A stretch of 64,000 nt of DNA from Mycetocola manganoxydans (GTDB lineage Bacteria; Actinomycetota; Actinomycetes; Actinomycetales; Microbacteriaceae), in the NCBI RefSeq assembly GCF_003667545.1, contig NZ_RCUV01000003.1:248001-312000 (forward strand), read 5' to 3'. The position numbers were made by a program, and so were the translations under genes. This document shows, in pieces, positions 1 through 64,000 of this stretch. Numbering within the stretch: the first letter of the stretch is position 1; each line of letters opens with the position of its first letter. The notes under the pieces are model-generated. The model worked only from the letters and a program-made list of their open reading frames with translations. It ran no database searches and had not been told where the DNA came from.

Positions 1-248
1 AGACGCCCGGTAGCGATGACACGGCTACCCTTGGTGAGCGATCCGGCGACATGCTCGGCGAATTCACGCCAAACGCTCGCGCGCAGGAACAGTGCTTCGC
101 CATCTTTCCACTCACTTGTTGCGCGGTCGTAATTGCGCGGAGTGGAAGCGATGGTGAAGTTGGCAACGGCCAGTCCGTTCTGCGTGTAACGCAGTTCGGG
201 GTCTGACGTGAGGTTGCCCACCACGGTGATGACGGTCTCGCCGGCCAT
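1..248 (-). CDS. ssb: Single-stranded DNA-binding protein, partial (3' end off the window)
   Basis: Binds single-stranded DNA as a tetramer during replication, repair and recombination. Reading on the minus strand from ATG at 248, the visible ~82 residues begin [20 protein letters not shown] and continue through NFTIASTPR and [14 protein letters not shown], the N-terminal OB-fold of bacterial SSB. The rest of the OB-fold and the acidic tail lie beyond position 1. It starts 5 nt downstream of the rpsF stop, so the two are co-transcribed and probably translationally coupled. rpsF-ssb-rpsR-rplI is the usual order, so rpsR is expected just off the left edge. Confidence 0.95.
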
Positions 249-253
249 GAGGA

Positions 254-700
254 CTAGGCGTCCTTTTCGGCGGCTTCGGCGGGAGCGGCGTCGGCAACTG
301 CCTTCGTCTCAGCCGCTGCCGGCTTGGCGTCGACCTTTGCCTTGGTGGCAGCAGCCTTGCGGGCTGCCTTCTCTTCGGCGCGCTTGCCTTCGGACTCCAC
401 GAGAGCGATTGCTTCTTCGGCCCGCAGCACCTTGGTGCGCATGACGGCTTCCGACAGCTTCAGCTGGCGGTCGAGCTCGACCGTCGCTTCGCTCGTCGCG
501 GTGAAGTCGACGACAGCGTAGATGCCTTCGGTCTTCTTGTTGATTTCGTAAGCCAGTCGACGACGGCCCCAGATGTCAACCTTGTCGATGGTTCCACCAT
601 CGTTGCGGATGACATTGAGGAACTTGTCGAGACTGGGAGCAACGGTGCGCTCGTCAATCTCGGGGTCGAGGATAACCATGAGTTCATACTGATGCGTCAC
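254..700 (-). CDS. rpsF: 30S ribosomal protein S6
   Basis: Component of the small-subunit platform that pairs with S18. 148 residues from a GTG start at 700 ([17 protein letters not shown]), chosen because GGAGGT lies a few bases upstream and the sequence from here matches the S6 N-terminus; an in-frame ATG at 793 would add 31 residues unlike S6. The fold covers about residues 1-98 ([19 protein letters not shown] is the conserved core). After it comes a ~50-residue Ala/Lys/Glu-rich tail that looks disordered and makes the protein longer than the ~96-135 residues usual for S6. First gene of the rpsF-ssb unit. Confidence 0.95.
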
Positions 701-727
701 TAACCCACCTCCTTCGGACTCGAACGG

Positions 728-744
728 CCGCAGACGATCTGCGG
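728..744 (-). promoter_or_regulatory. Hairpin in the rpsF leader
   Basis: Perfect 7-bp inverted repeat CCGCAGA/TCTGCGG with a 3-nt loop, 28 nt upstream of the rpsF GTG. In several bacteria the S6:S18 complex represses its own mRNA through a leader stem containing CCG. This hairpin is in the right place and has CCG at its base, but the match to that motif is inference only. Confidence 0.4.
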
Positions 745-880
745 CAGGAGGGTAATAGCATCGTTGCGTCGTGCGGGAGCAGAGTGCGCACACACGGGCA
801 ACCTGAGTAGCTTACCGGATGGTTGGCCGCGCTGGCTACCGAAGCCGGGGCATCCGTTCCTGGTGCGCCGGTGCGCCGCC

Positions 881-1116
881 GCAAATTCACTCACTGCGGA
901 CCAAAACACCCGGCGCACCGAGTGAAACGGACCGCACCGGGTGAAAACGCGACCAACAGCGAGCGGATGTCGCCCCCGCGACGATCACGGCAGCATCCGG
1001 TTCACGGATTGGACGCAGGCGCTGCACCCATCGCCCTGCACGGCGAATTCACTCATCGCGGACCAAAACACGCGGCGCACCGAGTGAACCCGACCGCACC
1101 GAGTGAAAACGCGACC
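881..1116. repeat. Composite repeat, left copy (unit A 881-954, spacer B, unit A 1043-1116)
   Basis: Two 74-bp A units separated by an 88-bp spacer. Each A unit holds an inverted pair TTCACTC...GAGTGAA followed by a third related site (GGGTGAAAACGCGACC in the first unit). The same A-B-A arrangement, spacer included, recurs at 2180-2415 on the far side of the gene at 1214. No coding potential is evident. The rest of the gene-free stretch 701-1213 holds the rpsF leader and promoter region, and I see nothing else in it. Confidence 0.9.
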
Positions 1117-1213
1117 GACGACGCCTCCTCCACAGAGCAGTAGCTCGCGCCGACCGCTCCCAGAAGCGGTCCTCTTCACGCACGGATGCTGCTCTCACGA
1201 AACGCTGGACACC

Positions 1214-2176
1214 ATGAGCACCGATCTATTGCGGGATTCCGAGGCCGTGCACGTGTCCAGCGCCCGGACCCTTGTGGGCATCGACGGCCGAGCGCTGCGT
1301 CGCGGACACGCGACGGGAGAACTGATCAGCATTCGCCGCGGCGTATTCACCGACACTGCCCGCTGGGTGGGACTCACGGGAAGGGAGCGCCACCTGTTGC
1401 GGATGCGCGCTGTGCGCGATACGCGCAAAGGCGACGCTGCCTTCAGCCACCAATCGGCGGCTGCGCTCTGGGATCTGCCGATCATCGGGCCCTGGCCAGA
1501 AGCGGTGCATGTCTGCACGCCCGACGGCCGGCGGCGGAGTTCGAGCAGGGGCGTGCTGTGGCACAACACCACACTCGTCGACGGCGACATCGTCGAGGTC
1601 GACGGCGTACTGGTGACCAGCCGGCTCCGCACCCTGCTGGACCTCGCCCGGACAAACTCTTTTCTGTCAGCGGTTGCAACACTCGATGCCGCGCTGAGGC
1701 AGGAAGCACTCGCGGGCGGAGCGGATGCCGCCGCTCAAGCGCGCGAATTGCTGCAAGACCGCATCGCCGCGCTCGGCCGCGCTCCGGGATCGGGGCGTGC
1801 GCGATGTGCTCTCGACTTCGCGACCCACCTCGCCCACTCCCCCGGTGAATCGGTCAGCCGAGTGCAGATGCACGTGCTGCGTTTCCCGAAGCCCGAGCTG
1901 CAGTTCCCGGTTCTCGACCGTAACGGAACACTGTGGCACTCTGACTTCGGGTGGCCGGCATATCGTCAACTCGGCGAGTTCGACGGGTTCACGAAGTACA
2001 CCCGCGCCGCCTACACAAAAGGGCAGCCGATCGAGGAGATCGTGTGGGCCGAGAAGCAACGGGAAGACCTGATGCGCGCCGTCGGCTACGGGATGTCTCG
2101 GTGGTTGTGGCCGGACGCACTCGCCGGTCGGCTACTCGCTCGGATCCTCGGCGACGCGGGCTTGCCGAACCGCTGA
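1214..2176 (+). CDS. AbiEi-like / DUF559-type protein, putative PD-(D/E)xK fold
   Basis: 320 residues from ATG 1214 (MSTDLLRDSEAVHVSS). The N-terminal half (RALRRGHATGELISIRRGVF; FSHQSAAALWDLP; VTSRLRTLLDLAR) resembles the winged-helix AbiEi antitoxin-type domain common in actinobacteria. The C-terminal part contains D244, then GEFDGFTKY with E255, D257 and K261, the spacing of a Vsr/DUF559-like PD-(D/E)xK nuclease core. It ends 3 nt before the right copy of a 236-bp composite repeat, with the left copy ending about 100 bp before its start, so it sits inside a repeat-bounded cassette. There is no AbiEii-like nucleotidyltransferase toxin beside it, so a toxin-antitoxin role is not supported. 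Nuclease activity is inferred from motif spacing only. Confidence 0.65.
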   Translation: MSTDLLRDSEAVHVSSARTLVGIDGRALRRGHATGELISIRRGVFTDTARWVGLTGRERHLLRMRAVRDTRKGDAAFSHQSAAALWDLPIIGPWPEAVHVCTPDGRRRSSSRGVLWHNTTLVDGDIVEVDGVLVTSRLRTLLDLARTNSFLSAVATLDAALRQEALAGGADAAAQARELLQDRIAALGRAPGSGRARCALDFATHLAHSPGESVSRVQMHVLRFPKPELQFPVLDRNGTLWHSDFGWPAYRQLGEFDGFTKYTRAAYTKGQPIEEIVWAEKQREDLMRAVGYGMSRWLWPDALAGRLLARILGDAGLPNR

Positions 2177-2179
2177 GGC

Positions 2180-2415
2180 GCGAATTCACTCGCTGCGGAC
2201 CGCAACACCCGGGTATGCCGAGTGAACCCGACCGCACCGGGTGAAAACGCGACCGCCCCAGAGCGGATGCCGCCCCGCGGCGATCGCGACAGCATCCGGT
2301 TCACGGAGTGGACGCTGGCCCCGCACCCATCGCCCTGAGGCGCGAATTCACTCGCTGCGGACCAAAACACCCGGCATACCGAGTGAACCCGACCGCACCG
2401 GGTGAAAACGCGACC
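2180..2415. repeat. Composite repeat, right copy (unit A 2180-2254, spacer B, unit A 2342-2415)
   Basis: Same direct orientation and A-B-A structure as 881-1116, with A units of 75 and 74 bp and an 87-bp spacer. TTCACTCG at 2347-2354 pairs with CGAGTGAA at 2380-2387. It begins 3 nt after the stop of the AbiEi-like gene and ends 3 nt before the 3' end of the minus-strand lipoprotein gene, so it also fills the convergent 3' junction. Confidence 0.9.
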
Positions 2416-2418
2416 GCG

Positions 2419-3741
2419 TCAGCCGGCGATCGCCGCGTTCGCCGCGCCCTCGGCCTGTTTGAGCCCCACCGCGGGGTCGATGGTGCCGGAGAAGATGTCC
2501 TGGAAGATGGGGTCGAACTCCTCGAATGCCTTGCCGTAGTTCGCACCCTTGGGCGACGGGATAGGCTTCTCGCCATCGATGACGTCGAAGAACGGGGCGA
2601 CAGAGACGCCCTCCTTCTTCCAGTAGTCGAAGTAGGACTTCTGGGCGTCGGTCACTGCGGGGACTGCCGCCCCTGACGCAGCAAGTGGCTTGACGCCCTC
2701 TTCGGAGCCGAGCCAGGTGAGCACCTTCTCGATGGCAGCCTGCTTCGTCGATTCGGCGTTTCCGGCGACCACGACACCGTTCGTGACAGAGACCCGGCCG
2801 GACGGTCCACTCGGCATGGGAGCGACGCCCCACTCGAACTCGGCGTCGTCCGCAACATTCTTGAGGTTGTACAGCCCGGACTGGAACATGGCCATCTTGC
2901 CCGCGAGGAACGCGTCGCGACTGAAGTCGCTGTTCGCGTTGGTTTCGGATGCCGCCGGTGCGACCTTCGCGGAATTGATCGCCGTCACGAGGTACTGGAA
3001 TGCCTCGACCGACTTCGGATCGGTGAAGGCGAACTTCTCCCCCACCTGGAACTTCCCGCCGTTGGAGCCGATGAACGGGAGCATGATCGCCTGCGTGTCG
3101 TAGGCGAGGTTGGTTCCGAACTGCACCGGGGTTCCGTCGAAGTCGGCGGATGCCGCGGAGACGCCCGCCGCGTCCAGGGTGAGTCCCTTCGCCGCCGACA
3201 GGAACGTGTCTTTCTCGGCGTCCGGGGACCAGGTGAGGTTTTCGAGGTCCTCCGGCGCGAGCCCGGCCTTCTCGAGCAATTCGGCGTTGTAGTAGACGGC
3301 AACACCAGCGTCGTAGAGCTGAGGTACGCCCCAGAGCACATCGTCACGGGTGAACTGCCCGACGACGCTGCCCTCCCATTCGCTGGCGGCATCCTCACCG
3401 AAGACCTGGTCGATGTTCACGAGCTTGCCGGCGTCCGCGTACGCCCCGAAGTAGGAGTTGTTGAGCCAGAAAAGGTCGTCCATCGTCTTGCCGGCGACGT
3501 CGGTGCGCAATTCGGTCCAGTAGTCGCCCCACTCGACGACGTTGACCGTGACGTCGATGTCCGGGTTGTCCTTCTCGAAGGCATCGAATGACTTTTCGTA
3601 CGCCTCGGCGACGGTTTCATCCCACAACCTGAACGACACGGTCGTCGGCTCCGTCGTCGTCGCCGGTTCGGGTGCGCATCCGGTGAGAACGAGGGCGGAT
3701 GCCGCGACAAGCGTCGCTATTTTCGTCAGTCGCTGAGCCAT
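2419..3741 (-). CDS. ABC transporter extracellular solute-binding lipoprotein, family 1 (sugar type), orphan
   Basis: 440 residues. Signal peptide with lipobox LVLTGC (lipidated C22), then a periplasmic-binding fold opening VSFRLWDETVAEAYEKSFDA, with NPDIDVTVNVVEW, DDLFWLNNSY, VPQLYDAGVAVYYNAELLEK and SGLYNLK typical of the CUT1/MalE-like family. It should capture an oligosaccharide or polyol for an MsmX/MalFG-type importer, but no permease or ATPase is adjacent, so it must share a transporter encoded elsewhere or be a relic. A TAGCCT box at 3776-3781 probably drives it with a short leader, and GAAAGA precedes the ATG. Substrate unknown. Confidence 0.88.
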   Translation of the reverse strand: MAQRLTKIATLVAASALVLTGCAPEPATTTEPTTVSFRLWDETVAEAYEKSFDAFEKDNPDIDVTVNVVEWGDYWTELRTDVAGKTMDDLFWLNNSYFGAYADAGKLVNIDQVFGEDAASEWEGSVVGQFTRDDVLWGVPQLYDAGVAVYYNAELLEKAGLAPEDLENLTWSPDAEKDTFLSAAKGLTLDAAGVSAASADFDGTPVQFGTNLAYDTQAIMLPFIGSNGGKFQVGEKFAFTDPKSVEAFQYLVTAINSAKVAPAASETNANSDFSRDAFLAGKMAMFQSGLYNLKNVADDAEFEWGVAPMPSGPSGRVSVTNGVVVAGNAESTKQAAIEKVLTWLGSEEGVKPLAASGAAVPAVTDAQKSYFDYWKKEGVSVAPFFDVIDGEKPIPSPKGANYGKAFEEFDPIFQDIFSGTIDPAVGLKQAEGAANAAIAG

Positions 3742-3775
3742 TCGGGTCTTTCTGTCGCCTGGTGTACCGAGTTGG

Positions 3776-3781
3776 AGGCTA
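3776..3781 (-). promoter_or_regulatory. Putative -10 box of the lipoprotein gene
   Basis: TAGCCT on the minus strand, 34 nt upstream of the ATG at 3741. The same hexamer sits at the leaderless gene 6002. No clear -35 is seen. Confidence 0.4.
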
Positions 3782-3839
3782 GCAGTTGTGACGTGAATGA
3801 CCCTGATCCGACGCTGAAAAGTGGGCGGATGCCGCGAGC

Positions 3840-4175
3840 TCAGTCCTGGGGAATGGCGGAGTTGTTGCCGGGCGTCGCGTGCGGGATTTCCTCTTCGGCC
3901 TCGTGTTGGGGGGCAGTGATCGGGTTGCCGGGGGTGGTGTAGTCGACGTCGCCTTCGACATCGTCGGCACCGCTCAGCGGTACGCCCGTCGTGGCGTGCT
4001 GGCGGTCCTCTTCGGCGAGGTGCTGTGCGGAGTCGATCGGGTCGCCGGTGGTCGTGTAGTCGGCGTTGTTGTGGTCGTCACCACCGGTCGGGCGAACCAC
4101 CGGTTCACGGGCGCCATGCTCGTCGGCGGGCAGGACGGGCTCGACGTAATCGTCGTTGTTCGTGTTGTTCGTCAT
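3840..4175 (-). CDS. Small acidic repeat protein, function unknown
   Basis: 111 residues, strongly acidic and rich in Thr, Asp, Asn and His, with no predicted membrane segment or signal. Two imperfect internal repeats are visible: DYTTTGDPIDSAQHLAEED..HATTGVPL (about 39-68) and DYTTPGNPITAPQHEAEEE..HATPGN (about 77-105). Probably intrinsically disordered. I do not recognise a family. The start is supported by TAGCGT exactly 6 nt before the ATG, a leaderless arrangement seen at other genes of this window. Confidence 0.7.
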   Translation of the reverse strand: MTNNTNNDDYVEPVLPADEHGAREPVVRPTGGDDHNNADYTTTGDPIDSAQHLAEEDRQHATTGVPLSGADDVEGDVDYTTPGNPITAPQHEAEEEIPHATPGNNSAIPQD

Positions 4176-4181
4176 GCCGCG

Positions 4182-4187
4182 ACGCTA
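4182..4187 (-). promoter_or_regulatory. -10 box for leaderless gene at 4175
   Basis: TAGCGT, then 6 nt, then ATG. Confidence 0.6.
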
Positions 4188-4315
4188 CGCCGCGCACGCG
4201 AGGGCTTCAAGGCCTTGCGGTGGCCACCGGTTTCGGGCACGCATCACCAGCCAGGATGAGAGCCGACATGATCGGCGGATGCCGTGCCCCCGGTATCCGC
4301 CGACCATGACGTTCT

Positions 4316-4633
4316 TTAGGCGCGCTGCGCCAAACTCGGGTCGATGACCTCGACCGGGACCGTGTTGAGCAGGTCCCGGATGCTCTGGTCGAGGGTGAGC
4401 TTTTGCGACACCTCCACGGCACGGGCCAGGTCCGGCCCGCTGAGTGCCACATAGACCGGGTCGACGTGGTGGACGTAACCGATCTGTCGGCCGTTCACCA
4501 CAACTCGTTCGACATCGTTTTTCAACTGGTCGAGTGACACCTCAACATCGGTGTCGACCTTGCCTGATTCGAAGTGCACGTGGAGGTTCCATGTCGCATC
4601 GATCTTCTTGGTGCGTCGATCTGACGTCTTCAT
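4316..4633 (-). CDS. Conserved-looking hypothetical protein
   Basis: 105 residues from ATG 4633, preceded by a purine-rich GGGGA. Short basic start (MKTSDRRTKKIDATWNLHVH), then alternating hydrophobic segments (DTDVEVSLDQL; RVVVNGRQIGYVHHVDPVYVAL) suggesting a small beta-rich domain, and an amphipathic helix with a VPVEVIDPSLAQRA end. No motif I can name. Lies between the acidic repeat protein and the trans-sulfuration enzyme on the same strand, but 140-nt gaps on both sides suggest separate transcription. Confidence 0.65.
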   Translation of the reverse strand: MKTSDRRTKKIDATWNLHVHFESGKVDTDVEVSLDQLKNDVERVVVNGRQIGYVHHVDPVYVALSGPDLARAVEVSQKLTLDQSIRDLLNTVPVEVIDPSLAQRA

Positions 4634-4778
4634 CGGTTCCCCGCCTTCCTGCCACCGCTACGTGGCGCCCCAGACACCCAAACTAGGGTCAATAGGGACT
4701 TTGTGGCAGGGGGTTGACGGAACCCTCACCGGAAAATAGGGACGACGTCCGTCAGGTGGCTGAACGGTTCACCGAGTG

Positions 4779-6002
4779 TCAGGACGCGTCGAACGTGGCG
4801 TCGAGCGCAGCTTTCAGATCGGCCAGGATGTCGTCGGCATCTTCGAGCCCGATCGAGAAGCGGAGATGACCCAGGGTGCGGAACTCCTCCGGGTAGAAGG
4901 CCACGCGGGGACCGGCATCCGCTCCGCCTGCGACATGGACGATCAACGATTCGTCGTGGCCGAGGGACACGGCCGACGTGATCACGCGCAGGTGTGAAAC
5001 GAACCGGTCCTGGGTCGCTGCGTCGCCGTTCACAGCGAACGCGAGCATCGCCCCGAAGCCCCGTCCGGCGAACTGGCGGGCGGCGACGGCGTGCTGCGGA
5101 TGCTCCGCGAGACCCGGGTAGGCGACGAACGCGATCCTGTCGTCGCCGGCCAGGAAGTCTGCGACACGCTGGGCGGTCGCCTGGTGCTGGCGAAGGCGCA
5201 GCGGCAACGTGACCGAGCCACGCATGATCAGCCACGCGTTGAACGGGGAGATGACGCCGCCGACGTCGACCATGGCATCCGCTTTGATCCGGCGGATCAG
5301 CTCTCGGCTACCGATGACGGCACCACCCATCGCGTCGCCGTGCCCGTTGATGTACTTGGTGAGGGAGTGCACGACGAGGTCGGCGCCGTGCTCGAGCGGG
5401 CGGAACAACGGCGGGGGCGTGAACGTCGAGTCCACGCTGAGCAGCACGCCGGCTTCCTTCGTCAGGGAAGCGATGGCGGCAATGTCTGTGACCTTCGTCG
5501 TCGGGTTGCCGATGACCTCGACGTGGACAAGCGCCGTCTCCGGGCGGATCGCGGCCCGGACCGCCTCCGGGTCCGCCGCGTCGACGAAGGTGGCCGTGAT
5601 GTTGTATTTCTCCGGCAGGAGCTCGGCGAACAGCCGGTAGATCGCTTCATAGGTGACATCCCCGACGACGACGTGGTCACCGGACTTCAGCACCGTGAAG
5701 AACACGGCGTGCAGGGCAGCGACCCCGCTGGCGAGAACGACGGCGTCTTCACCGTGCTCGAGCGCGGCGAGTTTGGCCTGGAGGCCTTGCTGGTTGGTGC
5801 CGGAGTTGCGGGTGTACAGCGGGACATCCGTTCCCGACCAGCTGATCGTCGAGGCGTCCTCCGGGAGCGCATACGAGTTGGCCATCACGATCGGTGTTCG
5901 GATCGGCCCGGAGCCCGCTTCGATCTCGTTGCCCGCGTGTACCGCCTGAGTGTCGAAGGACAGGGTGGCGGGATCGTGCTTGTTCGGACGGGGAGCTGTC
6001 AT
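4779..6002 (-). CDS. Trans-sulfuration PLP-dependent enzyme (cystathionine gamma-synthase/lyase, MGL family)
   Basis: 407 residues of the Cys/Met-metabolism PLP family, fold type I. The PLP lysine is K216 in HSLTKYINGHGDAMGG. The neighbouring-subunit tyrosine and arginine are in LYTRNSGTNQQGL (Y63, R65), the cofactor loop is ASGVAALHAV, and VDSTFTPP corresponds to the usual VDNTFATP. The C-terminal HLRFSIGLED carries the substrate-carboxylate arginine. It could be cystathionine gamma-synthase, gamma/beta-lyase or methionine gamma-lyase; the motifs do not separate these. No met/cys genes are adjacent. Leaderless start (TAGCCT, 6 nt, ATG). PLP-lyase activity on sulfur amino acids is well supported, direction and substrate are not. 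Confidence 0.88.
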   Translation of the reverse strand: MTAPRPNKHDPATLSFDTQAVHAGNEIEAGSGPIRTPIVMANSYALPEDASTISWSGTDVPLYTRNSGTNQQGLQAKLAALEHGEDAVVLASGVAALHAVFFTVLKSGDHVVVGDVTYEAIYRLFAELLPEKYNITATFVDAADPEAVRAAIRPETALVHVEVIGNPTTKVTDIAAIASLTKEAGVLLSVDSTFTPPPLFRPLEHGADLVVHSLTKYINGHGDAMGGAVIGSRELIRRIKADAMVDVGGVISPFNAWLIMRGSVTLPLRLRQHQATAQRVADFLAGDDRIAFVAYPGLAEHPQHAVAARQFAGRGFGAMLAFAVNGDAATQDRFVSHLRVITSAVSLGHDESLIVHVAGGADAGPRVAFYPEEFRTLGHLRFSIGLEDADDILADLKAALDATFDAS

Positions 6003-6008
6003 GCCCTC

Positions 6009-6014
6009 AGGCTA
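6009..6014 (-). promoter_or_regulatory. -10 box for leaderless gene at 6002
   Basis: TAGCCT, then GAGGGC (6 nt), then ATG. Confidence 0.6.
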
Positions 6015-6111
6015 TTGCCCTGTGAACAGCGTTCAGGGAATTGTGAACGAAACGCGCACCGCAGTGACGAGGGTCCTGCCACCGGCACACCGGGCCGAGG
6101 CAGGCGGCGGA

Positions 6112-7560
6112 TCACGCGCCGGAGTTTCGCGCGGCCCACCAGGCGTGCAGACGGCGTTCCGCTTCGTCCTCACCGAGGGGACCTTCGTCGAGCCGCAGTT
6201 CGAGAAGCCACCGATAGGCCTCGCCGACCTCGCGACCGGGCTTGATCCCCAGCACCCGCTGGATGGCATTGCCGTCGAGGTCTGGCCGTACCGCCTCCAT
6301 CTCCTCCTGCTCCCGCAGTTCGGCGATCCGCGCTTCGAGGTCGTCGTACGCGAAGCCCAGCCGGTCGGCTTTGCGCCGGTTGCGGGTCGTGACGTCGGCC
6401 CTCGTGAGCATGTGAAGCCGCTCGAGCAGGTGGCCGGCATCGCGCACGTACCGGCGGACGGCGGAATCCGTCCACGCGCCCTCGGTGTAACCGAAGAACC
6501 GCAAGTGCAGTTCGATCAGCCGGGAGACATCGCGGATGGTGTCGTTGTCGTACCGAAGCGCGGTCAGCCGCTTCTTCGCGAGCTTCGAGCCGACCATGTC
6601 GTGGTGGTAGAAGCTGACGGCCCCACCGGGTTCCAGTCGGCGGGTGGCCGGCTTGCCGATGTCGTGCAGCAGGGCAGCGAGGCGCAGGATGAGGTCGGGC
6701 GCCTCACCGGGGTGGCGGGACTTCTCGTAGCCGATCGCCTGTTCGAGCACGGTGAGCGAGTGCTGGTAGACGTCTTTGTGATGGTGGTGTTCGTCAATTT
6801 CGAGTCGCAGGGCGGGAACCTCAGGCAACACGATCTCTGCCAGGCCGGAGTCGACGAGCAGTTCGATCCCGACGCGCGGGTTGTCTGTCAGCAGAAGCTT
6901 CGAGAGCTCCCCCTGTGTGCGTTCCACGGAGACGATACGGATGCTGTCGGCCATCGCGGTCATGGCGGCTTGCGTCTCGTCGTCCACGACGAAACCGAGC
7001 TGGCTCGCGAACCGGGCCGCCCGCATCATCCGCAGCGGGTCGTCACCGAAGCTCACCGCGGGGCTGCTCGGAGTCCTGAGCGTCTGCGACAGCAGATCTT
7101 CGACCCCACCGAACGGGTCGACGAGCCGGACCTCGGGAATGCGCAACGCCATGGCATTGACGGTGAAGTCGCGTCTCTTGAGGTCGGGTTCGAGGCTGTC
7201 GCCGAACGCGACGACCGGTTTACGCGTGACGCCGTCGTAGGCATCCGCCCGATAGGTCGTGATCTCGACGGTGTCGGTGACCGTCCCCGCCCGTACCCGC
7301 GCTCCGATGGTGCCGAAGTCGCGCCCGATGTCCCACTGGGTCTCTGAGAGCGGAGTGACGATGCGCAGGATCTCATCGGGCGATGCGTTGGTGGTGAAGT
7401 CGAGGTCGCTCGTGTCCCGGCCGAGCATCGCGTCGCGCACCGGGCCGCCGACGAGCGCGAGCTCGAACCCGGCGTCGGCGAAAGCGGATGCCACCTTCGA
7501 GACGACCGGGGAGGCGGCGAGTTCCGACAGGCGCACCAACGACTCCGCCATGCTCACCAT
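6112..7560 (-). CDS. cca: CCA tRNA nucleotidyltransferase (class II, HD-domain type)
   Basis: Adds or repairs the 3' CCA of tRNAs using CTP and ATP. 482 residues from ATG 7560 (MVSMAESLVRLSELAAS). Nucleotidyltransferase head: LALVGGPVRDAMLGRDTSDLDF (GGPVRD at 38-43, metal ligands D52 and D54), then RRDFTVNAMAL and the neck motif GDDPLRMMRAARFASQLGF. An HD phosphohydrolase-like domain follows (DEHHHHKDVYQHSL; LRLAALLHDIGK). The chosen start has TACGAT 7 nt before it, a leaderless pattern; ATGs at 7590 and 7551 are alternatives. In many actinobacteria this gene neighbours murJ and trxB, but here a LuxR regulator is upstream. Confidence 0.95.
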   Translation of the reverse strand: MVSMAESLVRLSELAASPVVSKVASAFADAGFELALVGGPVRDAMLGRDTSDLDFTTNASPDEILRIVTPLSETQWDIGRDFGTIGARVRAGTVTDTVEITTYRADAYDGVTRKPVVAFGDSLEPDLKRRDFTVNAMALRIPEVRLVDPFGGVEDLLSQTLRTPSSPAVSFGDDPLRMMRAARFASQLGFVVDDETQAAMTAMADSIRIVSVERTQGELSKLLLTDNPRVGIELLVDSGLAEIVLPEVPALRLEIDEHHHHKDVYQHSLTVLEQAIGYEKSRHPGEAPDLILRLAALLHDIGKPATRRLEPGGAVSFYHHDMVGSKLAKKRLTALRYDNDTIRDVSRLIELHLRFFGYTEGAWTDSAVRRYVRDAGHLLERLHMLTRADVTTRNRRKADRLGFAYDDLEARIAELREQEEMEAVRPDLDGNAIQRVLGIKPGREVGEAYRWLLELRLDEGPLGEDEAERRLHAWWAARNSGA

Positions 7561-7567
7561 GGGGTCA

Positions 7568-7573
7568 ATCGTA
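7568..7573 (-). promoter_or_regulatory. -10 box for cca
   Basis: TACGAT, then 7 nt, then the ATG at 7560. One base longer than the 6-nt spacing seen elsewhere. Confidence 0.5.
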
Positions 7574-7631
7574 GCGGGGACCCCGCACACCGTTCGCCGC
7601 GATGGACGACGCAGCGAGTGACGAGTGGATA

Positions 7632-7673
7632 TCCGGCACGCCGTGTCGACCGGTCGAGGAACGACGTGCCGGA
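7632..7673. repeat. Nested palindrome upstream of cca
   Basis: Outer inverted repeat TCCGGCACG (7632-7640) with CGTGCCGGA (7665-7673), enclosing a perfect 12-bp palindrome TCGACCGGTCGA (7645-7656). No T-run follows, so it is not an ordinary intrinsic terminator. It lies between the 3' end of the LuxR gene and the cca promoter. A smaller hairpin CTAGGG/CCCTAG (7800-7816) covers the LuxR stop codon. Confidence 0.7.
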
Positions 7674-7812
7674 AAATCCTCCTGTTGAGGGAAACAGGGT
7701 GTTGTGCGGGTCATGCGTCACCCTGCCCAAGCTGCCCCGCAAGGACAATGCGCAGCATGATCCGCACTCCAAGTTTGACTGCCGTACATCGGCAGTGCAC
7801 TAGGGGTTCTCC

Positions 7813-10290
7813 CTAGTTCCCTTCGATCAGCCCGCGGATTCCCCGACGTGACGACAGGCCGAGCTTCGCCAGCACGTTCCCCATGTGATATTCAACGCCT
7901 TTGACTGACACGAAAAGCTTGTGCGCCACTTCTCGATTCGTGAGCCCCTGGGCAGCGAGGTGGGCGACCTCGCGTTCGCGGCTGCTCAGCACAGCAAGCG
8001 GATCCGGGGCATGTTCAGCGGCAGGGCCGAGCGCTTCCGTGAGGAGCATCTCCCACCAGGATTTCTCGATGTAACTGTGGACTCCCGAGGTGGCGAGTGC
8101 CCGTCGGGACAGGAACACTGCAGTGGCACCATGCCCTGAGGCCCTCGCGTCCACCGCCCTGACGAAGTCGGCGAGCAATCGATACCCGCTTGCGTGCTGC
8201 TTCTGCGGAACGGCATCTGCTTTGCTGAGCCACTCCTGTGCGCGGCTGTGGTCACCGCGTGCTGCGGGGACGAGACCGGCCACGGCGTACGCGGATGCTC
8301 TCGCCCACGAATGTTCGACGTCGTCGGCTATCGACGCGGCCGCTGCGGCAGCCGCCGCTGCGGCATCCCAGCGACCGTCACGGAACAACGCCAGGGACAG
8401 ATTGATCCGTCCGAACGGTGACATGTCCGGGCGCGAAACATCGGCGAGCGCGATTCCGGCCTCGAGGTCGGCGATCGCCGCGGGGAGGTTTCCCTGTTGT
8501 CTCAGCATGAACCCGTGCACGAGCAGAAGAACGGTGTGTTGAGCCCTGAAACCGATCCGCCTGCCCTCCGCGATGAGTTCGGCGAGTCGCTCCTGCCCGG
8601 TGTCGGCCAGCCCCAACTGCCAGGAGGCGAGCGCTCGCCACGAGACGGCGTTGTACTCGAGTTCGTCGAGATCGACCGATACGGCCGACACCCGCGAGGC
8701 GTTGACGCGAAGGCCGGGGAGCTCCTCGAGGACCGCGGTCGCGGAATGAATCGTTGCGGGAAACTCATCGAGCAGCAGGGCGGTTGCCGCGAGTGTCTGG
8801 TGTGCCACGGCTTTCATCAGCCTCGCACGGGAGCTTCCATCCGGATCGGCCTGAGCGGCGAGAGACAGGTGTGTTCTGGCAACGTCGATATCACCGGTGG
8901 CAAGGGCGACGTTCCCGAGCAGAACGTCACGCGCCGGGCCCGAACTGAGATTCTCGAAGTCGGACCGGGCAGCCAGGAGAAGATCGTGTCGTCGGGCGGC
9001 GATCCCGTGCACACCCGCGTCGATGAGACGCTCCTCACGGACCGAAGGGTTGCTGCTGAGAAGTGCCGACCACCGGGCGTATCGGACGGCTCGGTCCGCC
9101 TGATGGGTCGCGGCGGCAAGCCGCGCTGCGACGTTCAGCTCGTCGGCGAGCGAGTCGTCATGGCCAGCGGCCGCGTTGGCGCGGTGGGCGAGTCCACGGT
9201 GACCGGCGATCACCTGGCCGGCGGCAGCGTTGATGGCCTGGCGGGTCTCGAGGGCAAGGTTCGAGACGACGACGGCCCGTACCCGTTCGTGCGGCATGAC
9301 AACAGCGGACTCGTTCCCGGCGAATGTGACGAGTCCCGTTCCGACGGCGTCGTCGATGTCATTCCCGGTGATCGCGAAACCCGCGTACCTCTCGCCGACC
9401 GCTGCGATGTCCGTGATCGTGGCCGTGTCATGGAGAACAGCCACGATCTCAACGACCGCCCTGGCGACTTCCGACGCATCTCGCAGCGCGTCGAGGGTGA
9501 GCGCGCGGAACCCGGGCGCTGCCGGCGGCGTTCCCAGCAACATCCGATCGAGAGAACCGAGCGGATCACTCGACGAGACGACCTGATTGAGCAGCGTCTG
9601 CACGTGAAGGGCGTTGCCGTCCGTCGCGGCGACGAGCTTCGTCACGAGCCGGCGCGGTGCCTGGCGACCGGTCCGACGGGCGACGAGCTCGGCGATCGGA
9701 TCGGCACCGAATCCGCCGACGGTCAACCGAACGCCGCGGTGTTCGTCGGCGACGAGCAATCGCACGCGCTCGAGGAATGCCGTGTCGTCCGGGCGCGCCG
9801 CGATGATGACGAGCAGCCGGTCGCGGAACGAGCGGCGCCCGGCGAACCAGAGCGCTTCGGCCGAACGCTGGTCGAGCCACTGTGCGTCGTCGATCGTGAC
9901 GCACGTGGCCCCCTCACTGCTGTGGATAAGGTTCAGAAGTGCCGCCCCCGCGACGAGCGTCGGCACGTCGGGAGAGATGCCACCCTGGAGCACCGGGTCG
10001 AGGGCATCCTGCTCGTCGACCCTCCGAAGCAACTGGTTGAGCACTCCGTAGGCTAGATCGGTCTCGTTTTCGTCCGCTGTAGCTGATCGCACCGGCCAGT
10101 GCGGGACCGTGGCGACGGACGCCTCGAGCAGGGCAGTCTTGCCGAACCCCGCCTCCCCCTCGATGAGGACGAACTGCGCCCGCCCTTCGCGCACCCGGGC
10201 GACGGCGCGGGAAATGCCAGCGAGCTGCCTGTCACGGCCGAGCAGGGTCGGCGGGACGGCAGCATCCGGGGGCAGTCGGGGAGCTGTCAT
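7813..10290 (-). CDS. Large ATP-binding LuxR-family transcriptional regulator (LAL type)
   Basis: 825 residues from ATG 10290 (MTAPRLPPDAAV); a TACGCT box lies 10 nt upstream. Order: AAA/NB-ARC-like ATPase with Walker A GEAGFGKT (45-52) and Walker B CVTIDDAQWLD; a long alpha-helical TPR-like middle with an Ala tract (AAAAAAAAASIADD); and a C-terminal LuxR helix-turn-helix (LSSREREVAHLAAQGLTNREVA, then VEYHMGNVLAKLG). LAL regulators are ATP-dependent activators responding to small ligands or partner proteins. The neighbours (cca, SulP) do not reveal a target. A 519-codon open frame on the opposite strand is only a GC-rich shadow of this gene. Confidence 0.9.
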   Translation of the reverse strand: MTAPRLPPDAAVPPTLLGRDRQLAGISRAVARVREGRAQFVLIEGEAGFGKTALLEASVATVPHWPVRSATADENETDLAYGVLNQLLRRVDEQDALDPVLQGGISPDVPTLVAGAALLNLIHSSEGATCVTIDDAQWLDQRSAEALWFAGRRSFRDRLLVIIAARPDDTAFLERVRLLVADEHRGVRLTVGGFGADPIAELVARRTGRQAPRRLVTKLVAATDGNALHVQTLLNQVVSSSDPLGSLDRMLLGTPPAAPGFRALTLDALRDASEVARAVVEIVAVLHDTATITDIAAVGERYAGFAITGNDIDDAVGTGLVTFAGNESAVVMPHERVRAVVVSNLALETRQAINAAAGQVIAGHRGLAHRANAAAGHDDSLADELNVAARLAAATHQADRAVRYARWSALLSSNPSVREERLIDAGVHGIAARRHDLLLAARSDFENLSSGPARDVLLGNVALATGDIDVARTHLSLAAQADPDGSSRARLMKAVAHQTLAATALLLDEFPATIHSATAVLEELPGLRVNASRVSAVSVDLDELEYNAVSWRALASWQLGLADTGQERLAELIAEGRRIGFRAQHTVLLLVHGFMLRQQGNLPAAIADLEAGIALADVSRPDMSPFGRINLSLALFRDGRWDAAAAAAAAAASIADDVEHSWARASAYAVAGLVPAARGDHSRAQEWLSKADAVPQKQHASGYRLLADFVRAVDARASGHGATAVFLSRRALATSGVHSYIEKSWWEMLLTEALGPAAEHAPDPLAVLSSREREVAHLAAQGLTNREVAHKLFVSVKGVEYHMGNVLAKLGLSSRRGIRGLIEGN

Positions 10291-10382
10291 TTGAATACTC
10301 AGCGTAGGCAGCGGCCCCAGCAACCGCTATCCCTTTTACGGGGCTGTCCGCATGCACTATGCGTCCGTCGCGGTGGCGTCGC

Positions 10383-10697
10383 TTATGCCGGTGAATCCGG
10401 CCCAGGGGCGTGCACCGGGTACCACCGGCCACCGTCGCGCATCGTCACCGTCCAGGCGCCTGCGTCGGCGACCACGGCGAGCGCCTGGACAACGCTCGCG
10501 CCGACGAGCCAGCCCTGACCGACGTCGTCCGCTGTGTATCGAACGACGATGCGCGGAGCACCCCTCACGATGGCAAGGTCTGATGCCTCGACCACGGCGC
10601 TCCGTGCAGCGGCATCAGCCGCGAACGGCAAGACGGACTCCGGCGCAATACCTGGTCGCAGGGTCCCGATCGTCACCGTGACTCGAAAGGAAGGCAT
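10383..10697 (-). CDS. Small hypothetical protein
   Basis: 104 residues (MPSFRVTVTIGTLRPGIAPE). Predicted alpha/beta: strand FRVTVTIG, helix around AADAAARSAVVEASDLAIV, strand APRIVVRYTADD, helix ASVVQALAVVADA, strand AWTVTMRDGG. No catalytic motif recognised. The start is supported by TACGCT exactly 6 nt upstream (leaderless). Divergent from the SulP gene, with the two start codons only 53 nt apart, so the two promoters overlap and may be co-regulated. Confidence 0.7.
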   Translation of the reverse strand: MPSFRVTVTIGTLRPGIAPESVLPFAADAAARSAVVEASDLAIVRGAPRIVVRYTADDVGQGWLVGASVVQALAVVADAGAWTVTMRDGGRWYPVHAPGPDSPA

Positions 10698-10703
10698 CCG
10701 TCA

Positions 10704-10709
10704 AGCGTA
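10704..10709 (-). promoter_or_regulatory. -10 box for leaderless gene at 10697
   Basis: TACGCT, TGACGG, ATG. Confidence 0.6.
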
Positions 10710-10738
10710 GGACCGGAGCGCTGGCTCCTCCCACCGTT

Positions 10739-10744
10739 TAGGGT
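10739..10744 (+). promoter_or_regulatory. -10 box for leaderless SulP gene
   Basis: TAGGGT, TGCACG, GTG at 10751. Confidence 0.6.
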
Positions 10745-10750
10745 TGCACG

Positions 10751-12256
10751 GTGTCATCTTCTCCCTCGAACCCGTCCCGCGCAGACACTCCCCTCGCCCC
10801 CACCGTGTTGCAGACGCTCCGCAACCCGAGAGCGTTCAGCGTCGAGGTGCTCGCCGGGGTCGTCACGACTCTCGCCCTGATCCCCGAGGTCATCTCGTTC
10901 TCGGTCATCGCCGGTGTGGATCCCAAGGTGAGCCTCGTCGCATCCGTCGTCCTGGCGATCTCCATGTCGATTCTGGGTGGCCGCCCCGCGATGATCACCG
11001 CAGCTGCCGGCGCGGTCGCCCTGGTTGTCGCTCCGCTCGTCAAGGAACAGGGTGTCGAGTACCTGCTGCCCGCCGTGATCCTCGCCGGGATCATCCAGGT
11101 CACCTTCGGAGTGACCGGCCTCGCCCGTCTGATGCGGTTCATTCCGCGGTCGGTGATGATCGGTTTCGTCAACGCGCTCGGAATTCTCATCTTCACCGCA
11201 CAGGTGCCGCACCTCCTCGGTGTGCCGTGGCTGGTCTACCCGCTGTTCGTCCTGACGGTCCTGATCGTGCTGGTTCTGCCCCGGTTCACGACCGCGGTTC
11301 CGGCGCCGCTCGTCGCCATCGTCGTTGCGACGGCGATCACGATGATCGCCCATCTTTCCGTTCCCACCGTCGGCGACGAGGGAGACATCGCCGGTGGCCT
11401 GCCCGGAATCACTCCGCTGCTCGTCCCGCTCGACCTGGAAACGTTGCGGATCATTCTCCCGACCGCACTGAGCGTCGCGTTCGTCGGCCTGATGGAGACA
11501 CTGCTCACAGCGAAGCTCGTCGATGACATCACCGACACCCGCTCGGCGAAGGGTCGCGAATCGTGGGCCCTGGGAATCGCGAACATCCTCGCCGGCTTCT
11601 ACGGCGGCATCGCCGGGTGCGCCATGATCGGCCAGACCGTGGTCAACGTGAAACTCGGCAGGGCGCGCACCCGCATCTCGACGTTCGTCGCCGGCATCTT
11701 CCTTCTCCTGCTCGTCACCGTACTCAGCGACGTGATGGAGCAGATCCCGATGGTCGCCCTCGCCGCCGTCATGATGATCGTCGCGATCACAACGGTGAAC
11801 TGGCACAGCGTCACCCCGTCGACGCTGAAACGGATGCCTGTGCCCGAGACGCTCGTCATGCTCACCACCGTGGCCGTGGTTGTGATCAGCCACAACCTCG
11901 CGGTCGGCGTCGCTGCCGGCGTCGTGCTCGCCATCGTCCTGTTCGCCCGCCGGGTGGCGCACGTCATCCGCGTGGATCGTATGCCCGCCGGGAACGGCTC
12001 CTCGGTCCGGTACACCGTCAGCGGCCCGCTCTTCTTCGGCTCGAGCAACGACCTCGTCGAGCAGTTCTCGTACGGTGCTGACCCGGATCGGGTGGTGGTG
12101 GACTTCAGTGCGTCACAGATCTGGGACGCGTCGACCGTGGCGGTCCTCGACTCGATCCAGTCGAAGTACGCCGCTCACGGGGCGACCGTCGAATTCGTGG
12201 GGCTCGATGAGCGCTCCACGGTTCTTCACGGTCGACTCACCGGCACGCTCGAATAG
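10751..12256 (+). CDS. SulP-family inorganic anion transporter with STAS domain
   Basis: 501 residues from GTG 10751. The N-terminal ~390 residues are membrane-embedded, beginning with the SulP signature region EVLAGVVTTLALIPEVISFS and continuing through GGRPAMITAAAGAVALV, RFIPRSVMIGFVNALG and ALSVAFVGLMETLL. A cytoplasmic STAS domain covers about 410-501 (VRYTVSGPLFFGSSNDL; VVVDFSASQIWDASTVAVLDSI). SulP proteins carry sulfate, bicarbonate or other anions by proton or sodium symport; no carbonic anhydrase or sulfate-assimilation gene is adjacent to decide. Convergent with the DUF4255 gene, with a 3-nt gap. Confidence 0.92.
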   Translation: MSSSPSNPSRADTPLAPTVLQTLRNPRAFSVEVLAGVVTTLALIPEVISFSVIAGVDPKVSLVASVVLAISMSILGGRPAMITAAAGAVALVVAPLVKEQGVEYLLPAVILAGIIQVTFGVTGLARLMRFIPRSVMIGFVNALGILIFTAQVPHLLGVPWLVYPLFVLTVLIVLVLPRFTTAVPAPLVAIVVATAITMIAHLSVPTVGDEGDIAGGLPGITPLLVPLDLETLRIILPTALSVAFVGLMETLLTAKLVDDITDTRSAKGRESWALGIANILAGFYGGIAGCAMIGQTVVNVKLGRARTRISTFVAGIFLLLLVTVLSDVMEQIPMVALAAVMMIVAITTVNWHSVTPSTLKRMPVPETLVMLTTVAVVVISHNLAVGVAAGVVLAIVLFARRVAHVIRVDRMPAGNGSSVRYTVSGPLFFGSSNDLVEQFSYGADPDRVVVDFSASQIWDASTVAVLDSIQSKYAAHGATVEFVGLDERSTVLHGRLTGTLE

Positions 12257-12259
12257 CCG

Positions 12260-12739
12260 CTACCCGCTGACGGTGAACGTCGCCGTGAGGCCGAACGACA
12301 GCCGAAACGGTGCAGTCGAGGCCAGCCACAGAGAACTGAGTTCCGCCGAGCCGAGGGTCTGCGCCCGCAATTGCACATTCATCGTCCTGTCGCCGATCCC
12401 GACGGTGAGCACCGGCGTCTGCTGCACCCGCGCGCGTGCCGTGCCGTAGGCGCGGTGACTGACGGCATCCGCATCCGACGTGTCGCCAGCACCCACGCTG
12501 ACGAGATAGAACAGCTCAGCGATGTAGTGGTGGATGCCGGGCGGCTCGTTCCCGTCGCGATATCCAGTGAAGTCGTCTCGGTACAGGAACAGGTTCAGGG
12601 AAGGCCCCGACACATCGCTCCGTGCAGCGTCGAGCGTCCTGGCGGTCACCTGCAGGTTCGTGGGGGCAGCGGCGAGCAACTCCTGTACGGCAAGCGTGGT
12701 CGATGCGATCGCCTGCCCATATGTGTCGAGGCTGGGCAT
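12260..12739 (-). CDS. DUF4255 (Pvc16 N-terminal-like) protein
   Basis: 159 residues from ATG 12739, chosen over the in-frame ATG at 12880 because GGAG lies 6 nt upstream and the DUF4255-like sequence begins here. Matches to the family: PSLNLFLYRDDFTGYRDG (47-63), HHYIAELFYLVSVGAGDTSD (70-89), a short Ala/Arg helix, QTPVLTVG, LRAQTLGSAELSSLWLAS and the end FRLSFGLTATFTVSG. DUF4255 proteins are tube-capping or terminator-type proteins of contractile injection systems and R-type tails. No sheath, tube, baseplate or AAA gene is near, so this is an orphan here; it may act with the giant-protein operon at 19.6-32.4 kb. Assignment is by motif memory. Confidence 0.7.
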   Translation of the reverse strand: MPSLDTYGQAIASTTLAVQELLAAAPTNLQVTARTLDAARSDVSGPSLNLFLYRDDFTGYRDGNEPPGIHHYIAELFYLVSVGAGDTSDADAVSHRAYGTARARVQQTPVLTVGIGDRTMNVQLRAQTLGSAELSSLWLASTAPFRLSFGLTATFTVSG

Positions 12740-12878
12740 GTCGAGCTCCGTCGGTCCGTGGCGGGACAGATCCGCCTGTCGGTCGAACGCTACTCCGAAC
12801 GGCGGCCCGGCGAAAGGTATCGCGGCGTTTCGGCCGGGCTGCGTATCGTCGGCAGTCAGGACGACGAAAGGGATTCGC

Positions 12879-13169
12879 ATGGATCAGCAGCACCCCACAG
12901 AGAACGGCAACGAGACACTGCCCCCACTGCCCGACCAGGGTCAGCGCGACGGCAGCTACGAGGAGGCCAAGAACGAAGGCACGGCCGAACAGTCATCGCT
13001 CGAGGACGCGCCGGACGACGGAACAACGGCGACGTCGGGGCAGTCGAGTTCTGACGCCTCGGTCGATGGCTCAGACGACGAGGGTCGCACGGCCGCTTCC
13101 GGCCAGGCGGGAACATACAGCGACACAGGCACGGACGCCGTCGACACGACGGTTCCTGTCCAGGACTGA
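12879..13169 (+). CDS. Small acidic, probably disordered protein
   Basis: 96 residues from ATG 12879, with AAAGGG upstream. Very rich in Asp, Ser, Thr, Gly and Gln (NGNETLPPLPDQGQRDGSY; SSDASVDGSDDEG), with almost no hydrophobic core, no signal peptide and no known domain. Ends 3 nt before the acylphosphatase GTG, so the two are probably co-transcribed. Similar in character to the tiny acidic ORFs at 3840, 40469 and 44293. Confidence 0.65.
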   Translation: MDQQHPTENGNETLPPLPDQGQRDGSYEEAKNEGTAEQSSLEDAPDDGTTATSGQSSSDASVDGSDDEGRTAASGQAGTYSDTGTDAVDTTVPVQD

Positions 13170-13172
13170 GCC

Positions 13173-13460
13173 GTGCTGGCCCACATCCGCAGGCACATTC
13201 TTGTGCGCGGTCGGGTTCAGGGAGTCGGATTCCGCTACTGGGCACGAGCTGCGGCCGAACGGGCCGGCCTCTCGGGCTGGATAAGGAATCGTTCGGACGG
13301 AAGCGTGGAGGCCGAGTTCGAGGGAACCGTCGCCGCGGTGGAGGGTATGATCGATGCCGTTCACCGCGGGCCCGCTGGCGGCGCGGTCGACTCGGTCGCG
13401 GTGTCCCACGCTGAACCGGAGGGGACCTCCGCATTCCGGGTGCTACCCGACGCCGGATGA
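13173..13460 (+). CDS. acyP: Acylphosphatase
   Basis: Hydrolyses the carboxyl-phosphate bond of acylphosphates. 95 residues from GTG 13173. The signature RRHILVRGRVQGVGFRYW holds the phosphate-binding loop and catalytic arginine, and GWIRNRSDGSVEAEFEG holds the conserved asparagine. Full family length. Starts 3 nt after the preceding acidic ORF and ends 4 nt before the convergent HTH gene. Confidence 0.95.
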   Translation: MLAHIRRHILVRGRVQGVGFRYWARAAAERAGLSGWIRNRSDGSVEAEFEGTVAAVEGMIDAVHRGPAGGAVDSVAVSHAEPEGTSAFRVLPDAG

Positions 13461-13464
13461 GCCG

Positions 13465-13941
13465 TCAGCTGGCCGGGCTGTCGTCCGGAAACACCCGTTT
13501 GTATGAGCGCCCGTCTGCCAACTCGACCGTTTCGGCCCGGAGCTGCCCGCGAGTGATCCGCAGGTAGATCGCCTGAGAGCTGACACCGAATCGGGCGGCC
13601 GCCTCGCCCACGGAGAGTCCGGGGAGGTCAGTGGGAACATTGCTGGGCCGCGCCGCCCGCTTGCGGCCCGCCTCGTGCCGTTCAGCAATGTCAGCGTCGG
13701 TTCCTTGCCAGCGCCACTTCGCGGCCGCCGGTTTGAGACACGCCGCTTCGGCGATCGCCTCCCACCCGATGCCGTTGCCGATCGCCTCGCGGACCGCAGC
13801 CAGGGTGGCCGGGTCTTTCTGAAGCTCTTCGAGAAGCGAGCGGATGTCGCGGAGTCGCTCGAGAGCATCCGTCTCGTTTTCGGCGTCACCGGTGCGCACT
13901 CGCTCGAGGGCGGCACGCGAAGAATCCGACAGATACGGCAC
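13465..13941 (-). CDS. Putative DNA-binding protein with two HTH-like segments
   Basis: 158 residues from GTG 13941 (VPYLSDSSRAALERV). An N-terminal helical region (DALERLRDIRSLLEELQKD) precedes a first HTH-like segment (GIGWEAIAEAACLKPAAAKWRW, about 57-78). A second, excisionase/MerR-like segment lies near the end (LSVGEAAARFGVSSQAIYLRI, then GRSYKRVF). Probably a small transcriptional regulator; target unknown. TAACAT sits exactly 6 nt before the GTG, so it is leaderless. Confidence 0.7.
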   Translation of the reverse strand: MPYLSDSSRAALERVRTGDAENETDALERLRDIRSLLEELQKDPATLAAVREAIGNGIGWEAIAEAACLKPAAAKWRWQGTDADIAERHEAGRKRAARPSNVPTDLPGLSVGEAAARFGVSSQAIYLRITRGQLRAETVELADGRSYKRVFPDDSPAS

Positions 13942-13947
13942 CGGCCC

Positions 13948-13953
13948 ATGTTA
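13948..13953 (-). promoter_or_regulatory. -10 box for leaderless HTH gene
   Basis: TAACAT, GGGCCG, GTG at 13941. Confidence 0.6.
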
Positions 13954-14056
13954 CTGCGGCCTCGTAATCGCCGGTGCGCGCTCCGCAACCCCCTGTGTCC
14001 GCACGACCAAGTGCGAAATGATGGGGTACGCCTCGACGGAAACGAAGGAGCACAAG

Positions 14057-14260
14057 ATGGGCCGATTCCTGTTCATCGCCGCGATGGTGTCCGGCGCCTA
14101 TGCGCTTGGCGCCCGCGCCCGCGACCGGCGTGAACGATACGACGAGAAAAAGAAGCGCGCGTCAGAGTTCTGGGCCGGACCACAGGTCAGAAAGGTGCGA
14201 CGTCATTTCGCGCGACAGACGAGGCGAAGCGGCCGCTCCTTCCGCCGGGCGCATTCCTGA
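14057..14260 (+). CDS. Short basic membrane-anchored hypothetical protein
   Basis: 67 residues from ATG 14057 with GAAGGAG upstream. One N-terminal hydrophobic segment (FLFIAAMVSGAYALGA), then a highly basic tail (RARDRRERYDEKKKR; RSGRSFRRAHS). The shape suggests an N-terminal anchor with a cytoplasmic DNA- or membrane-surface-binding tail. I know no named family. Followed 66 nt later by a second small membrane protein gene on the same strand, probably one transcription unit. Confidence 0.65.
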   Translation: MGRFLFIAAMVSGAYALGARARDRRERYDEKKKRASEFWAGPQVRKVRRHFARQTRRSGRSFRRAHS

Positions 14261-14326
14261 ATCCGAGCACTTGCCCAACGACCGCCACGACTGTGTGGCG
14301 CACCATGAACGACCGGAAGGAACACG

Positions 14327-14806
14327 ATGACTGATCCCAATGAGCGTGCCGATGAGAACATCTCCGCAGCGGCGGAGAACGCGCACGAAGCCGTGGACAC
14401 GGCGCCCGGCGTGCCCGACGAGCTGAAGGACAAGGCGCATGACGCCATCGATGCCGGCGCCGGCGCGTCGGCGCCCCTCGCGGACAAGGCCGGTGACGTG
14501 GGTGACGCAGCCGCGAGCGTGAGCGCTCAGGTGGCCTCCCATGCGGCAGACGCGACGGAGAAACTGGAGAGCGCGACCGCCGGAGCGTCCGAGTCGGCCC
14601 GTGAATTCTCGACCCAGGCTTCCGACATCGCCGACAAGGCGTCCGCGGCGTCCCGGGACGCGATCGACGCCGCCAGGGAAGCGACAACTGCCGCGGTGTC
14701 AGACCTGCAGCACAAGTACGAAGAACGACCGGGAACGGTAATCGCGATCGCCGTTGTCGCCGTCGTCGCTGTGATCGGCCTCATCATCCGGATCGCCCGG
14801 CGCTGA
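14327..14806 (+). CDS. Ala-rich amphipathic-helix protein with C-terminal membrane anchor
   Basis: 159 residues, ATG preceded by GGAAGGA. Residues ~1-130 are Ala/Asp/Lys/Ser-rich with an 11-residue-like periodicity (DELKDKAHDAIDAGAG; DKASAASRDAIDAAREATT), resembling LEA or apolipoprotein-type amphipathic helices. Residues ~134-154 form a single transmembrane helix (VIAIAVVAVVAVIGLIIRI) ending in basic residues. Possibly a membrane-surface or stress protein; function unknown. A perfect terminator stem follows. Confidence 0.7.
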   Translation: MTDPNERADENISAAAENAHEAVDTAPGVPDELKDKAHDAIDAGAGASAPLADKAGDVGDAAASVSAQVASHAADATEKLESATAGASESAREFSTQASDIADKASAASRDAIDAAREATTAAVSDLQHKYEERPGTVIAIAVVAVVAVIGLIIRIARR

Positions 14807-14836
14807 GCCGCCGCGCCGATTGTCCGGCGGCGTCAT

Positions 14837-14864
14837 CGTCCCGGGGAGCACGCTCCCCGGGACG
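14837..14864. terminator. Hairpin between convergent genes
   Basis: 13-bp perfect stem CGTCCCGGGGAGC / GCTCCCCGGGACG with a 2-nt loop, between the gene ending at 14806 (+) and pspC ending at 14876 (-). It could serve both strands. No U-tract. Confidence 0.7.
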
Positions 14865-14875
14865 CGTGTCGTTGA

Positions 14876-15058
14876 TCAGCCCTTGTCACCCGGGATCAGA
14901 ACCCACAGGACGATGTAGATGATGATCTGCGGCCCCGGCAGGATGCAACTGAGCACCGTCAGGACTCGGACAAGGGTCGGCGAGACGTTGAAGCGATTCG
15001 CGACGGCGAGGCAGACGCCGGCGAAGACCCTGCCGCGTCGTGGTCGGTATAGTTTCAT
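14876..15058 (-). CDS. PspC-domain protein
   Basis: 60 residues from ATG 15058 (MKLYRPRRGRVFAGVCLAVA), with GAAGG just upstream; an in-frame ATG at 15169 would add unrelated sequence. RRGRVFAGVCLAVANRFNVSPTLVRVL is the PspC signature and the rest is one membrane helix (IIIYIVLWVLIPG). PspC proteins sense envelope stress at the membrane; a stand-alone 60-residue form is common in actinobacteria. Convergent with the preceding small membrane proteins. Confidence 0.9.
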   Translation of the reverse strand: MKLYRPRRGRVFAGVCLAVANRFNVSPTLVRVLTVLSCILPGPQIIIYIVLWVLIPGDKG

Positions 15059-15125
15059 GCCTTCACACTGACACCGGCCCGGCGCGGTCACAATCGGGGA
15101 TTCCCCCCATTTCGTCTCTCGAGCG

Positions 15126-18116
15126 TCAGACCAGTTCGAGACTCGTGTCGACGCGACTGTGGCCGGCATCGGTCACGCTGATTCGCAGCTTTGCGGGAAT
15201 CTGCTCCTTCATCGCCTCGACGTGACTGATGAGGCCGATGGTTCGTCCGCCGGAGCGCAGACCGTCGAGGGTCGCCATCGCTATATCGAGAGTCTCCCGG
15301 TCGAGTGAGCCGAAGCCTTCGTCGATGAACAGGGTGTCGAGGCTGATCCCGCCGGCCTGGTTGGTGACGACTTCGGCGAGGCCGAGGGCAAGGGCGAGCG
15401 AGGCGAGGAAGGTCTCCCCGCCGGAGAGCGAGTGCGTCGCGCGAGCCCGACCGGTGTGCTCATCGAGAATCGCGAGCCCGAGACCGGACTTGACGTTCCG
15501 GTACTGCACGCTGTCGTCATGCTGCAGCGTGTACCTCCCGCTCGTCATTGTGCGCAGACGGGCGTTCGCCGCGATCACGATCTCCTCGAGTTGCCCGGCA
15601 AGGACGTACGTTTCGAGTCGCATCCGCTTGGTGTTCGGTTCGTTTCCCTGAACCGCGTTCGCCAGCGCGCGTACCCGGTCGTATTCCTCACGCAGAAGCG
15701 CGGATGCGTCCTGCTCGGCGCGCACCCGCCGGACGATCGTCTCGAGCTGGCGTACCCGGTCACCGAGCAGACCAGACACCTGCAGTGCTGCGTCCCGTGC
15801 CGCCGCTGCGTCGGACAGAGCAGCCGAGGCAGCTTCCAAGTCAAGGAGATCGGCTGGGAGGTCAGCGAGTTCCGGTTCGGCAAGCGTCGAGCGGGCGGAC
15901 GTCACGGACTGGTCATGTTCGCGGATCCGGGTATCGATCGCGGCGATCTCGGCCGAGCTTCGGCGTGACTCTTCGACCACGGTTTCGTCCTCGAACCCGT
16001 TTTCGGCCAGCTGGGTCTGGAGCACCGCACGGGCGGAGGCTAGAGCGTCATCCCGGACCCGCCGGTCGGCCATCGCCTCGTCGAGGGCTTTCGCCTTGTC
16101 GAGGCACGCCTGGATAACCGCCGCTCGGGCGCGAACCGAGTCAAATCCAGCTCGGGACTCCTCGACCCGCCGGCTGACGGCGTCGAGGGCATTCCTGGCG
16201 GTAGTGAGTTCGTCGGTTGCTGCGGAAAGGTCCGCGCGAAGCTGGTCGAGGTGCGTCGTGGCGTCGGCGAGGGACACCCGTAACCGTTCCTGCTCGACCT
16301 CGCCATCGGTCACGACGGTGACCGCAGCTTCGGCCTCCACCAACGTGGTCGTCGCATCGAGAAGTTCCGTCTCGATCTCATCGATCGACCGATTGCCGGC
16401 CGCTGCAGTCGCCTCCGCCAGTTCGGCGACGAGAGCGGAGGCAGCCGAGGTGGCGGCATCGAGGTCAGCCCGCCTGGCAGAGACGTTCTCTTTGGCCGTT
16501 TCGATATCTGCTTCGGAAACAGGCGCGCCATCGCTCACCGCGATCTTCGGATGGTCAACCGAGCCGCAGACCGCGCACGGAGTGTCGTCGGTGAGGTCAC
16601 GAGCCAGTTCGGCCGCATAACCATCGAGTCGCCGGGCGAAAAGTTCATCCTGTGCCCGGGTGGCTTCGGCGAAGATCGCGCTGGCGTCCTTCTCGGCGAA
16701 TCGCGCTTCGATGAGGCGGCGTTCCAGGGTCACGGCGCGCTTGGCGGCTGCGCGTGAAGCGTCGAGTCGCGCGACGCGATCCCTGGCCGATGCTGCACCA
16801 GCGGCGGTCACGCGCGCGGCGGTGAGAACGTCGGCCAGTTCGGCGAGCTGCTGCGGTAGCGCGACCACCAGTGCGCCGGCATCATCGACGGCAGCGGCGC
16901 AGTCGCCGCGGTGCTTTTCGCATGAACGCACCCGGGCGGCGAGGTCGGACAGCGTCTTCTCGTCGCGGAGGACGTCGTCAAGGGAACCGAGGCGGCGGGC
17001 CAGATCGTCGATGATCCGCTCAAGGGCCTCGGCTTCTGGCGCACTCGCGACCGAAAGCTCGACAGCAGCATCGACGGCATTCTCAGCGGCAGCTACGAAC
17101 GCGACCCGTCGCTCCTCTTCGCGTTCTCCGGCTCGCGTACGGGCCTGCTCGGCGCCCCGGACAGCAGCGACGTGGGCCCAGACGGATGCTGCTTTCTGCG
17201 CCCGCTCCAGTGTGCGCCGGTCGGCATCGATCGCTCCGGCGTGCGCGTCGAACGTCTGGAGGATGTCGCGTGCGCTGTCGCGGCGCAACTGGTTCGTGCG
17301 GGTCCGCTGAAGCGCCCGATGCTCAGCATCCGCCGCGGCGTGTTCGGCATCGGCAACGGTAGCCCGCTGGTCGGCCTCGGCCTGGGCTTCGCCAAGCGCC
17401 GCGAGGATCTCGCCGAACCAGTCGAGGGTCGGCTCGGCCGGAACCTCACACTGGGCGAGGCCGGCGGCGTGCTCAGCTGAGGCACGCATGCTGCCCGCCG
17501 TCGACTCGAGTGATGCGCCGAGGGTCTTGCGGCGCTCGGTCAAAGCGAGTTCCACATGCTCGAACCGCGATGTGCCGAACAGGGTACGGAGTACAGCCTG
17601 CCGTTCGTCGTTCTTGGCGAGCAGGAACTCCTGGAAACGGTTCTGCGCAAGCAGGATCACCTGCAGGAACTGGTCCTTCGTGAGGCCAAGGATGCCGTCG
17701 AGTTCGCGCGCGACGTCGACTGGCCTGGCAGCGATGCCGTGCCACTCTCCGTCGGTATTGCGAAACAGTTCAGCCCGGGCCTTTTCGGGTGTGAGACCCG
17801 ATCCGTTCTTCTTGGGCCGCTGGTACTCCGGGGTCCGGTGAACACGGTAGGCGACACCGTGGACGGTGAACTCGAGCTCGACGAAGGTGGGATCAGCGGG
17901 TTCACAATAGTCGCTGCGAAGTTTCGGCTGGGTCCCGTCGTATCGGGGGGCGCTGCCGTAGAGTGCGAAACAGATCGCGTCGAGCAGGCTCGACTTGCCC
18001 GCGCCGGTCTTGCCGGTGATGAGGAAGATGCCGTCGTCGTCGAAGCGCTCGAAGTCGATGATCTGCTCGTCTTTGTACGGCCCGAAGCCGGCGACTTTCA
18101 ACCGCTGGATCTTCAT
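15126..18116 (-). CDS. sbcC: Exonuclease SbcC (Rad50-like SMC ATPase)
   Basis: ATPase partner of SbcD in processing hairpins and protein-blocked DNA ends. 996 residues: MKIQRLKVAGFGPYKDE, Walker A GKTGAGKSS (35-43), Q-loop near LAQNRFQEFLL, long coiled coils, zinc hook TPCAVCGSVDHPK with C514 and C517, second coiled coil, signature LSGGETFLASLALALGLAEV and Walker B LDTLFIDEGFGSLD. Full family length. Its ATG overlaps the sbcD TGA by 4 nt, ensuring coupled synthesis. Confidence 0.96.
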   Translation of the reverse strand: MKIQRLKVAGFGPYKDEQIIDFERFDDDGIFLITGKTGAGKSSLLDAICFALYGSAPRYDGTQPKLRSDYCEPADPTFVELEFTVHGVAYRVHRTPEYQRPKKNGSGLTPEKARAELFRNTDGEWHGIAARPVDVARELDGILGLTKDQFLQVILLAQNRFQEFLLAKNDERQAVLRTLFGTSRFEHVELALTERRKTLGASLESTAGSMRASAEHAAGLAQCEVPAEPTLDWFGEILAALGEAQAEADQRATVADAEHAAADAEHRALQRTRTNQLRRDSARDILQTFDAHAGAIDADRRTLERAQKAASVWAHVAAVRGAEQARTRAGEREEERRVAFVAAAENAVDAAVELSVASAPEAEALERIIDDLARRLGSLDDVLRDEKTLSDLAARVRSCEKHRGDCAAAVDDAGALVVALPQQLAELADVLTAARVTAAGAASARDRVARLDASRAAAKRAVTLERRLIEARFAEKDASAIFAEATRAQDELFARRLDGYAAELARDLTDDTPCAVCGSVDHPKIAVSDGAPVSEADIETAKENVSARRADLDAATSAASALVAELAEATAAAGNRSIDEIETELLDATTTLVEAEAAVTVVTDGEVEQERLRVSLADATTHLDQLRADLSAATDELTTARNALDAVSRRVEESRAGFDSVRARAAVIQACLDKAKALDEAMADRRVRDDALASARAVLQTQLAENGFEDETVVEESRRSSAEIAAIDTRIREHDQSVTSARSTLAEPELADLPADLLDLEAASAALSDAAAARDAALQVSGLLGDRVRQLETIVRRVRAEQDASALLREEYDRVRALANAVQGNEPNTKRMRLETYVLAGQLEEIVIAANARLRTMTSGRYTLQHDDSVQYRNVKSGLGLAILDEHTGRARATHSLSGGETFLASLALALGLAEVVTNQAGGISLDTLFIDEGFGSLDRETLDIAMATLDGLRSGGRTIGLISHVEAMKEQIPAKLRISVTDAGHSRVDTSLELV

Positions 18117-19342
18117 GCGTCGACCCGATCACGCGCGGCAACCGCCGCTGAGTCCTCGGCCGGCTCGTCGTGGTCGGCGCGTTCGACCGCGCTGAGAACA
18201 TCGGCGAGAATCGCCTGTTCCGCCTCCGTCGGGCCGACGCCGTTGCGAACGTGGGCGAGGAACCCGGCAACGATCTCAGTGTCGCTCTGCCCCCGGACGC
18301 GGTCGGAGTAACTGTGGGCGGATGCATCCGTCGTGATGGCCGGGCGGTGCTCGAGGGTGACGCAGTGCGGGAAGCGGGCCTGAAGCCGCCGCATGCCGTC
18401 GAGGGGGCGCACCGTGTCTGTCAGAACCACGGAGAGCCAGTGGTTCTCGAACGGGGCGAGCGTCGCATCCGTCAGCAGGTCGTCGAGCGAACCGGTGACG
18501 ATCTTGAGAGCCCGCGGGATCGGCAGGTCGACCCAGTCAACCGACGTGAGACCCGTCGCGCCGAGCTCGACGAGCCACGCACCGCGGGGCTTCGACGCCT
18601 CGGAGAACGAGTAGTGCACAGGGGCGCCCGAATACCGCACCCGGTCGCTGAGCGCTGAGCGCCCGTGGATGTGCCCGAGAGCGACGTAGTCCGGGCCGTC
18701 GAAGACGGAGAGCGGCACGTAGTCGATGCCGCCCGCCGTGATGTCGCGCTCCACATCGCTCGCGCCGAGATCGGTCGCGTCGACACCGGCAGCAGCAACG
18801 TTCACCGCGAAGCAATGCGAAAGAACGACCGACCGGCCGCCGCGGCGGGCGATGTCGGCACGGACCCTGTCCATCACGAACGCGAGCACCTGTTCGTGGC
18901 TGCGCAACGTGGCGTCCGGGTAGTGGTGGCGGAGCATCGACGGCTCGAGGTAGGGGATGCCGTAGAAGTGCACGGGTCCGGATTCGTCGTCGAGGATGAT
19001 CGGCTGGTCGTGGAGCTCCTGCCTGGTGACGACGTGTACCCCGGCGAGGCCCGAGAACTGGGACATGAAGCCGAGCCTGGTTGCTGAGTCGTGGTTCCCG
19101 CTCGTGAGGACAACGGATGCCCCGGCCTCGCGAATCGCGACGACCGCCTCTTCGAGCACGGTGTACGCCTCTGCAGCCGGGGTGGCTGAGTCGAAGATAT
19201 CGCCGGCGACGACCACCACGTCGACCGCACGCTGCTGCACCTCGACCGCAAGCGCGGCAAGCACGGTACGCAGGTTCGCCAGGGTCGAATGACCGTGGAA
19301 CGTGCGACCGATGTGCCAGTCGGAGGTGTGCAGGATTCTCAT
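18113..19342 (-). CDS. sbcD: Exonuclease SbcD (Mre11-like nuclease)
   Basis: Mn-dependent nuclease of the SbcCD complex. 409 residues. Metallophosphoesterase motifs: MRILHTSDWHIGRTFHG (D and H ligands), VVVVAGDIFDSATP, VVLTSGNHDSATRLGF, VVLSHCFAVN and VALGHIHGRS. Capping domain after ~270. Leaderless start (TAGCGT, 6 nt, ATG) and 4-nt overlap with sbcC. Divergent from the giant-protein operon across a 268-bp region. Confidence 0.96.
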   Translation of the reverse strand: MRILHTSDWHIGRTFHGHSTLANLRTVLAALAVEVQQRAVDVVVVAGDIFDSATPAAEAYTVLEEAVVAIREAGASVVLTSGNHDSATRLGFMSQFSGLAGVHVVTRQELHDQPIILDDESGPVHFYGIPYLEPSMLRHHYPDATLRSHEQVLAFVMDRVRADIARRGGRSVVLSHCFAVNVAAAGVDATDLGASDVERDITAGGIDYVPLSVFDGPDYVALGHIHGRSALSDRVRYSGAPVHYSFSEASKPRGAWLVELGATGLTSVDWVDLPIPRALKIVTGSLDDLLTDATLAPFENHWLSVVLTDTVRPLDGMRRLQARFPHCVTLEHRPAITTDASAHSYSDRVRGQSDTEIVAGFLAHVRNGVGPTEAEQAILADVLSAVERADHDEPAEDSAAVAARDRVDA

Positions 19343-19348
19343 GTCTTC

Positions 19349-19354
19349 ACGCTA
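19349..19354 (-). promoter_or_regulatory. -10 box for leaderless sbcD
   Basis: TAGCGT, GAAGAC, ATG at 19342. Confidence 0.6.
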
Positions 19355-19430
19355 ACCCGGCCCACCGACATCCCTGCACGCGGCGTCCGACGTGTCGAAA
19401 CTCACCCCCACTCGGGGGGCGGGGACGCCC

Positions 19431-19460
19431 TTGACGCTGTGAGAATCGTGTCGCTAACGT
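19431..19460 (+). promoter_or_regulatory. Putative promoter of the giant-protein operon
   Basis: TTGACG (19431-19436), 18-nt spacer, TAACGT (19455-19460): a near-consensus housekeeping promoter. It predicts a ~140-nt leader before the ATG at 19611, containing a CCGGCC-TTC-GGCCGG hairpin at 19562-19576. An ATG at 19461 is in frame but lies where transcription would begin. Confidence 0.55.
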
Positions 19461-19610
19461 ATGGCTCAGGTTCCGTCGCATCTCTTTCCGACGCCTCTCC
19501 GCATCCCATGGCGTTCCCTCTTCTGGCGCCTTTCGCCGGTTTCCTGTGCCGCGCGAGACCACCGGCCTTCGGCCGGGTATCACGAACGTCATCGCGACGA
19601 CGGGGTCATC

Positions 19611-22600
19611 ATGACCGATATCGCAACAGGGTTCCTGCAAGCCATCGAGGCATTCCTCAACACACGCCTCGGCGATATGACGGAGGGCGCCTGGAACGAC
19701 ACAGGACCGTTTCTCGAGGCGGTCGTCACCTTCGACGGTCCGGCCACCGAGGCATCCTTCAACGAGCTCAAAGCCAACATCACCGCGATGGAGCCGATCT
19801 TCAAGGAGATCGGCGAGAAGATCAAGAAACAGACCGACCTCATCAAGAAGATGGTGACCGAGTCGGCGACCGACATCGACAAAGACGACTTCGACATCGA
19901 TGTGGCCGCCCGCGTCGCTATCCGGATCGGTATGGCGCTCGCAGCAGCAGACGAGGCATACAACATCATCGCGACCGAGCTCGCGAAGGATGCCACCGGC
20001 ACGGTCAACGAGGCGACGAGGAACGGGCTTCTGGGGTTGTGGAACCCCTGGGCGCAGCCGTTCAAGGATCTGGGGGCCGGAGCGGGCAACCTCCTCAACA
20101 AGTTCGGCGAACTCATCGGCGTGACCGACCTCGTCGGCGAGCTGGGCAACGTCATCGAGTTCGACCGCGAGGGGGGCGGATTCAAGCTACTCGCGAAGAT
20201 CGCCAAGTCCGGCCCGGTCACGCTCGGTGCCCTCACCCTCGACCAGGTCTCGTTCGAGGCGTTCCTTCAGTTCAGTGATCGGGAAGTGGCGAATCCCACC
20301 GACGCGGAGAAGACGTCTCTCGTCGAACGGGACGGAAAGTTCTACCGCGGCGACGTTGCCATCGTCGGCCTCCGCCTCCGCACGATTCTCCAGCCGGGAC
20401 TGACGAGCGATCCACTCCTCGCCAAGATCATGCCGGGCTCGGCAGAACCGAAATCCACCACTCTCACCGCGATCTCGCTCGACAGCGCGCAGGGCTTCTA
20501 CCTCGGAGACGGGCGGGGTAACGAGAAGGCGATTCTTCCCGTGCGGTTCGCGTTCCCGGGATTCGAACTACGCGAGATGGCTGTCGGCCTCGTCCGTAAT
20601 CCAGCCAGGGAGGTCACCGCGTTCGAGATCACGACCTCGATCGCAGCGACGCTCGGAGACGCGGTCGGCCTCCAGGTCGTCGGTTCGGGGTTCGTCGTCA
20701 CCCCGGAGGGCGTCGCGCAACATCAGGCGGTGTTCAATCTTCCGGTTTCACCGCGGTGGCCGGATGCCATCGGCCTGCGGGTCGCGGCAGGACCGATCAC
20801 AGGCGGCGGCTTCATTCAACGCGTCGAGCGGACATACAAGGTGGACGGCGCCGACGTGAAACGGATCGAGTTCGGTGGAGTCATCCAACTGCAGATCCTG
20901 AACTTCGGCGTTTCGGCCATCGTCATCCTCTCGCCGGATCCGTTCTCGCTCGTGCTGGTCATCGGTGTCCGTTTCCCCACCGCCATCGACCTCGGAATGG
21001 GTTTCACACTCAATGGGATCGGAGGCATCCTCGCCATCGACCGAGGCCTCTCGCTCGAAGCCCTGCGGGCCGGTATGAAGGACCACATCCTCGAGAAGAT
21101 GCTCTTCCCCGACAACCCCGTGGCCGAAGCGCCCAAACTCCTCGACAAGGTGGCGAACATCTTCCCGCCGCGAACAGGCGGCTTCGTCGTCGGCCCCATC
21201 GTCGAACTCGGCTGGGGGTCGCAGGCCAAGTTCGTCGAAATGAAGCTCGGCGTCGTGCTCGCTCTCCCCGACCCGATGGTCGTCATCCTCGGATCCCTGC
21301 GTGTTCGCGTTCCTACGAAAGAAGCCCCGATCACCGACATCAGGGCGGACGTCTTCATCGCCATCACCCCCGAGTACCTGCTTCTGTTTGCAAGCATGCG
21401 GGATTCGAAGGTGGCCGGTTTCAAGATCTCCGGAGATCTGGGACTGTACATCCAGTGGTCCGGCTCCGGGGCGTTCGAGTTCTCTATCGGTGGTTTCCAC
21501 CCCGAATTCGAGAAACTTACCGGGGAGAAACCGAAGCTCGGTGAGATGGATCGGCTGAAAATCGATCTGTCGCCGTCGAAGTCGATCAGCTTCGTCATCA
21601 CCGGATACTTCGCGATCACCGCAGGGTCGGTCCAATTGGGTGTCGACGGTCGGCTCAACGCCGATTTCGCCGTCATTGTGGTGAAAGCGTGGCTCACCCT
21701 CGACATGATCTTCATCTGGTCGCCCCGCTTCGCATTCAAGATCGCTCTCGAGCTGGGCGTCGAGGTCGAGGTGTTCGGCGTCAGCCTGTGCTCCATCACC
21801 TTCCGCGGGTCACTCGAGGGAACGCGTCCGTTCGCCCTCGCCGGTTACGTGAAGGTGGATGTGTGGTTCCTCCCGACCTTCGAGGAGGACCTCGGCCCCG
21901 TCACCTGGGGGGACGCAGAAGCATTGACAGCGCCGGCCGTCGACGCGCTCTCGGTCGCGGCCCAGGCGCTCAACGACGAAACGGCGTGGAAGGTGCCTTT
22001 GCCCGACCACGCCGCACAGCTCGTGACCCTCGCCGAGGTGGAGGACGTCGAAGGTCGAATCGCTCACCCTCTCGCCGGCCTCGAGGTCTCCCAGACGCAC
22101 GTGCCACTCGGGGTCAGAATCTCCCACATCGGTTCGTCGCCGGTCATCGCCGACATGGTCACCATGGGAACTCCCGTCTCCAGTGCGGGTGAAGCCGCCG
22201 CAATCAGCGAGATGCGCGTGCCGTTCCCTCCCGGCCACTTCTTCGATCTCGAGGGCGAAGAACTCCTCGCCAGGTCCGGTTTCGAAGAGATGCAGGGCGG
22301 ATGCCGCATCGCCGCCGCGACGACCCCGAAAGTAGGAGCGACGGCTCAGGAGAACGTCAGCTACCGCACCTACGTGCGCAATCCGGACGAGCGCCTGGTC
22401 GCTGTACCCCTCGACAGCAGCGTCACATTTGCACACTTCGGGGCCGCGTACGTTGCCGCGAGCGTTATCGGGCGGTCCACGAAAGCCTCCGGTAATCCGT
22501 ACCTCGCCAGCACCGAAGCCGACGACTCCATCGCGATCGCCGCCCAGGGGTCGTCCGTCCTGTCGGATGCCGCCACCGGCGTCGCTCTGACATCCGGGCT

Positions 22601-22694
22601 GGGCATCCTCAACGCGACAGAAGCATCAGCCATCCTCGACGCCGCGACCGCCGCAGGCATCGACACGCTCACCCGCACCCATGTGAAGGGATGA
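19611..22694 (+). CDS. DUF6603-like giant protein, first gene of a four-gene operon
   Basis: 1027 residues from ATG 19611 (MTDIATGFLQAIEAFLN), preceded by GGGGT; the in-frame ATG 50 codons earlier adds Arg/Pro-rich sequence that does not look coding. Helical N-terminus to ~130. From ~230 to 775 repeating beta segments dominate, with a DUF6603-type core at about 460-630 (MGFTLNGIGGILAIDRGLS; PPRTGGFVVGPIVELGWG; LALPDPMVVILGSLRV; FEFSIGGFHPEF). A distinct C-terminal region (~790-1027) holds LEVSQTHVPLGVRISHIG and PPGHFFDLEGEELLARSGF. No signal peptide or clear transmembrane helix. The alternating hydrophobic strands suggest an extended beta structure, possibly a groove; that is speculation. Next gene starts 4 nt later. 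Confidence 0.75.
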   Translation: MTDIATGFLQAIEAFLNTRLGDMTEGAWNDTGPFLEAVVTFDGPATEASFNELKANITAMEPIFKEIGEKIKKQTDLIKKMVTESATDIDKDDFDIDVAARVAIRIGMALAAADEAYNIIATELAKDATGTVNEATRNGLLGLWNPWAQPFKDLGAGAGNLLNKFGELIGVTDLVGELGNVIEFDREGGGFKLLAKIAKSGPVTLGALTLDQVSFEAFLQFSDREVANPTDAEKTSLVERDGKFYRGDVAIVGLRLRTILQPGLTSDPLLAKIMPGSAEPKSTTLTAISLDSAQGFYLGDGRGNEKAILPVRFAFPGFELREMAVGLVRNPAREVTAFEITTSIAATLGDAVGLQVVGSGFVVTPEGVAQHQAVFNLPVSPRWPDAIGLRVAAGPITGGGFIQRVERTYKVDGADVKRIEFGGVIQLQILNFGVSAIVILSPDPFSLVLVIGVRFPTAIDLGMGFTLNGIGGILAIDRGLSLEALRAGMKDHILEKMLFPDNPVAEAPKLLDKVANIFPPRTGGFVVGPIVELGWGSQAKFVEMKLGVVLALPDPMVVILGSLRVRVPTKEAPITDIRADVFIAITPEYLLLFASMRDSKVAGFKISGDLGLYIQWSGSGAFEFSIGGFHPEFEKLTGEKPKLGEMDRLKIDLSPSKSISFVITGYFAITAGSVQLGVDGRLNADFAVIVVKAWLTLDMIFIWSPRFAFKIALELGVEVEVFGVSLCSITFRGSLEGTRPFALAGYVKVDVWFLPTFEEDLGPVTWGDAEALTAPAVDALSVAAQALNDETAWKVPLPDHAAQLVTLAEVEDVEGRIAHPLAGLEVSQTHVPLGVRISHIGSSPVIADMVTMGTPVSSAGEAAAISEMRVPFPPGHFFDLEGEELLARSGFEEMQGGCRIAAATTPKVGATAQENVSYRTYVRNPDERLVAVPLDSSVTFAHFGAAYVAASVIGRSTKASGNPYLASTEADDSIAIAAQGSSVLSDAATGVALTSGLGILNATEASAILDAATAAGIDTLTRTHVKG

Positions 22695-22698
22695 ACCG

Positions 22699-25600
22699 AT
22701 GAGCTCACTGGACGAGATCGCAGCGCAGGTCTTCCAGCCGTTGGGCGTAAGCGCCCACAACGTCGTCAAGGACGCGTTCCGGCTGGTCGTGGCCGCCGAC
22801 GAGAAGTTCGTCGAAAGCGCGGTGGCCATCGAGCAACTGGAGTTCGCCTCCTTCGCTGTCGGCGGCCTCTCCGCAGCCGCCGAGCAACCGGCCGCAGGTA
22901 CTGTCCGCTCGGACTCCCGGGTGACGATCCCGCTCTCGGACAGCGCCGGCACTCCGGCGAGCGCTGGACTGACCGTCACACTGTTCGGCCCAGGGGATGT
23001 CAGGGGCATCGACCCTGCGCAGATCGTGCGCCGCTATCCCGCTCCGGGGACTCTCAGCGCCGAAGAGACCGTACTCGCGCACATCGAGTTCGACCGGCCG
23101 GAACTCCCCTGGTCGTTCAGCGCGGCTGCGCCCGTCGGGTCGCTCCGGCCATGGCTCACCCTCATCGTGGTCGAACAAGGCGTCGCTGAATGGGAGCCGT
23201 CGACCGGCCAGCTTCCGGTCCTCCGTGTTCCCCTCGCGGAGTTGCCTCCGCTGGCGCAGACCCATCTCCTGGCACACGCGCAGGCACCCCGAGCGACGAA
23301 CACGTCGTCACTGGCCTTGCGGTTGTCGCCCGAGTACGCCGCGGTGAACCTTTCGCGGCTGTTGTCCTCGCGCGTACTCAAACAGGACACCGACTACATC
23401 GCCGCCGTCGTCCCGACAACGGATGTCGGCGTCCGGGGCGGCCTCGGAGTGACGGGCGGAACCCTCGACCCTGCGTGGCATCCGGCGTCGGACGATCCGG
23501 TCCGTCTTCCGGTTTACGATCGCTGGGAGTTCAGGACCGGTCCGGACGGCGACTTCGCGACCCTCGCTCTTCGACTGCACGGAGTCGTTGCACCGTACGA
23601 AGTCGGCCGCCGGTTCATCGATGTCTCGGAACCCGGCCAGCCGCTTCCGCCTCTCCCCGAAGACGCAACAGGGGCGAAACAGGTGCTGCGCTGCGCGTTG
23701 TTCTCCCCCACACCGGCGCCGACCCCGGAGAAGGCGATCGCCGAGAACGCCACCTGGCCGGATCCGATGATCGATACTCTCCGCGCAGAACTCGACCGTC
23801 CCGCAGAGATCGAGGGGACGCAGGAACGTACAGGGGACGTCCCCGATCTGCCGATACTCGGGCCACACATCTACGCCAAGCTCCACAGGGGCAGCGCGGT
23901 CATCACGGGCACAGACTGGTTCGCGCAACTGAATCTCTCCCCCGTCAACCGCATCATCGCCGGCCTCGGAACCCGCGTCGTCCAGCGGGACCAGGAACAA
24001 CTCATGCAAGCCGCCTGGGCGCAGGTCGGTGAGGTGGAGAAAGCCAATCGAGCCATTCACCTCGCGCAACTGGCCGAGTTGCTCGCGACCCGGATTCACG
24101 TCCGGATCGCGAGCCTGCAACAGGGACGCCTGCTCCAGGTGGCAGGACCGCTCGCCACCCGCGTCTCGCTCACCGCCGGAACCACCCTTGCCGCGAACAT
24201 CGCGGCGAGTGCGACACCGACCGCCGCCGTCTCCGGCGCTTTCCGGCGGGTCACCCGCCCCGATGGGCCAGTCCTCCGACGAGCGGATGCCGCGTCACGG
24301 CGACGCGCCGGATCTCTCGTCGGCACCGATCAGCTCATGCGAGACTTCACCAGGATCTACTCGAATCCCGACGGAATCGGGAGAATCAGCGCCGATGCGA
24401 TCCGCATGCTGGACGCCGCCCTCGTGTCGAAGGCCATCGACGTACGTCCGGAGAAGGTCGGCACGACGCTGACAACAGCCAGCCGGGAGATGAAAGGCGG
24501 AATCGCCAGCTACCTGACGGAGCCGTCGGCATGGAAGCCTCCGCAAGCCGGATTCAGTGTCACCGATGTCATCGTTCGGCAATGGGGCGACCGGATTCTG
24601 CAGGACTCCGCGATCCCGGAACTCAAAGCCGTTCGCGCGCAACGCGTCGGCCCCCTCGCTGCCGAACTGGCGAAGGTGAAAGGAGTTCCGGGGGGAGACT
24701 TCCGGGACCGCCTCGAAGCAGAAGCCGTGAACCTCAACAACGTCATCGTCGGACTCCTCGCCACGGGGCAGGACACGAGCGTCGTCATCGATCCGGTACG
24801 GCGGGACTCGATTCTTCGTGGCACGCCGATCGGTACCGCTGTTGGCCGCGTCCCAGGAGGAGTGCGACTGCCTGCCGCCGGGACCGGACGAAAGGCCGCA
24901 GGCATCCGGGGTCTCACCGAGATTGACCCGTCGCTGCTCCAGCGTGTGACCACACGGAGCAGTCCGAAAACGCGGGACGCCGCACTCGGGAACCTCGCAA
25001 ACCTCGCCAAGGTACGGATCAGCCCGGTACTCGACCGGCTCAATGAGTTGCCGATCGACGTGCTGCGTGCCGAAATGGTGACGCTGGTCGACCCCGGAAA
25101 CCTGCTCAGCATTGACAAAGTTCCCCGTCGAAACACGCTCACCGTGAACAACCTGACGGCTCTGCTCCAGCCCGCCAGCACCATCCGGGCGGCGCTCAAC
25201 GGCCGGCTTCATCTCACCGGGGAACGGGGGCGGGCGTGGTTCGCTCGGCCGTTCATCTCGCCGATCCTTGCCGCCCCGCGCTTCGACCGTCCGATGTATC
25301 AGGCCCTCAACGACTACAGCACCGACTGGCTCGTTCCCGGTCTCGGTCTTCTCCCGGATGACGACTTCGTCACCGTCCTCTCGACCAACAGCGAATTCAT
25401 GGAGGCGTTCTTCGTCGGCCTCTCCGATGAGATGGGCCGCGAACTGCTCTGGCGGAACTATCCGACCGACCGGAGGGGCACGTACTTCCGCCGGTTCTGG
25501 GATGAGCACGACGACGAGCTCAGCCAGCAGATCCACGCTTTCACCCGTACCGAGCTGAAAAGCCACGTCACGGTCGGCGGAAGCGGCGGAAGCGGCCCCC

Positions 25601-26004
25601 GAGCCGTGATCGTCGTGAAGAGCGACCTGGTTCATCGCTACCCAGACCTCATCATCCAGGTGGCGAGGAATCAGGGCACCGTGGAGAATCCCGAGTTCGA
25701 AAAGGTGGGGTCTCCCCAGCAGACGGCGAAGCAGCTCTTTGCCGCCTACCTTGAACCGGACGTCGCCCTCATCGGTGTCGACCTCGGTCTTGACGAGATC
25801 GACCGGCCGGAGTGGTGGATCCTCATCGCCGAGCACCCCACCGCAACCCGGTTCGATCGACCCCGCGACGCGGACATGCCCCCTGGCGCGCAGTTCCTCA
25901 CCGTCCCCGCCGCTGCAGACGCCGCCCGTTACGCCAGCGCGCGGCTGCACGATCCGGTGCGGGTCGCCTTCCAAGCCACAGATCTGGTCAAGAGAGAAGC
26001 CTGA
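22699..26004 (+). CDS. Giant protein of unknown function, second gene of the operon
   Basis: 1101 residues from ATG 22699, with AAGGGATGA upstream inside the end of the previous gene. No signal peptide or membrane helix. Mixed alpha/beta; visible stretches include FDRPELPWSFSAAAP and RPWLTLIVVEQG (~125-160) and a block at ~860-935 (FDRPMYQALNDYSTDWLVPG; SNSEFMEA-like TNSEFMEAFFVGLSDEMGRE; PTDRRGTYFRRFWDE) dense in Trp, Arg and acidic residues that looks like the most constrained part. The 930-960 region holds a Gly/Ser linker (GGSGGSG). I recognise this block as recurrent in unannotated large bacterial proteins but know no assigned function. Starts 4 nt after the DUF6603-like gene. Confidence 0.75.
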   Translation: MSSLDEIAAQVFQPLGVSAHNVVKDAFRLVVAADEKFVESAVAIEQLEFASFAVGGLSAAAEQPAAGTVRSDSRVTIPLSDSAGTPASAGLTVTLFGPGDVRGIDPAQIVRRYPAPGTLSAEETVLAHIEFDRPELPWSFSAAAPVGSLRPWLTLIVVEQGVAEWEPSTGQLPVLRVPLAELPPLAQTHLLAHAQAPRATNTSSLALRLSPEYAAVNLSRLLSSRVLKQDTDYIAAVVPTTDVGVRGGLGVTGGTLDPAWHPASDDPVRLPVYDRWEFRTGPDGDFATLALRLHGVVAPYEVGRRFIDVSEPGQPLPPLPEDATGAKQVLRCALFSPTPAPTPEKAIAENATWPDPMIDTLRAELDRPAEIEGTQERTGDVPDLPILGPHIYAKLHRGSAVITGTDWFAQLNLSPVNRIIAGLGTRVVQRDQEQLMQAAWAQVGEVEKANRAIHLAQLAELLATRIHVRIASLQQGRLLQVAGPLATRVSLTAGTTLAANIAASATPTAAVSGAFRRVTRPDGPVLRRADAASRRRAGSLVGTDQLMRDFTRIYSNPDGIGRISADAIRMLDAALVSKAIDVRPEKVGTTLTTASREMKGGIASYLTEPSAWKPPQAGFSVTDVIVRQWGDRILQDSAIPELKAVRAQRVGPLAAELAKVKGVPGGDFRDRLEAEAVNLNNVIVGLLATGQDTSVVIDPVRRDSILRGTPIGTAVGRVPGGVRLPAAGTGRKAAGIRGLTEIDPSLLQRVTTRSSPKTRDAALGNLANLAKVRISPVLDRLNELPIDVLRAEMVTLVDPGNLLSIDKVPRRNTLTVNNLTALLQPASTIRAALNGRLHLTGERGRAWFARPFISPILAAPRFDRPMYQALNDYSTDWLVPGLGLLPDDDFVTVLSTNSEFMEAFFVGLSDEMGRELLWRNYPTDRRGTYFRRFWDEHDDELSQQIHAFTRTELKSHVTVGGSGGSGPRAVIVVKSDLVHRYPDLIIQVARNQGTVENPEFEKVGSPQQTAKQLFAAYLEPDVALIGVDLGLDEIDRPEWWILIAEHPTATRFDRPRDADMPPGAQFLTVPAAADAARYASARLHDPVRVAFQATDLVKREA

Positions 26005-26007
26005 GCC

Positions 26008-29000
26008 ATGCCGGTCGAGACCCCCCAAACCCTTCTCGAAGCACGCGAACGTGTCGCCAGCCTCACTGAGCGCCGGTCCCGGCTCATCGCGACTCCTGCC
26101 GGCCGTGGCCGCTGGAAGGAGATCGCAAACATCGACGCGGATATCGCGGAGCTTCTGGGCGGTATCCGGAACCGGATCGACCCCTGCGATGCGTCGCCGG
26201 ACGTCCCGCTCGTGTTACTGCCCGTGCGGGTGGAAGCCAAACTCACACCAGGCACGACGATACTGCGGGTGAGGATCACACCCGATGAGGTCCATATCGA
26301 CGGCCTGTTGCGGTCCATGACTGAGGCCGAAGGAGCGGCGGGAAGGACCTACTGGAAAACACTCTGGGAAGACCGCGATGCCCTCCAAGCATGGTCAACG
26401 CTCGTCGCAGCGGTCGGTGCACGGCGCGCCGGCTGGATCACCCAGGCCACCACCCCCACGAACGTCGACGAACGCGGCACCGGTTCACCGGTGTTCCCTG
26501 AGACCCCGGCTGAGATCGCACACGGGACCGTCGCGCGCTGCCTGCCTGACCAGTTCATCGTGCGGGTCTTTCTCTCCGGCCAGAATCCGGTGACCGCGGT
26601 CGGCAAGCCCATCGCCAGGGATGTTCCGATCTCGCCGATCGCCCTCGGGGACACGGACGTTCTCGAGACGGACAGCCTCCTCGTCCCGGCGGGCTCCGAG
26701 TGGACGGTGAACTACGAGAAAGCCAGAGACGCCGGCCTCGGTGTCGACGTCTCTCTTCCCGCCGGCACCCGGGTGCTGGATCGTATCGTCGTCGTTGGTA
26801 CGCGCCGCTCGGTTTCCGAGGAAGAGAACGCCGCTGACTTCAGCGAGTTGCTGACCAGTCATCGGTTCACCGACGGAGTGTCGCTGCTCCCGTCTGGAAC
26901 ACCCAGCAACAACGCCGAAGCAGAGCGCTCCCCGTACCGGCCCGACGCGACCGCGGGAGCGCCTCCGACGACGACGCCAGAACCCTCCGCTGACGCCCAG
27001 TCCCTGAGTGCATTGCTCGGGCTCGATCCGGTTGTTCTCGAAGGGCTCCTCGAAGCGGATGCTCCTCGGTCGTCGCTCGGATCGGCGCAGCGGGCGGCGA
27101 ACACCGCCCTGTGGTTCGCCACCTGGGAGTACGTGCTCAACCTGGTCGATGAGACCGCCATCGAGGCGGTGACCCCGGCGACAATCGAATCCGCCAGACG
27201 GCTTCACCGGGACCACGTGCGCGGCGCCGGGCACGCACCGATCGTGCGCGTCGGCGCTCAGCCGTACGGGGTACTCCCCGTCGCCGACCTCGCGAACTGG
27301 GCACCGCTCAGAGGCGAGCTCACTTCCACTCTTGTGCCGCTCGTCCAGAGGACTCTGCGCCGATGGACCGAGCGGTCAGCATCGCTTCCCCACGTGTCGC
27401 CCGGCGACAGTGTGAGCGATGAGGCACTGCTCGACATGATGGGAACGAGTCCCGTCTCCACGGCAGTCCGCGCCCGGCCGGCCGTTGACGGCCCGAAGAT
27501 CGAGACTCTGGGAGGAGCGACGGGCGCCGGGAAGGCCCAGATCTTCGCCGAACTGCAGGTGACCCGGGCGGTGCTCGCCCAGTACTCCATCGAGGCTGCG
27601 CAACGATTACTTCCGCCGTCGGTTCACGACGAGAGCCGCATGCTCGCGTTGCCGTACGTCTCCGACCGCGATGCCGAAGTGATCGAGGACATCCTCGCCG
27701 ACCGGGCGCCACAGGTCGACAGTGTTCTCCAGGCGCTGCTCGACGTGGCATGGGACGAAGCCAAAGCGTCCGGGCGCCGGGCTGCCCCTGACCCCTTCGT
27801 GTCACCCTTGCTCGAGTTCCTCGCGATCGACCCGGACGTGTCGGCTCTCGTGAAGCTCGCTCAGACGGAACGGGCCGGAGCTGCGCAGGATCCGGAAAAG
27901 GTTTTCGCGGCGGCCGAAAAAGTACGGTCGACGATTCACTTCGACGGCCAGCCAACCGGACAGGTGAGTCTCTCGTCGATCGAACCCATCGCCGAAGCGC
28001 GAACCTCGCTCGCTCAGGTCGCCCTCGATCTCGGCGATACCGTCGAAGCGCGCTGGATCGGCCAGAACGCTCTCGCGGGGCTTCTTGACGCGTTCGCTGT
28101 GCGCGGGGAAGTGGGGCAGGCGATGAGGGAACTCGGGTCGGTTCCCATCGATGAGCGACGCATCGCTGTGGCATCCGCCCTCGACATCGCCTCCCACCGG
28201 GTCGACGCCTGGGCGACCGCTCTCGCCCACTCCAGGATGAGCGCGGGGACGGGGGCGATGTCCATCGGCGCCTTCGGTTACCTCGAAGGCGTGCGCCTGG
28301 GAGCCGCGGACCGGAAAGCGGAGGGGTGGCTCCACGCTCCGAGCAGCTCTCACGCCAGCGCGGCAGGCATCCTGTCGAGCGCGCACCGATCCAACATCGG
28401 CGCCAAAGCCGGCGCGCAGCCTTTCGCCATCGAGCTGACCAGCAGGCGCGGCACTGAGTTGCGCCGCGTGCTCGAAGGCGTTCATGCCGGCCAATCGATC
28501 GGCGCTCTCCTCGGCTACCAGATTGAACGGTCCCTGACCGGATCGTCTGCGCGATTCCAGCTGAGCCTGCGCGAACTCGCTCCCCTCACGACCGATGAAC
28601 TCAACAACGACCTCGCCGAGGCCGACCGCAGTGCCCGCGTCGCCGCCGCAGATGTCGTCGACGGGGTCAGCCTGTTGAGGCAGTTCCCGCTCGAGACGCT
28701 CGGCAATGCCAACCCGCCGCTGAGAACCCGGCTGTCGACCCAGCCGAAGAATGCGTACATCGAGACCTGGGGTCCTGTCACCGACGCGGAGTGGGACGCC
28801 GTCGAAGCCGCCCTCCGCGGCGCCGCCGCAACACTCGACGCCGTGAGCGATGCGCTGCTCAGCGAATCGGTGCTCCAGTACGCGACCGGGAACGCCGCGC
28901 GTGCCTCGGCCGCCATGGATGCCATGGCGACGGGCGGTTCGGTGGACGCAGACCTCGGAGTACTCGGTGTCCGCCAGTCCGGCCAGAATCTCACCCACGG

Positions 29001-30540
29001 TCTCATCGCCGTGATACCCGACGGCGCCACCGGCTGGTCGAGCACCCGGCCACGAGCCATCGCGGAACCGCGTCTCGAAGCCTGGGCGGCACGGCGCCTG
29101 GGAGACCCGGCGAAAATCATCGTGACGGATGCCGGATCACGTCACACCCTCGCCGAATCCGGATTCGCTGCCCTCGACCTCGTCTTCGCCGACGACGTTG
29201 CCGGGCTCGACCGCGACCTGCGCTCGGCCATCCCGGCAATGGGAGATACTCCCCTCGCCGATGTGGCTGCGACGGACTGGCCGGAAGACGCGATTCCGAT
29301 CGTTCTCGCGGCCACTCTCGCCGGCACGCTCCGGACGATTGCTGCCGGCGCGGCGCCGCTCGAACCGGATGCTCTCGTGAGGCCAGGGGAGCCGACACAG
29401 CGACTCGTCGACACCGACGAACTCCTCGGCAGGTGTGACGCCCTCCTCGACGCTCTCGACGACACCGTCCGATCCGGACACGATGTGATCACCGCGATCG
29501 ACCCGGAATCCTTCACCGTCGAGGAGACCGACGTCGCTGCCGTCTCGGCCGCCGTCGCCGGACTCGCGGCGTTCGGCGTTCCGCTGGTCCCTGACCCGGC
29601 CATCCCCTCGAACGCCGGCTGGGCGTGGGGCGCATGGCATGCGGCATCCGCCCGCCTGGATTCTGCACGCGCCACGCTCGCTGACATCCGCGCCCCGCAC
29701 ACCCCGCCTCGCTCGACCGGTGAGATCCTCGATGCGGCAACCACCGTGGCCGAAGGCGTACTCGGTGACGGATTCCGCCTGATGCCACTGCTCACCCCGC
29801 CGACCGGCGCAGACGACTTCGCGGACGCCGAGGGAAACCCGCTCTTCGATCAGCCTCCCAGGTCAGCCGTGAACGCCTTCGTCAGGGACCACGCGACCGT
29901 GCGCGCCGGAGTCGCCCGCTTCGCGGAAGCGCAGCTCCTCGGCAGCGCGATCGGTCACCCCATTCCCCTCGCGGTGGTGCAGCTCACCGAACGGGAGGGT
30001 GGAACACCGGCCCCTGGCACCGAGCGATGGCTCGCCGGCGCTCTGCCTGAAGACGTGCCCTGGCCTGCCCACAGCGCCGCACACCTTGTGGTCGAACAGC
30101 TCGGCGACGATGTCAGTGGACCCGTCGCCGGGATCAGCATCGACGGCTGGATTGAAACTCTGCCGTTCCAACCGAATCCACGAGCTTTCGAGGAGGGAGC
30201 CGACCCCGCGAATCCGCTCCGCGGAGCGCGCGCGACCACCGGCCTCGCCGTGCACGCCAACCAGGCTTCGGCCCACGCACCGCAGGTGTTCCTCTCGGCG
30301 GTGTCCCCCGACGGCAAACGGTGGACGACCGACAAGGTCGTGAATGCCGTACTTGCCGCCGTCGATCTGGCGAAGGCACGGCTCGTGACCTACGAAAAGG
30401 TCCCCGGGGACGCAGCGATCCTGCCAGCGATCTACGTCAGCAGCCCGTGGTTGCAACCCCGCAAGGGTTTCTCATTCGAGGAGCTCGCGAAGGTCAAGTG
30501 GGACTCGGTGCCGTACCCGTTCCTGTCGGAGGTGAAATGA
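26008..30540 (+). CDS. Giant protein of unknown function, third gene of the operon
   Basis: 1510 residues, the largest protein in the window. N-terminus coiled-coil-like (LLEARERVASLTERRSRLIA), then VPLVLLPVRVEAKLTPG. A Pro/Thr/Glu-rich linker lies near 305-330 (TTTPEPSADAQ). The central region is Ala-rich helical. The C-terminal ~130 residues look most constrained: ISIDGWIETLPFQPNPRAFE, TTGLAVHANQASAHAPQVFL (near 1410), then VLAAVDLAKARLVTYEKVP. No Walker motif, protease triad, signal peptide or membrane helix was found. Three nt separate it from the previous gene and its TGA shares a base with the next ATG, so synthesis is coupled. A structural or scaffold role is inference from size and lack of catalytic motifs. 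Confidence 0.75.
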   Translation: MPVETPQTLLEARERVASLTERRSRLIATPAGRGRWKEIANIDADIAELLGGIRNRIDPCDASPDVPLVLLPVRVEAKLTPGTTILRVRITPDEVHIDGLLRSMTEAEGAAGRTYWKTLWEDRDALQAWSTLVAAVGARRAGWITQATTPTNVDERGTGSPVFPETPAEIAHGTVARCLPDQFIVRVFLSGQNPVTAVGKPIARDVPISPIALGDTDVLETDSLLVPAGSEWTVNYEKARDAGLGVDVSLPAGTRVLDRIVVVGTRRSVSEEENAADFSELLTSHRFTDGVSLLPSGTPSNNAEAERSPYRPDATAGAPPTTTPEPSADAQSLSALLGLDPVVLEGLLEADAPRSSLGSAQRAANTALWFATWEYVLNLVDETAIEAVTPATIESARRLHRDHVRGAGHAPIVRVGAQPYGVLPVADLANWAPLRGELTSTLVPLVQRTLRRWTERSASLPHVSPGDSVSDEALLDMMGTSPVSTAVRARPAVDGPKIETLGGATGAGKAQIFAELQVTRAVLAQYSIEAAQRLLPPSVHDESRMLALPYVSDRDAEVIEDILADRAPQVDSVLQALLDVAWDEAKASGRRAAPDPFVSPLLEFLAIDPDVSALVKLAQTERAGAAQDPEKVFAAAEKVRSTIHFDGQPTGQVSLSSIEPIAEARTSLAQVALDLGDTVEARWIGQNALAGLLDAFAVRGEVGQAMRELGSVPIDERRIAVASALDIASHRVDAWATALAHSRMSAGTGAMSIGAFGYLEGVRLGAADRKAEGWLHAPSSSHASAAGILSSAHRSNIGAKAGAQPFAIELTSRRGTELRRVLEGVHAGQSIGALLGYQIERSLTGSSARFQLSLRELAPLTTDELNNDLAEADRSARVAAADVVDGVSLLRQFPLETLGNANPPLRTRLSTQPKNAYIETWGPVTDAEWDAVEAALRGAAATLDAVSDALLSESVLQYATGNAARASAAMDAMATGGSVDADLGVLGVRQSGQNLTHGLIAVIPDGATGWSSTRPRAIAEPRLEAWAARRLGDPAKIIVTDAGSRHTLAESGFAALDLVFADDVAGLDRDLRSAIPAMGDTPLADVAATDWPEDAIPIVLAATLAGTLRTIAAGAAPLEPDALVRPGEPTQRLVDTDELLGRCDALLDALDDTVRSGHDVITAIDPESFTVEETDVAAVSAAVAGLAAFGVPLVPDPAIPSNAGWAWGAWHAASARLDSARATLADIRAPHTPPRSTGEILDAATTVAEGVLGDGFRLMPLLTPPTGADDFADAEGNPLFDQPPRSAVNAFVRDHATVRAGVARFAEAQLLGSAIGHPIPLAVVQLTEREGGTPAPGTERWLAGALPEDVPWPAHSAAHLVVEQLGDDVSGPVAGISIDGWIETLPFQPNPRAFEEGADPANPLRGARATTGLAVHANQASAHAPQVFLSAVSPDGKRWTTDKVVNAVLAAVDLAKARLVTYEKVPGDAAILPAIYVSSPWLQPRKGFSFEELAKVKWDSVPYPFLSEVK

Positions 30541-32369
30541 TGGCGAAGATCGATCCTCTCGTTCTGACCTACACGGAGGTCAATCCGAAGCTCCAGGCGA
30601 TTGCCGAGTTGTTGCAGGTGGCTGACCCTCCAGGGATGGTTCGGCTCGAACCGGACTCGACCACGGGCAATCCCGTTCCCGGTGCAGAAGCGCGTCTCGC
30701 AGATCCGGCCTGGATGCTCGGCAGACAGTGGCAATTCGGGGAACTGACCGGTGAGGATGCCGGCTCCGTCGTCGCCGTGACCGTGGCATCCCGGGCCTTG
30801 CCCATCACGGCATGGGCCCCGCTGGATGACGATACGGTGAGTCTCGCGGGAGTCGACTGGCGCCCCTGGCGCAACGGGGCACTTCTCGAGGAACTCGTGC
30901 AGGATGTCCCCCAGCTCGCTTTCGGCTCCGGGCTCAGGCAACGTGCCGAAGCAGGAGCGCAACTCGTCGACCTGCTGAGCGATGCGGGGGAAGGGAAGCT
31001 CGCCGGTACGCTCGCGAGCCGCTATCCCCTCGCACTCGAACCCGACCCGGAATCGCCGGAAGAACCGGTGCCGGGCGAGACCGACGAGGAGCGAGCGGCG
31101 CGCCTCGCCCGGGTGGCGGCGCGCGACGCGCTCGATCCGCAGGCACGCCGCCTGCTTCGCGTGCTCGGAGGCTCGGTCCCGGACGGAAAGGCGCTGCTCG
31201 CTGACGTCGGTTCGGGACAGCCGGCCTGGCTGGCGGATGCGACGGATACGGATGCCGCGTCGGCGGCGCTGTCTGCCTGGCGCGTCTGGCTCACGGGCGA
31301 CGCCGATTCGGGCGGGGCGTGGTCGACCGAACGACTCGAGTACCGGTTCGCGCTGCGGTTCGGCGACGACGAGAACGCCGTTTTCGCGCGCGGAACGCAG
31401 TTCGGTTCGTCCGAAGTTCGATGGAGCGATCTCCAGTGGGTCGACCGGGCTCGAGGGGACCTGCCGGCCGGGGCACCGGCAGGAACACCGGTCCAGACGT
31501 CAGCAACAATGCTCGCGACGCCATTGCGGTACCCGGGCATGCCGGCAGACCGCTACTGGCAACTGGAGGATGGCGCGGTGGACCTCGGTGCGATCGAGGC
31601 GCAACCGACGGATCTGGCGCGACTCTGCCTCGCCGAGTTCGCGATGTCGTCGGGAGACGACTGGCTGAACGTTCCTGTGGACGGCCTGCTCGGCGCGATC
31701 AACCAGATCACGTCGGTGGAGTTGACCGACGATTTCGGCGACACGGTCGCGGTCGAGGAACTCGCCGACCCCGCATTCACCATGTTTCGCGTGTCAACGG
31801 CATCCGGTCGTCCGCTGCCGGGCATCGTGCTGCCACCGACGGCATCCGGGACCCTCGTCGGCGAGCCGGTCGAAGAGGTGCTCTTCCTTCGCGATGAGAT
31901 GGCGAACATGGCGTGGGCGATCGAGATCACCGTGCAGGGCCGGAGCGGCGACGCTCGGTCGCGGTCAGGCGAACCGCAACCGGAGGCCGACCCCTGGCCG
32001 GAGGGCCTCAGCCCTGAGGAGCGGGTCTACCGGCTCCAGAGCGCCGTGCCCGCGCACTGGCTCCCGCTCGTTCCGATCTCCGCGCAGCCCGGACAGCTCG
32101 GCCTGAGGAAGGGCGCCTTGCTGCGTGACGGAGACCCGGTCCTCGCGCAGGGCGTCACGTTGAGCCCCACTCCCCTCACCTTCCCCGGCGAGGAACTCCC
32201 ACGAGAGGGGGTGCACCTTCGGGCGGTTCCCGTCCTCGCGCGCCGGGCAGACGGCACCTATGTGAAGTGGGCCGCCTACCGGGTGCGGACGGGGCGAGGA
32301 GAAGCTGCGAGCAAGCTCGCCTGGGATGCCGCCTTGTCGGTCGCCGACATGCGGCCGGCGGAATCCTGA
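30540..32369 (+). CDS. Unknown protein, fourth gene of the operon
   Basis: 609 residues. ATG 30540 is preferred over ATG 30537 because GGAGG at 30528-30532 is then 7 nt away. Distinctive features: LADPAWMLGRQWQFGELTGE near 55, DDWLNVPVDGLLGAINQITS and a mid-C-terminal block FLRDEMANMAWAIEITVQG near 450, both unusually Trp-rich; ends RTGRGEAASKLAWDAALSV. An acidic/Pro linker sits near 165-185. No signal peptide, membrane helix or catalytic motif recognised. Last gene of the operon: 100 nt later the next gene has its own leaderless promoter. Confidence 0.75.
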   Translation: MAKIDPLVLTYTEVNPKLQAIAELLQVADPPGMVRLEPDSTTGNPVPGAEARLADPAWMLGRQWQFGELTGEDAGSVVAVTVASRALPITAWAPLDDDTVSLAGVDWRPWRNGALLEELVQDVPQLAFGSGLRQRAEAGAQLVDLLSDAGEGKLAGTLASRYPLALEPDPESPEEPVPGETDEERAARLARVAARDALDPQARRLLRVLGGSVPDGKALLADVGSGQPAWLADATDTDAASAALSAWRVWLTGDADSGGAWSTERLEYRFALRFGDDENAVFARGTQFGSSEVRWSDLQWVDRARGDLPAGAPAGTPVQTSATMLATPLRYPGMPADRYWQLEDGAVDLGAIEAQPTDLARLCLAEFAMSSGDDWLNVPVDGLLGAINQITSVELTDDFGDTVAVEELADPAFTMFRVSTASGRPLPGIVLPPTASGTLVGEPVEEVLFLRDEMANMAWAIEITVQGRSGDARSRSGEPQPEADPWPEGLSPEERVYRLQSAVPAHWLPLVPISAQPGQLGLRKGALLRDGDPVLAQGVTLSPTPLTFPGEELPREGVHLRAVPVLARRADGTYVKWAAYRVRTGRGEAASKLAWDAALSVADMRPAES

Positions 32370-32457
32370 TCGACCGTCCCTGGCCGCATCCGTTTCATTT
32401 CTGCGGTCGAGAAATCAAGCCCCCGACCGGAACCCGCGCCCGGCGGAAACGCTCCTT

Positions 32458-32463
32458 TAGCCT
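32458..32463 (+). promoter_or_regulatory. -10 box for leaderless gene at 32470
   Basis: TAGCCT, TGGCCC, ATG. Confidence 0.6.
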
Positions 32464-32469
32464 TGGCCC

Positions 32470-33210
32470 ATGACTGCAACGGAACTTTGGCTGGTGAGGC
32501 ACGGAGAGTCGACGGCGAACATCGCCGCGACCCAGGCGCAGGCGGCGGGGCTCGATGTCATCGCCGTCGAAGCGCGAGACGCCGACGTGCCGTTGTCACA
32601 GACAGGAGTCCTCCAGGCCGAGGCCCTCGGAGCGTGGCTCGCGGCGAACGCCGGCGGCAGCGTTCCCGCGGCGATCTGGAGTTCGCCGTATTTGCGAGCG
32701 CAGCAGACGATCGCGATCGCCCTGGAGACCAGCGGACTGGACCGGGCATTCCTCGTCGACGAACGGCTCCGGGACCGCGAACTCGGCGTCCTCGACACCC
32801 TGACGTCGACGGGGGTCGACCGGAGGTACCCGGATGAGGCCGCCCGCCGCCGCTGGCTCGGCAAGTTCTATTACCGCCCGCCGGGAGGGGAAGCATGGAC
32901 GGATGTCGCGCTGCGCATCCGTTCCTTCCTTCGCGACATCGACTCGGGGGATGCCCCCGGCCCCGTTCTCGTCGCGGCACACGACGCCGTCGTTCTCGTC
33001 TTTCTCTATCTGTGCCTCGGCTGGTCTGAGCAGGAACTGCTCGCTTTCGCCTCAACCAACACGGTGCTCAACGCATCGGTCACCAGGCTGACCCGGGAAC
33101 CAGGCGACCGGTTCTGGACGCTGGAAGTGTTCTCCCATGACGACCACCTCCAGGCGGTCGGCGCCCCGGTCACCGAACACGGAGGAGATACCGATGTCCA
33201 GCCTCACTGA
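32470..33210 (+). CDS. Histidine phosphatase family protein
   Basis: 246 residues. Catalytic LVRHGES (R10, H11), SSPYLRAQQTIAIAL with the second arginine, RDRELG with the acidic residue and VAAHDAVVLVF with the second histidine: the phosphoglycerate-mutase/SixA superfamily. The substrate could be a small phosphoester or phosphoprotein. Its 3' end overlaps nnrD by 17 nt, so the two are co-translated. A link to metabolite repair is possible but not shown. Confidence 0.9.
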   Translation: MTATELWLVRHGESTANIAATQAQAAGLDVIAVEARDADVPLSQTGVLQAEALGAWLAANAGGSVPAAIWSSPYLRAQQTIAIALETSGLDRAFLVDERLRDRELGVLDTLTSTGVDRRYPDEAARRRWLGKFYYRPPGGEAWTDVALRIRSFLRDIDSGDAPGPVLVAAHDAVVLVFLYLCLGWSEQELLAFASTNTVLNASVTRLTREPGDRFWTLEVFSHDDHLQAVGAPVTEHGGDTDVQPH

Positions 33211-34063
33211 GCACCAGGTCACGCCGAACGCCCTGCGGGACTGGCCCCTACCCGCTGCGGGCGATTCGAAATACGGCCGCGGACAGGTCCTCATCGTCGG
33301 TGGCGCCCAGCGATCCCCGGGCGCTGCCATGCTCTCCGGTCTCGCCGCGCTCCGGGTCGGCGCCGGCCGGCTGACCCTCGCCGTCGCCGCGTCAGTGGCG
33401 ACGGCGGTCGCCGTCGCTGTCCCCGAGTGCGGTGTCGTTCCCCTCGATGAGACCCCAGCGGGCGCGGTGAGCGGTTCGGCTCTCGGGGCGGCCGAGCGCG
33501 ATCTCTCGCGCTCGGATGCCGTGCTCATCGGCCCCGGCCTCGACGATCCGGACGAGCTGGAACGGATGCTGTCGGAAGCGATCGGGCTGATCGGCGCGGA
33601 GACGGTCGTGGTGCTCGACGCATTCGCGCTCGGAGTGCTCCCGAAACTGCCCGGACTCGTCGACGCGTTCGGTGGGCGTCTCGTGCTCACCCCGAACAAG
33701 GAGGAGGCCGCGCGACTGCTCGAGCGCGATCTCGACGACCTTGTCGACGGAATCGCCGAGATCGCTCGCCGCTATTCAGCGGTCGTCACCTGTTACGACG
33801 TCATCGCCCACCCAGACGGCCGGATCTGGCGCACCGGCACGGGTGGGGGCGGGCTCGCGACGTCAGGAAGCGGCGACGTGCTCGCCGGGGCGATCACCGG
33901 GTTGTGCGCGCGCGGCGCCTCACTCGAGCAGGCCGCTGTCTGGGCCACTCACACCCACGCTGCGGCAGGTGACCGGCTCGCTGTACCCGTCGGTCCGCTT
34001 GGCTTCCTCGCGAGCGAGCTGCTCGACGAGCTGCCGCGGGTGCTCGTCGAGATCGGAGCCTGA
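33194..34063 (+). CDS. nnrD: ADP-dependent NAD(P)H-hydrate dehydratase
   Basis: Repairs hydrated NADH/NADPH by ADP-dependent dehydration. 289 residues from ATG 33194, with GGAGGAG 6 nt upstream inside the preceding gene. Ribokinase-like fold: KYGRGQVLIVGGAQRSPGA, LIGPGLDD, VVVLDAFAL, LTPNKEEAARLL and the ATP/ADP loop GGGLATSGSGDVLAGAITG with its catalytic aspartate. Stand-alone C-terminal half of Nnr: the epimerase domain is absent from the window. Confidence 0.93.
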   Translation: MSSLTEHQVTPNALRDWPLPAAGDSKYGRGQVLIVGGAQRSPGAAMLSGLAALRVGAGRLTLAVAASVATAVAVAVPECGVVPLDETPAGAVSGSALGAAERDLSRSDAVLIGPGLDDPDELERMLSEAIGLIGAETVVVLDAFALGVLPKLPGLVDAFGGRLVLTPNKEEAARLLERDLDDLVDGIAEIARRYSAVVTCYDVIAHPDGRIWRTGTGGGGLATSGSGDVLAGAITGLCARGASLEQAAVWATHTHAAAGDRLAVPVGPLGFLASELLDELPRVLVEIGA

Positions 34064-34305
34064 GTACCGTCCGCGGTTGTTCCACGGGCACGTTCGCTGT
34101 CGTAAGCTCGATTTCTTCGATATCTTCCCGCCGATGCGGAATAGCGAGTCCATGTCACTCGTTGCGCTTCTTCGCCGCCGGTGTTGTGGCGCCGCGCTGG
34201 TGAAGCACCACCCGCGCGACTACCACTCGCCCGCGCGAGCCGCCCCAGACATCCGCTGGGCGTGTACCTCCTGATTTCTGTTCGGCCCCGACCATTGGAA
34301 CCTGC

Positions 34306-35820
34306 GTGAACGACTCCGCCGCCGACCTCGACCTCTCGGAGCGCCCCACAGCGCCCCGCCCGGCCGCCCTCGACCACACGGCGCGCAACCGCCGGGTGAT
34401 CTGGCTGCTGCTCTCCGCGACCTTCGTCGTCATCCTCAACGAAACGATCATGAGCGTTGCCATCCGCGAACTCATGCTCGACCTCAACATCGACGCCCGC
34501 GCCGCACAGTGGCTGACGACGGCGTTCCTGCTCACCATGGCGATCGTGATCCCGATCACCGGGTTCCTGTTGCAGCGATTCAATACCCGGCCGATCTTCC
34601 TCACAGCGATGAGCTTGTTCTCGGCGGGAACCCTTCTCGCGGCGCTCGCACCGATCTTCGAGGTCCTGTTGGTCGCCCGCGTCATCCAGGCCTCGGGCAC
34701 CGCGATCATGGTTCCGCTCCTGATGACCACGATCATGACGCTCATCCCGGTCTCCCAGCGCGGCCGCACCATGGGCAACGTCTCCATCGTCATCTCGGTC
34801 GCCCCTGCCATCGGCCCGACCGTTTCCGGGCTCATCCTCAACGCGCTGAGCTGGCGCTGGATGTTCTGGCTCGTGCTGCCGATCGCCCTCGTGATGCTGT
34901 TCATCGGTTTCCGCAAGGTCGAGAACGTGACCGAGCCCGAGCGCGTTCCGCTCGACATCACCTCGGTGATCCTCTCGGCGTTCGGCTTCGGCGGACTCAT
35001 CTACGGCCTCAGCCGCATCGGTGAGAGCGGAGCGGAGGACGCGAGTGCCGCCGAGCAGGCTGCGGCGACGATGCCGATGTGGATCGCTCTCGGTGTCGGC
35101 GTGATGGGCCTCGGCACGTTCGTCTGGCGCCAGCTTCGGCTGCAGCGCCGCGACCTCGCGTTGCTCGACCTGCGTACCTTCCGCTCGGCCAACTTCGCCG
35201 TGTCGATCGTCGTCATGGTCGTCAGCATGGCCGCGCTGTTCGGAACGATCATTCTGCTGCCGATCTACATGCAGCAGGTGCTCGGCTTCGAGCCGCTCCA
35301 AACCGGACTCCTGCTTCTGCCAGGCGGGCTCCTCATGGGTCTGCTCGCGCCGCTCGTCGGCCGCCTGTACGACCGGTTCGGCCCCAAGCCGCTCCTGATT
35401 CCGGGATCGATCATCGTCAGCTCAGCGCTCTGGGCGCTCACGATGATCACCGAGTCGACAACGTCGACGTACCTGCTCGGCGCGCACCTCCTGCTGAGCC
35501 TCGGGTTGGCGTTCCTGTTCACCCCGCTCTTCACCTCGGCACTTGGCTCGGTCAACCCGCACCTGTACTCCCACGCATCAGCGACGGTCGGTACCGTGCA
35601 GCAGGTCGCCGGCGCCGCCGGTACCGCCCTGTTCATCACGATCATGTCGTCGACGAGCGTTGCACTTGCGAGCGAGGGGGCTTCTGCCACCACTGCCGCC
35701 GCCGGCGGTGTTCAGGCCGCGTTCTTCGCCGGCGCTGTCATCTCGCTGCTGGCCGTCGCCGGGTCGATCTTCGTAAGCAAGCCGGCTGACGTTCCCGAGG
35801 GGATGCCCGCCGCACACTGA
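34306..35820 (+). CDS. MFS multidrug transporter, DHA2 (14-TMS) family
   Basis: 504 residues from GTG 34306. First helix carries LSATFVVILNETIMSVA, with the DHA2-type acidic residue. Motif A-like LQRFNTRPIFLTAM and motif C SVAPAIGPTVSGLIL mark a proton-coupled drug antiporter. About 14 membrane helices, with a cytoplasmic loop RKVENVTEPERVPL. The 242 nt upstream hold no gene that I can support. Ends at a very strong terminator. Substrate unknown. Confidence 0.92.
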   Translation: MNDSAADLDLSERPTAPRPAALDHTARNRRVIWLLLSATFVVILNETIMSVAIRELMLDLNIDARAAQWLTTAFLLTMAIVIPITGFLLQRFNTRPIFLTAMSLFSAGTLLAALAPIFEVLLVARVIQASGTAIMVPLLMTTIMTLIPVSQRGRTMGNVSIVISVAPAIGPTVSGLILNALSWRWMFWLVLPIALVMLFIGFRKVENVTEPERVPLDITSVILSAFGFGGLIYGLSRIGESGAEDASAAEQAAATMPMWIALGVGVMGLGTFVWRQLRLQRRDLALLDLRTFRSANFAVSIVVMVVSMAALFGTIILLPIYMQQVLGFEPLQTGLLLLPGGLLMGLLAPLVGRLYDRFGPKPLLIPGSIIVSSALWALTMITESTTSTYLLGAHLLLSLGLAFLFTPLFTSALGSVNPHLYSHASATVGTVQQVAGAAGTALFITIMSSTSVALASEGASATTAAAGGVQAAFFAGAVISLLAVAGSIFVSKPADVPEGMPAAH

Positions 35821-35839
35821 GTGCCAGAACGGCTGACCG

Positions 35840-35890
35840 AGAAAAACGGATGCTGCCCGCGCGACTCGCGCAGGCAGCATCCGTTTTTCT
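35840..35890. terminator. Strong bidirectional intrinsic terminator
   Basis: Perfect 18-bp arms AGAAAAACGGATGCTGCC (35840-35857) and GGCAGCATCCGTTTTTCT (35873-35890), with an inner 5-bp stem GCGCG/CGCGC in the loop. The A-run and T-run flank the stem on both strands, so it can end the MFS gene (+) and the DHFR-like gene (-). The stem contains the CGGATGC heptamer. Confidence 0.95.
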
Positions 35891-35894
35891 GCTG

Positions 35895-36446
35895 TCAGGT
35901 CGCGGGCAGCGGGCGATACGTGGCCTGGGTGAACCCGGAACCGAGGTCACGCGTGCCGGTGAGCTCGAGCCGGATGTCACGGTCCACGTCGCCGAACAGG
36001 GGAATGCCCGAGCCGATCAGCACCGGCGCGATACTCACCGTGAGCGAATCGAGCAAGCCCGCGCGAAGGAACTGCTGCACCACCGTGCCGCCGTCGACGT
36101 ACACGTGCTGCCGGTTCTCCGCGCGGAGGGTGTCGATCGCGTCGTCGAGCGACGCGTGAACGGAGGCGTCAGGCCAGTCGATCGAGGTGAGCGTACTGCT
36201 CAGCACGAGTACACGTTTGCCACCGTACGGGTACTCATCGAATCCCCGAACGATGTCATAGGAGTTGCGGCCGAGCAGCATCGAGTCGACGGAGGCGAAG
36301 AAGTCGTCGTAGCCGGTGTCGCCGAGGCCGGCGCCGGCGTCGAGCAGCCAGTCGAGGCCACCGTCGGAGCGCGCGATGAACCCGTCGAGGCTCATCGCGA
36401 GGAAAGCGGATGCCCGGGGCAGGGGCAGAGCGGAATCGTCGGTCAT
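35895..36446 (-). CDS. Dihydrofolate-reductase-fold protein (RibD C-terminal type)
   Basis: 183 residues. ASAFLAMSLDGFIARSDGGLDWL is the N-terminal signature of the DHFR/RibD-C family, followed by DSMLLGRNSYDIV, KRVLVLSSTL, the NADPH loop VYVDGGTVVQQFL and SIAPVLIGSGIPLFG. Presumably an NADPH-dependent reductase; a role in folate or riboflavin synthesis is unlikely from context. Leaderless (TAGCGT, 6 nt, ATG). Confidence 0.9.
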   Translation of the reverse strand: MTDDSALPLPRASAFLAMSLDGFIARSDGGLDWLLDAGAGLGDTGYDDFFASVDSMLLGRNSYDIVRGFDEYPYGGKRVLVLSSTLTSIDWPDASVHASLDDAIDTLRAENRQHVYVDGGTVVQQFLRAGLLDSLTVSIAPVLIGSGIPLFGDVDRDIRLELTGTRDLGSGFTQATYRPLPAT

Positions 36447-36452
36447 GCGGGC

Positions 36453-36458
36453 ACGCTA
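36453..36458 (-). promoter_or_regulatory. -10 box for leaderless gene at 36446
   Basis: TAGCGT, GCCCGC, ATG. Confidence 0.6.
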
Positions 36459-36524
36459 TCACCGGCATCTGACAGTGTTGAAGGGGGGTGGTCCCGTCCC
36501 GTGGTCATTCCGGAGCGTGAGAAC

Positions 36525-36530
36525 TACGCT
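36525..36530 (+). promoter_or_regulatory. -10 box for leaderless gene at 36537
   Basis: TACGCT, GGCAGG, ATG. Confidence 0.6.
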
Positions 36531-36536
36531 GGCAGG

Positions 36537-36833
36537 ATGGCTCCCGACTTCGCCCACGAACCCGACGCTCGCCGCTACACCCTTCGGATCGGCGACGAAT
36601 TGGTCTGTGTTGCCGACTACTCGGAGCGACCCGGGCAGATCTACTTCACCCACACATACACGTCGCCGGCGCGACGCGGACACGGCCACGCGGCATCCCT
36701 CATCGAGTTCGCGGTGAATGATGTCGCATCGAGGACAACGGACCGGATCGTTCCGGTGTGCTCCTTCGTCGTCGACTGGTTCGACTCCCACCCGGAACGC
36801 GCCGACCTGCTTCGCCGCGACGCGAAGGCCTAG
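36537..36833 (+). CDS. Small GNAT-fold N-acetyltransferase (YjdJ/GCN5L1-like)
   Basis: 98 residues from ATG 36537. IYFTHTYTSPARRGHGHAAS carries the acetyl-CoA pyrophosphate loop (RRGHGHA), followed by IVPVCSFVVDWFDSHPERADL, the Cys/Pro-containing end of the minimal Acetyltransf_CG family. The 3' end overlaps the end of the convergent TM0106-type gene by 4 nt. Substrate unknown. Confidence 0.88.
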   Translation: MAPDFAHEPDARRYTLRIGDELVCVADYSERPGQIYFTHTYTSPARRGHGHAASLIEFAVNDVASRTTDRIVPVCSFVVDWFDSHPERADLLRRDAKA

Positions 36834-39800
36834 CTTTTCCCGCCAGGCTCCACGAGCGTGAGGAAGGCGCTGAGTTCGGCTATTCCCTGCGCATTGACCG
36901 GCAGATAATCGGTGAGCGCCGGCGAGTACACCAGGTACGCCGCCCATTTTGCGCGCGAGATGGCGACGTTGAGCCGGTTCTTCAGGATCAGGAACCCCAT
37001 CCCCCGCGGTACCTCGGACGCAGCGGATGCCGCTAGAGTCACGATCGCGATCGCAGCCTCCTGGCCCTGGAACTTGTCGACGGTTCCCACCCGAACGCGG
37101 TCGAACCCAGCGGCTGCGAGGGTGTCGCGCACCAGCGCCACCTGCGCGTTGTACGGAGACACGACGATGATGTCGTCCTGGTCGAGCGGGTCGTCGTCAC
37201 GGGACTCGGTCGGGTCTGTCCACGATCTGCCGATCGCCGCCCGCACCAGCTCGACCACTCGCGCGGCCTCCTCGGCGGAGGCGACGGCGTTGCCTGCGTG
37301 TTCGACGGCTTCGATGTGGAGTCCGGGTTCGATGCCGTCGAGGTACCTGCTGGAGGTGACCTCGTGTGCGTGCAACTCACCCTCGTATGACAGCCGCGAC
37401 ACCGGTGCGGTGACGGCGGGATGCATCCGCCTGCTTTCGGCGAGGAAGTAGCCGAGGTCGGCCGGAAGAACGTCGTGCCCGTCGCTCACCCAACCCAGCG
37501 CGGACGTGTCGATCGGTTCCGGGTGCAGCCCCTGGCTCACCTGCGGCAGTTGCTGCGGGTCGCCGAGAAGCATGAGGTTCCTGGCAGCGACGCTCGCCGC
37601 GATCGTGAACGCGAGCGAATACTGTCCTGCTTCGTCGATGACCAGCAGGTCGAGGCTGTGCCGCGGCACTCGGGCCTTGTTGCTGAAGTCCCACGCGGTG
37701 CCGCCGAGCACGAAGCCAGTCGCGTCATTCTCGGTGGCGAACATGAGGTGCCCGTTGGCATCGAGCGGCGTATAGGGGACGCTCGTGGCATCCACCCCTG
37801 TCTTCTTCACCTTGCCGACGAGCCCGGCGGGCAGCCCGGCCTTGACGACGGCGGTGAGCAGGTTCTCGACGACGGCGTGGGACTGCGCGACGACACCGAT
37901 CTTCCAGCCGTGGTCGCGGACGAGAGCGGCGATGACGTGCGCGCCGAGGTAGGTCTTGCCCGTGCCTGGCGGGCCCTGCACGGCGAGGTAGGAACGGTCG
38001 AGATCGAGGATGCTCGCGATGACCGCGTCGATGCGCTCCCCGGTCACCGGGGTGAGAGCGCCGGATCGGGTGCGGGGTGGCGTGCGGCGGAGGATGTCGA
38101 CGACCGGGTCGCTCGGCCACTCCGGCTGCGCGTCGACGATGGCCTGCGCCCATTCCTCGATGGCGGGTTTCTGTTGCCCGGCTGGCGGGGGCGCGGACGG
38201 AGTGAGCGCCATCGGCAGGTCGTCGAACGGCTCGATGCCCGCCTGAAGGGTTTCTTCGACGAGGGCGCCACGATCGTCGACCTCGAGCACCTTCACGGAG
38301 CGCGTCGGGCGGGAGCCGGGGTCGCCGACCGTCGCCTCGAACGGGCCCGGGTGCTCGTAGAGCACGAACGGTCCGGCTGAATCACCCGGTTTGACGCTGC
38401 TGCCCGGTGCCCATTTTCCGGTGAGCCGCACCCAGCGCCGGTCGGTGCGCTGCTTGCCCTCCCGGAACCACGGCTTCTCGACCGATGCTCCGCCGTCTTC
38501 GACGACGAGGACGTCTCGGTTGTCTTCCCAGGACTGGACGTCCTGGATCAGGCGCGCGAAGTGAGCCCACCAGAAGCTTTTCTGTTCCCGCTGGTGGTAG
38601 TCGATGGCGGCTGCCGCGAAGGCGGCGGCGGTCTGGTCGGCACTTCGCCCGGCGGCGAGACGGTCACCGGCGATCGAGAGCAGGGCATAGCGAAGCGGTG
38701 ACGGCTCGATGTCCGGGACGGAGTCCTTGGCTTCGTGCAACGTGCCGGGCTGGATGCCGTGCTCACGACCGCGTTCGATCAGCCAGTCTCGAAGGCGAAG
38801 CGTCGAAACGCAGTCGTACCGGTTGTAGTCGCCGATCTCGTCGAGCTTGTGCTGCCCGTCCGTGTCGTTTCCGGTCTCGATCAGCTCCCGCGCATCCGCG
38901 TATTCGGTGATCGACGCTGCTCCGTCTTTCACGTCGCTCTCGCGCAGTTCGTCACCCATGTAGAGCGGTTCGAGCTTTTTGATCGAGTAGGAGCGGGAGC
39001 CGACCCGGATGCTCTTCTTCACCATCGGGTACAGGTCGACGAGGACGTTGTCGCGGAACAGCTGATCGACCTCGTCCTCGCCCTCGCCGTGGCGGGCAGC
39101 GATCGACGACAGGTGCGTGCGCTCGTATGAGGCGTAGTGATAGATATGCAGGTTCGGGAATGCACGCCTGCGGTCGGCGACGTAGTCGAGGAAGTTGCGG
39201 AGCGCGACGCGTTCCTCAGCGAAGCTGTGTGCCCAGAACGCCGTGAAGGTCCCGTCGACGTCGACGAGCCCGAAGAGGTAATCGAGCCCCCACGAACGGC
39301 CCTCGCCCTCGGTGTACAGCGGGTCACCTTCGAAGTCGAAGAAGATGTCGCCGGGGTCGGGTTCGGGCAGCGCGGCGAGTGCGAGCGGATTGAATACCCG
39401 CACCGGCGGCGGCGTGCCGGGGCCGGGCTCCGGTGGGCCCTCGAGCTGCAACTGGGCCTGCAGGCGCAGGCCGGCGAGCGTTGAGGCACCGATGCCGACG
39501 TCGCTCGCCTCACCGTCGAAGTCGACCAGTTGCTCGATCGTGGTGATGCCGTGCGCGGCGAGCCGGGCCCGCTGGGTCACACGCATCCCGCCGACGAGGA
39601 GCACGTCACGAGAGGAAAGGATCTCGGCTTCGCAGGTCTCGCAGCGGCCGCAGATCGTGTATCGGGCGTCTCCCCAGACCACAGCGGCATTGTTGGGGTC
39701 GTCGAACCGTTCCGCGATGATCCGGTGCAGCCGCTCTTCACGCTTGAGGTAGACGGGCAGGATGTCACTGACCCGGTGCGTGCTCGTCATCCCGTTGCCG

Positions 39801-40327
39801 AGCAGGATCTGCACGGTGTCGGCCGGCTCGACGCCGAGCTGCCGCAACTGGACGACGTAGGCGGCGAGCTGGAGCAAAGCGGTCACCTTCGCCGAGCGGG
39901 CGAGCTTGGTGTCCTGCACGAGGTACCGGCCGTCGCTCTGCCGCACGATGAAGTCGGCGAACCCGACGAAGTTCCCGTCGAAGAACGTGGCCTGGAAGAC
40001 GACATCGGCTCCGGCGTCGAACGCACGCTTCGTGGCGGCAACGGCCTCGGCGAGCGCGTCGCGCGTCAACTCAGCGGGGCGCTCGATCTCGACGACACCG
40101 GGCCCGAATTCAGCACGGTAGGCGTCGAGGACCCGGGCTTCGTGTTCGTCTCCGAGCCTTCCTGTGCGCGCGAGCATCGCGTCGACCACCTCGTCGACAC
40201 GCTCCGTGCGGCCGAGCTTGGCGTCGAGTTTGCGCAGGAAGGCGAACTCGCACGTGGACGCGACGGTGAGGTCGCTCGCGCTGGTGACAAGGCACGCGCG
40301 AGAGAGCGATTCGTCGAGGAAGAACAT
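36830..40327 (-). CDS. TM0106-family RecB-like nuclease fused to SF1 helicase
   Basis: 1165 residues from ATG 40327 with GGAGG upstream. The N-terminal PD-(D/E)xK-like region (FVGFADFIVRQSDGRYLVQDTKLARS) is followed by a Cys cluster CGRCETCEAEIL, a possible metal site. An RNase H-like 3'-5' exonuclease domain comes next (IFFDFEGDPLY; YNRYDCVSTLRLRDWL). The C-terminal SF1B helicase has Walker A GPPGTGKT (785-792), Walker B LDLLVIDEAGQ, GDPQQLPQ and VGTVDKFQGQEA...NVAISRAK. Possible Dna2-like role in end processing, repair or restriction of foreign DNA; its biology is poorly known. It is divergent from the region leading to the SWIM-SNF2 helicase. Confidence 0.9.
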   Translation of the reverse strand: MFFLDESLSRACLVTSASDLTVASTCEFAFLRKLDAKLGRTERVDEVVDAMLARTGRLGDEHEARVLDAYRAEFGPGVVEIERPAELTRDALAEAVAATKRAFDAGADVVFQATFFDGNFVGFADFIVRQSDGRYLVQDTKLARSAKVTALLQLAAYVVQLRQLGVEPADTVQILLGNGMTSTHRVSDILPVYLKREERLHRIIAERFDDPNNAAVVWGDARYTICGRCETCEAEILSSRDVLLVGGMRVTQRARLAAHGITTIEQLVDFDGEASDVGIGASTLAGLRLQAQLQLEGPPEPGPGTPPPVRVFNPLALAALPEPDPGDIFFDFEGDPLYTEGEGRSWGLDYLFGLVDVDGTFTAFWAHSFAEERVALRNFLDYVADRRRAFPNLHIYHYASYERTHLSSIAARHGEGEDEVDQLFRDNVLVDLYPMVKKSIRVGSRSYSIKKLEPLYMGDELRESDVKDGAASITEYADARELIETGNDTDGQHKLDEIGDYNRYDCVSTLRLRDWLIERGREHGIQPGTLHEAKDSVPDIEPSPLRYALLSIAGDRLAAGRSADQTAAAFAAAAIDYHQREQKSFWWAHFARLIQDVQSWEDNRDVLVVEDGGASVEKPWFREGKQRTDRRWVRLTGKWAPGSSVKPGDSAGPFVLYEHPGPFEATVGDPGSRPTRSVKVLEVDDRGALVEETLQAGIEPFDDLPMALTPSAPPPAGQQKPAIEEWAQAIVDAQPEWPSDPVVDILRRTPPRTRSGALTPVTGERIDAVIASILDLDRSYLAVQGPPGTGKTYLGAHVIAALVRDHGWKIGVVAQSHAVVENLLTAVVKAGLPAGLVGKVKKTGVDATSVPYTPLDANGHLMFATENDATGFVLGGTAWDFSNKARVPRHSLDLLVIDEAGQYSLAFTIAASVAARNLMLLGDPQQLPQVSQGLHPEPIDTSALGWVSDGHDVLPADLGYFLAESRRMHPAVTAPVSRLSYEGELHAHEVTSSRYLDGIEPGLHIEAVEHAGNAVASAEEAARVVELVRAAIGRSWTDPTESRDDDPLDQDDIIVVSPYNAQVALVRDTLAAAGFDRVRVGTVDKFQGQEAAIAIVTLAASAASEVPRGMGFLILKNRLNVAISRAKWAAYLVYSPALTDYLPVNAQGIAELSAFLTLVEPGGKS

Positions 40328-40456
40328 GGGACCTCCGAGGTCGGGCAGTTCCGAGGCTAGCGGCAGCCGCCGACATCAGACCCTGCTTCGCCCGGTGGTT
40401 GTAGCACAAACGCACGGATGCCCGCACTGCTCTATCGCGAACGACCCCCGGCCGCG

Positions 40457-40462
40457 TAGCGT
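40457..40462 (+). promoter_or_regulatory. -10 box for tiny ORF at 40469
   Basis: TAGCGT, GGGGCC, ATG. Confidence 0.6.
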
Positions 40463-40468
40463 GGGGCC

Positions 40469-40642
40469 ATGACTGACAACGACACAACCGAGACCCCGAA
40501 GCCCCGCGACCGTTCGCACCACGACGAGACCACCGATCGTCCCGGGCAGTCGGCCGATGGCATCCCAGACGGTTCAGGCACCAACACCGACACCGGTGAC
40601 GACACCGACCGCGACACTGTGTCCGGCGGCCCCGCCGACTAA
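40469..40642 (+). CDS. 57-residue acidic Thr/Asp-rich peptide
   Basis: MTDNDTTETPKPRDRSHHDE to a TAA at 40640; composition dominated by Asp, Thr and Gly (GTNTDTGDDTDRDT), with no hydrophobic core. Too short for a 60-codon ORF cut-off. Its reality is supported by a TAGCGT box exactly 6 nt before the ATG and by a strong terminator starting 21 nt after the stop. Function unknown; probably disordered, similar in character to 44293. Confidence 0.6.
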   Translation: MTDNDTTETPKPRDRSHHDETTDRPGQSADGIPDGSGTNTDTGDDTDRDTVSGGPAD

Positions 40643-40662
40643 GTCCCCCACGAAGTTCCACG

Positions 40663-40708
40663 AGTGGTTCACCGTCCCTCCGCAAGCGAGGGACTGTGAA
40701 CCACTTTT
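40663..40708 (+). terminator. Intrinsic terminator after the 57-residue ORF
   Basis: Stem AGTGGTTCAC / GTGAACCACT and GTCCCTC / GAGGGAC with one mismatch between the two blocks, 7-nt loop, followed by TTTT (the run overlapping the stem end). It isolates the tiny ORF from the SNF2 gene starting at 40753. Confidence 0.9.
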
Positions 40709-40752
40709 GCGCTTCGGGCAAGGCGCAGGCCGAAGGATGAGAGAATGAACGG

Positions 40753-43700
40753 ATGTCGTCTCCCGCCGCTCCCCTGGTGGATGTCACCGACATCATCCGT
40801 CTCGTCGGCAACTCCGCGTTCAATCGTGCGACCGCGTACGCCAGGAACGGTGCCGTCCGTGACCTCGACTGGGACCATGACGCCGGCAGCCTGACCGCTG
40901 AGGTGCAGGGCACAGCTCCTGATCCGTATCGGTGCAGGGTCGTGCTCGCTCCCGCCCGCAAGGAATTCAGCCGACCGACGACCTCCAGCTGCACCTGCCC
41001 GCTCCGCGCGAGCTGCAAACACGTCGCTGCCACCTTGCTCGCGAGCAACGCACGAGCGGTGAAGAACATCGATCTCCAGCCCGGAACACAGGATGACCCG
41101 GATGCTTTGTCGCGCGACCGTCAATGGATCGAACGCAACCTGCGATCCGCAGACGAGTGGTACTCAGGCGAGACGACGTGGCCGAGTGACACCTGGGATG
41201 AGAAGGAACCCGAGGTTCCCCGAGGCCCCGCTCAACCCGAGTGGAAATCCGCTGTCGGTGCACTGACCGGCCAGCTCGCGGCATCCGGAAGCGCGCCGAC
41301 GCCGATGGGATTGCAATTCGAGTTGCGGGAGCAGACCCCGCGCACCCGCCACCGCTGGAACGGTCCAACCGCACGCACAGCAAAGAGCACGACCGGGTCC
41401 GGTGAGTACAGGCTCGGGGTGCGGCCGGTCATCCGGAACGAAAAGGGCAACTGGGTCCGCACGAACGTCGGCTGGAACACGTTCAGTTATCAGGTCAACC
41501 GGCTCGGCCTCGACCCGCAACAGCACCGCTGGTTCAGCCAGTTCGCCGCGCTTCATCGGGCCGCCCGCAACGTGTATACCGTCGGCCAGGACCTGGACTG
41601 GCTCTACCTCGACGACTTCAACAGTCCCCTGCTGTGGAACCTCCTCTCCGAAGCGCGATCCCTCGGGATCGAACTCGTCGGCAGCCGCAAGGACGCGAGC
41701 GTCCGGATCGGTGACACAGCCCTCGTCGGCCTCGACGCCACAGCGGATACCGACCTGCGCCTCGTCCCCACCCTCACGATCGACGGAGTGACCCATCCGG
41801 CCGAGTCCGCTGGGCTCCTCGGCGACCACGGGGTGTACGCCTACGCCCTCGAGCCTGCACCGAGTTTCGTGCTCGCCCGGGCACCGGAACGGCTCACCGA
41901 GGAGCAGCAGCGCCTCGTCGGCCAGTCCTCGGACGTCGTCGTACCTGCCGCAGACATCGACGAATTCCTCGCCGAGTTCTACCCGCGTCTTCGACACTCG
42001 ATCCCGATCACCTCGACCGATGAGACCGTCGAGTTTCCCCCGGTCATTCCCCCTGTTCTCGTGCTCACCGCGGCGTTCTCGGCCAAGCACACCCTCGCAC
42101 TCGAGTGGGACTGGGAGTACCGCGAGGGCACGACAACGACACGGATGCCGCTCTACGCGACAGCCCACGACTCCGGTTCACGAGACCTCCAGATCGAGCA
42201 CGTGATCGCGGATCGGGCCCGCGCCATCACACCCCTCGAGTCCAGGACCCTCATCGGGCTCGACGCTGCCGAGTTCACCGACAAGGTGCTCCCAGGCATC
42301 GAAGCGGTCGAGGGGGTCCGGGTCGACGTGATCGGCACGAGGCCCGACTACCGCGAGCTCACCGAGACCCCGAAACTCAAGGTCACCACCGTCGAAACCG
42401 ACCAGCGGGACTGGTTCGACCTCGGCGTTATCGTGACCATCGACGGGCAGAAAATCCCGTTCGGCCCACTGTTCAAGGCGCTGTCGAAGGGCCAGACCAA
42501 GCTGCTGCTCGTCGACAACAGCTACCTCTCGCTGCAGCAGCCGGCGTTCGAGCAACTGCACGACCTGATCGAGGAGGCCAGGAGCCTCGCCGAGTGGGAC
42601 ACCGGCATGCGGATCAGCCGCTACCAGTCGAGCCTCTGGGAGGACCTCGAGGATCTCGCAGACGAGTCCGAGCAGGCCGCATCCTGGCGGAGCGCCGTCT
42701 CCGGCCTGCGCGAGATCGACACCGTCGAGCCCGTGCCGCTGCCTTCCAGCATCCAGGCCACGCTCCGCCCGTACCAGCTCGACGGTTTCACCTGGCTGGC
42801 GTTCCTCTACAAGCACCAGCTCGGCGGGATCCTCGCCGACGACATGGGGCTCGGCAAGACGCTGCAGACCCTCGCCCTGATGGCGCATGCGAAGGAGACG
42901 ACCGAGAAGGAGAAGCGGCGTCCGTTCCTCGTCGTCGCCCCGACATCCGTCGTCTCGAACTGGGGAATCGAAGCCGCACGGTTTGCGCCGGACCTCGACG
43001 TGCGCACCATCACCGCGACGCGTGCGAAGAGCGGCCCGCTCACCGATGTCGGCACAGCGGATGTCGTCATCACGTCGTACACACTGTTCCGTCTCGATTT
43101 CGACTCGTACGCGAGGCACGAATGGGCGGGGCTGATCCTCGACGAAGCGCAGTTCGTCAAGAACCGCACCGCGAAGGTGCACCAGTCGGCCCGCGACCTC
43201 GACGCCCCGTTCAAGCTCGCGATCACCGGAACGCCGATGGAGAACAATCTGCTCGAACTGTGGTCGCTGTTCGCGATCGTGGCACCTGGCCTGTTCCCGT
43301 CAGCCCGCAAGTTCCTCGACGAGTACGCGAAACCGATTGAAGCCGGGGACCGGCCTGAGCTTCTCACGCGACTGCGGCGTCGCATCCGCCCGCTGATGAT
43401 GCGCCGCACGAAGGAACTCGTCGCCACCGACCTGCCCGCGAAGCAGGAGCAGGTGCTCACCATCGACCTCAATCCGAAGCACCGCAAGCTGTACGACACG
43501 TTCCTGCAACGGGAACGGCAGAAACTGCTCGGCCTGCTCGACGACATGGACAAGAACCGGTTCATCGTCTTCCGCTCGCTCACGCTGCTCCGCATGCTGA
43601 GCCTCGACGCCTCCCTCGTCGACGAGCAATACGCGAACGTTCCGTCGTCGAAGCTCGACGCGCTCTTCGAACAGCTCGAGGATGTACTCGCCGAGGGCCA

Positions 43701-44241
43701 CCGTGCCCTCATCTTCAGCCAGTTCACGTCGTTCCTCGGCAAGGCTGCCGCGCGACTCGACGCCGAGGGGATCCCGTACGCCTACCTCGACGGCTCGACG
43801 ACCAGGCGGGCGGATGTCATCAGGAAGTTCAAGGACGGCGACGCCCCGGTCTTCCTCATCAGCCTCAAGGCGGGCGGGTTCGGCCTCAACCTCACCGAGG
43901 CGGATTACGTGTTCCTCCTCGACCCGTGGTGGAACCCGGCGACCGAGGCGCAGGCCGTCGACCGGACCCACAGGATCGGCCAGACCAAGAACGTCCTCGT
44001 TTACCGGATGGTCGCCAACGGCACCATCGAGGAGAAGGTGATGGCGCTCAAGGCGCAGAAGGCAAAGCTGTTCAACGCTGTGATGGACGATGACGCCGTA
44101 TTCAGCTCTGCGCTCACCGCAGACGACATCCGCGGGCTGCTCGAGGCGCCCGAAGAACCGACGCCGATCGAGCGTGCCGCCGAGGACTTCGCCGTCATCG
44201 AAACGGAGCGCCGTTCGCGCTGGGTTCCCAGCGACGAGTGA
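40753..44241 (+). CDS. SWIM zinc-finger SNF2-family helicase
   Basis: 1162 residues. SWIM zinc finger CTCPLRASCKH (C80, C82, C88, H90). A ~550-residue middle domain of the bacterial SNF2-associated type precedes the SNF2 ATPase: YQLDGFTWLAFLYKHQLGGI, Walker A DDMGLGKT, FLVVAPTSVVSNW, LILDEAQFVKN and ITGTPMENNLLELWSL. Helicase C domain: LIFSQFT, YLDGSTTRRAD, FLISLKAGGFGLNLTEADYV and DRTHRIGQ. DNA translocase, role in repair or transcription recycling; such proteins also occur in defence loci, but no methylase or toxin is nearby. Confidence 0.93.
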   Translation: MSSPAAPLVDVTDIIRLVGNSAFNRATAYARNGAVRDLDWDHDAGSLTAEVQGTAPDPYRCRVVLAPARKEFSRPTTSSCTCPLRASCKHVAATLLASNARAVKNIDLQPGTQDDPDALSRDRQWIERNLRSADEWYSGETTWPSDTWDEKEPEVPRGPAQPEWKSAVGALTGQLAASGSAPTPMGLQFELREQTPRTRHRWNGPTARTAKSTTGSGEYRLGVRPVIRNEKGNWVRTNVGWNTFSYQVNRLGLDPQQHRWFSQFAALHRAARNVYTVGQDLDWLYLDDFNSPLLWNLLSEARSLGIELVGSRKDASVRIGDTALVGLDATADTDLRLVPTLTIDGVTHPAESAGLLGDHGVYAYALEPAPSFVLARAPERLTEEQQRLVGQSSDVVVPAADIDEFLAEFYPRLRHSIPITSTDETVEFPPVIPPVLVLTAAFSAKHTLALEWDWEYREGTTTTRMPLYATAHDSGSRDLQIEHVIADRARAITPLESRTLIGLDAAEFTDKVLPGIEAVEGVRVDVIGTRPDYRELTETPKLKVTTVETDQRDWFDLGVIVTIDGQKIPFGPLFKALSKGQTKLLLVDNSYLSLQQPAFEQLHDLIEEARSLAEWDTGMRISRYQSSLWEDLEDLADESEQAASWRSAVSGLREIDTVEPVPLPSSIQATLRPYQLDGFTWLAFLYKHQLGGILADDMGLGKTLQTLALMAHAKETTEKEKRRPFLVVAPTSVVSNWGIEAARFAPDLDVRTITATRAKSGPLTDVGTADVVITSYTLFRLDFDSYARHEWAGLILDEAQFVKNRTAKVHQSARDLDAPFKLAITGTPMENNLLELWSLFAIVAPGLFPSARKFLDEYAKPIEAGDRPELLTRLRRRIRPLMMRRTKELVATDLPAKQEQVLTIDLNPKHRKLYDTFLQRERQKLLGLLDDMDKNRFIVFRSLTLLRMLSLDASLVDEQYANVPSSKLDALFEQLEDVLAEGHRALIFSQFTSFLGKAAARLDAEGIPYAYLDGSTTRRADVIRKFKDGDAPVFLISLKAGGFGLNLTEADYVFLLDPWWNPATEAQAVDRTHRIGQTKNVLVYRMVANGTIEEKVMALKAQKAKLFNAVMDDDAVFSSALTADDIRGLLEAPEEPTPIERAAEDFAVIETERRSRWVPSDE

Positions 44242-44280
44242 CATCCGTTTCCCGAGGGAGACAGAAGCCGCCCGCGTGCG

Positions 44281-44286
44281 TATGCT
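44281..44286 (+). promoter_or_regulatory. -10 box for tiny ORF at 44293
   Basis: TATGCT, GTGCAA, ATG. Confidence 0.55.
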
Positions 44287-44292
44287 GTGCAA

Positions 44293-44466
44293 ATGATCTC
44301 GACACCAGCGGGCCCCCCGGATGCCTCTCCCAGCATCGCCCATGCGTCTGAGCCATCATCGACAGCGGACCCCGCCGCCGACGGTTACGACGAGTTCCAC
44401 CTCGACTACGACCCCTCCGCCGGCAGCGGCACGAGCTTCAGCGACCTCGACTTCCCACTCGCCTGA
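44293..44466 (+). CDS. 57-residue acidic peptide
   Basis: MISTPAGPPDASPSIAHASE to TGA at 44464, ending DFPLA; rich in Ser, Pro, Asp and Tyr (DGYDEFHLDYDPSAG). Below a 60-codon cut-off and without a ribosome-binding site, but TATGCT lies exactly 6 nt before the ATG, as at ten other starts in this window. Convergent with the LLM oxidoreductase (24-nt gap). Unknown function. Confidence 0.5.
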   Translation: MISTPAGPPDASPSIAHASEPSSTADPAADGYDEFHLDYDPSAGSGTSFSDLDFPLA

Positions 44467-44490
44467 CCCGACCCGCCCGTCACCGCCGGC

Positions 44491-45909
44491 TCACCGCGTG
44501 AGCTCCCCCAGACGCAATGGCTCGACCGGGTTGTCGAGGTTCGCTCCGCCCCGGTAACGAGCACCGATGTGCTCGGCGGGCAGGTGCGCTCCGCCACCGA
44601 ACAGTCGCTCGCGCAGGGTTTCACCCGGTTCGTACCCCTCACGCAGGCGGCCACGCTTGCGCAGCTCTGGCACGACGAGCTCCACGAAATCGCGCGTGGT
44701 CCCGAACGAGTGGTACTGGCGCAGGTTGATCCCGTCGACACCGTCCTCGTCGAGCCAGCGTTCGATTTCGTCTGCGACGACACCGGGAGTTCCCGCCACG
44801 AAGTAGCGGCCTTCCCTCCCGTTCCGTGCGTCGTCGACGAGGTCCCCCGCTGTCTTTCCCGGTGGAAGCGATCGCGCGAACGGCACCCCGGTCTTCCCTT
44901 CGCGCTCGAGGATGTCGGAGACGAGTGTCTCGCGGGGGTATGCGGTCGGGTCGATCGCGAAACCGCCGTGGGCGAGGATTCCGTCGACGCTCGAGTGCTC
45001 GCGATAGCTGGCGAGCTTTCTCTCCACCTCGGCATCCGTTCGCCCGGTCACGACACCGGCCTGGACGATGAAGCGGATGCCGTTCCTCTCGCGACCGTGC
45101 CGCTCGGCGGCATCCCGCATCGCATCCGTGTTCCGGATGAAGTCGGCGGCCGACCTGCCGCCGGTGAAGACGACCTCGGCGTGCCGGCCGGCGAATTCGA
45201 TCCCCGCCGGTGAACCGGTGGCCTGGTAGAGCACGGGGGTGCGCTGGGGTGACGGGGCAACGAGGTGCGGGCCGGCGACGCGGAAGTTCTCTCCGGCGTG
45301 GTGGATGTACCGCACCTTCGCCGGGTCGCTGAACACGCCCGCCTGCCTGTCCTTCACGACGGCATCGTCGTCCCACGAGCCCTCCCACAGCTTGTACAGA
45401 ACATCGAGGTATTCGTCGGCGATCTCGTACCGCTTGTCGTGGGGAATTTCGTCGTCGAGACCGAAATTGCGCGCAGCATTCGGCAGGTAGGAGGTGACGA
45501 TGTTCCAGCCCATCCGCCCCTTTGTCAGGTGGTCGAGCGTGCTCATCCGGCGGGCGAACGCGAACGGCGGCTCGTAGCTGGTGGAGAAGGTGACCCCGAA
45601 TCCAACGGACTTCGTGACGGCCGCCATCGCCGGAACGATCGTCAGCGGGTCGAGGTTGGGGATCTGCAGCCCCTCCCGGATCGCTGTCTCCGGTCCGCCG
45701 CGGAACACGTCGTACGCTCCGACGACGTCGGCGAGGAAGATTCCGTCGAACCCGCCGGCCTCGGTGAGTTGAGCGAGTTCGGTCCAGTAGTCGATGTCGG
45801 CGTACCGGTCGCGGTTGTTGTCCTCGAGTACCCACAGTCCGTGGGTGATGTGGCTCACACACGCCATCTCGAACAGGTTGAGGGCGAGCTTCTTCGGTTC
45901 GGTGCTCAT
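44491..45909 (-). CDS. LLM-class flavin-dependent monooxygenase (NtaA/SnaA/DszA type)
   Basis: 472 residues, last gene of the ABC-importer operon. Features of the NtaA/DszA branch of bacterial-luciferase-like monooxygenases: LNLFEMACVSHITHGLW, DYWTELAQLTEAGGFDGIFL, STLDHLTKGRMGWNIVTSYL, PHDKRYEIADEYLDVLYKLW, PVLYQATGSPAGIEFAGRHA and VAGTPGVVADEIERWL. Uses FMNH2 from a separate reductase, none of which is in the window. Likely oxidises a sulfur- or nitrogen-containing compound imported by the upstream transporter. Its ATG overlaps the preceding stop by 4 nt. Confidence 0.92.
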   Translation of the reverse strand: MSTEPKKLALNLFEMACVSHITHGLWVLEDNNRDRYADIDYWTELAQLTEAGGFDGIFLADVVGAYDVFRGGPETAIREGLQIPNLDPLTIVPAMAAVTKSVGFGVTFSTSYEPPFAFARRMSTLDHLTKGRMGWNIVTSYLPNAARNFGLDDEIPHDKRYEIADEYLDVLYKLWEGSWDDDAVVKDRQAGVFSDPAKVRYIHHAGENFRVAGPHLVAPSPQRTPVLYQATGSPAGIEFAGRHAEVVFTGGRSAADFIRNTDAMRDAAERHGRERNGIRFIVQAGVVTGRTDAEVERKLASYREHSSVDGILAHGGFAIDPTAYPRETLVSDILEREGKTGVPFARSLPPGKTAGDLVDDARNGREGRYFVAGTPGVVADEIERWLDEDGVDGINLRQYHSFGTTRDFVELVVPELRKRGRLREGYEPGETLRERLFGGGAHLPAEHIGARYRGGANLDNPVEPLRLGELTR

Positions 45910-47135
45910 GCTCGTGCGCTCCCCTGCGTCGTTTCTGCCGGCGCCCCTGCACCCTGCCAGCTCGGTGGCCTGTCGTTGAGGTGGTAGTCCCCGATTTGCC
46001 TGGCCCGCTGGACGGCGGGGTTGTGGGAGGCGACGGTGCGGGCGTTTCTCCAGTGCCGGTCGAGCGCTGCCCCGGTGCCGACGGCGGATGCTCCCCCCAC
46101 CTCGAACAGTTCGGTGGTCGCGTCGAGCACGAGAGGCAACACCACCTGCTGAGCCTTGAACACGTTGAGTTCGGCCATGAGGAACGCCTCATCGGTGCCG
46201 CGCCCGGAAATGGAGTCCCGGAGGGCGCGGTCGAGTTCATCCGCACTGGAACGGACGATCGCGCGTGCCGACCACGCCGCACTCGCGACTTTGCCGACGA
46301 CCGCCTGCACGAGCTCGTTCTCCCGCGGCAGCGCCTCGCCGGCGAAACCGAAGATGCGGCGGCGGGGCCGCACGAAGTCGACCGTGTCGTCGAGTGCCGC
46401 CTGCGCGATTCCCGCAGCGGTGGCGAGCAGGCACAACTGGAACACGGCGGCGAGGTACCGGGACTGGCGGCTGTCCGGTTCTGCTCGCGTGATGTCGGCC
46501 GGGTCGATGGGAACGTCGGTGAAGACCGCGGTTCCACTCCCGGTGAGTTTCTGGCCGAATCCGTCCCAGTCGTCGACGACGCTGACCCCGTTGTGCGCTG
46601 TTCGCACGGTCACACCCACCCGTTCGTCGCCGTCGAGGGCGGAGAGGTAGATCCAGTCGGCGTAGATGCTTCCTGTGGTGTAGAACTTGCGTCCGGTGAG
46701 CAGTGGTACGCCGTCGAGCCGGGTGATCCTGGTAGTGATCTCGGCGGTCTCCTGTTTCTCGGACTGCGCGTTGCCGACAAAATCACCGGAGAGGATGCGA
46801 TCCCGCCAGCGGATGCTGTCAGCCGAGTCCGGGTTGAGCAGGAGAGTTTCGACGAACGCGAGGTGTCCACGGTAGAGGTGGGCGACGTTCGAGTCCGCTG
46901 CTGCAAGGTCGATGAGTTCGTCGAAGACGTCGGCGAGCCGCGTGGCCGGGCTGCCGTCATCCGCCAGCCTGCGGCGGCCGAAGCCGATCTCCTGCAGGGC
47001 ACGGACTTCGGCGAACGGGAGGCGACGGGTGCGCTCCCTGTCGAGGGCGCCGCGGCGGATGTCGTCGACGAGCGTGCGGAAGGTCGAGGTGAAGGCGTGC
47101 CCGTGAAGGCAGGGGCGGGGAGTGGTGAGAGTCAT
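45906..47135 (-). CDS. DszC/SfnB-like acyl-CoA-dehydrogenase-fold flavin monooxygenase
   Basis: 409 residues of the acyl-CoA dehydrogenase fold in its monooxygenase branch: LPFAEVRALQEIGFGRRRL, DSNVAHLYRGHLAFVE, ITRLDGVPLLTGRKFYTTGS, VVDDWDGFGQKLTGSGTAVF and FEVGGASAVGTGAALDRHWRN. The catalytic Glu of true dehydrogenases is not evident, and the pairing with a DszA-type enzyme argues for FMNH2-dependent S- or N-oxygenation. Twenty nt after the ATPase stop, 4-nt overlap with the LLM gene. Confidence 0.88.
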   Translation of the reverse strand: MTLTTPRPCLHGHAFTSTFRTLVDDIRRGALDRERTRRLPFAEVRALQEIGFGRRRLADDGSPATRLADVFDELIDLAAADSNVAHLYRGHLAFVETLLLNPDSADSIRWRDRILSGDFVGNAQSEKQETAEITTRITRLDGVPLLTGRKFYTTGSIYADWIYLSALDGDERVGVTVRTAHNGVSVVDDWDGFGQKLTGSGTAVFTDVPIDPADITRAEPDSRQSRYLAAVFQLCLLATAAGIAQAALDDTVDFVRPRRRIFGFAGEALPRENELVQAVVGKVASAAWSARAIVRSSADELDRALRDSISGRGTDEAFLMAELNVFKAQQVVLPLVLDATTELFEVGGASAVGTGAALDRHWRNARTVASHNPAVQRARQIGDYHLNDRPPSWQGAGAPAETTQGSARA

Positions 47136-47155
47136 GGCATCCGTTTCTGGGGGTC

Positions 47156-48805
47156 TCAGGATGAGAGCGTCGTGACCCGGGACGGGCCGGGGATGGAGTC
47201 GAGCAGCCGGCGGGTGTACGGGCTGCGCGGTGCCGAGAAGATCTCACTCACCGGCCCGGACTCGACGAGGGTGCCCGAGTCGAGAACGGACACCTCGTCG
47301 GCGATCTGCCGCACGAGGCTGAGGTCGTGGGAGATGAACAGATAGGTCAGGTTGTGCGTCTCCCGCAGGTCGAAGAGCAGGTCGATGATCCGCGATTGAA
47401 CGGTGACGTCAAGAGCGGAGGTGGGTTCGTCGAGCACGAGGATGCCGGGGTGTGAGATGAGGGCCCGCGCGACCGCGACCCGCTGGCGTTGCCCGCCGGA
47501 GAGTTCGCGGGGGCGCCGGTCGAGAACCGACGACGGCAGGGCCACCTGGTCGAGTGCTTCGGCGACCCGTTCGGCCCGTGCGGCCCGCGAGCGCTGACCG
47601 GCGAGGATCAGCGGCTCCTCGAGAGCGCGCCGGACGGAGAAGCGCGGATCGAGGGCGGCGAGCGGGTTCTGGTACACCAGCTGGAGTTGCTGGGCGTGGG
47701 GATTGGAGTGCACGGGGGTTCTCTCGAGCGTGCGGTCGCCGACCCGGATCTCACCAGAGTCGAACGCCGTCAGACCCGCGATGGCGCGGGCGATGGTGGT
47801 CTTGCCCGAACCGGACTCCCCGACGAGGGCGTGCGTGGACCCGGCGGCGACGGTGAACGAGACGCCGTCCACGGCCGCGTGCGACCCGAACCGTTTGACG
47901 AGTCCCGAGACCGTGATCGCGTTCAATTCGGGAGCGGGGTGGACGGATGCCGCACGGCGGTCGCGGTATTTGTCCGGCGAGAGCGCCGGGGCGTCGGAGA
48001 ACAATTGGCGCGTGTACGGGTCGAGCGGGTTCTCGACGATGTCGGCTGTCGCCCCGGATTCGACGAGCTCACCCTGGTGAAGCACGGCGATCGTGTCGCT
48101 GCGCTCCCCGGCGAGAGCGAGGTCGTGGGTGATGAACAGCAGCGCGAGCCCGAGTTCGCGTTGCAGGTCGCCGAGCAGGTCGAGGATCGTTTTCTGCACC
48201 GTGACGTCGAGAGCCGACGTGGGTTCGTCCGCGATGAGGAGCTTCGGTTCACCCGCGATCGCGATGGCGATGAGCACACGCTGCAGCTGACCGCCGCTCA
48301 GCTCGTGCGGGTAGGAACGCACCCGCCGCTCGGGGTCGCGGATGCCGACCCGGTCGAGCAGCGCGATGGTGCGCTCGAGCACGGTGCGTCTCGTCGCCGA
48401 CGAATGCTGGAGCAGGGCGGCACCGACCTGGGAGCCGATTCTCTGCAGCGGATCGAGGGAGCTCAGCGGGTCCTGCGGGACGAACCCGACGACGGTGCCG
48501 CGGAGGCCATGCCATCCGCGCCGGGACAGCTCCGTGACATCCTGTCCGTCGATGCGGACCGTGCCCGATTCGATCCGGCCGTTGGCGGGCAGGAGCCCAC
48601 CGGCGGCGAGCGCGATCGTGCTCTTTCCCGAGCCGGACTGGCCGACGAGCGCGAGGGTCTTGCCAGCCTGGAGGGAGAGGCTGACGTCGCGGACGACGGT
48701 TGTGGCTGCACGGCCGCTCGCGTAGCCGATCGTGAGGTCGGTGATTTCCAGGATCGGTGCCGTCGTCGGGGGCGTTGTCGGTGTGGCGGGGAGCGTGAGG
48801 GTCAT
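47156..48805 (-). CDS. Fused dual ATPase of an Opp/Dpp-type ABC importer
   Basis: 549 residues holding two complete ATP-binding domains, equivalent to DppD-DppF. Domain 1: LVGQSGSGKST (55-63), LSGGQLQRVLIAIAIAGEP and LLIADEPTSALD. Domain 2: LVGESGSGKTT, LSGGQRQRVAVARALISHPG and LVLDEPTSALD, with the Opp-type ISHDLSLVRQIADEV. Drives the two permeases encoded just upstream; 1 nt separates it from the preceding stop. Confidence 0.95.
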   Translation of the reverse strand: MTLTLPATPTTPPTTAPILEITDLTIGYASGRAATTVVRDVSLSLQAGKTLALVGQSGSGKSTIALAAGGLLPANGRIESGTVRIDGQDVTELSRRGWHGLRGTVVGFVPQDPLSSLDPLQRIGSQVGAALLQHSSATRRTVLERTIALLDRVGIRDPERRVRSYPHELSGGQLQRVLIAIAIAGEPKLLIADEPTSALDVTVQKTILDLLGDLQRELGLALLFITHDLALAGERSDTIAVLHQGELVESGATADIVENPLDPYTRQLFSDAPALSPDKYRDRRAASVHPAPELNAITVSGLVKRFGSHAAVDGVSFTVAAGSTHALVGESGSGKTTIARAIAGLTAFDSGEIRVGDRTLERTPVHSNPHAQQLQLVYQNPLAALDPRFSVRRALEEPLILAGQRSRAARAERVAEALDQVALPSSVLDRRPRELSGGQRQRVAVARALISHPGILVLDEPTSALDVTVQSRIIDLLFDLRETHNLTYLFISHDLSLVRQIADEVSVLDSGTLVESGPVSEIFSAPRSPYTRRLLDSIPGPSRVTTLSS

Positions 48806-48806
48806 G

Positions 48807-49700
48807 TCAGTCCTTCCGAGTGGAGCTGAAGATGGAGTTGATCCGGCTGATCGACAGCACGGTGAGCACGATGACGAGCCCGGGGAGGAGGGTGAGCCAT
48901 GGCGACGACACGATGTACTCGCGTCCTTCGGCGACGAGGAGGCCCCACTCCGGCTGGGGCGGCGGGGCTCCGTAGCCGAGAAAGCTCAGGGCGGCGATCC
49001 AGAGAATGGATGCCCCGAATTGAAGGGCCGTCATCGACAGGACCGCGGAGTAGGAGTTCGGCAGGACGTGCCGGAACAGAACGGTGAAGCGTTTTGCGCC
49101 GATGTGGTGGGCGGCTTCGACGAAGGTCAGGTTTGTGACGGTGAGCACCTCCGAGCGCATGAGCCGCGTGAACGTCGCCACCGAGGCGATGCCGACGGCG
49201 ATCGCGGCGTTGGTCGCACCGAAGCCCAGGGCGACGACGACGACCATCGACAGCAGCAGCCCGGGGATCGACAGGAGCACGTCGATGACGCGGCTGACGA
49301 TCACATCCACCCATTTTCCAAAGTAGGCGGCGAGGAGCCCGAGCAACGATCCGACGCCGAGACCGATCGTCACGGCGAGAAGAGACGCCGAGATGGTGCG
49401 GCTGGTGCCGAAGACGACCCGGGAGAGCAGGTCGCGTCCGAGATAGTCGGTGCCGAACGGGTGGGCGAGGCTCGGCCCCGCGAGCGTGGTGCCCGGTGTC
49501 GCTTCGAGCGGGTCGTACGCGGTGAGAAGCCCCGGCCACAGGATCGCCACCCCGAGGAGGGCGAGGAACAGGACGGCGGCGGCGTCGGCGACCCGTCCTC
49601 CGCCGCGGAAGGCCGCGATCGCCCGTCGTGTCGGGCCTCCCGGGGCGAACCGGCGGAAGGGCGCGCTGGCCGGCGAGGTCACGAGGGTCGAATCGGTCAT
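48807..49700 (-). CDS. ABC transporter permease, DppC/OppC type
   Basis: 297 residues, about six membrane helices. After a cytoplasmic start come VLFLALLGVAILWPGL, HPFGTDYLGRDLLSRVVFGT (typical of DppC), LLAAYFGKWVDVIVSRVIDV and the EAA-loop region EAAHHIGAKRFTVLFRHVLP contacting the ATPase. Its ATG overlaps the partner permease stop by 4 nt (49697-49700). Confidence 0.94.
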   Translation of the reverse strand: MTDSTLVTSPASAPFRRFAPGGPTRRAIAAFRGGGRVADAAAVLFLALLGVAILWPGLLTAYDPLEATPGTTLAGPSLAHPFGTDYLGRDLLSRVVFGTSRTISASLLAVTIGLGVGSLLGLLAAYFGKWVDVIVSRVIDVLLSIPGLLLSMVVVVALGFGATNAAIAVGIASVATFTRLMRSEVLTVTNLTFVEAAHHIGAKRFTVLFRHVLPNSYSAVLSMTALQFGASILWIAALSFLGYGAPPPQPEWGLLVAEGREYIVSSPWLTLLPGLVIVLTVLSISRINSIFSSTRKD

Positions 49701-50683
49701 GACACTGCTGCTTTCTGCGTCGGTGCGACCGTCACGGCGACCGGTTTCGGAGCCGTCCGGATCCGCGGGTCGATGAGCGGGTAGACGAGGTCGGTGACGA
49801 GGTTCACGAGGGTGAAGACGATCGCCACGATCATCACGATCGCCTGGACCACCGGGCCGTCCTGCGCACGGACCGCCTGTTCGGTGACGAATCCGAGGCC
49901 GGCCCGGGAGAAGATCGCCTCGGCGATGACCGAACCGGCGAGCAGGTCGCCGATCGTCAGGCCCAGCAGGGTGACAGCGGGAATCGAGCCGTTCTTGATC
50001 ACGTGTCCGGTGATGATCCGGTATTCGGGCACGCCCTGTGCACGGAGCACGGTGACGAACGGTTCGCCGTACGCCTTGCGCAGCCCCTGGATGAGGACTT
50101 GAGCGATGGGCGCGTTCACCCCGACGGCGAGGGTGATCGCCGGCAGGAGGAGTGACTTGACCCCCTCGTCTCGGATCGACGAGAACCAGCCGAGCTGGTA
50201 CGCGAACACCTGCAGGAGCAGAAGACCGATCAGGAACCCGGGAGTCGACAGCGCGAGCACCGGCAGCACGGCGAAGAGCTTTCGGAGCGGAGCGAACGGC
50301 GCGAAGACGGCGCCGAGGGCGACCCCGAGAGCGAGCACGATGGTGAACAGGAGGGCGACAGCGGCGAGCGCGACGGTGTCTCCGAGGCCCTGCTGGATCA
50401 GGTCCGCGACCGGTCGTCCTGTCGCCAGGGAGTACCCCAGGTCGCCTGAGAACAGCCGCGTGACCGAGATCCAGAACTGTTCGATCGAAGCCTTGTCGAG
50501 GTTGTAGTACTCGAGGATCGCCCCGGCCTGGTCTGCCGGAATGGGATTCTGCGGATTGTTGATCCTGCTCGCCACCGGGTCACCGGGGAGGAAGAACAGG
50601 ACGGCGTAGACGAAGACGTAGGTGAGGGCGATGACGAGCAGTGAATGCCCGAGCCGCCGGAGAACGAAGGGGAGGGATGTCAT
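49697..50683 (-). CDS. ABC transporter permease, DppB/OppB type
   Basis: 328 residues from ATG 50683 (MTSLPFVLRRLGHSLLVI), preceded by GGAG; longer in-frame starts add Arg/Pro-rich sequence. DppB hallmarks: FFLPGDPVASRI, FSGDLGYSLATGRPVADLI, LSTPGFLIGLLLLQVFAY and the EAA-like RAQGVPEYRIITGHVIKNG. Forms the pore with the DppC-type permease. Confidence 0.94.
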   Translation of the reverse strand: MTSLPFVLRRLGHSLLVIALTYVFVYAVLFFLPGDPVASRINNPQNPIPADQAGAILEYYNLDKASIEQFWISVTRLFSGDLGYSLATGRPVADLIQQGLGDTVALAAVALLFTIVLALGVALGAVFAPFAPLRKLFAVLPVLALSTPGFLIGLLLLQVFAYQLGWFSSIRDEGVKSLLLPAITLAVGVNAPIAQVLIQGLRKAYGEPFVTVLRAQGVPEYRIITGHVIKNGSIPAVTLLGLTIGDLLAGSVIAEAIFSRAGLGFVTEQAVRAQDGPVVQAIVMIVAIVFTLVNLVTDLVYPLIDPRIRTAPKPVAVTVAPTQKAAVS

Positions 50684-50745
50684 GGGAGCTCCTCGGGAGC
50701 GGATGCCGGCCACGCGTCGCGCGACGCGGCATCCGTTCTCGTGTT

Positions 50746-52401
50746 CTATTTCTTCTCGGTCCAGGTGTTGTAGAACCAGGGCCGCGCTTCGGCGCCCCAC
50801 TCGAAGTCCCTGATGTGCGGCTGGTAGGCGAAGACCTGCGTGTCGTTGAGGATCGGCAGCAGGTAGGCCTGGTCGACGACGTAGTCCTGCAGTTCGCCGA
50901 GGATCGCGGCCCGTTCGTCGGGGTCGATCGCGGTGATGTGGTCGGTGAGGAGCGCATCGAGCTTCGGGTCGGGCGTCGGCAGGTTGAGCGAGTTCGTGTA
51001 CGCGCTGTGGTAGTTCACGGTGAGGCGCAGCGGGTCGGCCTCTGGCCAGCCGTTGCGGCGGACTCCGACGTTGGGATCCTCGAGCGTCGTGACGTAGCTC
51101 GCGTAGTCGGTCTCCTTGATCTCGAGGTCGATTCCGATCTGCTTGAGCTGCCACTGCACGAGCTGGAACAACGGTTTCGCCGTGCTGTCATACACGTCGA
51201 CGTAGGTCAGGATGGACAGCGGCTCCCCGTTCTTCTCGCGGATGCCGTCGGCGTTACGTTCCGTCCATCCCGCTTCATCGAGCAGGCGGTTGGACTCCTC
51301 AGGGTTGTACGCGAGCTTCTCGGACTGGTCCCGATAGCCGATCGAACCCGGCGTGATGATGCTCGATGCTGCGTCCCAGTTGTCGGTGTAGAGGTCGTCC
51401 ACGATCTGCTCGCGGTCGATCCCGACCTGGAGCGCCTTGCGCACGTTGATGTCATCGAGGAACGGGGCCGACTGGCGGACGTCCCAGACGTTGGCGTTGC
51501 CGATGCCCTGCACACCGACGACGGTGAGACCTGCATCCTCCAACGTCTTCTCCTCGCTCGGCTGGACGTACCGGATGAGGTCTGCTTCACCGGAGCGCAG
51601 CGACCCGAGCCGGACGCTGTCCTCGGTGACGGGAAGCACGACGATCTCGTCGAGGTACGCCTCCCCCTGGTTCTCGACGCCGGGCGGTGCCCAGGCGTAA
51701 CCGTCGCGCTTAGTGAAGACGATCTCTTTTCCGTACGTTTCGGATTCGACGACGAACGGGCCACTGCCGATGAAACCGCTGATCTGCGACTGCTTCTCGA
51801 TGCTTGCGTCGATCGTGGCATCGGCGGCGAGCGCCGTACGCCAGTACGACAACACGGCGAGGAACGGCGCGCTCGGCGCTGCCAGCGTCACCGTGACGGT
51901 CTGCTCGGCGTCATCGGACTCGACCGATTCGACCTTCGGGAACCAGTTGTTCGCGGGGATGCCTTTCTCAGCATCGCCGTAGGCCTGCCACTCCAGGTTC
52001 CGCTTCACGCTCGCCGCGTCGAGGTCGGTTCCGTCGGAGTAGGTGACTCCGTCGCGGATCGAGAACTCGTAGACGAGTCCGTCGTCGCTGATCTCCCAGC
52101 TTTCGGCGATCCACGGTTTTAGTTCAAGCGTCTCGGGGTCGCGGAAGATGAGACGGTCGCCAATGTTCTGGATGTAGGCGCTGTCCTGCCAGGTTCCGCT
52201 GGACTGGAGTTGCGTGTTCGACGACAGCTCGGCGTCGAGGTAGACGAGAGTGCCGCCGTTCTTCTCAGTGGAGTTTCCGCCGGCAGCGGGAGTTGCGGCG
52301 CAGGAGCTGAGGAGCATCGCCGCTGCGAGCGCTGCGGCTGCGATCGGGGTGGCGCGGCGGACGGGTGTCCAGCGACGGGTGACGGCTGTCTGTCGTGACA
52401 T
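50746..52401 (-). CDS. ABC transporter substrate-binding lipoprotein, family 5 (peptide/nickel type)
   Basis: 551 residues from ATG 52401, with GGAG upstream; the ATG at 52572 is too far 5'. Signal peptide and lipobox MLLSSC (lipidated C34). Family-5 features: LVYLDAELSSNTQLQ, LKPWIAESWEISDDGLVYEF, RDGVTYSDGTDLDAASVKRN, RKALQVGIDREQIVDDLYTD and GVRRNGWPEADPLRLTVNYH. First gene of a six-gene minus-strand unit with two flavin monooxygenases at its end, so the ligand is probably what those enzymes oxidise, not a peptide. The leader is ~100 nt if TAACGT near 52500 is the -10. Confidence 0.93.
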   Translation of the reverse strand: MSRQTAVTRRWTPVRRATPIAAAALAAAMLLSSCAATPAAGGNSTEKNGGTLVYLDAELSSNTQLQSSGTWQDSAYIQNIGDRLIFRDPETLELKPWIAESWEISDDGLVYEFSIRDGVTYSDGTDLDAASVKRNLEWQAYGDAEKGIPANNWFPKVESVESDDAEQTVTVTLAAPSAPFLAVLSYWRTALAADATIDASIEKQSQISGFIGSGPFVVESETYGKEIVFTKRDGYAWAPPGVENQGEAYLDEIVVLPVTEDSVRLGSLRSGEADLIRYVQPSEEKTLEDAGLTVVGVQGIGNANVWDVRQSAPFLDDINVRKALQVGIDREQIVDDLYTDNWDAASSIITPGSIGYRDQSEKLAYNPEESNRLLDEAGWTERNADGIREKNGEPLSILTYVDVYDSTAKPLFQLVQWQLKQIGIDLEIKETDYASYVTTLEDPNVGVRRNGWPEADPLRLTVNYHSAYTNSLNLPTPDPKLDALLTDHITAIDPDERAAILGELQDYVVDQAYLLPILNDTQVFAYQPHIRDFEWGAEARPWFYNTWTEKK

Positions 52402-52583
52402 GATGCTCCTCGGAGAATGCGATACCCCGCTGATCGGCTCCAATGGCCGAGGCGGTGAAAGCAAGCATGCTGAGGCATCCGTTTCGAGCGCTACAGACGT
52501 TAAGCAATGAGTCGTCGTGTGTCGTAACACAGCGGGTGTTCGCGGACCGGTCACCGGCCGTCGGTTCGACAAATCGGGGCGGC

Positions 52584-52600
52584 TTAGGTTAGCCTAACCT
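52584..52600. promoter_or_regulatory. IdeR/DtxR-type iron box
   Basis: TTAGGTTAGCCTAACCT, with perfect 7-bp arms AGGTTAG/CTAACCT around a central C; it matches the DtxR/IdeR consensus half-sites. It lies 80 nt before the siderophore-binding protein start, so iron-replete IdeR should repress the importer. It is also ~180 nt upstream of the divergent monooxygenase-transporter operon. Confidence 0.9.
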
Positions 52601-52680
52601 TCGGACAGTGAGCGCCCCCGAATGGGGCCATCCTGTCTGCCGAATCTGGCCACTTTCCCTTCCTGAACTGGAGTTCTTCG

Positions 52681-53634
52681 ATGACCCCTGCTCGCTCTCG
52701 CTCTCTCTCCCTCGGCGCTCTCGCGCTCGCCAGCGCCCTCGCCGTGACCGGTTGCGCCGCAACGCCCGCCGAGTCCGCTCCGAAAAAAGCTGCGGCAACC
52801 GAGATCGACGTGACGCACGTGCAGGGAACCACCGAGGTTCCGGTCAACCCGAAGAAGGTCATCACTTTCGACATGGCATCGCTCGACACCCTCGACGCGC
52901 TTGACGTGAAGGTCGCGGGCCTGCCGCAGCAGAACGTTCCCGAGTACCTCAGCGAGTACGCGGGTGAGGAGTATCTGAACGCCGGAACTCTCTTCGAGCC
53001 CGACTACGAGGCCGTCAACGCGGCAGAGCCCGACCTCATCATCGTCGCGAACCGTTCCGCCGCCGCCTACGAGGAACTCAGCAAGATCGCACCGACGATC
53101 GACCTCACCCTCGATTGGGAGGACTACCTGCCGAGCTTCCGCACCAACGTCGAAACCCTCGGCGAGATCTTCGAGAAGGAAGACGAAGCCACCGAAGCCC
53201 TCGACCAGATCGACGCCAAGATCGATGACGCCAAAGAATTGGCAGCGGATGCCGGCACCGGCTTGATCATCATGACCAACGCGGGTGAAATCACGGCATA
53301 CGGGAGCGGCTCGCGCTTCGGCTGGCTGCACGACGAACTCGGCCTTGCCACGGCGATCGACGATGTCGAAGCCGCAACGCACGGTGACCCCGTCTCTGCC
53401 GAGTTCATCCTCGAGGCGAACCCGGACTGGCTGCTCGTGCTCGACCGCGACGCGGCGATCGGTGAGAGCGGTTCCACCGCTCAGCAGGTTCTGGATAACG
53501 AAGTCATCGCGAGCACCACCGCCTGGCAGGAAGACCAGGTCCTCTACCTCGACAGCGTTCCGTTCTACGTCGTCATGAGCGGCCTCGGCGCCGTCAACCA
53601 GATGGTCGACCAGATCACGGTTGGCCTGAAGTAA
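52681..53634 (+). CDS. Siderophore ABC transporter substrate-binding lipoprotein (YclQ/FepB-like)
   Basis: 317 residues from ATG 52681 (GGAG upstream). Lipobox LAVTGC (C25). Class III binding protein: TEVPVNPKKVITFDMASLDTLDAL, EYAGEEYLNAGTLFEPDYEAV, PDLIIVANRSAAAYEELSKI, TAYGSGSRFGWLHDELGL and EANPDWLLVLDRDAAIGE. Closest in style to the YclQ/CeuE group that binds catecholate ferric siderophores such as petrobactin. First gene of the importer under an iron box; two strong hairpins follow its stop. Confidence 0.92.
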   Translation: MTPARSRSLSLGALALASALAVTGCAATPAESAPKKAAATEIDVTHVQGTTEVPVNPKKVITFDMASLDTLDALDVKVAGLPQQNVPEYLSEYAGEEYLNAGTLFEPDYEAVNAAEPDLIIVANRSAAAYEELSKIAPTIDLTLDWEDYLPSFRTNVETLGEIFEKEDEATEALDQIDAKIDDAKELAADAGTGLIIMTNAGEITAYGSGSRFGWLHDELGLATAIDDVEAATHGDPVSAEFILEANPDWLLVLDRDAAIGESGSTAQQVLDNEVIASTTAWQEDQVLYLDSVPFYVVMSGLGAVNQMVDQITVGLK

Positions 53635-53654
53635 TTTCTGCACCGGCCCGCATC

Positions 53655-53683
53655 GAAGCGCCCCGGGAACCCCGGGGCGCTTC
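53655..53683 (+). promoter_or_regulatory. Intercistronic hairpin 1
   Basis: Perfect 13-bp stem GAAGCGCCCCGGG / CCCGGGGCGCTTC with a 3-nt loop, 20 nt after the binding-protein stop. No U-tract. Such stems often protect or attenuate the 3' cistrons so that binding protein exceeds permease. Confidence 0.85.
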
Positions 53684-53708
53684 GGCGCACCCGAAAGTCG
53701 CACGACCC

Positions 53709-53754
53709 CGATCCCCGCGCCGGTCAGCCCTCCTGCTGACCGGCGCGGGGATCG
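53709..53754 (+). promoter_or_regulatory. Intercistronic hairpin 2
   Basis: Perfect 19-bp stem whose outer part is CGATCCCCGCGCCGG / CCGGCGCGGGGATCG, closed by TCAG/CTGA, with an 8-nt loop. It overlaps the stretch that would encode the first permease helix. Possible translational or transcriptional control element of the permease cistrons. Confidence 0.85.
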
Positions 53755-53771
53755 CCGTTCTCCTGCTCGCC

Positions 53772-54689
53772 GTGCTGAGCACGTTCATCGGCGTGAGCGA
53801 CGTATCGCCGCTGAGCCTTCTCGAGGGTGGTCCGGATGGCAAAGCAGCCCAGCTGCTCGTCGTCAGCCGACTCCCCCGCACCCTCGCCCTCGTGCTGACC
53901 GGTGTCGCGATGTCGATCGTCGGCCTGATCATGCAAATGCTCGTCCGCAACAAGTTCGTCGAACCCTCGACCACCGGCACCGCGGAATCCGCTGCCCTCG
54001 GTCTGCTCGTCGTCACCATCTTCGCGCCCACCCTCCCGCTGTTCGGCAAGATGGTCGTCGCCGCGATCTTCGCCCTCGCCGGCACCGGCCTCTTCCTCCT
54101 GATCCTGCGCCGCATTCCCGTGCGGTCGATCGTGCTCGTGCCGCTCGTCGGCATCATGCTGGGTGGGGTCATCGGCGCCGTCACCACCTTCTTCGCCTAC
54201 CGCCTCGACCTGCTGCAGACGCTCGGGACCTGGCTGACCGGTGACTTCTCCGGCATCCTGCGTGGACGTTATGAGCTGCTCTGGCTTGCTCTCGCCATGA
54301 CCGTGATCGCGTGGATCGCCGCCGACCGGTTCACCGTCGTCGGCCTCGGCCAGGAGTTCACCACCAACCTCGGTCTGCGCTACGGCCGCGTGCTCGCGCT
54401 CGGTCTGACGATCGTCGCCGTCGTCACCGCGATCGTCGTCGTCACCGCGGGGGTGATCCCGTTCCTCGGGCTGATCGTGCCCAACATCGTGAGCATCGCG
54501 ATGGGCGACAACGTGCGCCGCTCGATCCCCTGGGTCGCCGTCCTCGGCGCCGGTTTCGTTCTCGCCTGCGACATCGTCGGCCGGCTCCTGCGATTCCCGT
54601 ACGAGATCCCGCTCGGGATCGTCGTCGGTGTTGTCGGTTCTGTGCTGTTCCTCTACCTGTTGTTGAGGAGGCCGTCACGTGCCCACTGA
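53772..54689 (+). CDS. Siderophore ABC transporter permease (FecCD/YclN type), start uncertain
   Basis: 305 residues from GTG 53772, but this start cuts TM1: the frame is open upstream and reads SALLLTGAGIAVLLLAVLST directly before FIGVSDVSPLSLLEGG, the expected first helix. No ATG, GTG or TTG occurs in frame between the binding-protein stop and 53772; candidates are ATT at 53634 (overlapping that stop) or CTG at 53733/53736. Downstream the family features are clear: LLVVSRLPRTLALVLTGVAM, FVEPSTTGTAESAALGLLVV, LTGDFSGILRGRYELLWL and VTAGVIPFLGLIVPNIVSI. Pairs with the next permease, which it overlaps by 11 nt. Confidence 0.9.
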   Translation: MLSTFIGVSDVSPLSLLEGGPDGKAAQLLVVSRLPRTLALVLTGVAMSIVGLIMQMLVRNKFVEPSTTGTAESAALGLLVVTIFAPTLPLFGKMVVAAIFALAGTGLFLLILRRIPVRSIVLVPLVGIMLGGVIGAVTTFFAYRLDLLQTLGTWLTGDFSGILRGRYELLWLALAMTVIAWIAADRFTVVGLGQEFTTNLGLRYGRVLALGLTIVAVVTAIVVVTAGVIPFLGLIVPNIVSIAMGDNVRRSIPWVAVLGAGFVLACDIVGRLLRFPYEIPLGIVVGVVGSVLFLYLLLRRPSRAH

Positions 54690-55680
54690 CACCCTCACGC
54701 TGAGCCGCCCCGCGTCGGTTCTCGCCTACACGCGCCGGCCCGGCGTGCGACTGGGGATTCTCGCGGTGCTCGCCGTGGCATCCGTCGTCGTGTTCCTCAC
54801 CGTCGACATCGTCGGCAGCTGGGACTTCGCCGTGCCGTTCCGGGCGCGCAAGGTCTACGCGATGGTGCTCGTGGCGTTCGCGATCGGGGTGTCGACGGTG
54901 CTGTTCCAGACCATCACCGACAACCGGATCCTGACGCCGTCGATCATGGGGTTCGACTCGCTCTACCTGCTGATCCAGACCCTCGTCGTGTTCGTGTTCG
55001 GCGCCAGTGCGCTCGCCACCGTCGACGAACAGGTGAAGTGGGTGGTCGAGGTCGCGCTCATGGTGACCTTCTCGACGCTGCTGTTCCGCTGGATCTTCGC
55101 CGGCGCCAAACGGAGCATCTACCTGCTCGTGCTCGTCGGCATCGTGTTCGGCACCCTGTTCCGCAGCCTCTCGTCGATGATGCAGCGGATGCTCGACCCC
55201 GCGTCGTTCGCGGTGCTGCAGGATGCATTCTTCGCAAGCTTCAATGCGGTCGACGAACAACTGATGCTCATGTCGGCGATCGCGATTCTCCTCGTGAGTC
55301 TTGTCGGGATGCGGATGATGCGAGTGTTCGACGTGATCGGACTCGGGGAGAGCCACGCGATCGGGCTCGGGGTGAACCACCGCAGGGTCGTCACGGTCAT
55401 GCTCGTGCTCATCGCGATCCTGGTGTCGGTGTCGACCGCTCTTGTCGGTCCGATCACCTTCTTCGGGCTCATCGTGTCGAACCTCGCCTATGCGTTGCTC
55501 GGCACCTCCCGCCACGCTTTCGTTCTGCCCGCGACGGTTTTGCTCGGGGTGATCTGCCTGGTCGGTGGGCAGTTCATTCTGGAGCACGTCTTCGCGCTGG
55601 ACACGGCCCTGAGTGTCGTGATCGAGTTTGCCGGCGGCATCCTGTTCATTGTTCTGCTGCTGAAAAGAGGGGTGCGATGA
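54679..55680 (+). CDS. Siderophore ABC transporter permease (FecCD/YclO type)
   Basis: 333 residues from GTG 54679 with GAGGAGG upstream, overlapping the previous permease end. About nine membrane helices. Family features: VPFRARKVYAMVLVAFAIGV, ILTPSIMGFDSLYLLIQTLV, RMMRVFDVIGLGESHAIGLG and ALVGPITFFGLIVSNLAYAL. Second half of the channel for the ferric siderophore. Its TGA overlaps the ATPase ATG. Confidence 0.93.
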   Translation: MPTDTLTLSRPASVLAYTRRPGVRLGILAVLAVASVVVFLTVDIVGSWDFAVPFRARKVYAMVLVAFAIGVSTVLFQTITDNRILTPSIMGFDSLYLLIQTLVVFVFGASALATVDEQVKWVVEVALMVTFSTLLFRWIFAGAKRSIYLLVLVGIVFGTLFRSLSSMMQRMLDPASFAVLQDAFFASFNAVDEQLMLMSAIAILLVSLVGMRMMRVFDVIGLGESHAIGLGVNHRRVVTVMLVLIAILVSVSTALVGPITFFGLIVSNLAYALLGTSRHAFVLPATVLLGVICLVGGQFILEHVFALDTALSVVIEFAGGILFIVLLLKRGVR

Positions 55681-56435
55681 TCTCCATCTCGCAAGTGACC
55701 AAGCGATACGGCAGACAGGCGGTCGTCGACGATGTGTCGCTCGAGCTCGGCGGGTGCGGCATCACATCGATCATCGGGCCCAACGGTGCCGGCAAGTCGA
55801 CCCTGCTCTCGATGGTTGCGCGACTGCTCCCGCTCGACGGCGGCACGATCACGATCGACGGGCTCGACGTCCGCACGACGCCCGGATCGGTGCTGGCGAC
55901 GAAGGTCGCCGTCCTGCGGCAGGACAACCACCTCGCTGCGCGACTCACCGTTCAGGATCTGGTGTCGTTCGGCCGGTATCCGTATTCGAAGGGCCGGCTG
56001 ACGTCGGTCGACCGGGATGCCATCGCGCGGGCGATCGGGTATCTCGACCTCGAGCCGTTCGTCGACCGGTTCCTCGATGAACTTTCGGGTGGGCAGCGGC
56101 AGCGGGCATTCATCGCGATGGTTCTCGCGCAGGACACCGACTACGTGCTGCTCGACGAGCCGCTCAACAACCTCGACCTGCGGCACGCTGTCGACATCAT
56201 GAAGCTGCTGCGCGCGGCCGCCGACGACACCGGCAAGCGCATCGTGCTCGTGATGCACGACATCAACTTTGCGTCGGTGTACTCCGATGAGATCGTCGCG
56301 ATGCGGGATGGACGGGTGGTATTGCACGGTCCGTCGTCCGAGGTGATGCAGTCGGAGGTGCTCGGTTTGATCTACGACCTCCCGATCGACGTGCGTGAGG
56401 TCGACGGGGAGCGGATCGGGTACTACTACCGCTGA
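55677..56435 (+). CDS. Siderophore ABC transporter ATPase (FepC/YclP type)
   Basis: 252 residues from ATG 55677 (AGAGGGG upstream), 4-nt overlap with the permease stop. Walker A IIGPNGAGKST, Q-loop VLRQDN, FGRYPYSKGRLT, signature LSGGQRQRAFIAMVLAQDTD, Walker B VLLDEPLNNLD and the switch histidine LVMHDINFASVYSDEIVAM. Last gene of the iron-box operon; a small hairpin follows. Confidence 0.95.
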   Translation: MISISQVTKRYGRQAVVDDVSLELGGCGITSIIGPNGAGKSTLLSMVARLLPLDGGTITIDGLDVRTTPGSVLATKVAVLRQDNHLAARLTVQDLVSFGRYPYSKGRLTSVDRDAIARAIGYLDLEPFVDRFLDELSGGQRQRAFIAMVLAQDTDYVLLDEPLNNLDLRHAVDIMKLLRAAADDTGKRIVLVMHDINFASVYSDEIVAMRDGRVVLHGPSSEVMQSEVLGLIYDLPIDVREVDGERIGYYYR

Positions 56436-56465
56436 CGGTCCTGGCTTCATCGGTCCGCTATGACG

Positions 56466-56484
56466 GGTTTCCGGTCGGGAAACC
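56466..56484 (+). terminator. Possible terminator of the siderophore operon
   Basis: 7-bp stem GGTTTCC / GGAAACC with a 5-nt loop, 30 nt after the ATPase stop. No U-tract. Confidence 0.45.
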
Positions 56485-56607
56485 GGCATTGAACGGATGC
56501 CGTTCCGCATTTTCCTGAGCATTATTCGAGAATCGGAAACGCCTCGAAGTTCCGGATCTAGGGTGTACGGACGAGCCGCAACGACGCGGCCAGAAGGTGA
56601 GTACATC

Positions 56608-56880
56608 ATGAGCGACAACATCGATACCGCCGGCACCGTCGGCACGGAGAGCGAGCCGAACGAGCGCAGCATCCGTGACTGGGCAGATCTCGGCCAGGAG
56701 ATGTGGTCATATTTGACGGGACGCAGTGCCGTCATCGACTACAACTTCATCGACATGACGGTGGAAGTCCCGCGGGATATCGGCCCTGATGCACCACGCG
56801 CCACGTGGAAGTTCAACGGAACGGTCCGAATAACAACGAGCGACAACCAGGCCGACGGCTCCTCCTCCGTCGGCTCCTGA
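56608..56880 (+). CDS. Small protein of unknown function, partner of the FHA gene
   Basis: 90 residues from ATG 56608 (AAGGTGAG upstream). Acidic N-terminus, then WADLGQEMWSYLTGRSAVID and a short beta-like region (YNFIDMTVEVP; ATWKFNGTVRITTSDN). That region resembles the N-terminus of the next protein (LDIDLSFSLVEPS; MHGKISANGTEVEVYTSD), suggesting a shared small domain; weak, by eye. One nt separates its TGA from the FHA-gene ATG, so the pair is coupled. Confidence 0.7.
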   Translation: MSDNIDTAGTVGTESEPNERSIRDWADLGQEMWSYLTGRSAVIDYNFIDMTVEVPRDIGPDAPRATWKFNGTVRITTSDNQADGSSSVGS

Positions 56881-56881
56881 C

Positions 56882-57781
56882 ATGTCGTCGACCTTCCTCG
56901 ACATCGACCTGTCGTTCTCGCTGGTAGAGCCATCGGCAGCAACCGCGCAGGACGGGACCCATGACGCGACGCGGATGCACGGGAAGATCAGTGCGAACGG
57001 CACTGAGGTAGAGGTATACACAAGCGATCCCGAAGCGCTGCTGGGCGGACGGCGACCGAAGCTGTCGCACCTGCGGGTTGTTGCAGATGAACTCGCGAAG
57101 CGTGGACTGACCGTTGCCATCAACGGACCGGTCGGCCTCATCGCCAGGGTCGGCGTGGTTCGAACGACGGTCGCGCAACGGCTGGTGACGCGATCGTCGC
57201 ACATCGAACTCGGGTCCCCTGCCGTTCTCGCGCCGCTGCTGACGGCAAAGCGGCGGTCGGCAGAGGCACGGGCAGCCATCGATCTGCCGCCATCGACGTT
57301 GTTTCCCCTTGCGCCGACATTTGACCGTCGGGTGCGCCGGACGGTGACGACGACGCATTACACGCCGGGATCGGGACGACCGCGCCTGATCTTCGTGGTC
57401 GGCTCAGAAAACTGGCGCGGGCAGAGGCCGCGTGAGTTCGACCTGCTTCCGACCGTGACCCGGATCGGGTCCGGCGAGTCCAATGATCTGAGGCTCGACG
57501 GCCTGCTCGAGAATCATGCGGAGATCGTCCACGACCGCGAAGACGAGTACGTGTTCTACCCGTCGCAGCGGGCGGGGGCGACGACGTCAAGCGGGCGGAG
57601 AACCGACGGGCAGATCCTCCGCACGGGTGCGCGGGTCGAGTTGGGGCCGTGGCGGATGGCGTTCTTCCGTGAGGAGTTCGCGGACCACGGTCGTCCCTTC
57701 GGCGGGCGGGTCGGCGGGGAATTCGCCTACCAGCGCCCCCAGCCTCCGCGGCATCGTGCCACGGAGCCGCCGCGCGACTGA
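56882..57781 (+). CDS. FHA-domain protein
   Basis: 299 residues. The C-terminal FHA domain (about 185-275) carries TRIGSGESNDLRLDGLLENH, with the phospho-threonine-binding pattern R-x-G-S-x-x-N-D, then HAEIVHDREDEYVFYP. The N-terminal ~110 residues form a beta-rich domain of unknown type; the middle (RRTVTTTHYTPGSGRPRLI) may be a linker. No membrane anchor. Likely reads Ser/Thr-kinase phosphorylation, but no kinase is in the window. Confidence 0.8.
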   Translation: MSSTFLDIDLSFSLVEPSAATAQDGTHDATRMHGKISANGTEVEVYTSDPEALLGGRRPKLSHLRVVADELAKRGLTVAINGPVGLIARVGVVRTTVAQRLVTRSSHIELGSPAVLAPLLTAKRRSAEARAAIDLPPSTLFPLAPTFDRRVRRTVTTTHYTPGSGRPRLIFVVGSENWRGQRPREFDLLPTVTRIGSGESNDLRLDGLLENHAEIVHDREDEYVFYPSQRAGATTSSGRRTDGQILRTGARVELGPWRMAFFREEFADHGRPFGGRVGGEFAYQRPQPPRHRATEPPRD

Positions 57782-57854
57782 CCGCACGTCGCACCGAACC
57801 CGACAGAATGGGTCGCGGACACAGCACCGGCGCTGCCCCACAGAGGAGGAACCC

Positions 57855-58850
57855 ATGACAACCATCGCGATCATCGGCGGCGGGTACATGGGCCGCACGC
57901 ACGCGGCCGCGTGGACGGAAATCGGCGAGGGGCGTGGCATCCGTTACGTCTGCAGCCGGCATCCGGTCGACGGCTTCGGCGACGCACCGAATGCTCGATT
58001 CGTGACCGATCTGGGCGTTGTGCTCGCCGACCCCGAGGTCGACATCGTCTCCATCTGCACGCCGACGCACACGCACCGGGAGATCGCGGTCCGCGCACTG
58101 CTCGCCGGCAAGCACGTCCTGCTCGAGAAGCCGATCGCCCTGTCGATCGCCGACGCCCGAGCGATCGCGGCGGCCGCGAGCTCGACCGGGAGAACCCTCA
58201 TGGTCGCCCACGTTGTTCGGTTCTTTGAGGGGTACCGACGGGCTCGCACCGACGTCGAGGCAGGACGGATCGGCACGGTGCTCTCGGCACGCGCGCGCCG
58301 GCTGATCACGAAACCGGATGCCGCATGGTGGTACGACGACGCCCGGTCCGGTGGGGTCGTGGTCGACGTGGGAATCCACGACGTCGACCAGATGAACCTC
58401 ATGCTCGGCACTCCCGTCGCCGTCACCAGCCGGGCGGTGGACCCGCTCGGACCGATCGAGACGACGATCGAGTACCGCTCGGGTGGTGTCGGGCAGGTGC
58501 TGACCTTCGCGGATGTGCCACCCGGCGCGCCGTTCACGAGCTCACTTCAGGTGGTCGGAACAGAGGGGATGATCGACTACGACTTCTCAGCGGATGCCCC
58601 CACCGCGTCGGTCGGGTTCAGCGGCGTCAACACGTACCGGCTGGCGACGTCCTCGTCGAGTTCGAGCGTCACCCTCTCCGCGCTCGACCACTATGCCCGG
58701 CAGGCGGAGTACTTCCTGGACTGTGTGCGAAACGGGACGGAACCGGAGTTCAGCCCGACGGCATCCGCTGTTCGTGCTCTCGAGGTGGCGCTCGCGGCGC
58801 GGCAGTCGCTGCTCACCGGTGAGACGGAGATACTCGAGGAGCGCGCCTGA
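57855..58850 (+). CDS. Gfo/Idh/MocA-family oxidoreductase
   Basis: 331 residues from ATG 57855 with GAGGAGGA upstream. NAD(P)-binding IAIIGGGYMGRTHAAAW, then VDIVSICTPTHTHREIAVRA and the catalytic-type motif GKHVLLEKPIAL; the C-terminal substrate domain has GGVVVDVGIHDVDQMNLMLG with D and H. Oxidises or reduces a sugar or inositol derivative. Followed by a DUF5107 gene on the same strand, so probably one carbohydrate module. Confidence 0.92.
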   Translation: MTTIAIIGGGYMGRTHAAAWTEIGEGRGIRYVCSRHPVDGFGDAPNARFVTDLGVVLADPEVDIVSICTPTHTHREIAVRALLAGKHVLLEKPIALSIADARAIAAAASSTGRTLMVAHVVRFFEGYRRARTDVEAGRIGTVLSARARRLITKPDAAWWYDDARSGGVVVDVGIHDVDQMNLMLGTPVAVTSRAVDPLGPIETTIEYRSGGVGQVLTFADVPPGAPFTSSLQVVGTEGMIDYDFSADAPTASVGFSGVNTYRLATSSSSSSVTLSALDHYARQAEYFLDCVRNGTEPEFSPTASAVRALEVALAARQSLLTGETEILEERA

Positions 58851-58934
58851 GTTCGCACTGGACGTGACCTCCCCCGACCGGCCAGACTCTTTCGGAAGCG
58901 GCCCGCGCGGCCGAACCCCGGCGAAAGGCACGCG

Positions 58935-60857
58935 TTGAGTTCGATCCGACGGAGCACCCTGACCCTCCCGACATCGAAGGAGGGGCCGTCGAATCCTCTG
59001 CCGAACCTGTTCGGCAGCGGCGACATCCACGCCGAGTCCGGTTTCGCGGACGACGAGCCGGGCCTCGAGCAACGCGCCAGCCGTGGCCAGACGGCACTCC
59101 CCTACCTCGACCAGGACGGGTACTCGGCCGACGAGGAACCTCGCGACCACGCGACCATCGTGCTCGAGAACGAACACCTGACCGCGACCTTTTTGCCGGG
59201 CCTCGGCGGGCGGCTGTGGTCGCTCATCGACCGCGACTCGGGCCGCGAGCTGCTGCACCAGAACGAGGCGATCCGGTTTCGCAACCTTGCCTTGCGCAAC
59301 GCGTGGTTCGCCGGTGGTGTCGAGTGGAACATCGGCATGATCGGGCATTCACCGTTCACGAGCTCACCGGTGCACACGGCGGCGCTGAGCGGCCCCGACG
59401 GCGAAGTCGGGTTGCGGTTCTTCGAGTACGAGCGCATCCGCAACGTGAGCTTTCGGGTCGATGCCTGGCTGCCCGCCGGGTCGCGTGAGCTGTTCATCCG
59501 CGGCACCATCGTCAACGACCAGCCCGACCCGACCCCGATGTACTGGTGGTCGAACATGGCGGTGCCGCAGAACGACGATACCCGCGTGCTGGCCCCGGCC
59601 ATGTCCGCGTGGCGCTACGGCCACGACCGTGTGCTCGGAACCGTTCCCGTGCCGATCGTCGACGGTGCCGATCTCACCCGGCCGGCCGCGACGGAAACCA
59701 CCGTGGACTACTTCTTCGACACGCGAGGGGCCCGGATGCCGTGGGTCACCGCGGTGGACGGCTCCGGTTTCGGTCTCGTCCAGGCGTCGACCGCGAACCT
59801 CAGAGGCCGCAAACTCTTCGTCTGGGGTCAGGACTCCGGTGGCAGGCACTGGCAGGAGTGGGTCTCCGGCCCGGATTCGTATTGCGAGATCCAGGCCGGT
59901 CTCGCCCGCACCCAGCTCGAATACCTCACCATGCCGGCCGAGACCGAATGGACGTGGGTCGAGGCGTACGGTGCGCTCCGAGTCGACCCGGCGGCCGCGC
60001 ACTCCGACGACTGGGCGACCGCGACCGGAGCCGTCGACGCCGCACTCGCGACTCGCGATCTCGAAGCCAGGCTCGCGGCTTTCTCCGCCAGGGACCGGTC
60101 CGCCGAGATCCTCGTCGAGGTGCTGCCGGACGGGTCAGGCTGGGGCGCCGTCGAGAACGCACTGCGTGCACTGGCGGGTCGCACCCCGATCGACCCGGAG
60201 AGAACACCGTTCGGTGAGGATGCCGTCGGCCCGGCCGAGGACTACTGGTTGCGACTCGCACGCGGCGAGGCGGCATCCGACCTCGACCCGTCCGTTCCGC
60301 CGGCGTCGTACCAGGTCGACCCTCGCTGGGTCGGGTTGCTCCAGCAGCGCAACGACTGGCTCGCGCTTCTGCACCTCGGGGTGATCGCGGCAGCGCAGGA
60401 ATCGTTTGCCGATGCCGGGGAGTTGTGGCAGGCATCCGTCGACCGCGCCCGGAACGCGTGGGCGCTGCGCAACCTCGGAGCCCTCGCCGCCGACCGCGGC
60501 AACACCGCCGAGGCGGTCGGCTTCTACCGGGAGGCGCACGCGATCGCGCCAGCGCTGCTTCCGCTCACGCGCGAACTGCTCGCCGCGCTCGCGAGCGACG
60601 GCCGCGCGAGCGAGGTGCTCGAGCTGATCGGACAGCTTTCGACGACCGAACGCGAGGACGGCCGGGTTCTCGTCGCCGAGGCGCGCGCCGCTCTCGCGAC
60701 CGGCGACGTCGACCGGTGCCGGAGCATCCTCGAGCGGGACCTCGTCGTCATCGACCTGCGTGAGGGTGACCCGCTGCTCGAGGAACTGTGGACCGAGTAC
60801 CAGGCCGCGGCGGGCACATCGGATCCGCTGCCGTTGGCGTACGACTTCCGGATGTGA
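58935..60857 (+). CDS. DUF5107 protein with TPR-like C-terminus
   Basis: 640 residues from TTG 58935 (GAAAGG 7 nt upstream). The N-terminal ~370 residues match the DUF5107 beta-sandwich, akin to the aldose-epimerase/galactose-mutarotase fold: LTATFLPGLGGRLWSLIDRD, AWFAGGVEWNIGMIGHSPFT, PMYWWSNMAVPQNDDTRVLA and GRKLFVWGQDSGGRHWQEWV. The C-terminus is TPR-like (SVDRARNAWALRNLGALAAD; GNTAEAVGFYREAHAIAPAL). Probably acts in intracellular glycan or sugar metabolism with the Gfo/Idh enzyme; reaction unknown. Confidence 0.87.
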   Translation: MSSIRRSTLTLPTSKEGPSNPLPNLFGSGDIHAESGFADDEPGLEQRASRGQTALPYLDQDGYSADEEPRDHATIVLENEHLTATFLPGLGGRLWSLIDRDSGRELLHQNEAIRFRNLALRNAWFAGGVEWNIGMIGHSPFTSSPVHTAALSGPDGEVGLRFFEYERIRNVSFRVDAWLPAGSRELFIRGTIVNDQPDPTPMYWWSNMAVPQNDDTRVLAPAMSAWRYGHDRVLGTVPVPIVDGADLTRPAATETTVDYFFDTRGARMPWVTAVDGSGFGLVQASTANLRGRKLFVWGQDSGGRHWQEWVSGPDSYCEIQAGLARTQLEYLTMPAETEWTWVEAYGALRVDPAAAHSDDWATATGAVDAALATRDLEARLAAFSARDRSAEILVEVLPDGSGWGAVENALRALAGRTPIDPERTPFGEDAVGPAEDYWLRLARGEAASDLDPSVPPASYQVDPRWVGLLQQRNDWLALLHLGVIAAAQESFADAGELWQASVDRARNAWALRNLGALAADRGNTAEAVGFYREAHAIAPALLPLTRELLAALASDGRASEVLELIGQLSTTEREDGRVLVAEARAALATGDVDRCRSILERDLVVIDLREGDPLLEELWTEYQAAAGTSDPLPLAYDFRM

Positions 60858-60867
60858 CGCGCACGGA

Positions 60868-60931
60868 CCGCGAGTTGCCCGCTTTCGCGGGTGTCGCGGC
60901 CCGCACACCCGCGAGACCCGGCAACTCGCGG
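60868..60931. terminator. Long nested stem-loop
   Basis: Outer 12-bp arms CCGCGAGTTGCC (60868-60879) and GGCAACTCGCGG (60920-60931); inner 9-bp arms CGCGGGTGT (60886-60894) and ACACCCGCG (60905-60913). Starts 11 nt after the DUF5107 stop. Probably a terminator or a small palindromic repeat; no U-tract. Confidence 0.7.
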
Positions 60932-60964
60932 AGGATTCTCATGCACGCGTGCCACGATCGGGGC

Positions 60965-61384
60965 ATGACGGTCACGACGGCATCCGTAACACTGGCACTC
61001 GAGCTGCGGAAGGCGGGACTCAGCTGGATCCCCGAGTCCGGAGACCAGTTCTGCCTCGACTCGCACGAGTTCGAGGGTGAGGTCTTCACGGTCAGCGACA
61101 TGACGATCGAACCGCACGACTACGACACCGGAACGATCCTCGGGTTCAACGGAACGACCGAGTGGGCGCTCGACTCCGTCGCCCTCGAGAAGACACTGTG
61201 GTTGCCCCGCGAGGACCAGTTGCGCGCGCTGCTCGGCCCCACCTTCAGCTTTCTGCTCCGCGTCGACGATATGTGGGTGGTCGAAGTTGAGCGCGACGGC
61301 GAGAAGCTCCGCTTCGACGGCGCGACGGCACCGGATGCTTACGCTCTCGCCGTTCTCGGCGTGCTGAGCGCGAAGACCGCCTGA
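60965..61384 (+). CDS. Conserved-type hypothetical protein
   Basis: 139 residues from ATG 60965. LALELRKAGLSWIPESGDQF, EVFTVSDMTIEPHDYDTGTI, NGTTEWALDSVALEKTLWLP and REDQLRALLGPTF form a compact acidic alpha/beta protein. Similar short proteins are common in Microbacteriaceae and sometimes mislabelled as pilus-assembly proteins; I see no P-loop and no basis for that. A CACGAT box 6 nt before the ATG suggests leaderless expression. Confidence 0.75.
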   Translation: MTVTTASVTLALELRKAGLSWIPESGDQFCLDSHEFEGEVFTVSDMTIEPHDYDTGTILGFNGTTEWALDSVALEKTLWLPREDQLRALLGPTFSFLLRVDDMWVVEVERDGEKLRFDGATAPDAYALAVLGVLSAKTA

Positions 61385-61407
61385 CCCGTCGCATCCGTTC
61401 GCTCGAT

Positions 61408-61486
61408 CGGTCCGAAAAGCTCGTTCGCAGCACGCGCGAGTCGCCCTCTCGGACAGATCGAATCGCGGAACCACCCTTTCGGACCG
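61408..61486. repeat. Inverted and direct repeats in a convergent junction
   Basis: CGGTCCGAAA (61408-61417) pairs with TTTCGGACCG (61477-61486). GGACAGATCGAA and GGACCGTTCGAA also form an imperfect direct repeat, the second copy overlapping the right arm. The 180-nt gap between the convergent genes at 61384 and 61564 contains nothing else I can identify. Confidence 0.55.
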
Positions 61487-61563
61487 TTCGAAATGCGAGG
61501 CGTCACCCAGGAACGCGACAAGGCCGCCACCGCACGATGCGGAGACGGCCCCTCGCGACCTGC

Positions 61564-64000
<2,437 letters not shown>

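Follow-up and report, generated by a model that had tools for sequence, protein, structure and literature searches.

A DUF6603-led operon of four large proteins, found in one gene order in bacteria and haloarchaea, occupies a site that is empty in four of five congeners of Mycetocola manganoxydans

Three large protein families that match no database entry were found to move together with one DUF protein, in bacteria and archaea alike, and in Mycetocola manganoxydans the four genes that encode them (P1 to P4) occupy a chromosomal junction that is empty in four of five congeners. The explanation that we favour, and to which we give an even chance, is that of a mobile cassette encoding one large multi-subunit complex, with a linked hydrolase as payload where one is present and a likely role in conflict. 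The genes lie on the + strand between sbcD and a histidine-phosphatase gene, in a window of 64,000 nt (the whole stretch of DNA that was analysed), with the following features:

18113..19342, - strand: sbcD, the native left neighbour, which occupies the site in 5/5 congeners
19396..32412, no strand: DNA without counterpart at the congeners' sbcD/histidine-phosphatase junction (congener alignment)
19611..22694, + strand: P1, DUF6603 protein of 1027 aa (ORF from 19461; Pfam)
22699..26004, + strand: P2, 1101 aa, no known family (ORF; Pfam, NCBIfam, PHROG and PADLOC profiles)
26008..30540, + strand: P3, 1510 aa, no known family (ORF; Pfam, NCBIfam, PHROG and PADLOC profiles)
30540..32369, + strand: P4, 609 aa, no known family, consensus DPLWxLxRQWQxGEFxGEDAGSPV (ORF; alignment)
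32470..33210, + strand: histidine-phosphatase gene, the native right neighbour, present in 5/5 congeners

An earlier, sequence-only reading had described an operon of four genes of these sizes separated by 4, 3 and -1 nt, and both the coordinates and the gaps were confirmed. The gaps are unchanged in all six relatives in which they were measured (L002 and L004-L008); L003, from Cryobacterium sp. MP_M3, was excluded from this measurement because its P3 (L003:16533-21066) reads in two overlapping frames, reflecting either a broken gene or a sequencing error. The ATG at 19611, which gives the 1027-aa P1, stands at the equal place in 7/7 relatives, and the in-frame ATG upstream of it at 19461 (ORF 19461-22694) is not a conserved start. 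Nei-Gojobori dN/dS values ranged from 0.07 to 0.31 in all 12 comparisons (four genes in three pairs, of which the window-L004 pair is less reliable, with a dS of 0.8-1.3), and purifying selection is acting on all four genes. Additionally, the Trp/Arg-rich blocks that had been pointed out in P2, P3 and P4 are all three present and indeed constrained, with residues that are invariant in 19/19 sequences of each family: F933 and W934 in P2, P1425 and L1429 in P3, and D55, R62, Q63, W64 and E68 in P4.

The assignment of a DUF6603 core to P1 was borne out by Pfam, as P1 matches PF20248 at E 1.7e-90 (304 bits vs a cut-off of 27) over 494 of the 502 profile positions, and the same profile is matched by 23/23 aligned P1 members at E 0.01 or better. 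Hydrophobicity analysis indicated helical periodicity in the first ~180 aa of P1, followed by a core with beta-type alternation. In the core (residues 320-760 of the window's P1 and the aligned columns of 22 further members), the hydrophobicity autocorrelation is negative at lag 1 and positive at lag 2 in 23/23 members, although its size is modest (0.07-0.21). For the whole of P1, the share of strong beta-moment windows was 0.184 vs 0.105 +- 0.020 in shuffles, the corresponding values for the SbcC control being 0.188 and 0.165. A far longer DUF6603 protein of 3233 aa, with an N-terminal extension of ~2100 aa without Pfam match, is encoded at L022:3592-13293.

At E 1, neither Pfam nor NCBIfam nor PADLOC contains a match to P2, P3 or P4 of the window, and the best E value of these proteins against PHROGs was 0.17 or worse, in agreement with the earlier view that they represent three families without recognised homology. 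When the profiles of the three were compared with one another (P2/P3, P4/P3 and P4/P2), the probability was <1% in each case, and therefore no common origin was detected. The P2 family is conserved over the N-terminal ~540 aa and the C-terminal ~200 aa, with a variable middle. Pfam identified a lamin tail domain in 4/19 P4 members, FG-GAP in 1/19 P2 members and, among P3 members, a decapeptide repeat region and two weak matches (1/19 each); furthermore, the record annotations of two haloarchaeal P3 carry a 'BGTF surface domain', which Pfam at E 0.01 does not reproduce. Such accessory domains appear to be the only additions made by the P2-P4 members of other lineages.

Solved structures were searched with the four family profiles, built from 19-23 divergent members, and with P1 as a single sequence. 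The best E value was 0.12 for the P4 profile and 0.13 for the single-sequence P1 search, and the P2 profile returned no match; a designed helical bundle for the helical N-terminus of P1 (E 0.0037) and mL68 for P3 (E 0.0058) were taken as chance matches. AlphaFold2 models, each based on the window protein and seven relatives, reached a mean pLDDT of 38 (P1) and 44 (P4), and both are too poor to build on, although long hairpin strands are visible in that of P1. The Foldseek matches of the P1 model, with ushers and other outer-membrane barrels on top, were discounted as evidence because of this pLDDT and because all had E values above 0.001 (TM-score about 0.15). The sequence-only reading was correct in finding no signal peptide, in that there is no hydrophobic window near the N-termini of the window's four proteins and no signal-like N-terminus was seen by eye in 80 core sequences (some of whose starts are mechanical first starts). 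Its companion claim, that membrane helices are absent, rests on context, since a simple Kyte-Doolittle scan identified internal 19-residue windows exceeding the hydropathy threshold, one starting at residue 432 of P1 (mean 1.85) and one at residue 1176 of P3 (mean 2.15). Internal hydrophobic windows are also found in some P1, P2 and P3 members, and one P4 (L039) has three near its C-terminus.

The junction that holds the operon was compared with that of five congeners. In four of these (L084-L087) the site is empty, with 125-170 bp from sbcD to the phosphatase gene vs 13,127 bp in the window. Homology to the congeners breaks off at 19371-19395 (left) and begins again at 32413-32469 (right), the exact limits varying by congener, and the extra DNA is therefore hardly more than the operon itself. 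PF20248 was over the cut-off in 4 of 299 genomes of the host's family, host included (two of the four being judged the same contigs as L002 and L004), with a fifth genome under the cut-off, and was absent from the 5 other genomes of the host genus in the sample. The operon had been presumed long resident; the empty site in four of five congeners, together with this rarity in the family, indicates that it is not. A gain in this host is the more economical account, with repeated loss in five congeners being possible but less so. In the fifth congener (L088, genome G541), 2,882 bp lie between sbcD and the phosphatase gene, and this same junction holds a different ORF of 862 aa (L088:2365-4953, + strand) with a metallopeptidase-like motif read by eye (HELGHLLGLDH), a His/Glu repeat tract and a weak aegerolysin match (E 0.0018, under cut-off). 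The sbcD/phosphatase junction may be an insertion hot spot.

No integrase was recognised among the window neighbours scanned, and because no direct or inverted repeat longer than 7 nt was found at the insertion ends, no insertion mechanism is proposed. The GC content of the operon equals that of its surroundings (66.5% for both), and its 4-mer deviation was 0.136 vs 0.064-0.128 in 17 sliding 13-kb stretches, measured against a reference that excluded the operon and thereby favours this outcome. None of eight window neighbours lies beside the operon in L002-L008 except for a 31% MFS match in L002, in a comparison that is mainly of the upstream side as these loci end a few hundred bases after P4. 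Phylogenetic analysis placed Rhizobium as sister to the window's clade, which is of Microbacteriaceae type, with a support of 1.000 in the P1 tree and 0.954 in the P4 tree. For Paraburkholderia, the partner was Nocardia in two trees, the concatenated one (0.999) and that of P1 (0.835), and L024, inside the same three-member group, in the P4 tree (0.833). The positions of Rhizobium and Paraburkholderia therefore favour transfer between phyla.

Two further features had been read from the letters of the operon and its upstream region. The proposed near-consensus promoter, TTGACG-18-TAACGT, is literally present upstream, but it could not be upheld as such: its second hexamer matches TATAAT at 3/6 positions, a scan for promoter-like sites in 19343-32470 returned 0 (0.7 in shuffles), and the region upstream of the operon is not conserved. 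The host heptamer CGGATGC does occur inside the operon as had been observed (at 20761, 27056 and 29126, among others), but the long residence deduced from it did not hold, and at 16 copies in the operon's 13.1 kb vs 85 in the remaining 50.9 kb the heptamer is slightly sparser inside than in the rest of the window.

A scan of the genome collection with P1, which reaches close relatives only, identified seven loci in Leifsonia, Cryobacterium, Arthrobacter and Microbacterium, and in 7/7 the four genes are all present and in order, with 58-73% identity per aligned segment. A tblastn search of PLSDB (72,556 plasmid records) retrieved P4 in 14 records and P1 in 14, the genera being Streptomyces, Nocardia, Embleya, Rhizobium, Paraburkholderia, Gemmatirosa and four haloarchaeal genera. 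Among 27 further loci (L020-L046), for which the profiles used in counting were iterated on these same loci, 17 hold P1-P2-P3-P4 in order within the stretch, and this order is seen in Actinomycetota, Alpha- and Betaproteobacteria, Gemmatimonadota and haloarchaea. The 17 comprise Rhizobium (L031, with P2 and P3 split), Paraburkholderia (L041), Gemmatirosa (L037), Streptomyces (L034, L035 and L040), Nocardia (L042), haloarchaea (L032, L033, L039, L045 and L046), other Actinomycetota (L024, L025, L029 and L028, the last with P3 and P4 fused) and a fecal record (L036, with only the end of P1); Halobellus and Natrinema have two loci each. L038 holds fragments of P1, P2 and P3, and L021, L023, L026 and L027 hold P1 and P2 followed by the contig end. 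The anticipated co-localisation of the four families was thus found across phyla and domains, at 17/27 loci and in 7/7 close relatives, but not everywhere: L020, L022, L030 and L044 have P1 and a weak P2, with P3 and P4 absent from the stretch, and one locus has P4 alone. This orphan P4 (L043:19299-21104) is located on a plasmid of Streptomyces anthocyanicus, with IS5 transposase genes a few kb away, and the profiles used detected no P1-P3 in its 41-kb stretch. In two haloarchaea, a ~900-aa family abuts P1 (L033:16065-18812 and L039:16109-18814, 33% identical, the L033 copy being without a Pfam match) and is a possible further component.

In 396 Actinomycetota genomes, P1 was found in 12, P2 in 10 (all inside the P1 set) and P3 in 8 (all within the 10 of P2). 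The chance that 10 P2 genomes would all fall among 12 P1 genomes is 2.8e-18 under an assumption of independence, which genomes do not satisfy. The P4 profile matched 39 of the 396 genomes, 29 of which were dropped by reading the match table as they matched only at positions 617-731, the lamin-tail extension of haloarchaeal P4; core P4 was found in 10, eight of these belonging to the 12-genome P1 set. The two outside it, G308 and G269, are both multi-contig, and the G308 match starts at base 138 of a 4.9-kb contig. The four proteins have diverged in parallel: for the 14 loci whose four proteins are all aligned, the distance matrices correlate at r 0.87-0.94, a range that falls to 0.66-0.82 when two close relatives are removed and 12 loci remain. 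Co-inheritance in one operon can by itself produce such correlated distances.

Outside the window's subfamily, a hydrolase gene was identified in or next to the operon in a raw count of 10/27 loci. These genes encode an M64 peptidase with HExxH (L024 by Pfam and L023 by BLAST and motif, both of the same genus), a PhoD-like phosphoesterase (L032 over the cut-off, L025 under it and L035 by BLAST to L032), a trypsin-like protein (L041 over the cut-off; L037 under it and one gene away), an S8 subtilase (L042) or a metallo-beta-lactamase fold (L044 over the cut-off, L020 under it), the catalytic motifs, those of S8 and trypsin-like proteins included, being read by eye. A WD40 protein is present instead of a hydrolase in L028 and L034. 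Hydrolase and core genes overlap by 1-4 nt in L023, L024, L032 and L042, and the neighbour gene in L034 likewise overlaps the core by 1-4 nt. No hydrolase or WD40 protein was recognised in 15/27 loci, at least five of which (L021, L026, L027, L036 and L043) have incomplete or unexamined neighbours; the record annotations within the operons of L031 and L040 bear no hydrolase label and list pentapeptide and hypothetical proteins only. As regards the window's subfamily, no hydrolase was found among the ten neighbours scanned beside the window's operon, and the upstream 10 kb of L002-L008, assessed by position, contain no same-strand ORF abutting P1 in a pattern common to all seven.

On the explanation that we favour, tight gene coupling would set the ratios of the subunits, P1 would supply a long amphipathic beta-meander, perhaps as the lining of a channel or the binding site of a hydrophobic ligand, and P2, P3 and P4 would form the remainder of the body of the complex. 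In other lineages, the operon-linked hydrolase (a peptidase, a PhoD-like phosphoesterase or a protein of the metallo-beta-lactamase fold) would represent its active payload. As no hydrolase adjoins the operon in the DNA seen of the window's subfamily, this subfamily would have to act by its own surface or through a partner encoded elsewhere. The patchy, swapped pattern would point away from housekeeping and towards conflict, either with other organisms or with mobile elements. The set, its order, its co-inheritance, the selection acting on it and the empty sites are observed; we infer the physical complex, the hydrolase payload and the conflict role. The incomplete sets in L020, L022, L030 and L044 and the lone P4 on a plasmid argue against a single complex. 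A fuller proposition is offered tentatively, as less likely than not, namely that the operon encodes an undescribed mobile machine of bacteria and archaea, in which a four-protein giant scaffold around an amphipathic beta-meander subunit would carry interchangeable hydrolases and serve in conflict, between cells or against mobile elements, without an NTPase or a phage-derived part.

Domains such as lamin tail, FG-GAP, BGTF and PG-binding are usual in exported proteins, and their occurrence here (the lamin tails of P4, the FG-GAP of P2, the annotated BGTF of two haloarchaeal P3 and a PG-binding domain in a neighbour) would be explained by a cell-surface or matrix structure, in which giant adhesive or S-layer-like proteins are co-exported and the hydrolases act on outside substrates. 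We consider such a structure unlikely, however, given that none of the 80 core sequences displays a signal-like N-terminus by eye, that no export gene is present among the ten window neighbours scanned and that Pfam fails to recover the BGTF domain. The amphipathic beta-type alternation of the DUF6603 core could also suit a metabolic or lipid-handling complex, with P1 as a hydrophobic groove or barrel for lipids and the hydrolases processing the cargo, and PhoD-like and metallo-beta-lactamase-fold partners could conceivably act on lipid or phosphodiester substrates. Yet the M64, S8 and trypsin-like peptidase partners misfit a lipid pathway and the outer-membrane barrel matches, derived from a model of such low pLDDT, carry no weight, which renders this reading quite improbable.

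An intracellular anti-phage defence module, whose core would sense infection with the hydrolase as effector, is credited with a low probability comparable to that of the surface structure. PMC7159879 names a calcineurin-type phosphoesterase as the commonest effector in one class of conflict systems and a trypsin domain in another, and the patchy occurrence, horizontal spread and differing hydrolases of the operon would accord with such use; against this, none of the four window proteins matched a PADLOC-DB 2.0.0 family at E 1 (0 families), by Pfam the core lacks NTPase, nuclease and sensor domains, and the ten scanned neighbours (a scan made without PADLOC) resemble ordinary chromosomal genes and not a defence island. 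Descent from a phage or a contractile injection particle, by degeneration or domestication, was considered in view of the large structural-looking proteins and the tight operon, and since 1 of 50,697 phage records ('Bacteriophage sp.') matches P2 and holds the P1 end, P3 and P4 as well. This record (L036, MT835531.1, fecal) continues with STAND/BTAD, periplasmic-binding and dehydrogenase genes, however, and because of these it resembles a mislabelled fragment of a bacterial chromosome. A phage origin is nearly excluded, since all PHROG matches have E values of 0.17 or worse, P1-P4 match no sheath, tube, baseplate or ATPase family, and a search of 2.9 million viral contigs (with few P3/P4 patterns and thus with limited reach) retrieved no P3 and a single short fragment of P4.

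If the mobile cassette indeed encodes one machine, this would be a complex type that is absent from the catalogues searched and whose structure, of about 4,200 residues, is uncharted, and the swaps of linked hydrolases would offer a natural handle for testing its role; the empty-site congeners allow a direct comparison of presence and absence. In the open-access papers searched (subscription papers and preprints being outside the scope), none was found to mention DUF6603 or PF20248, and none, judged by title and opening of the abstract, describes the operon. P1 matches nearly the whole DUF6603 profile over the curated cut-off, but that family is a single domain of unknown function, and the output for its entry is silent on P2-P3-P4 partners. 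The NTP-dependent conflict systems (MoxR-vWA ternary and GTPase-centric), as set out in PMC7159879, share with the operon a conserved core and an actinobacterial presence, and their interchangeable effector-type domains may have a counterpart in the differing hydrolases at 10/27 loci, with none seen in the window's subfamily; however, the MoxR, vWA, GTPase or other NTPase of those systems is absent from P1-P4 by Pfam, in the window and in divergent members. Streptomyces umbrella toxin particles (PMC11062931) resemble the proposed complex in that actinobacterial genes encode a large multi-protein particle with a trypsin-like component. The UmbC protein is there described as having a Tat signal, ALF repeats and toxin domains, whereas P1-P4 display no signal-like N-terminus and P2-P4 have no Pfam match (ALF repeats being covered by the Pfam scan only). 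Similarly, contractile injection systems and phage tails share the presence of large structural-looking proteins in one operon, but no sheath, tube, baseplate, AAA+, ATPase or capsid match was obtained for P1-P4. The nearest functional analogues, the conflict systems and the umbrella particles, fail on defining features, and the four-gene operon, whose function is putative, appears to be new as a system.
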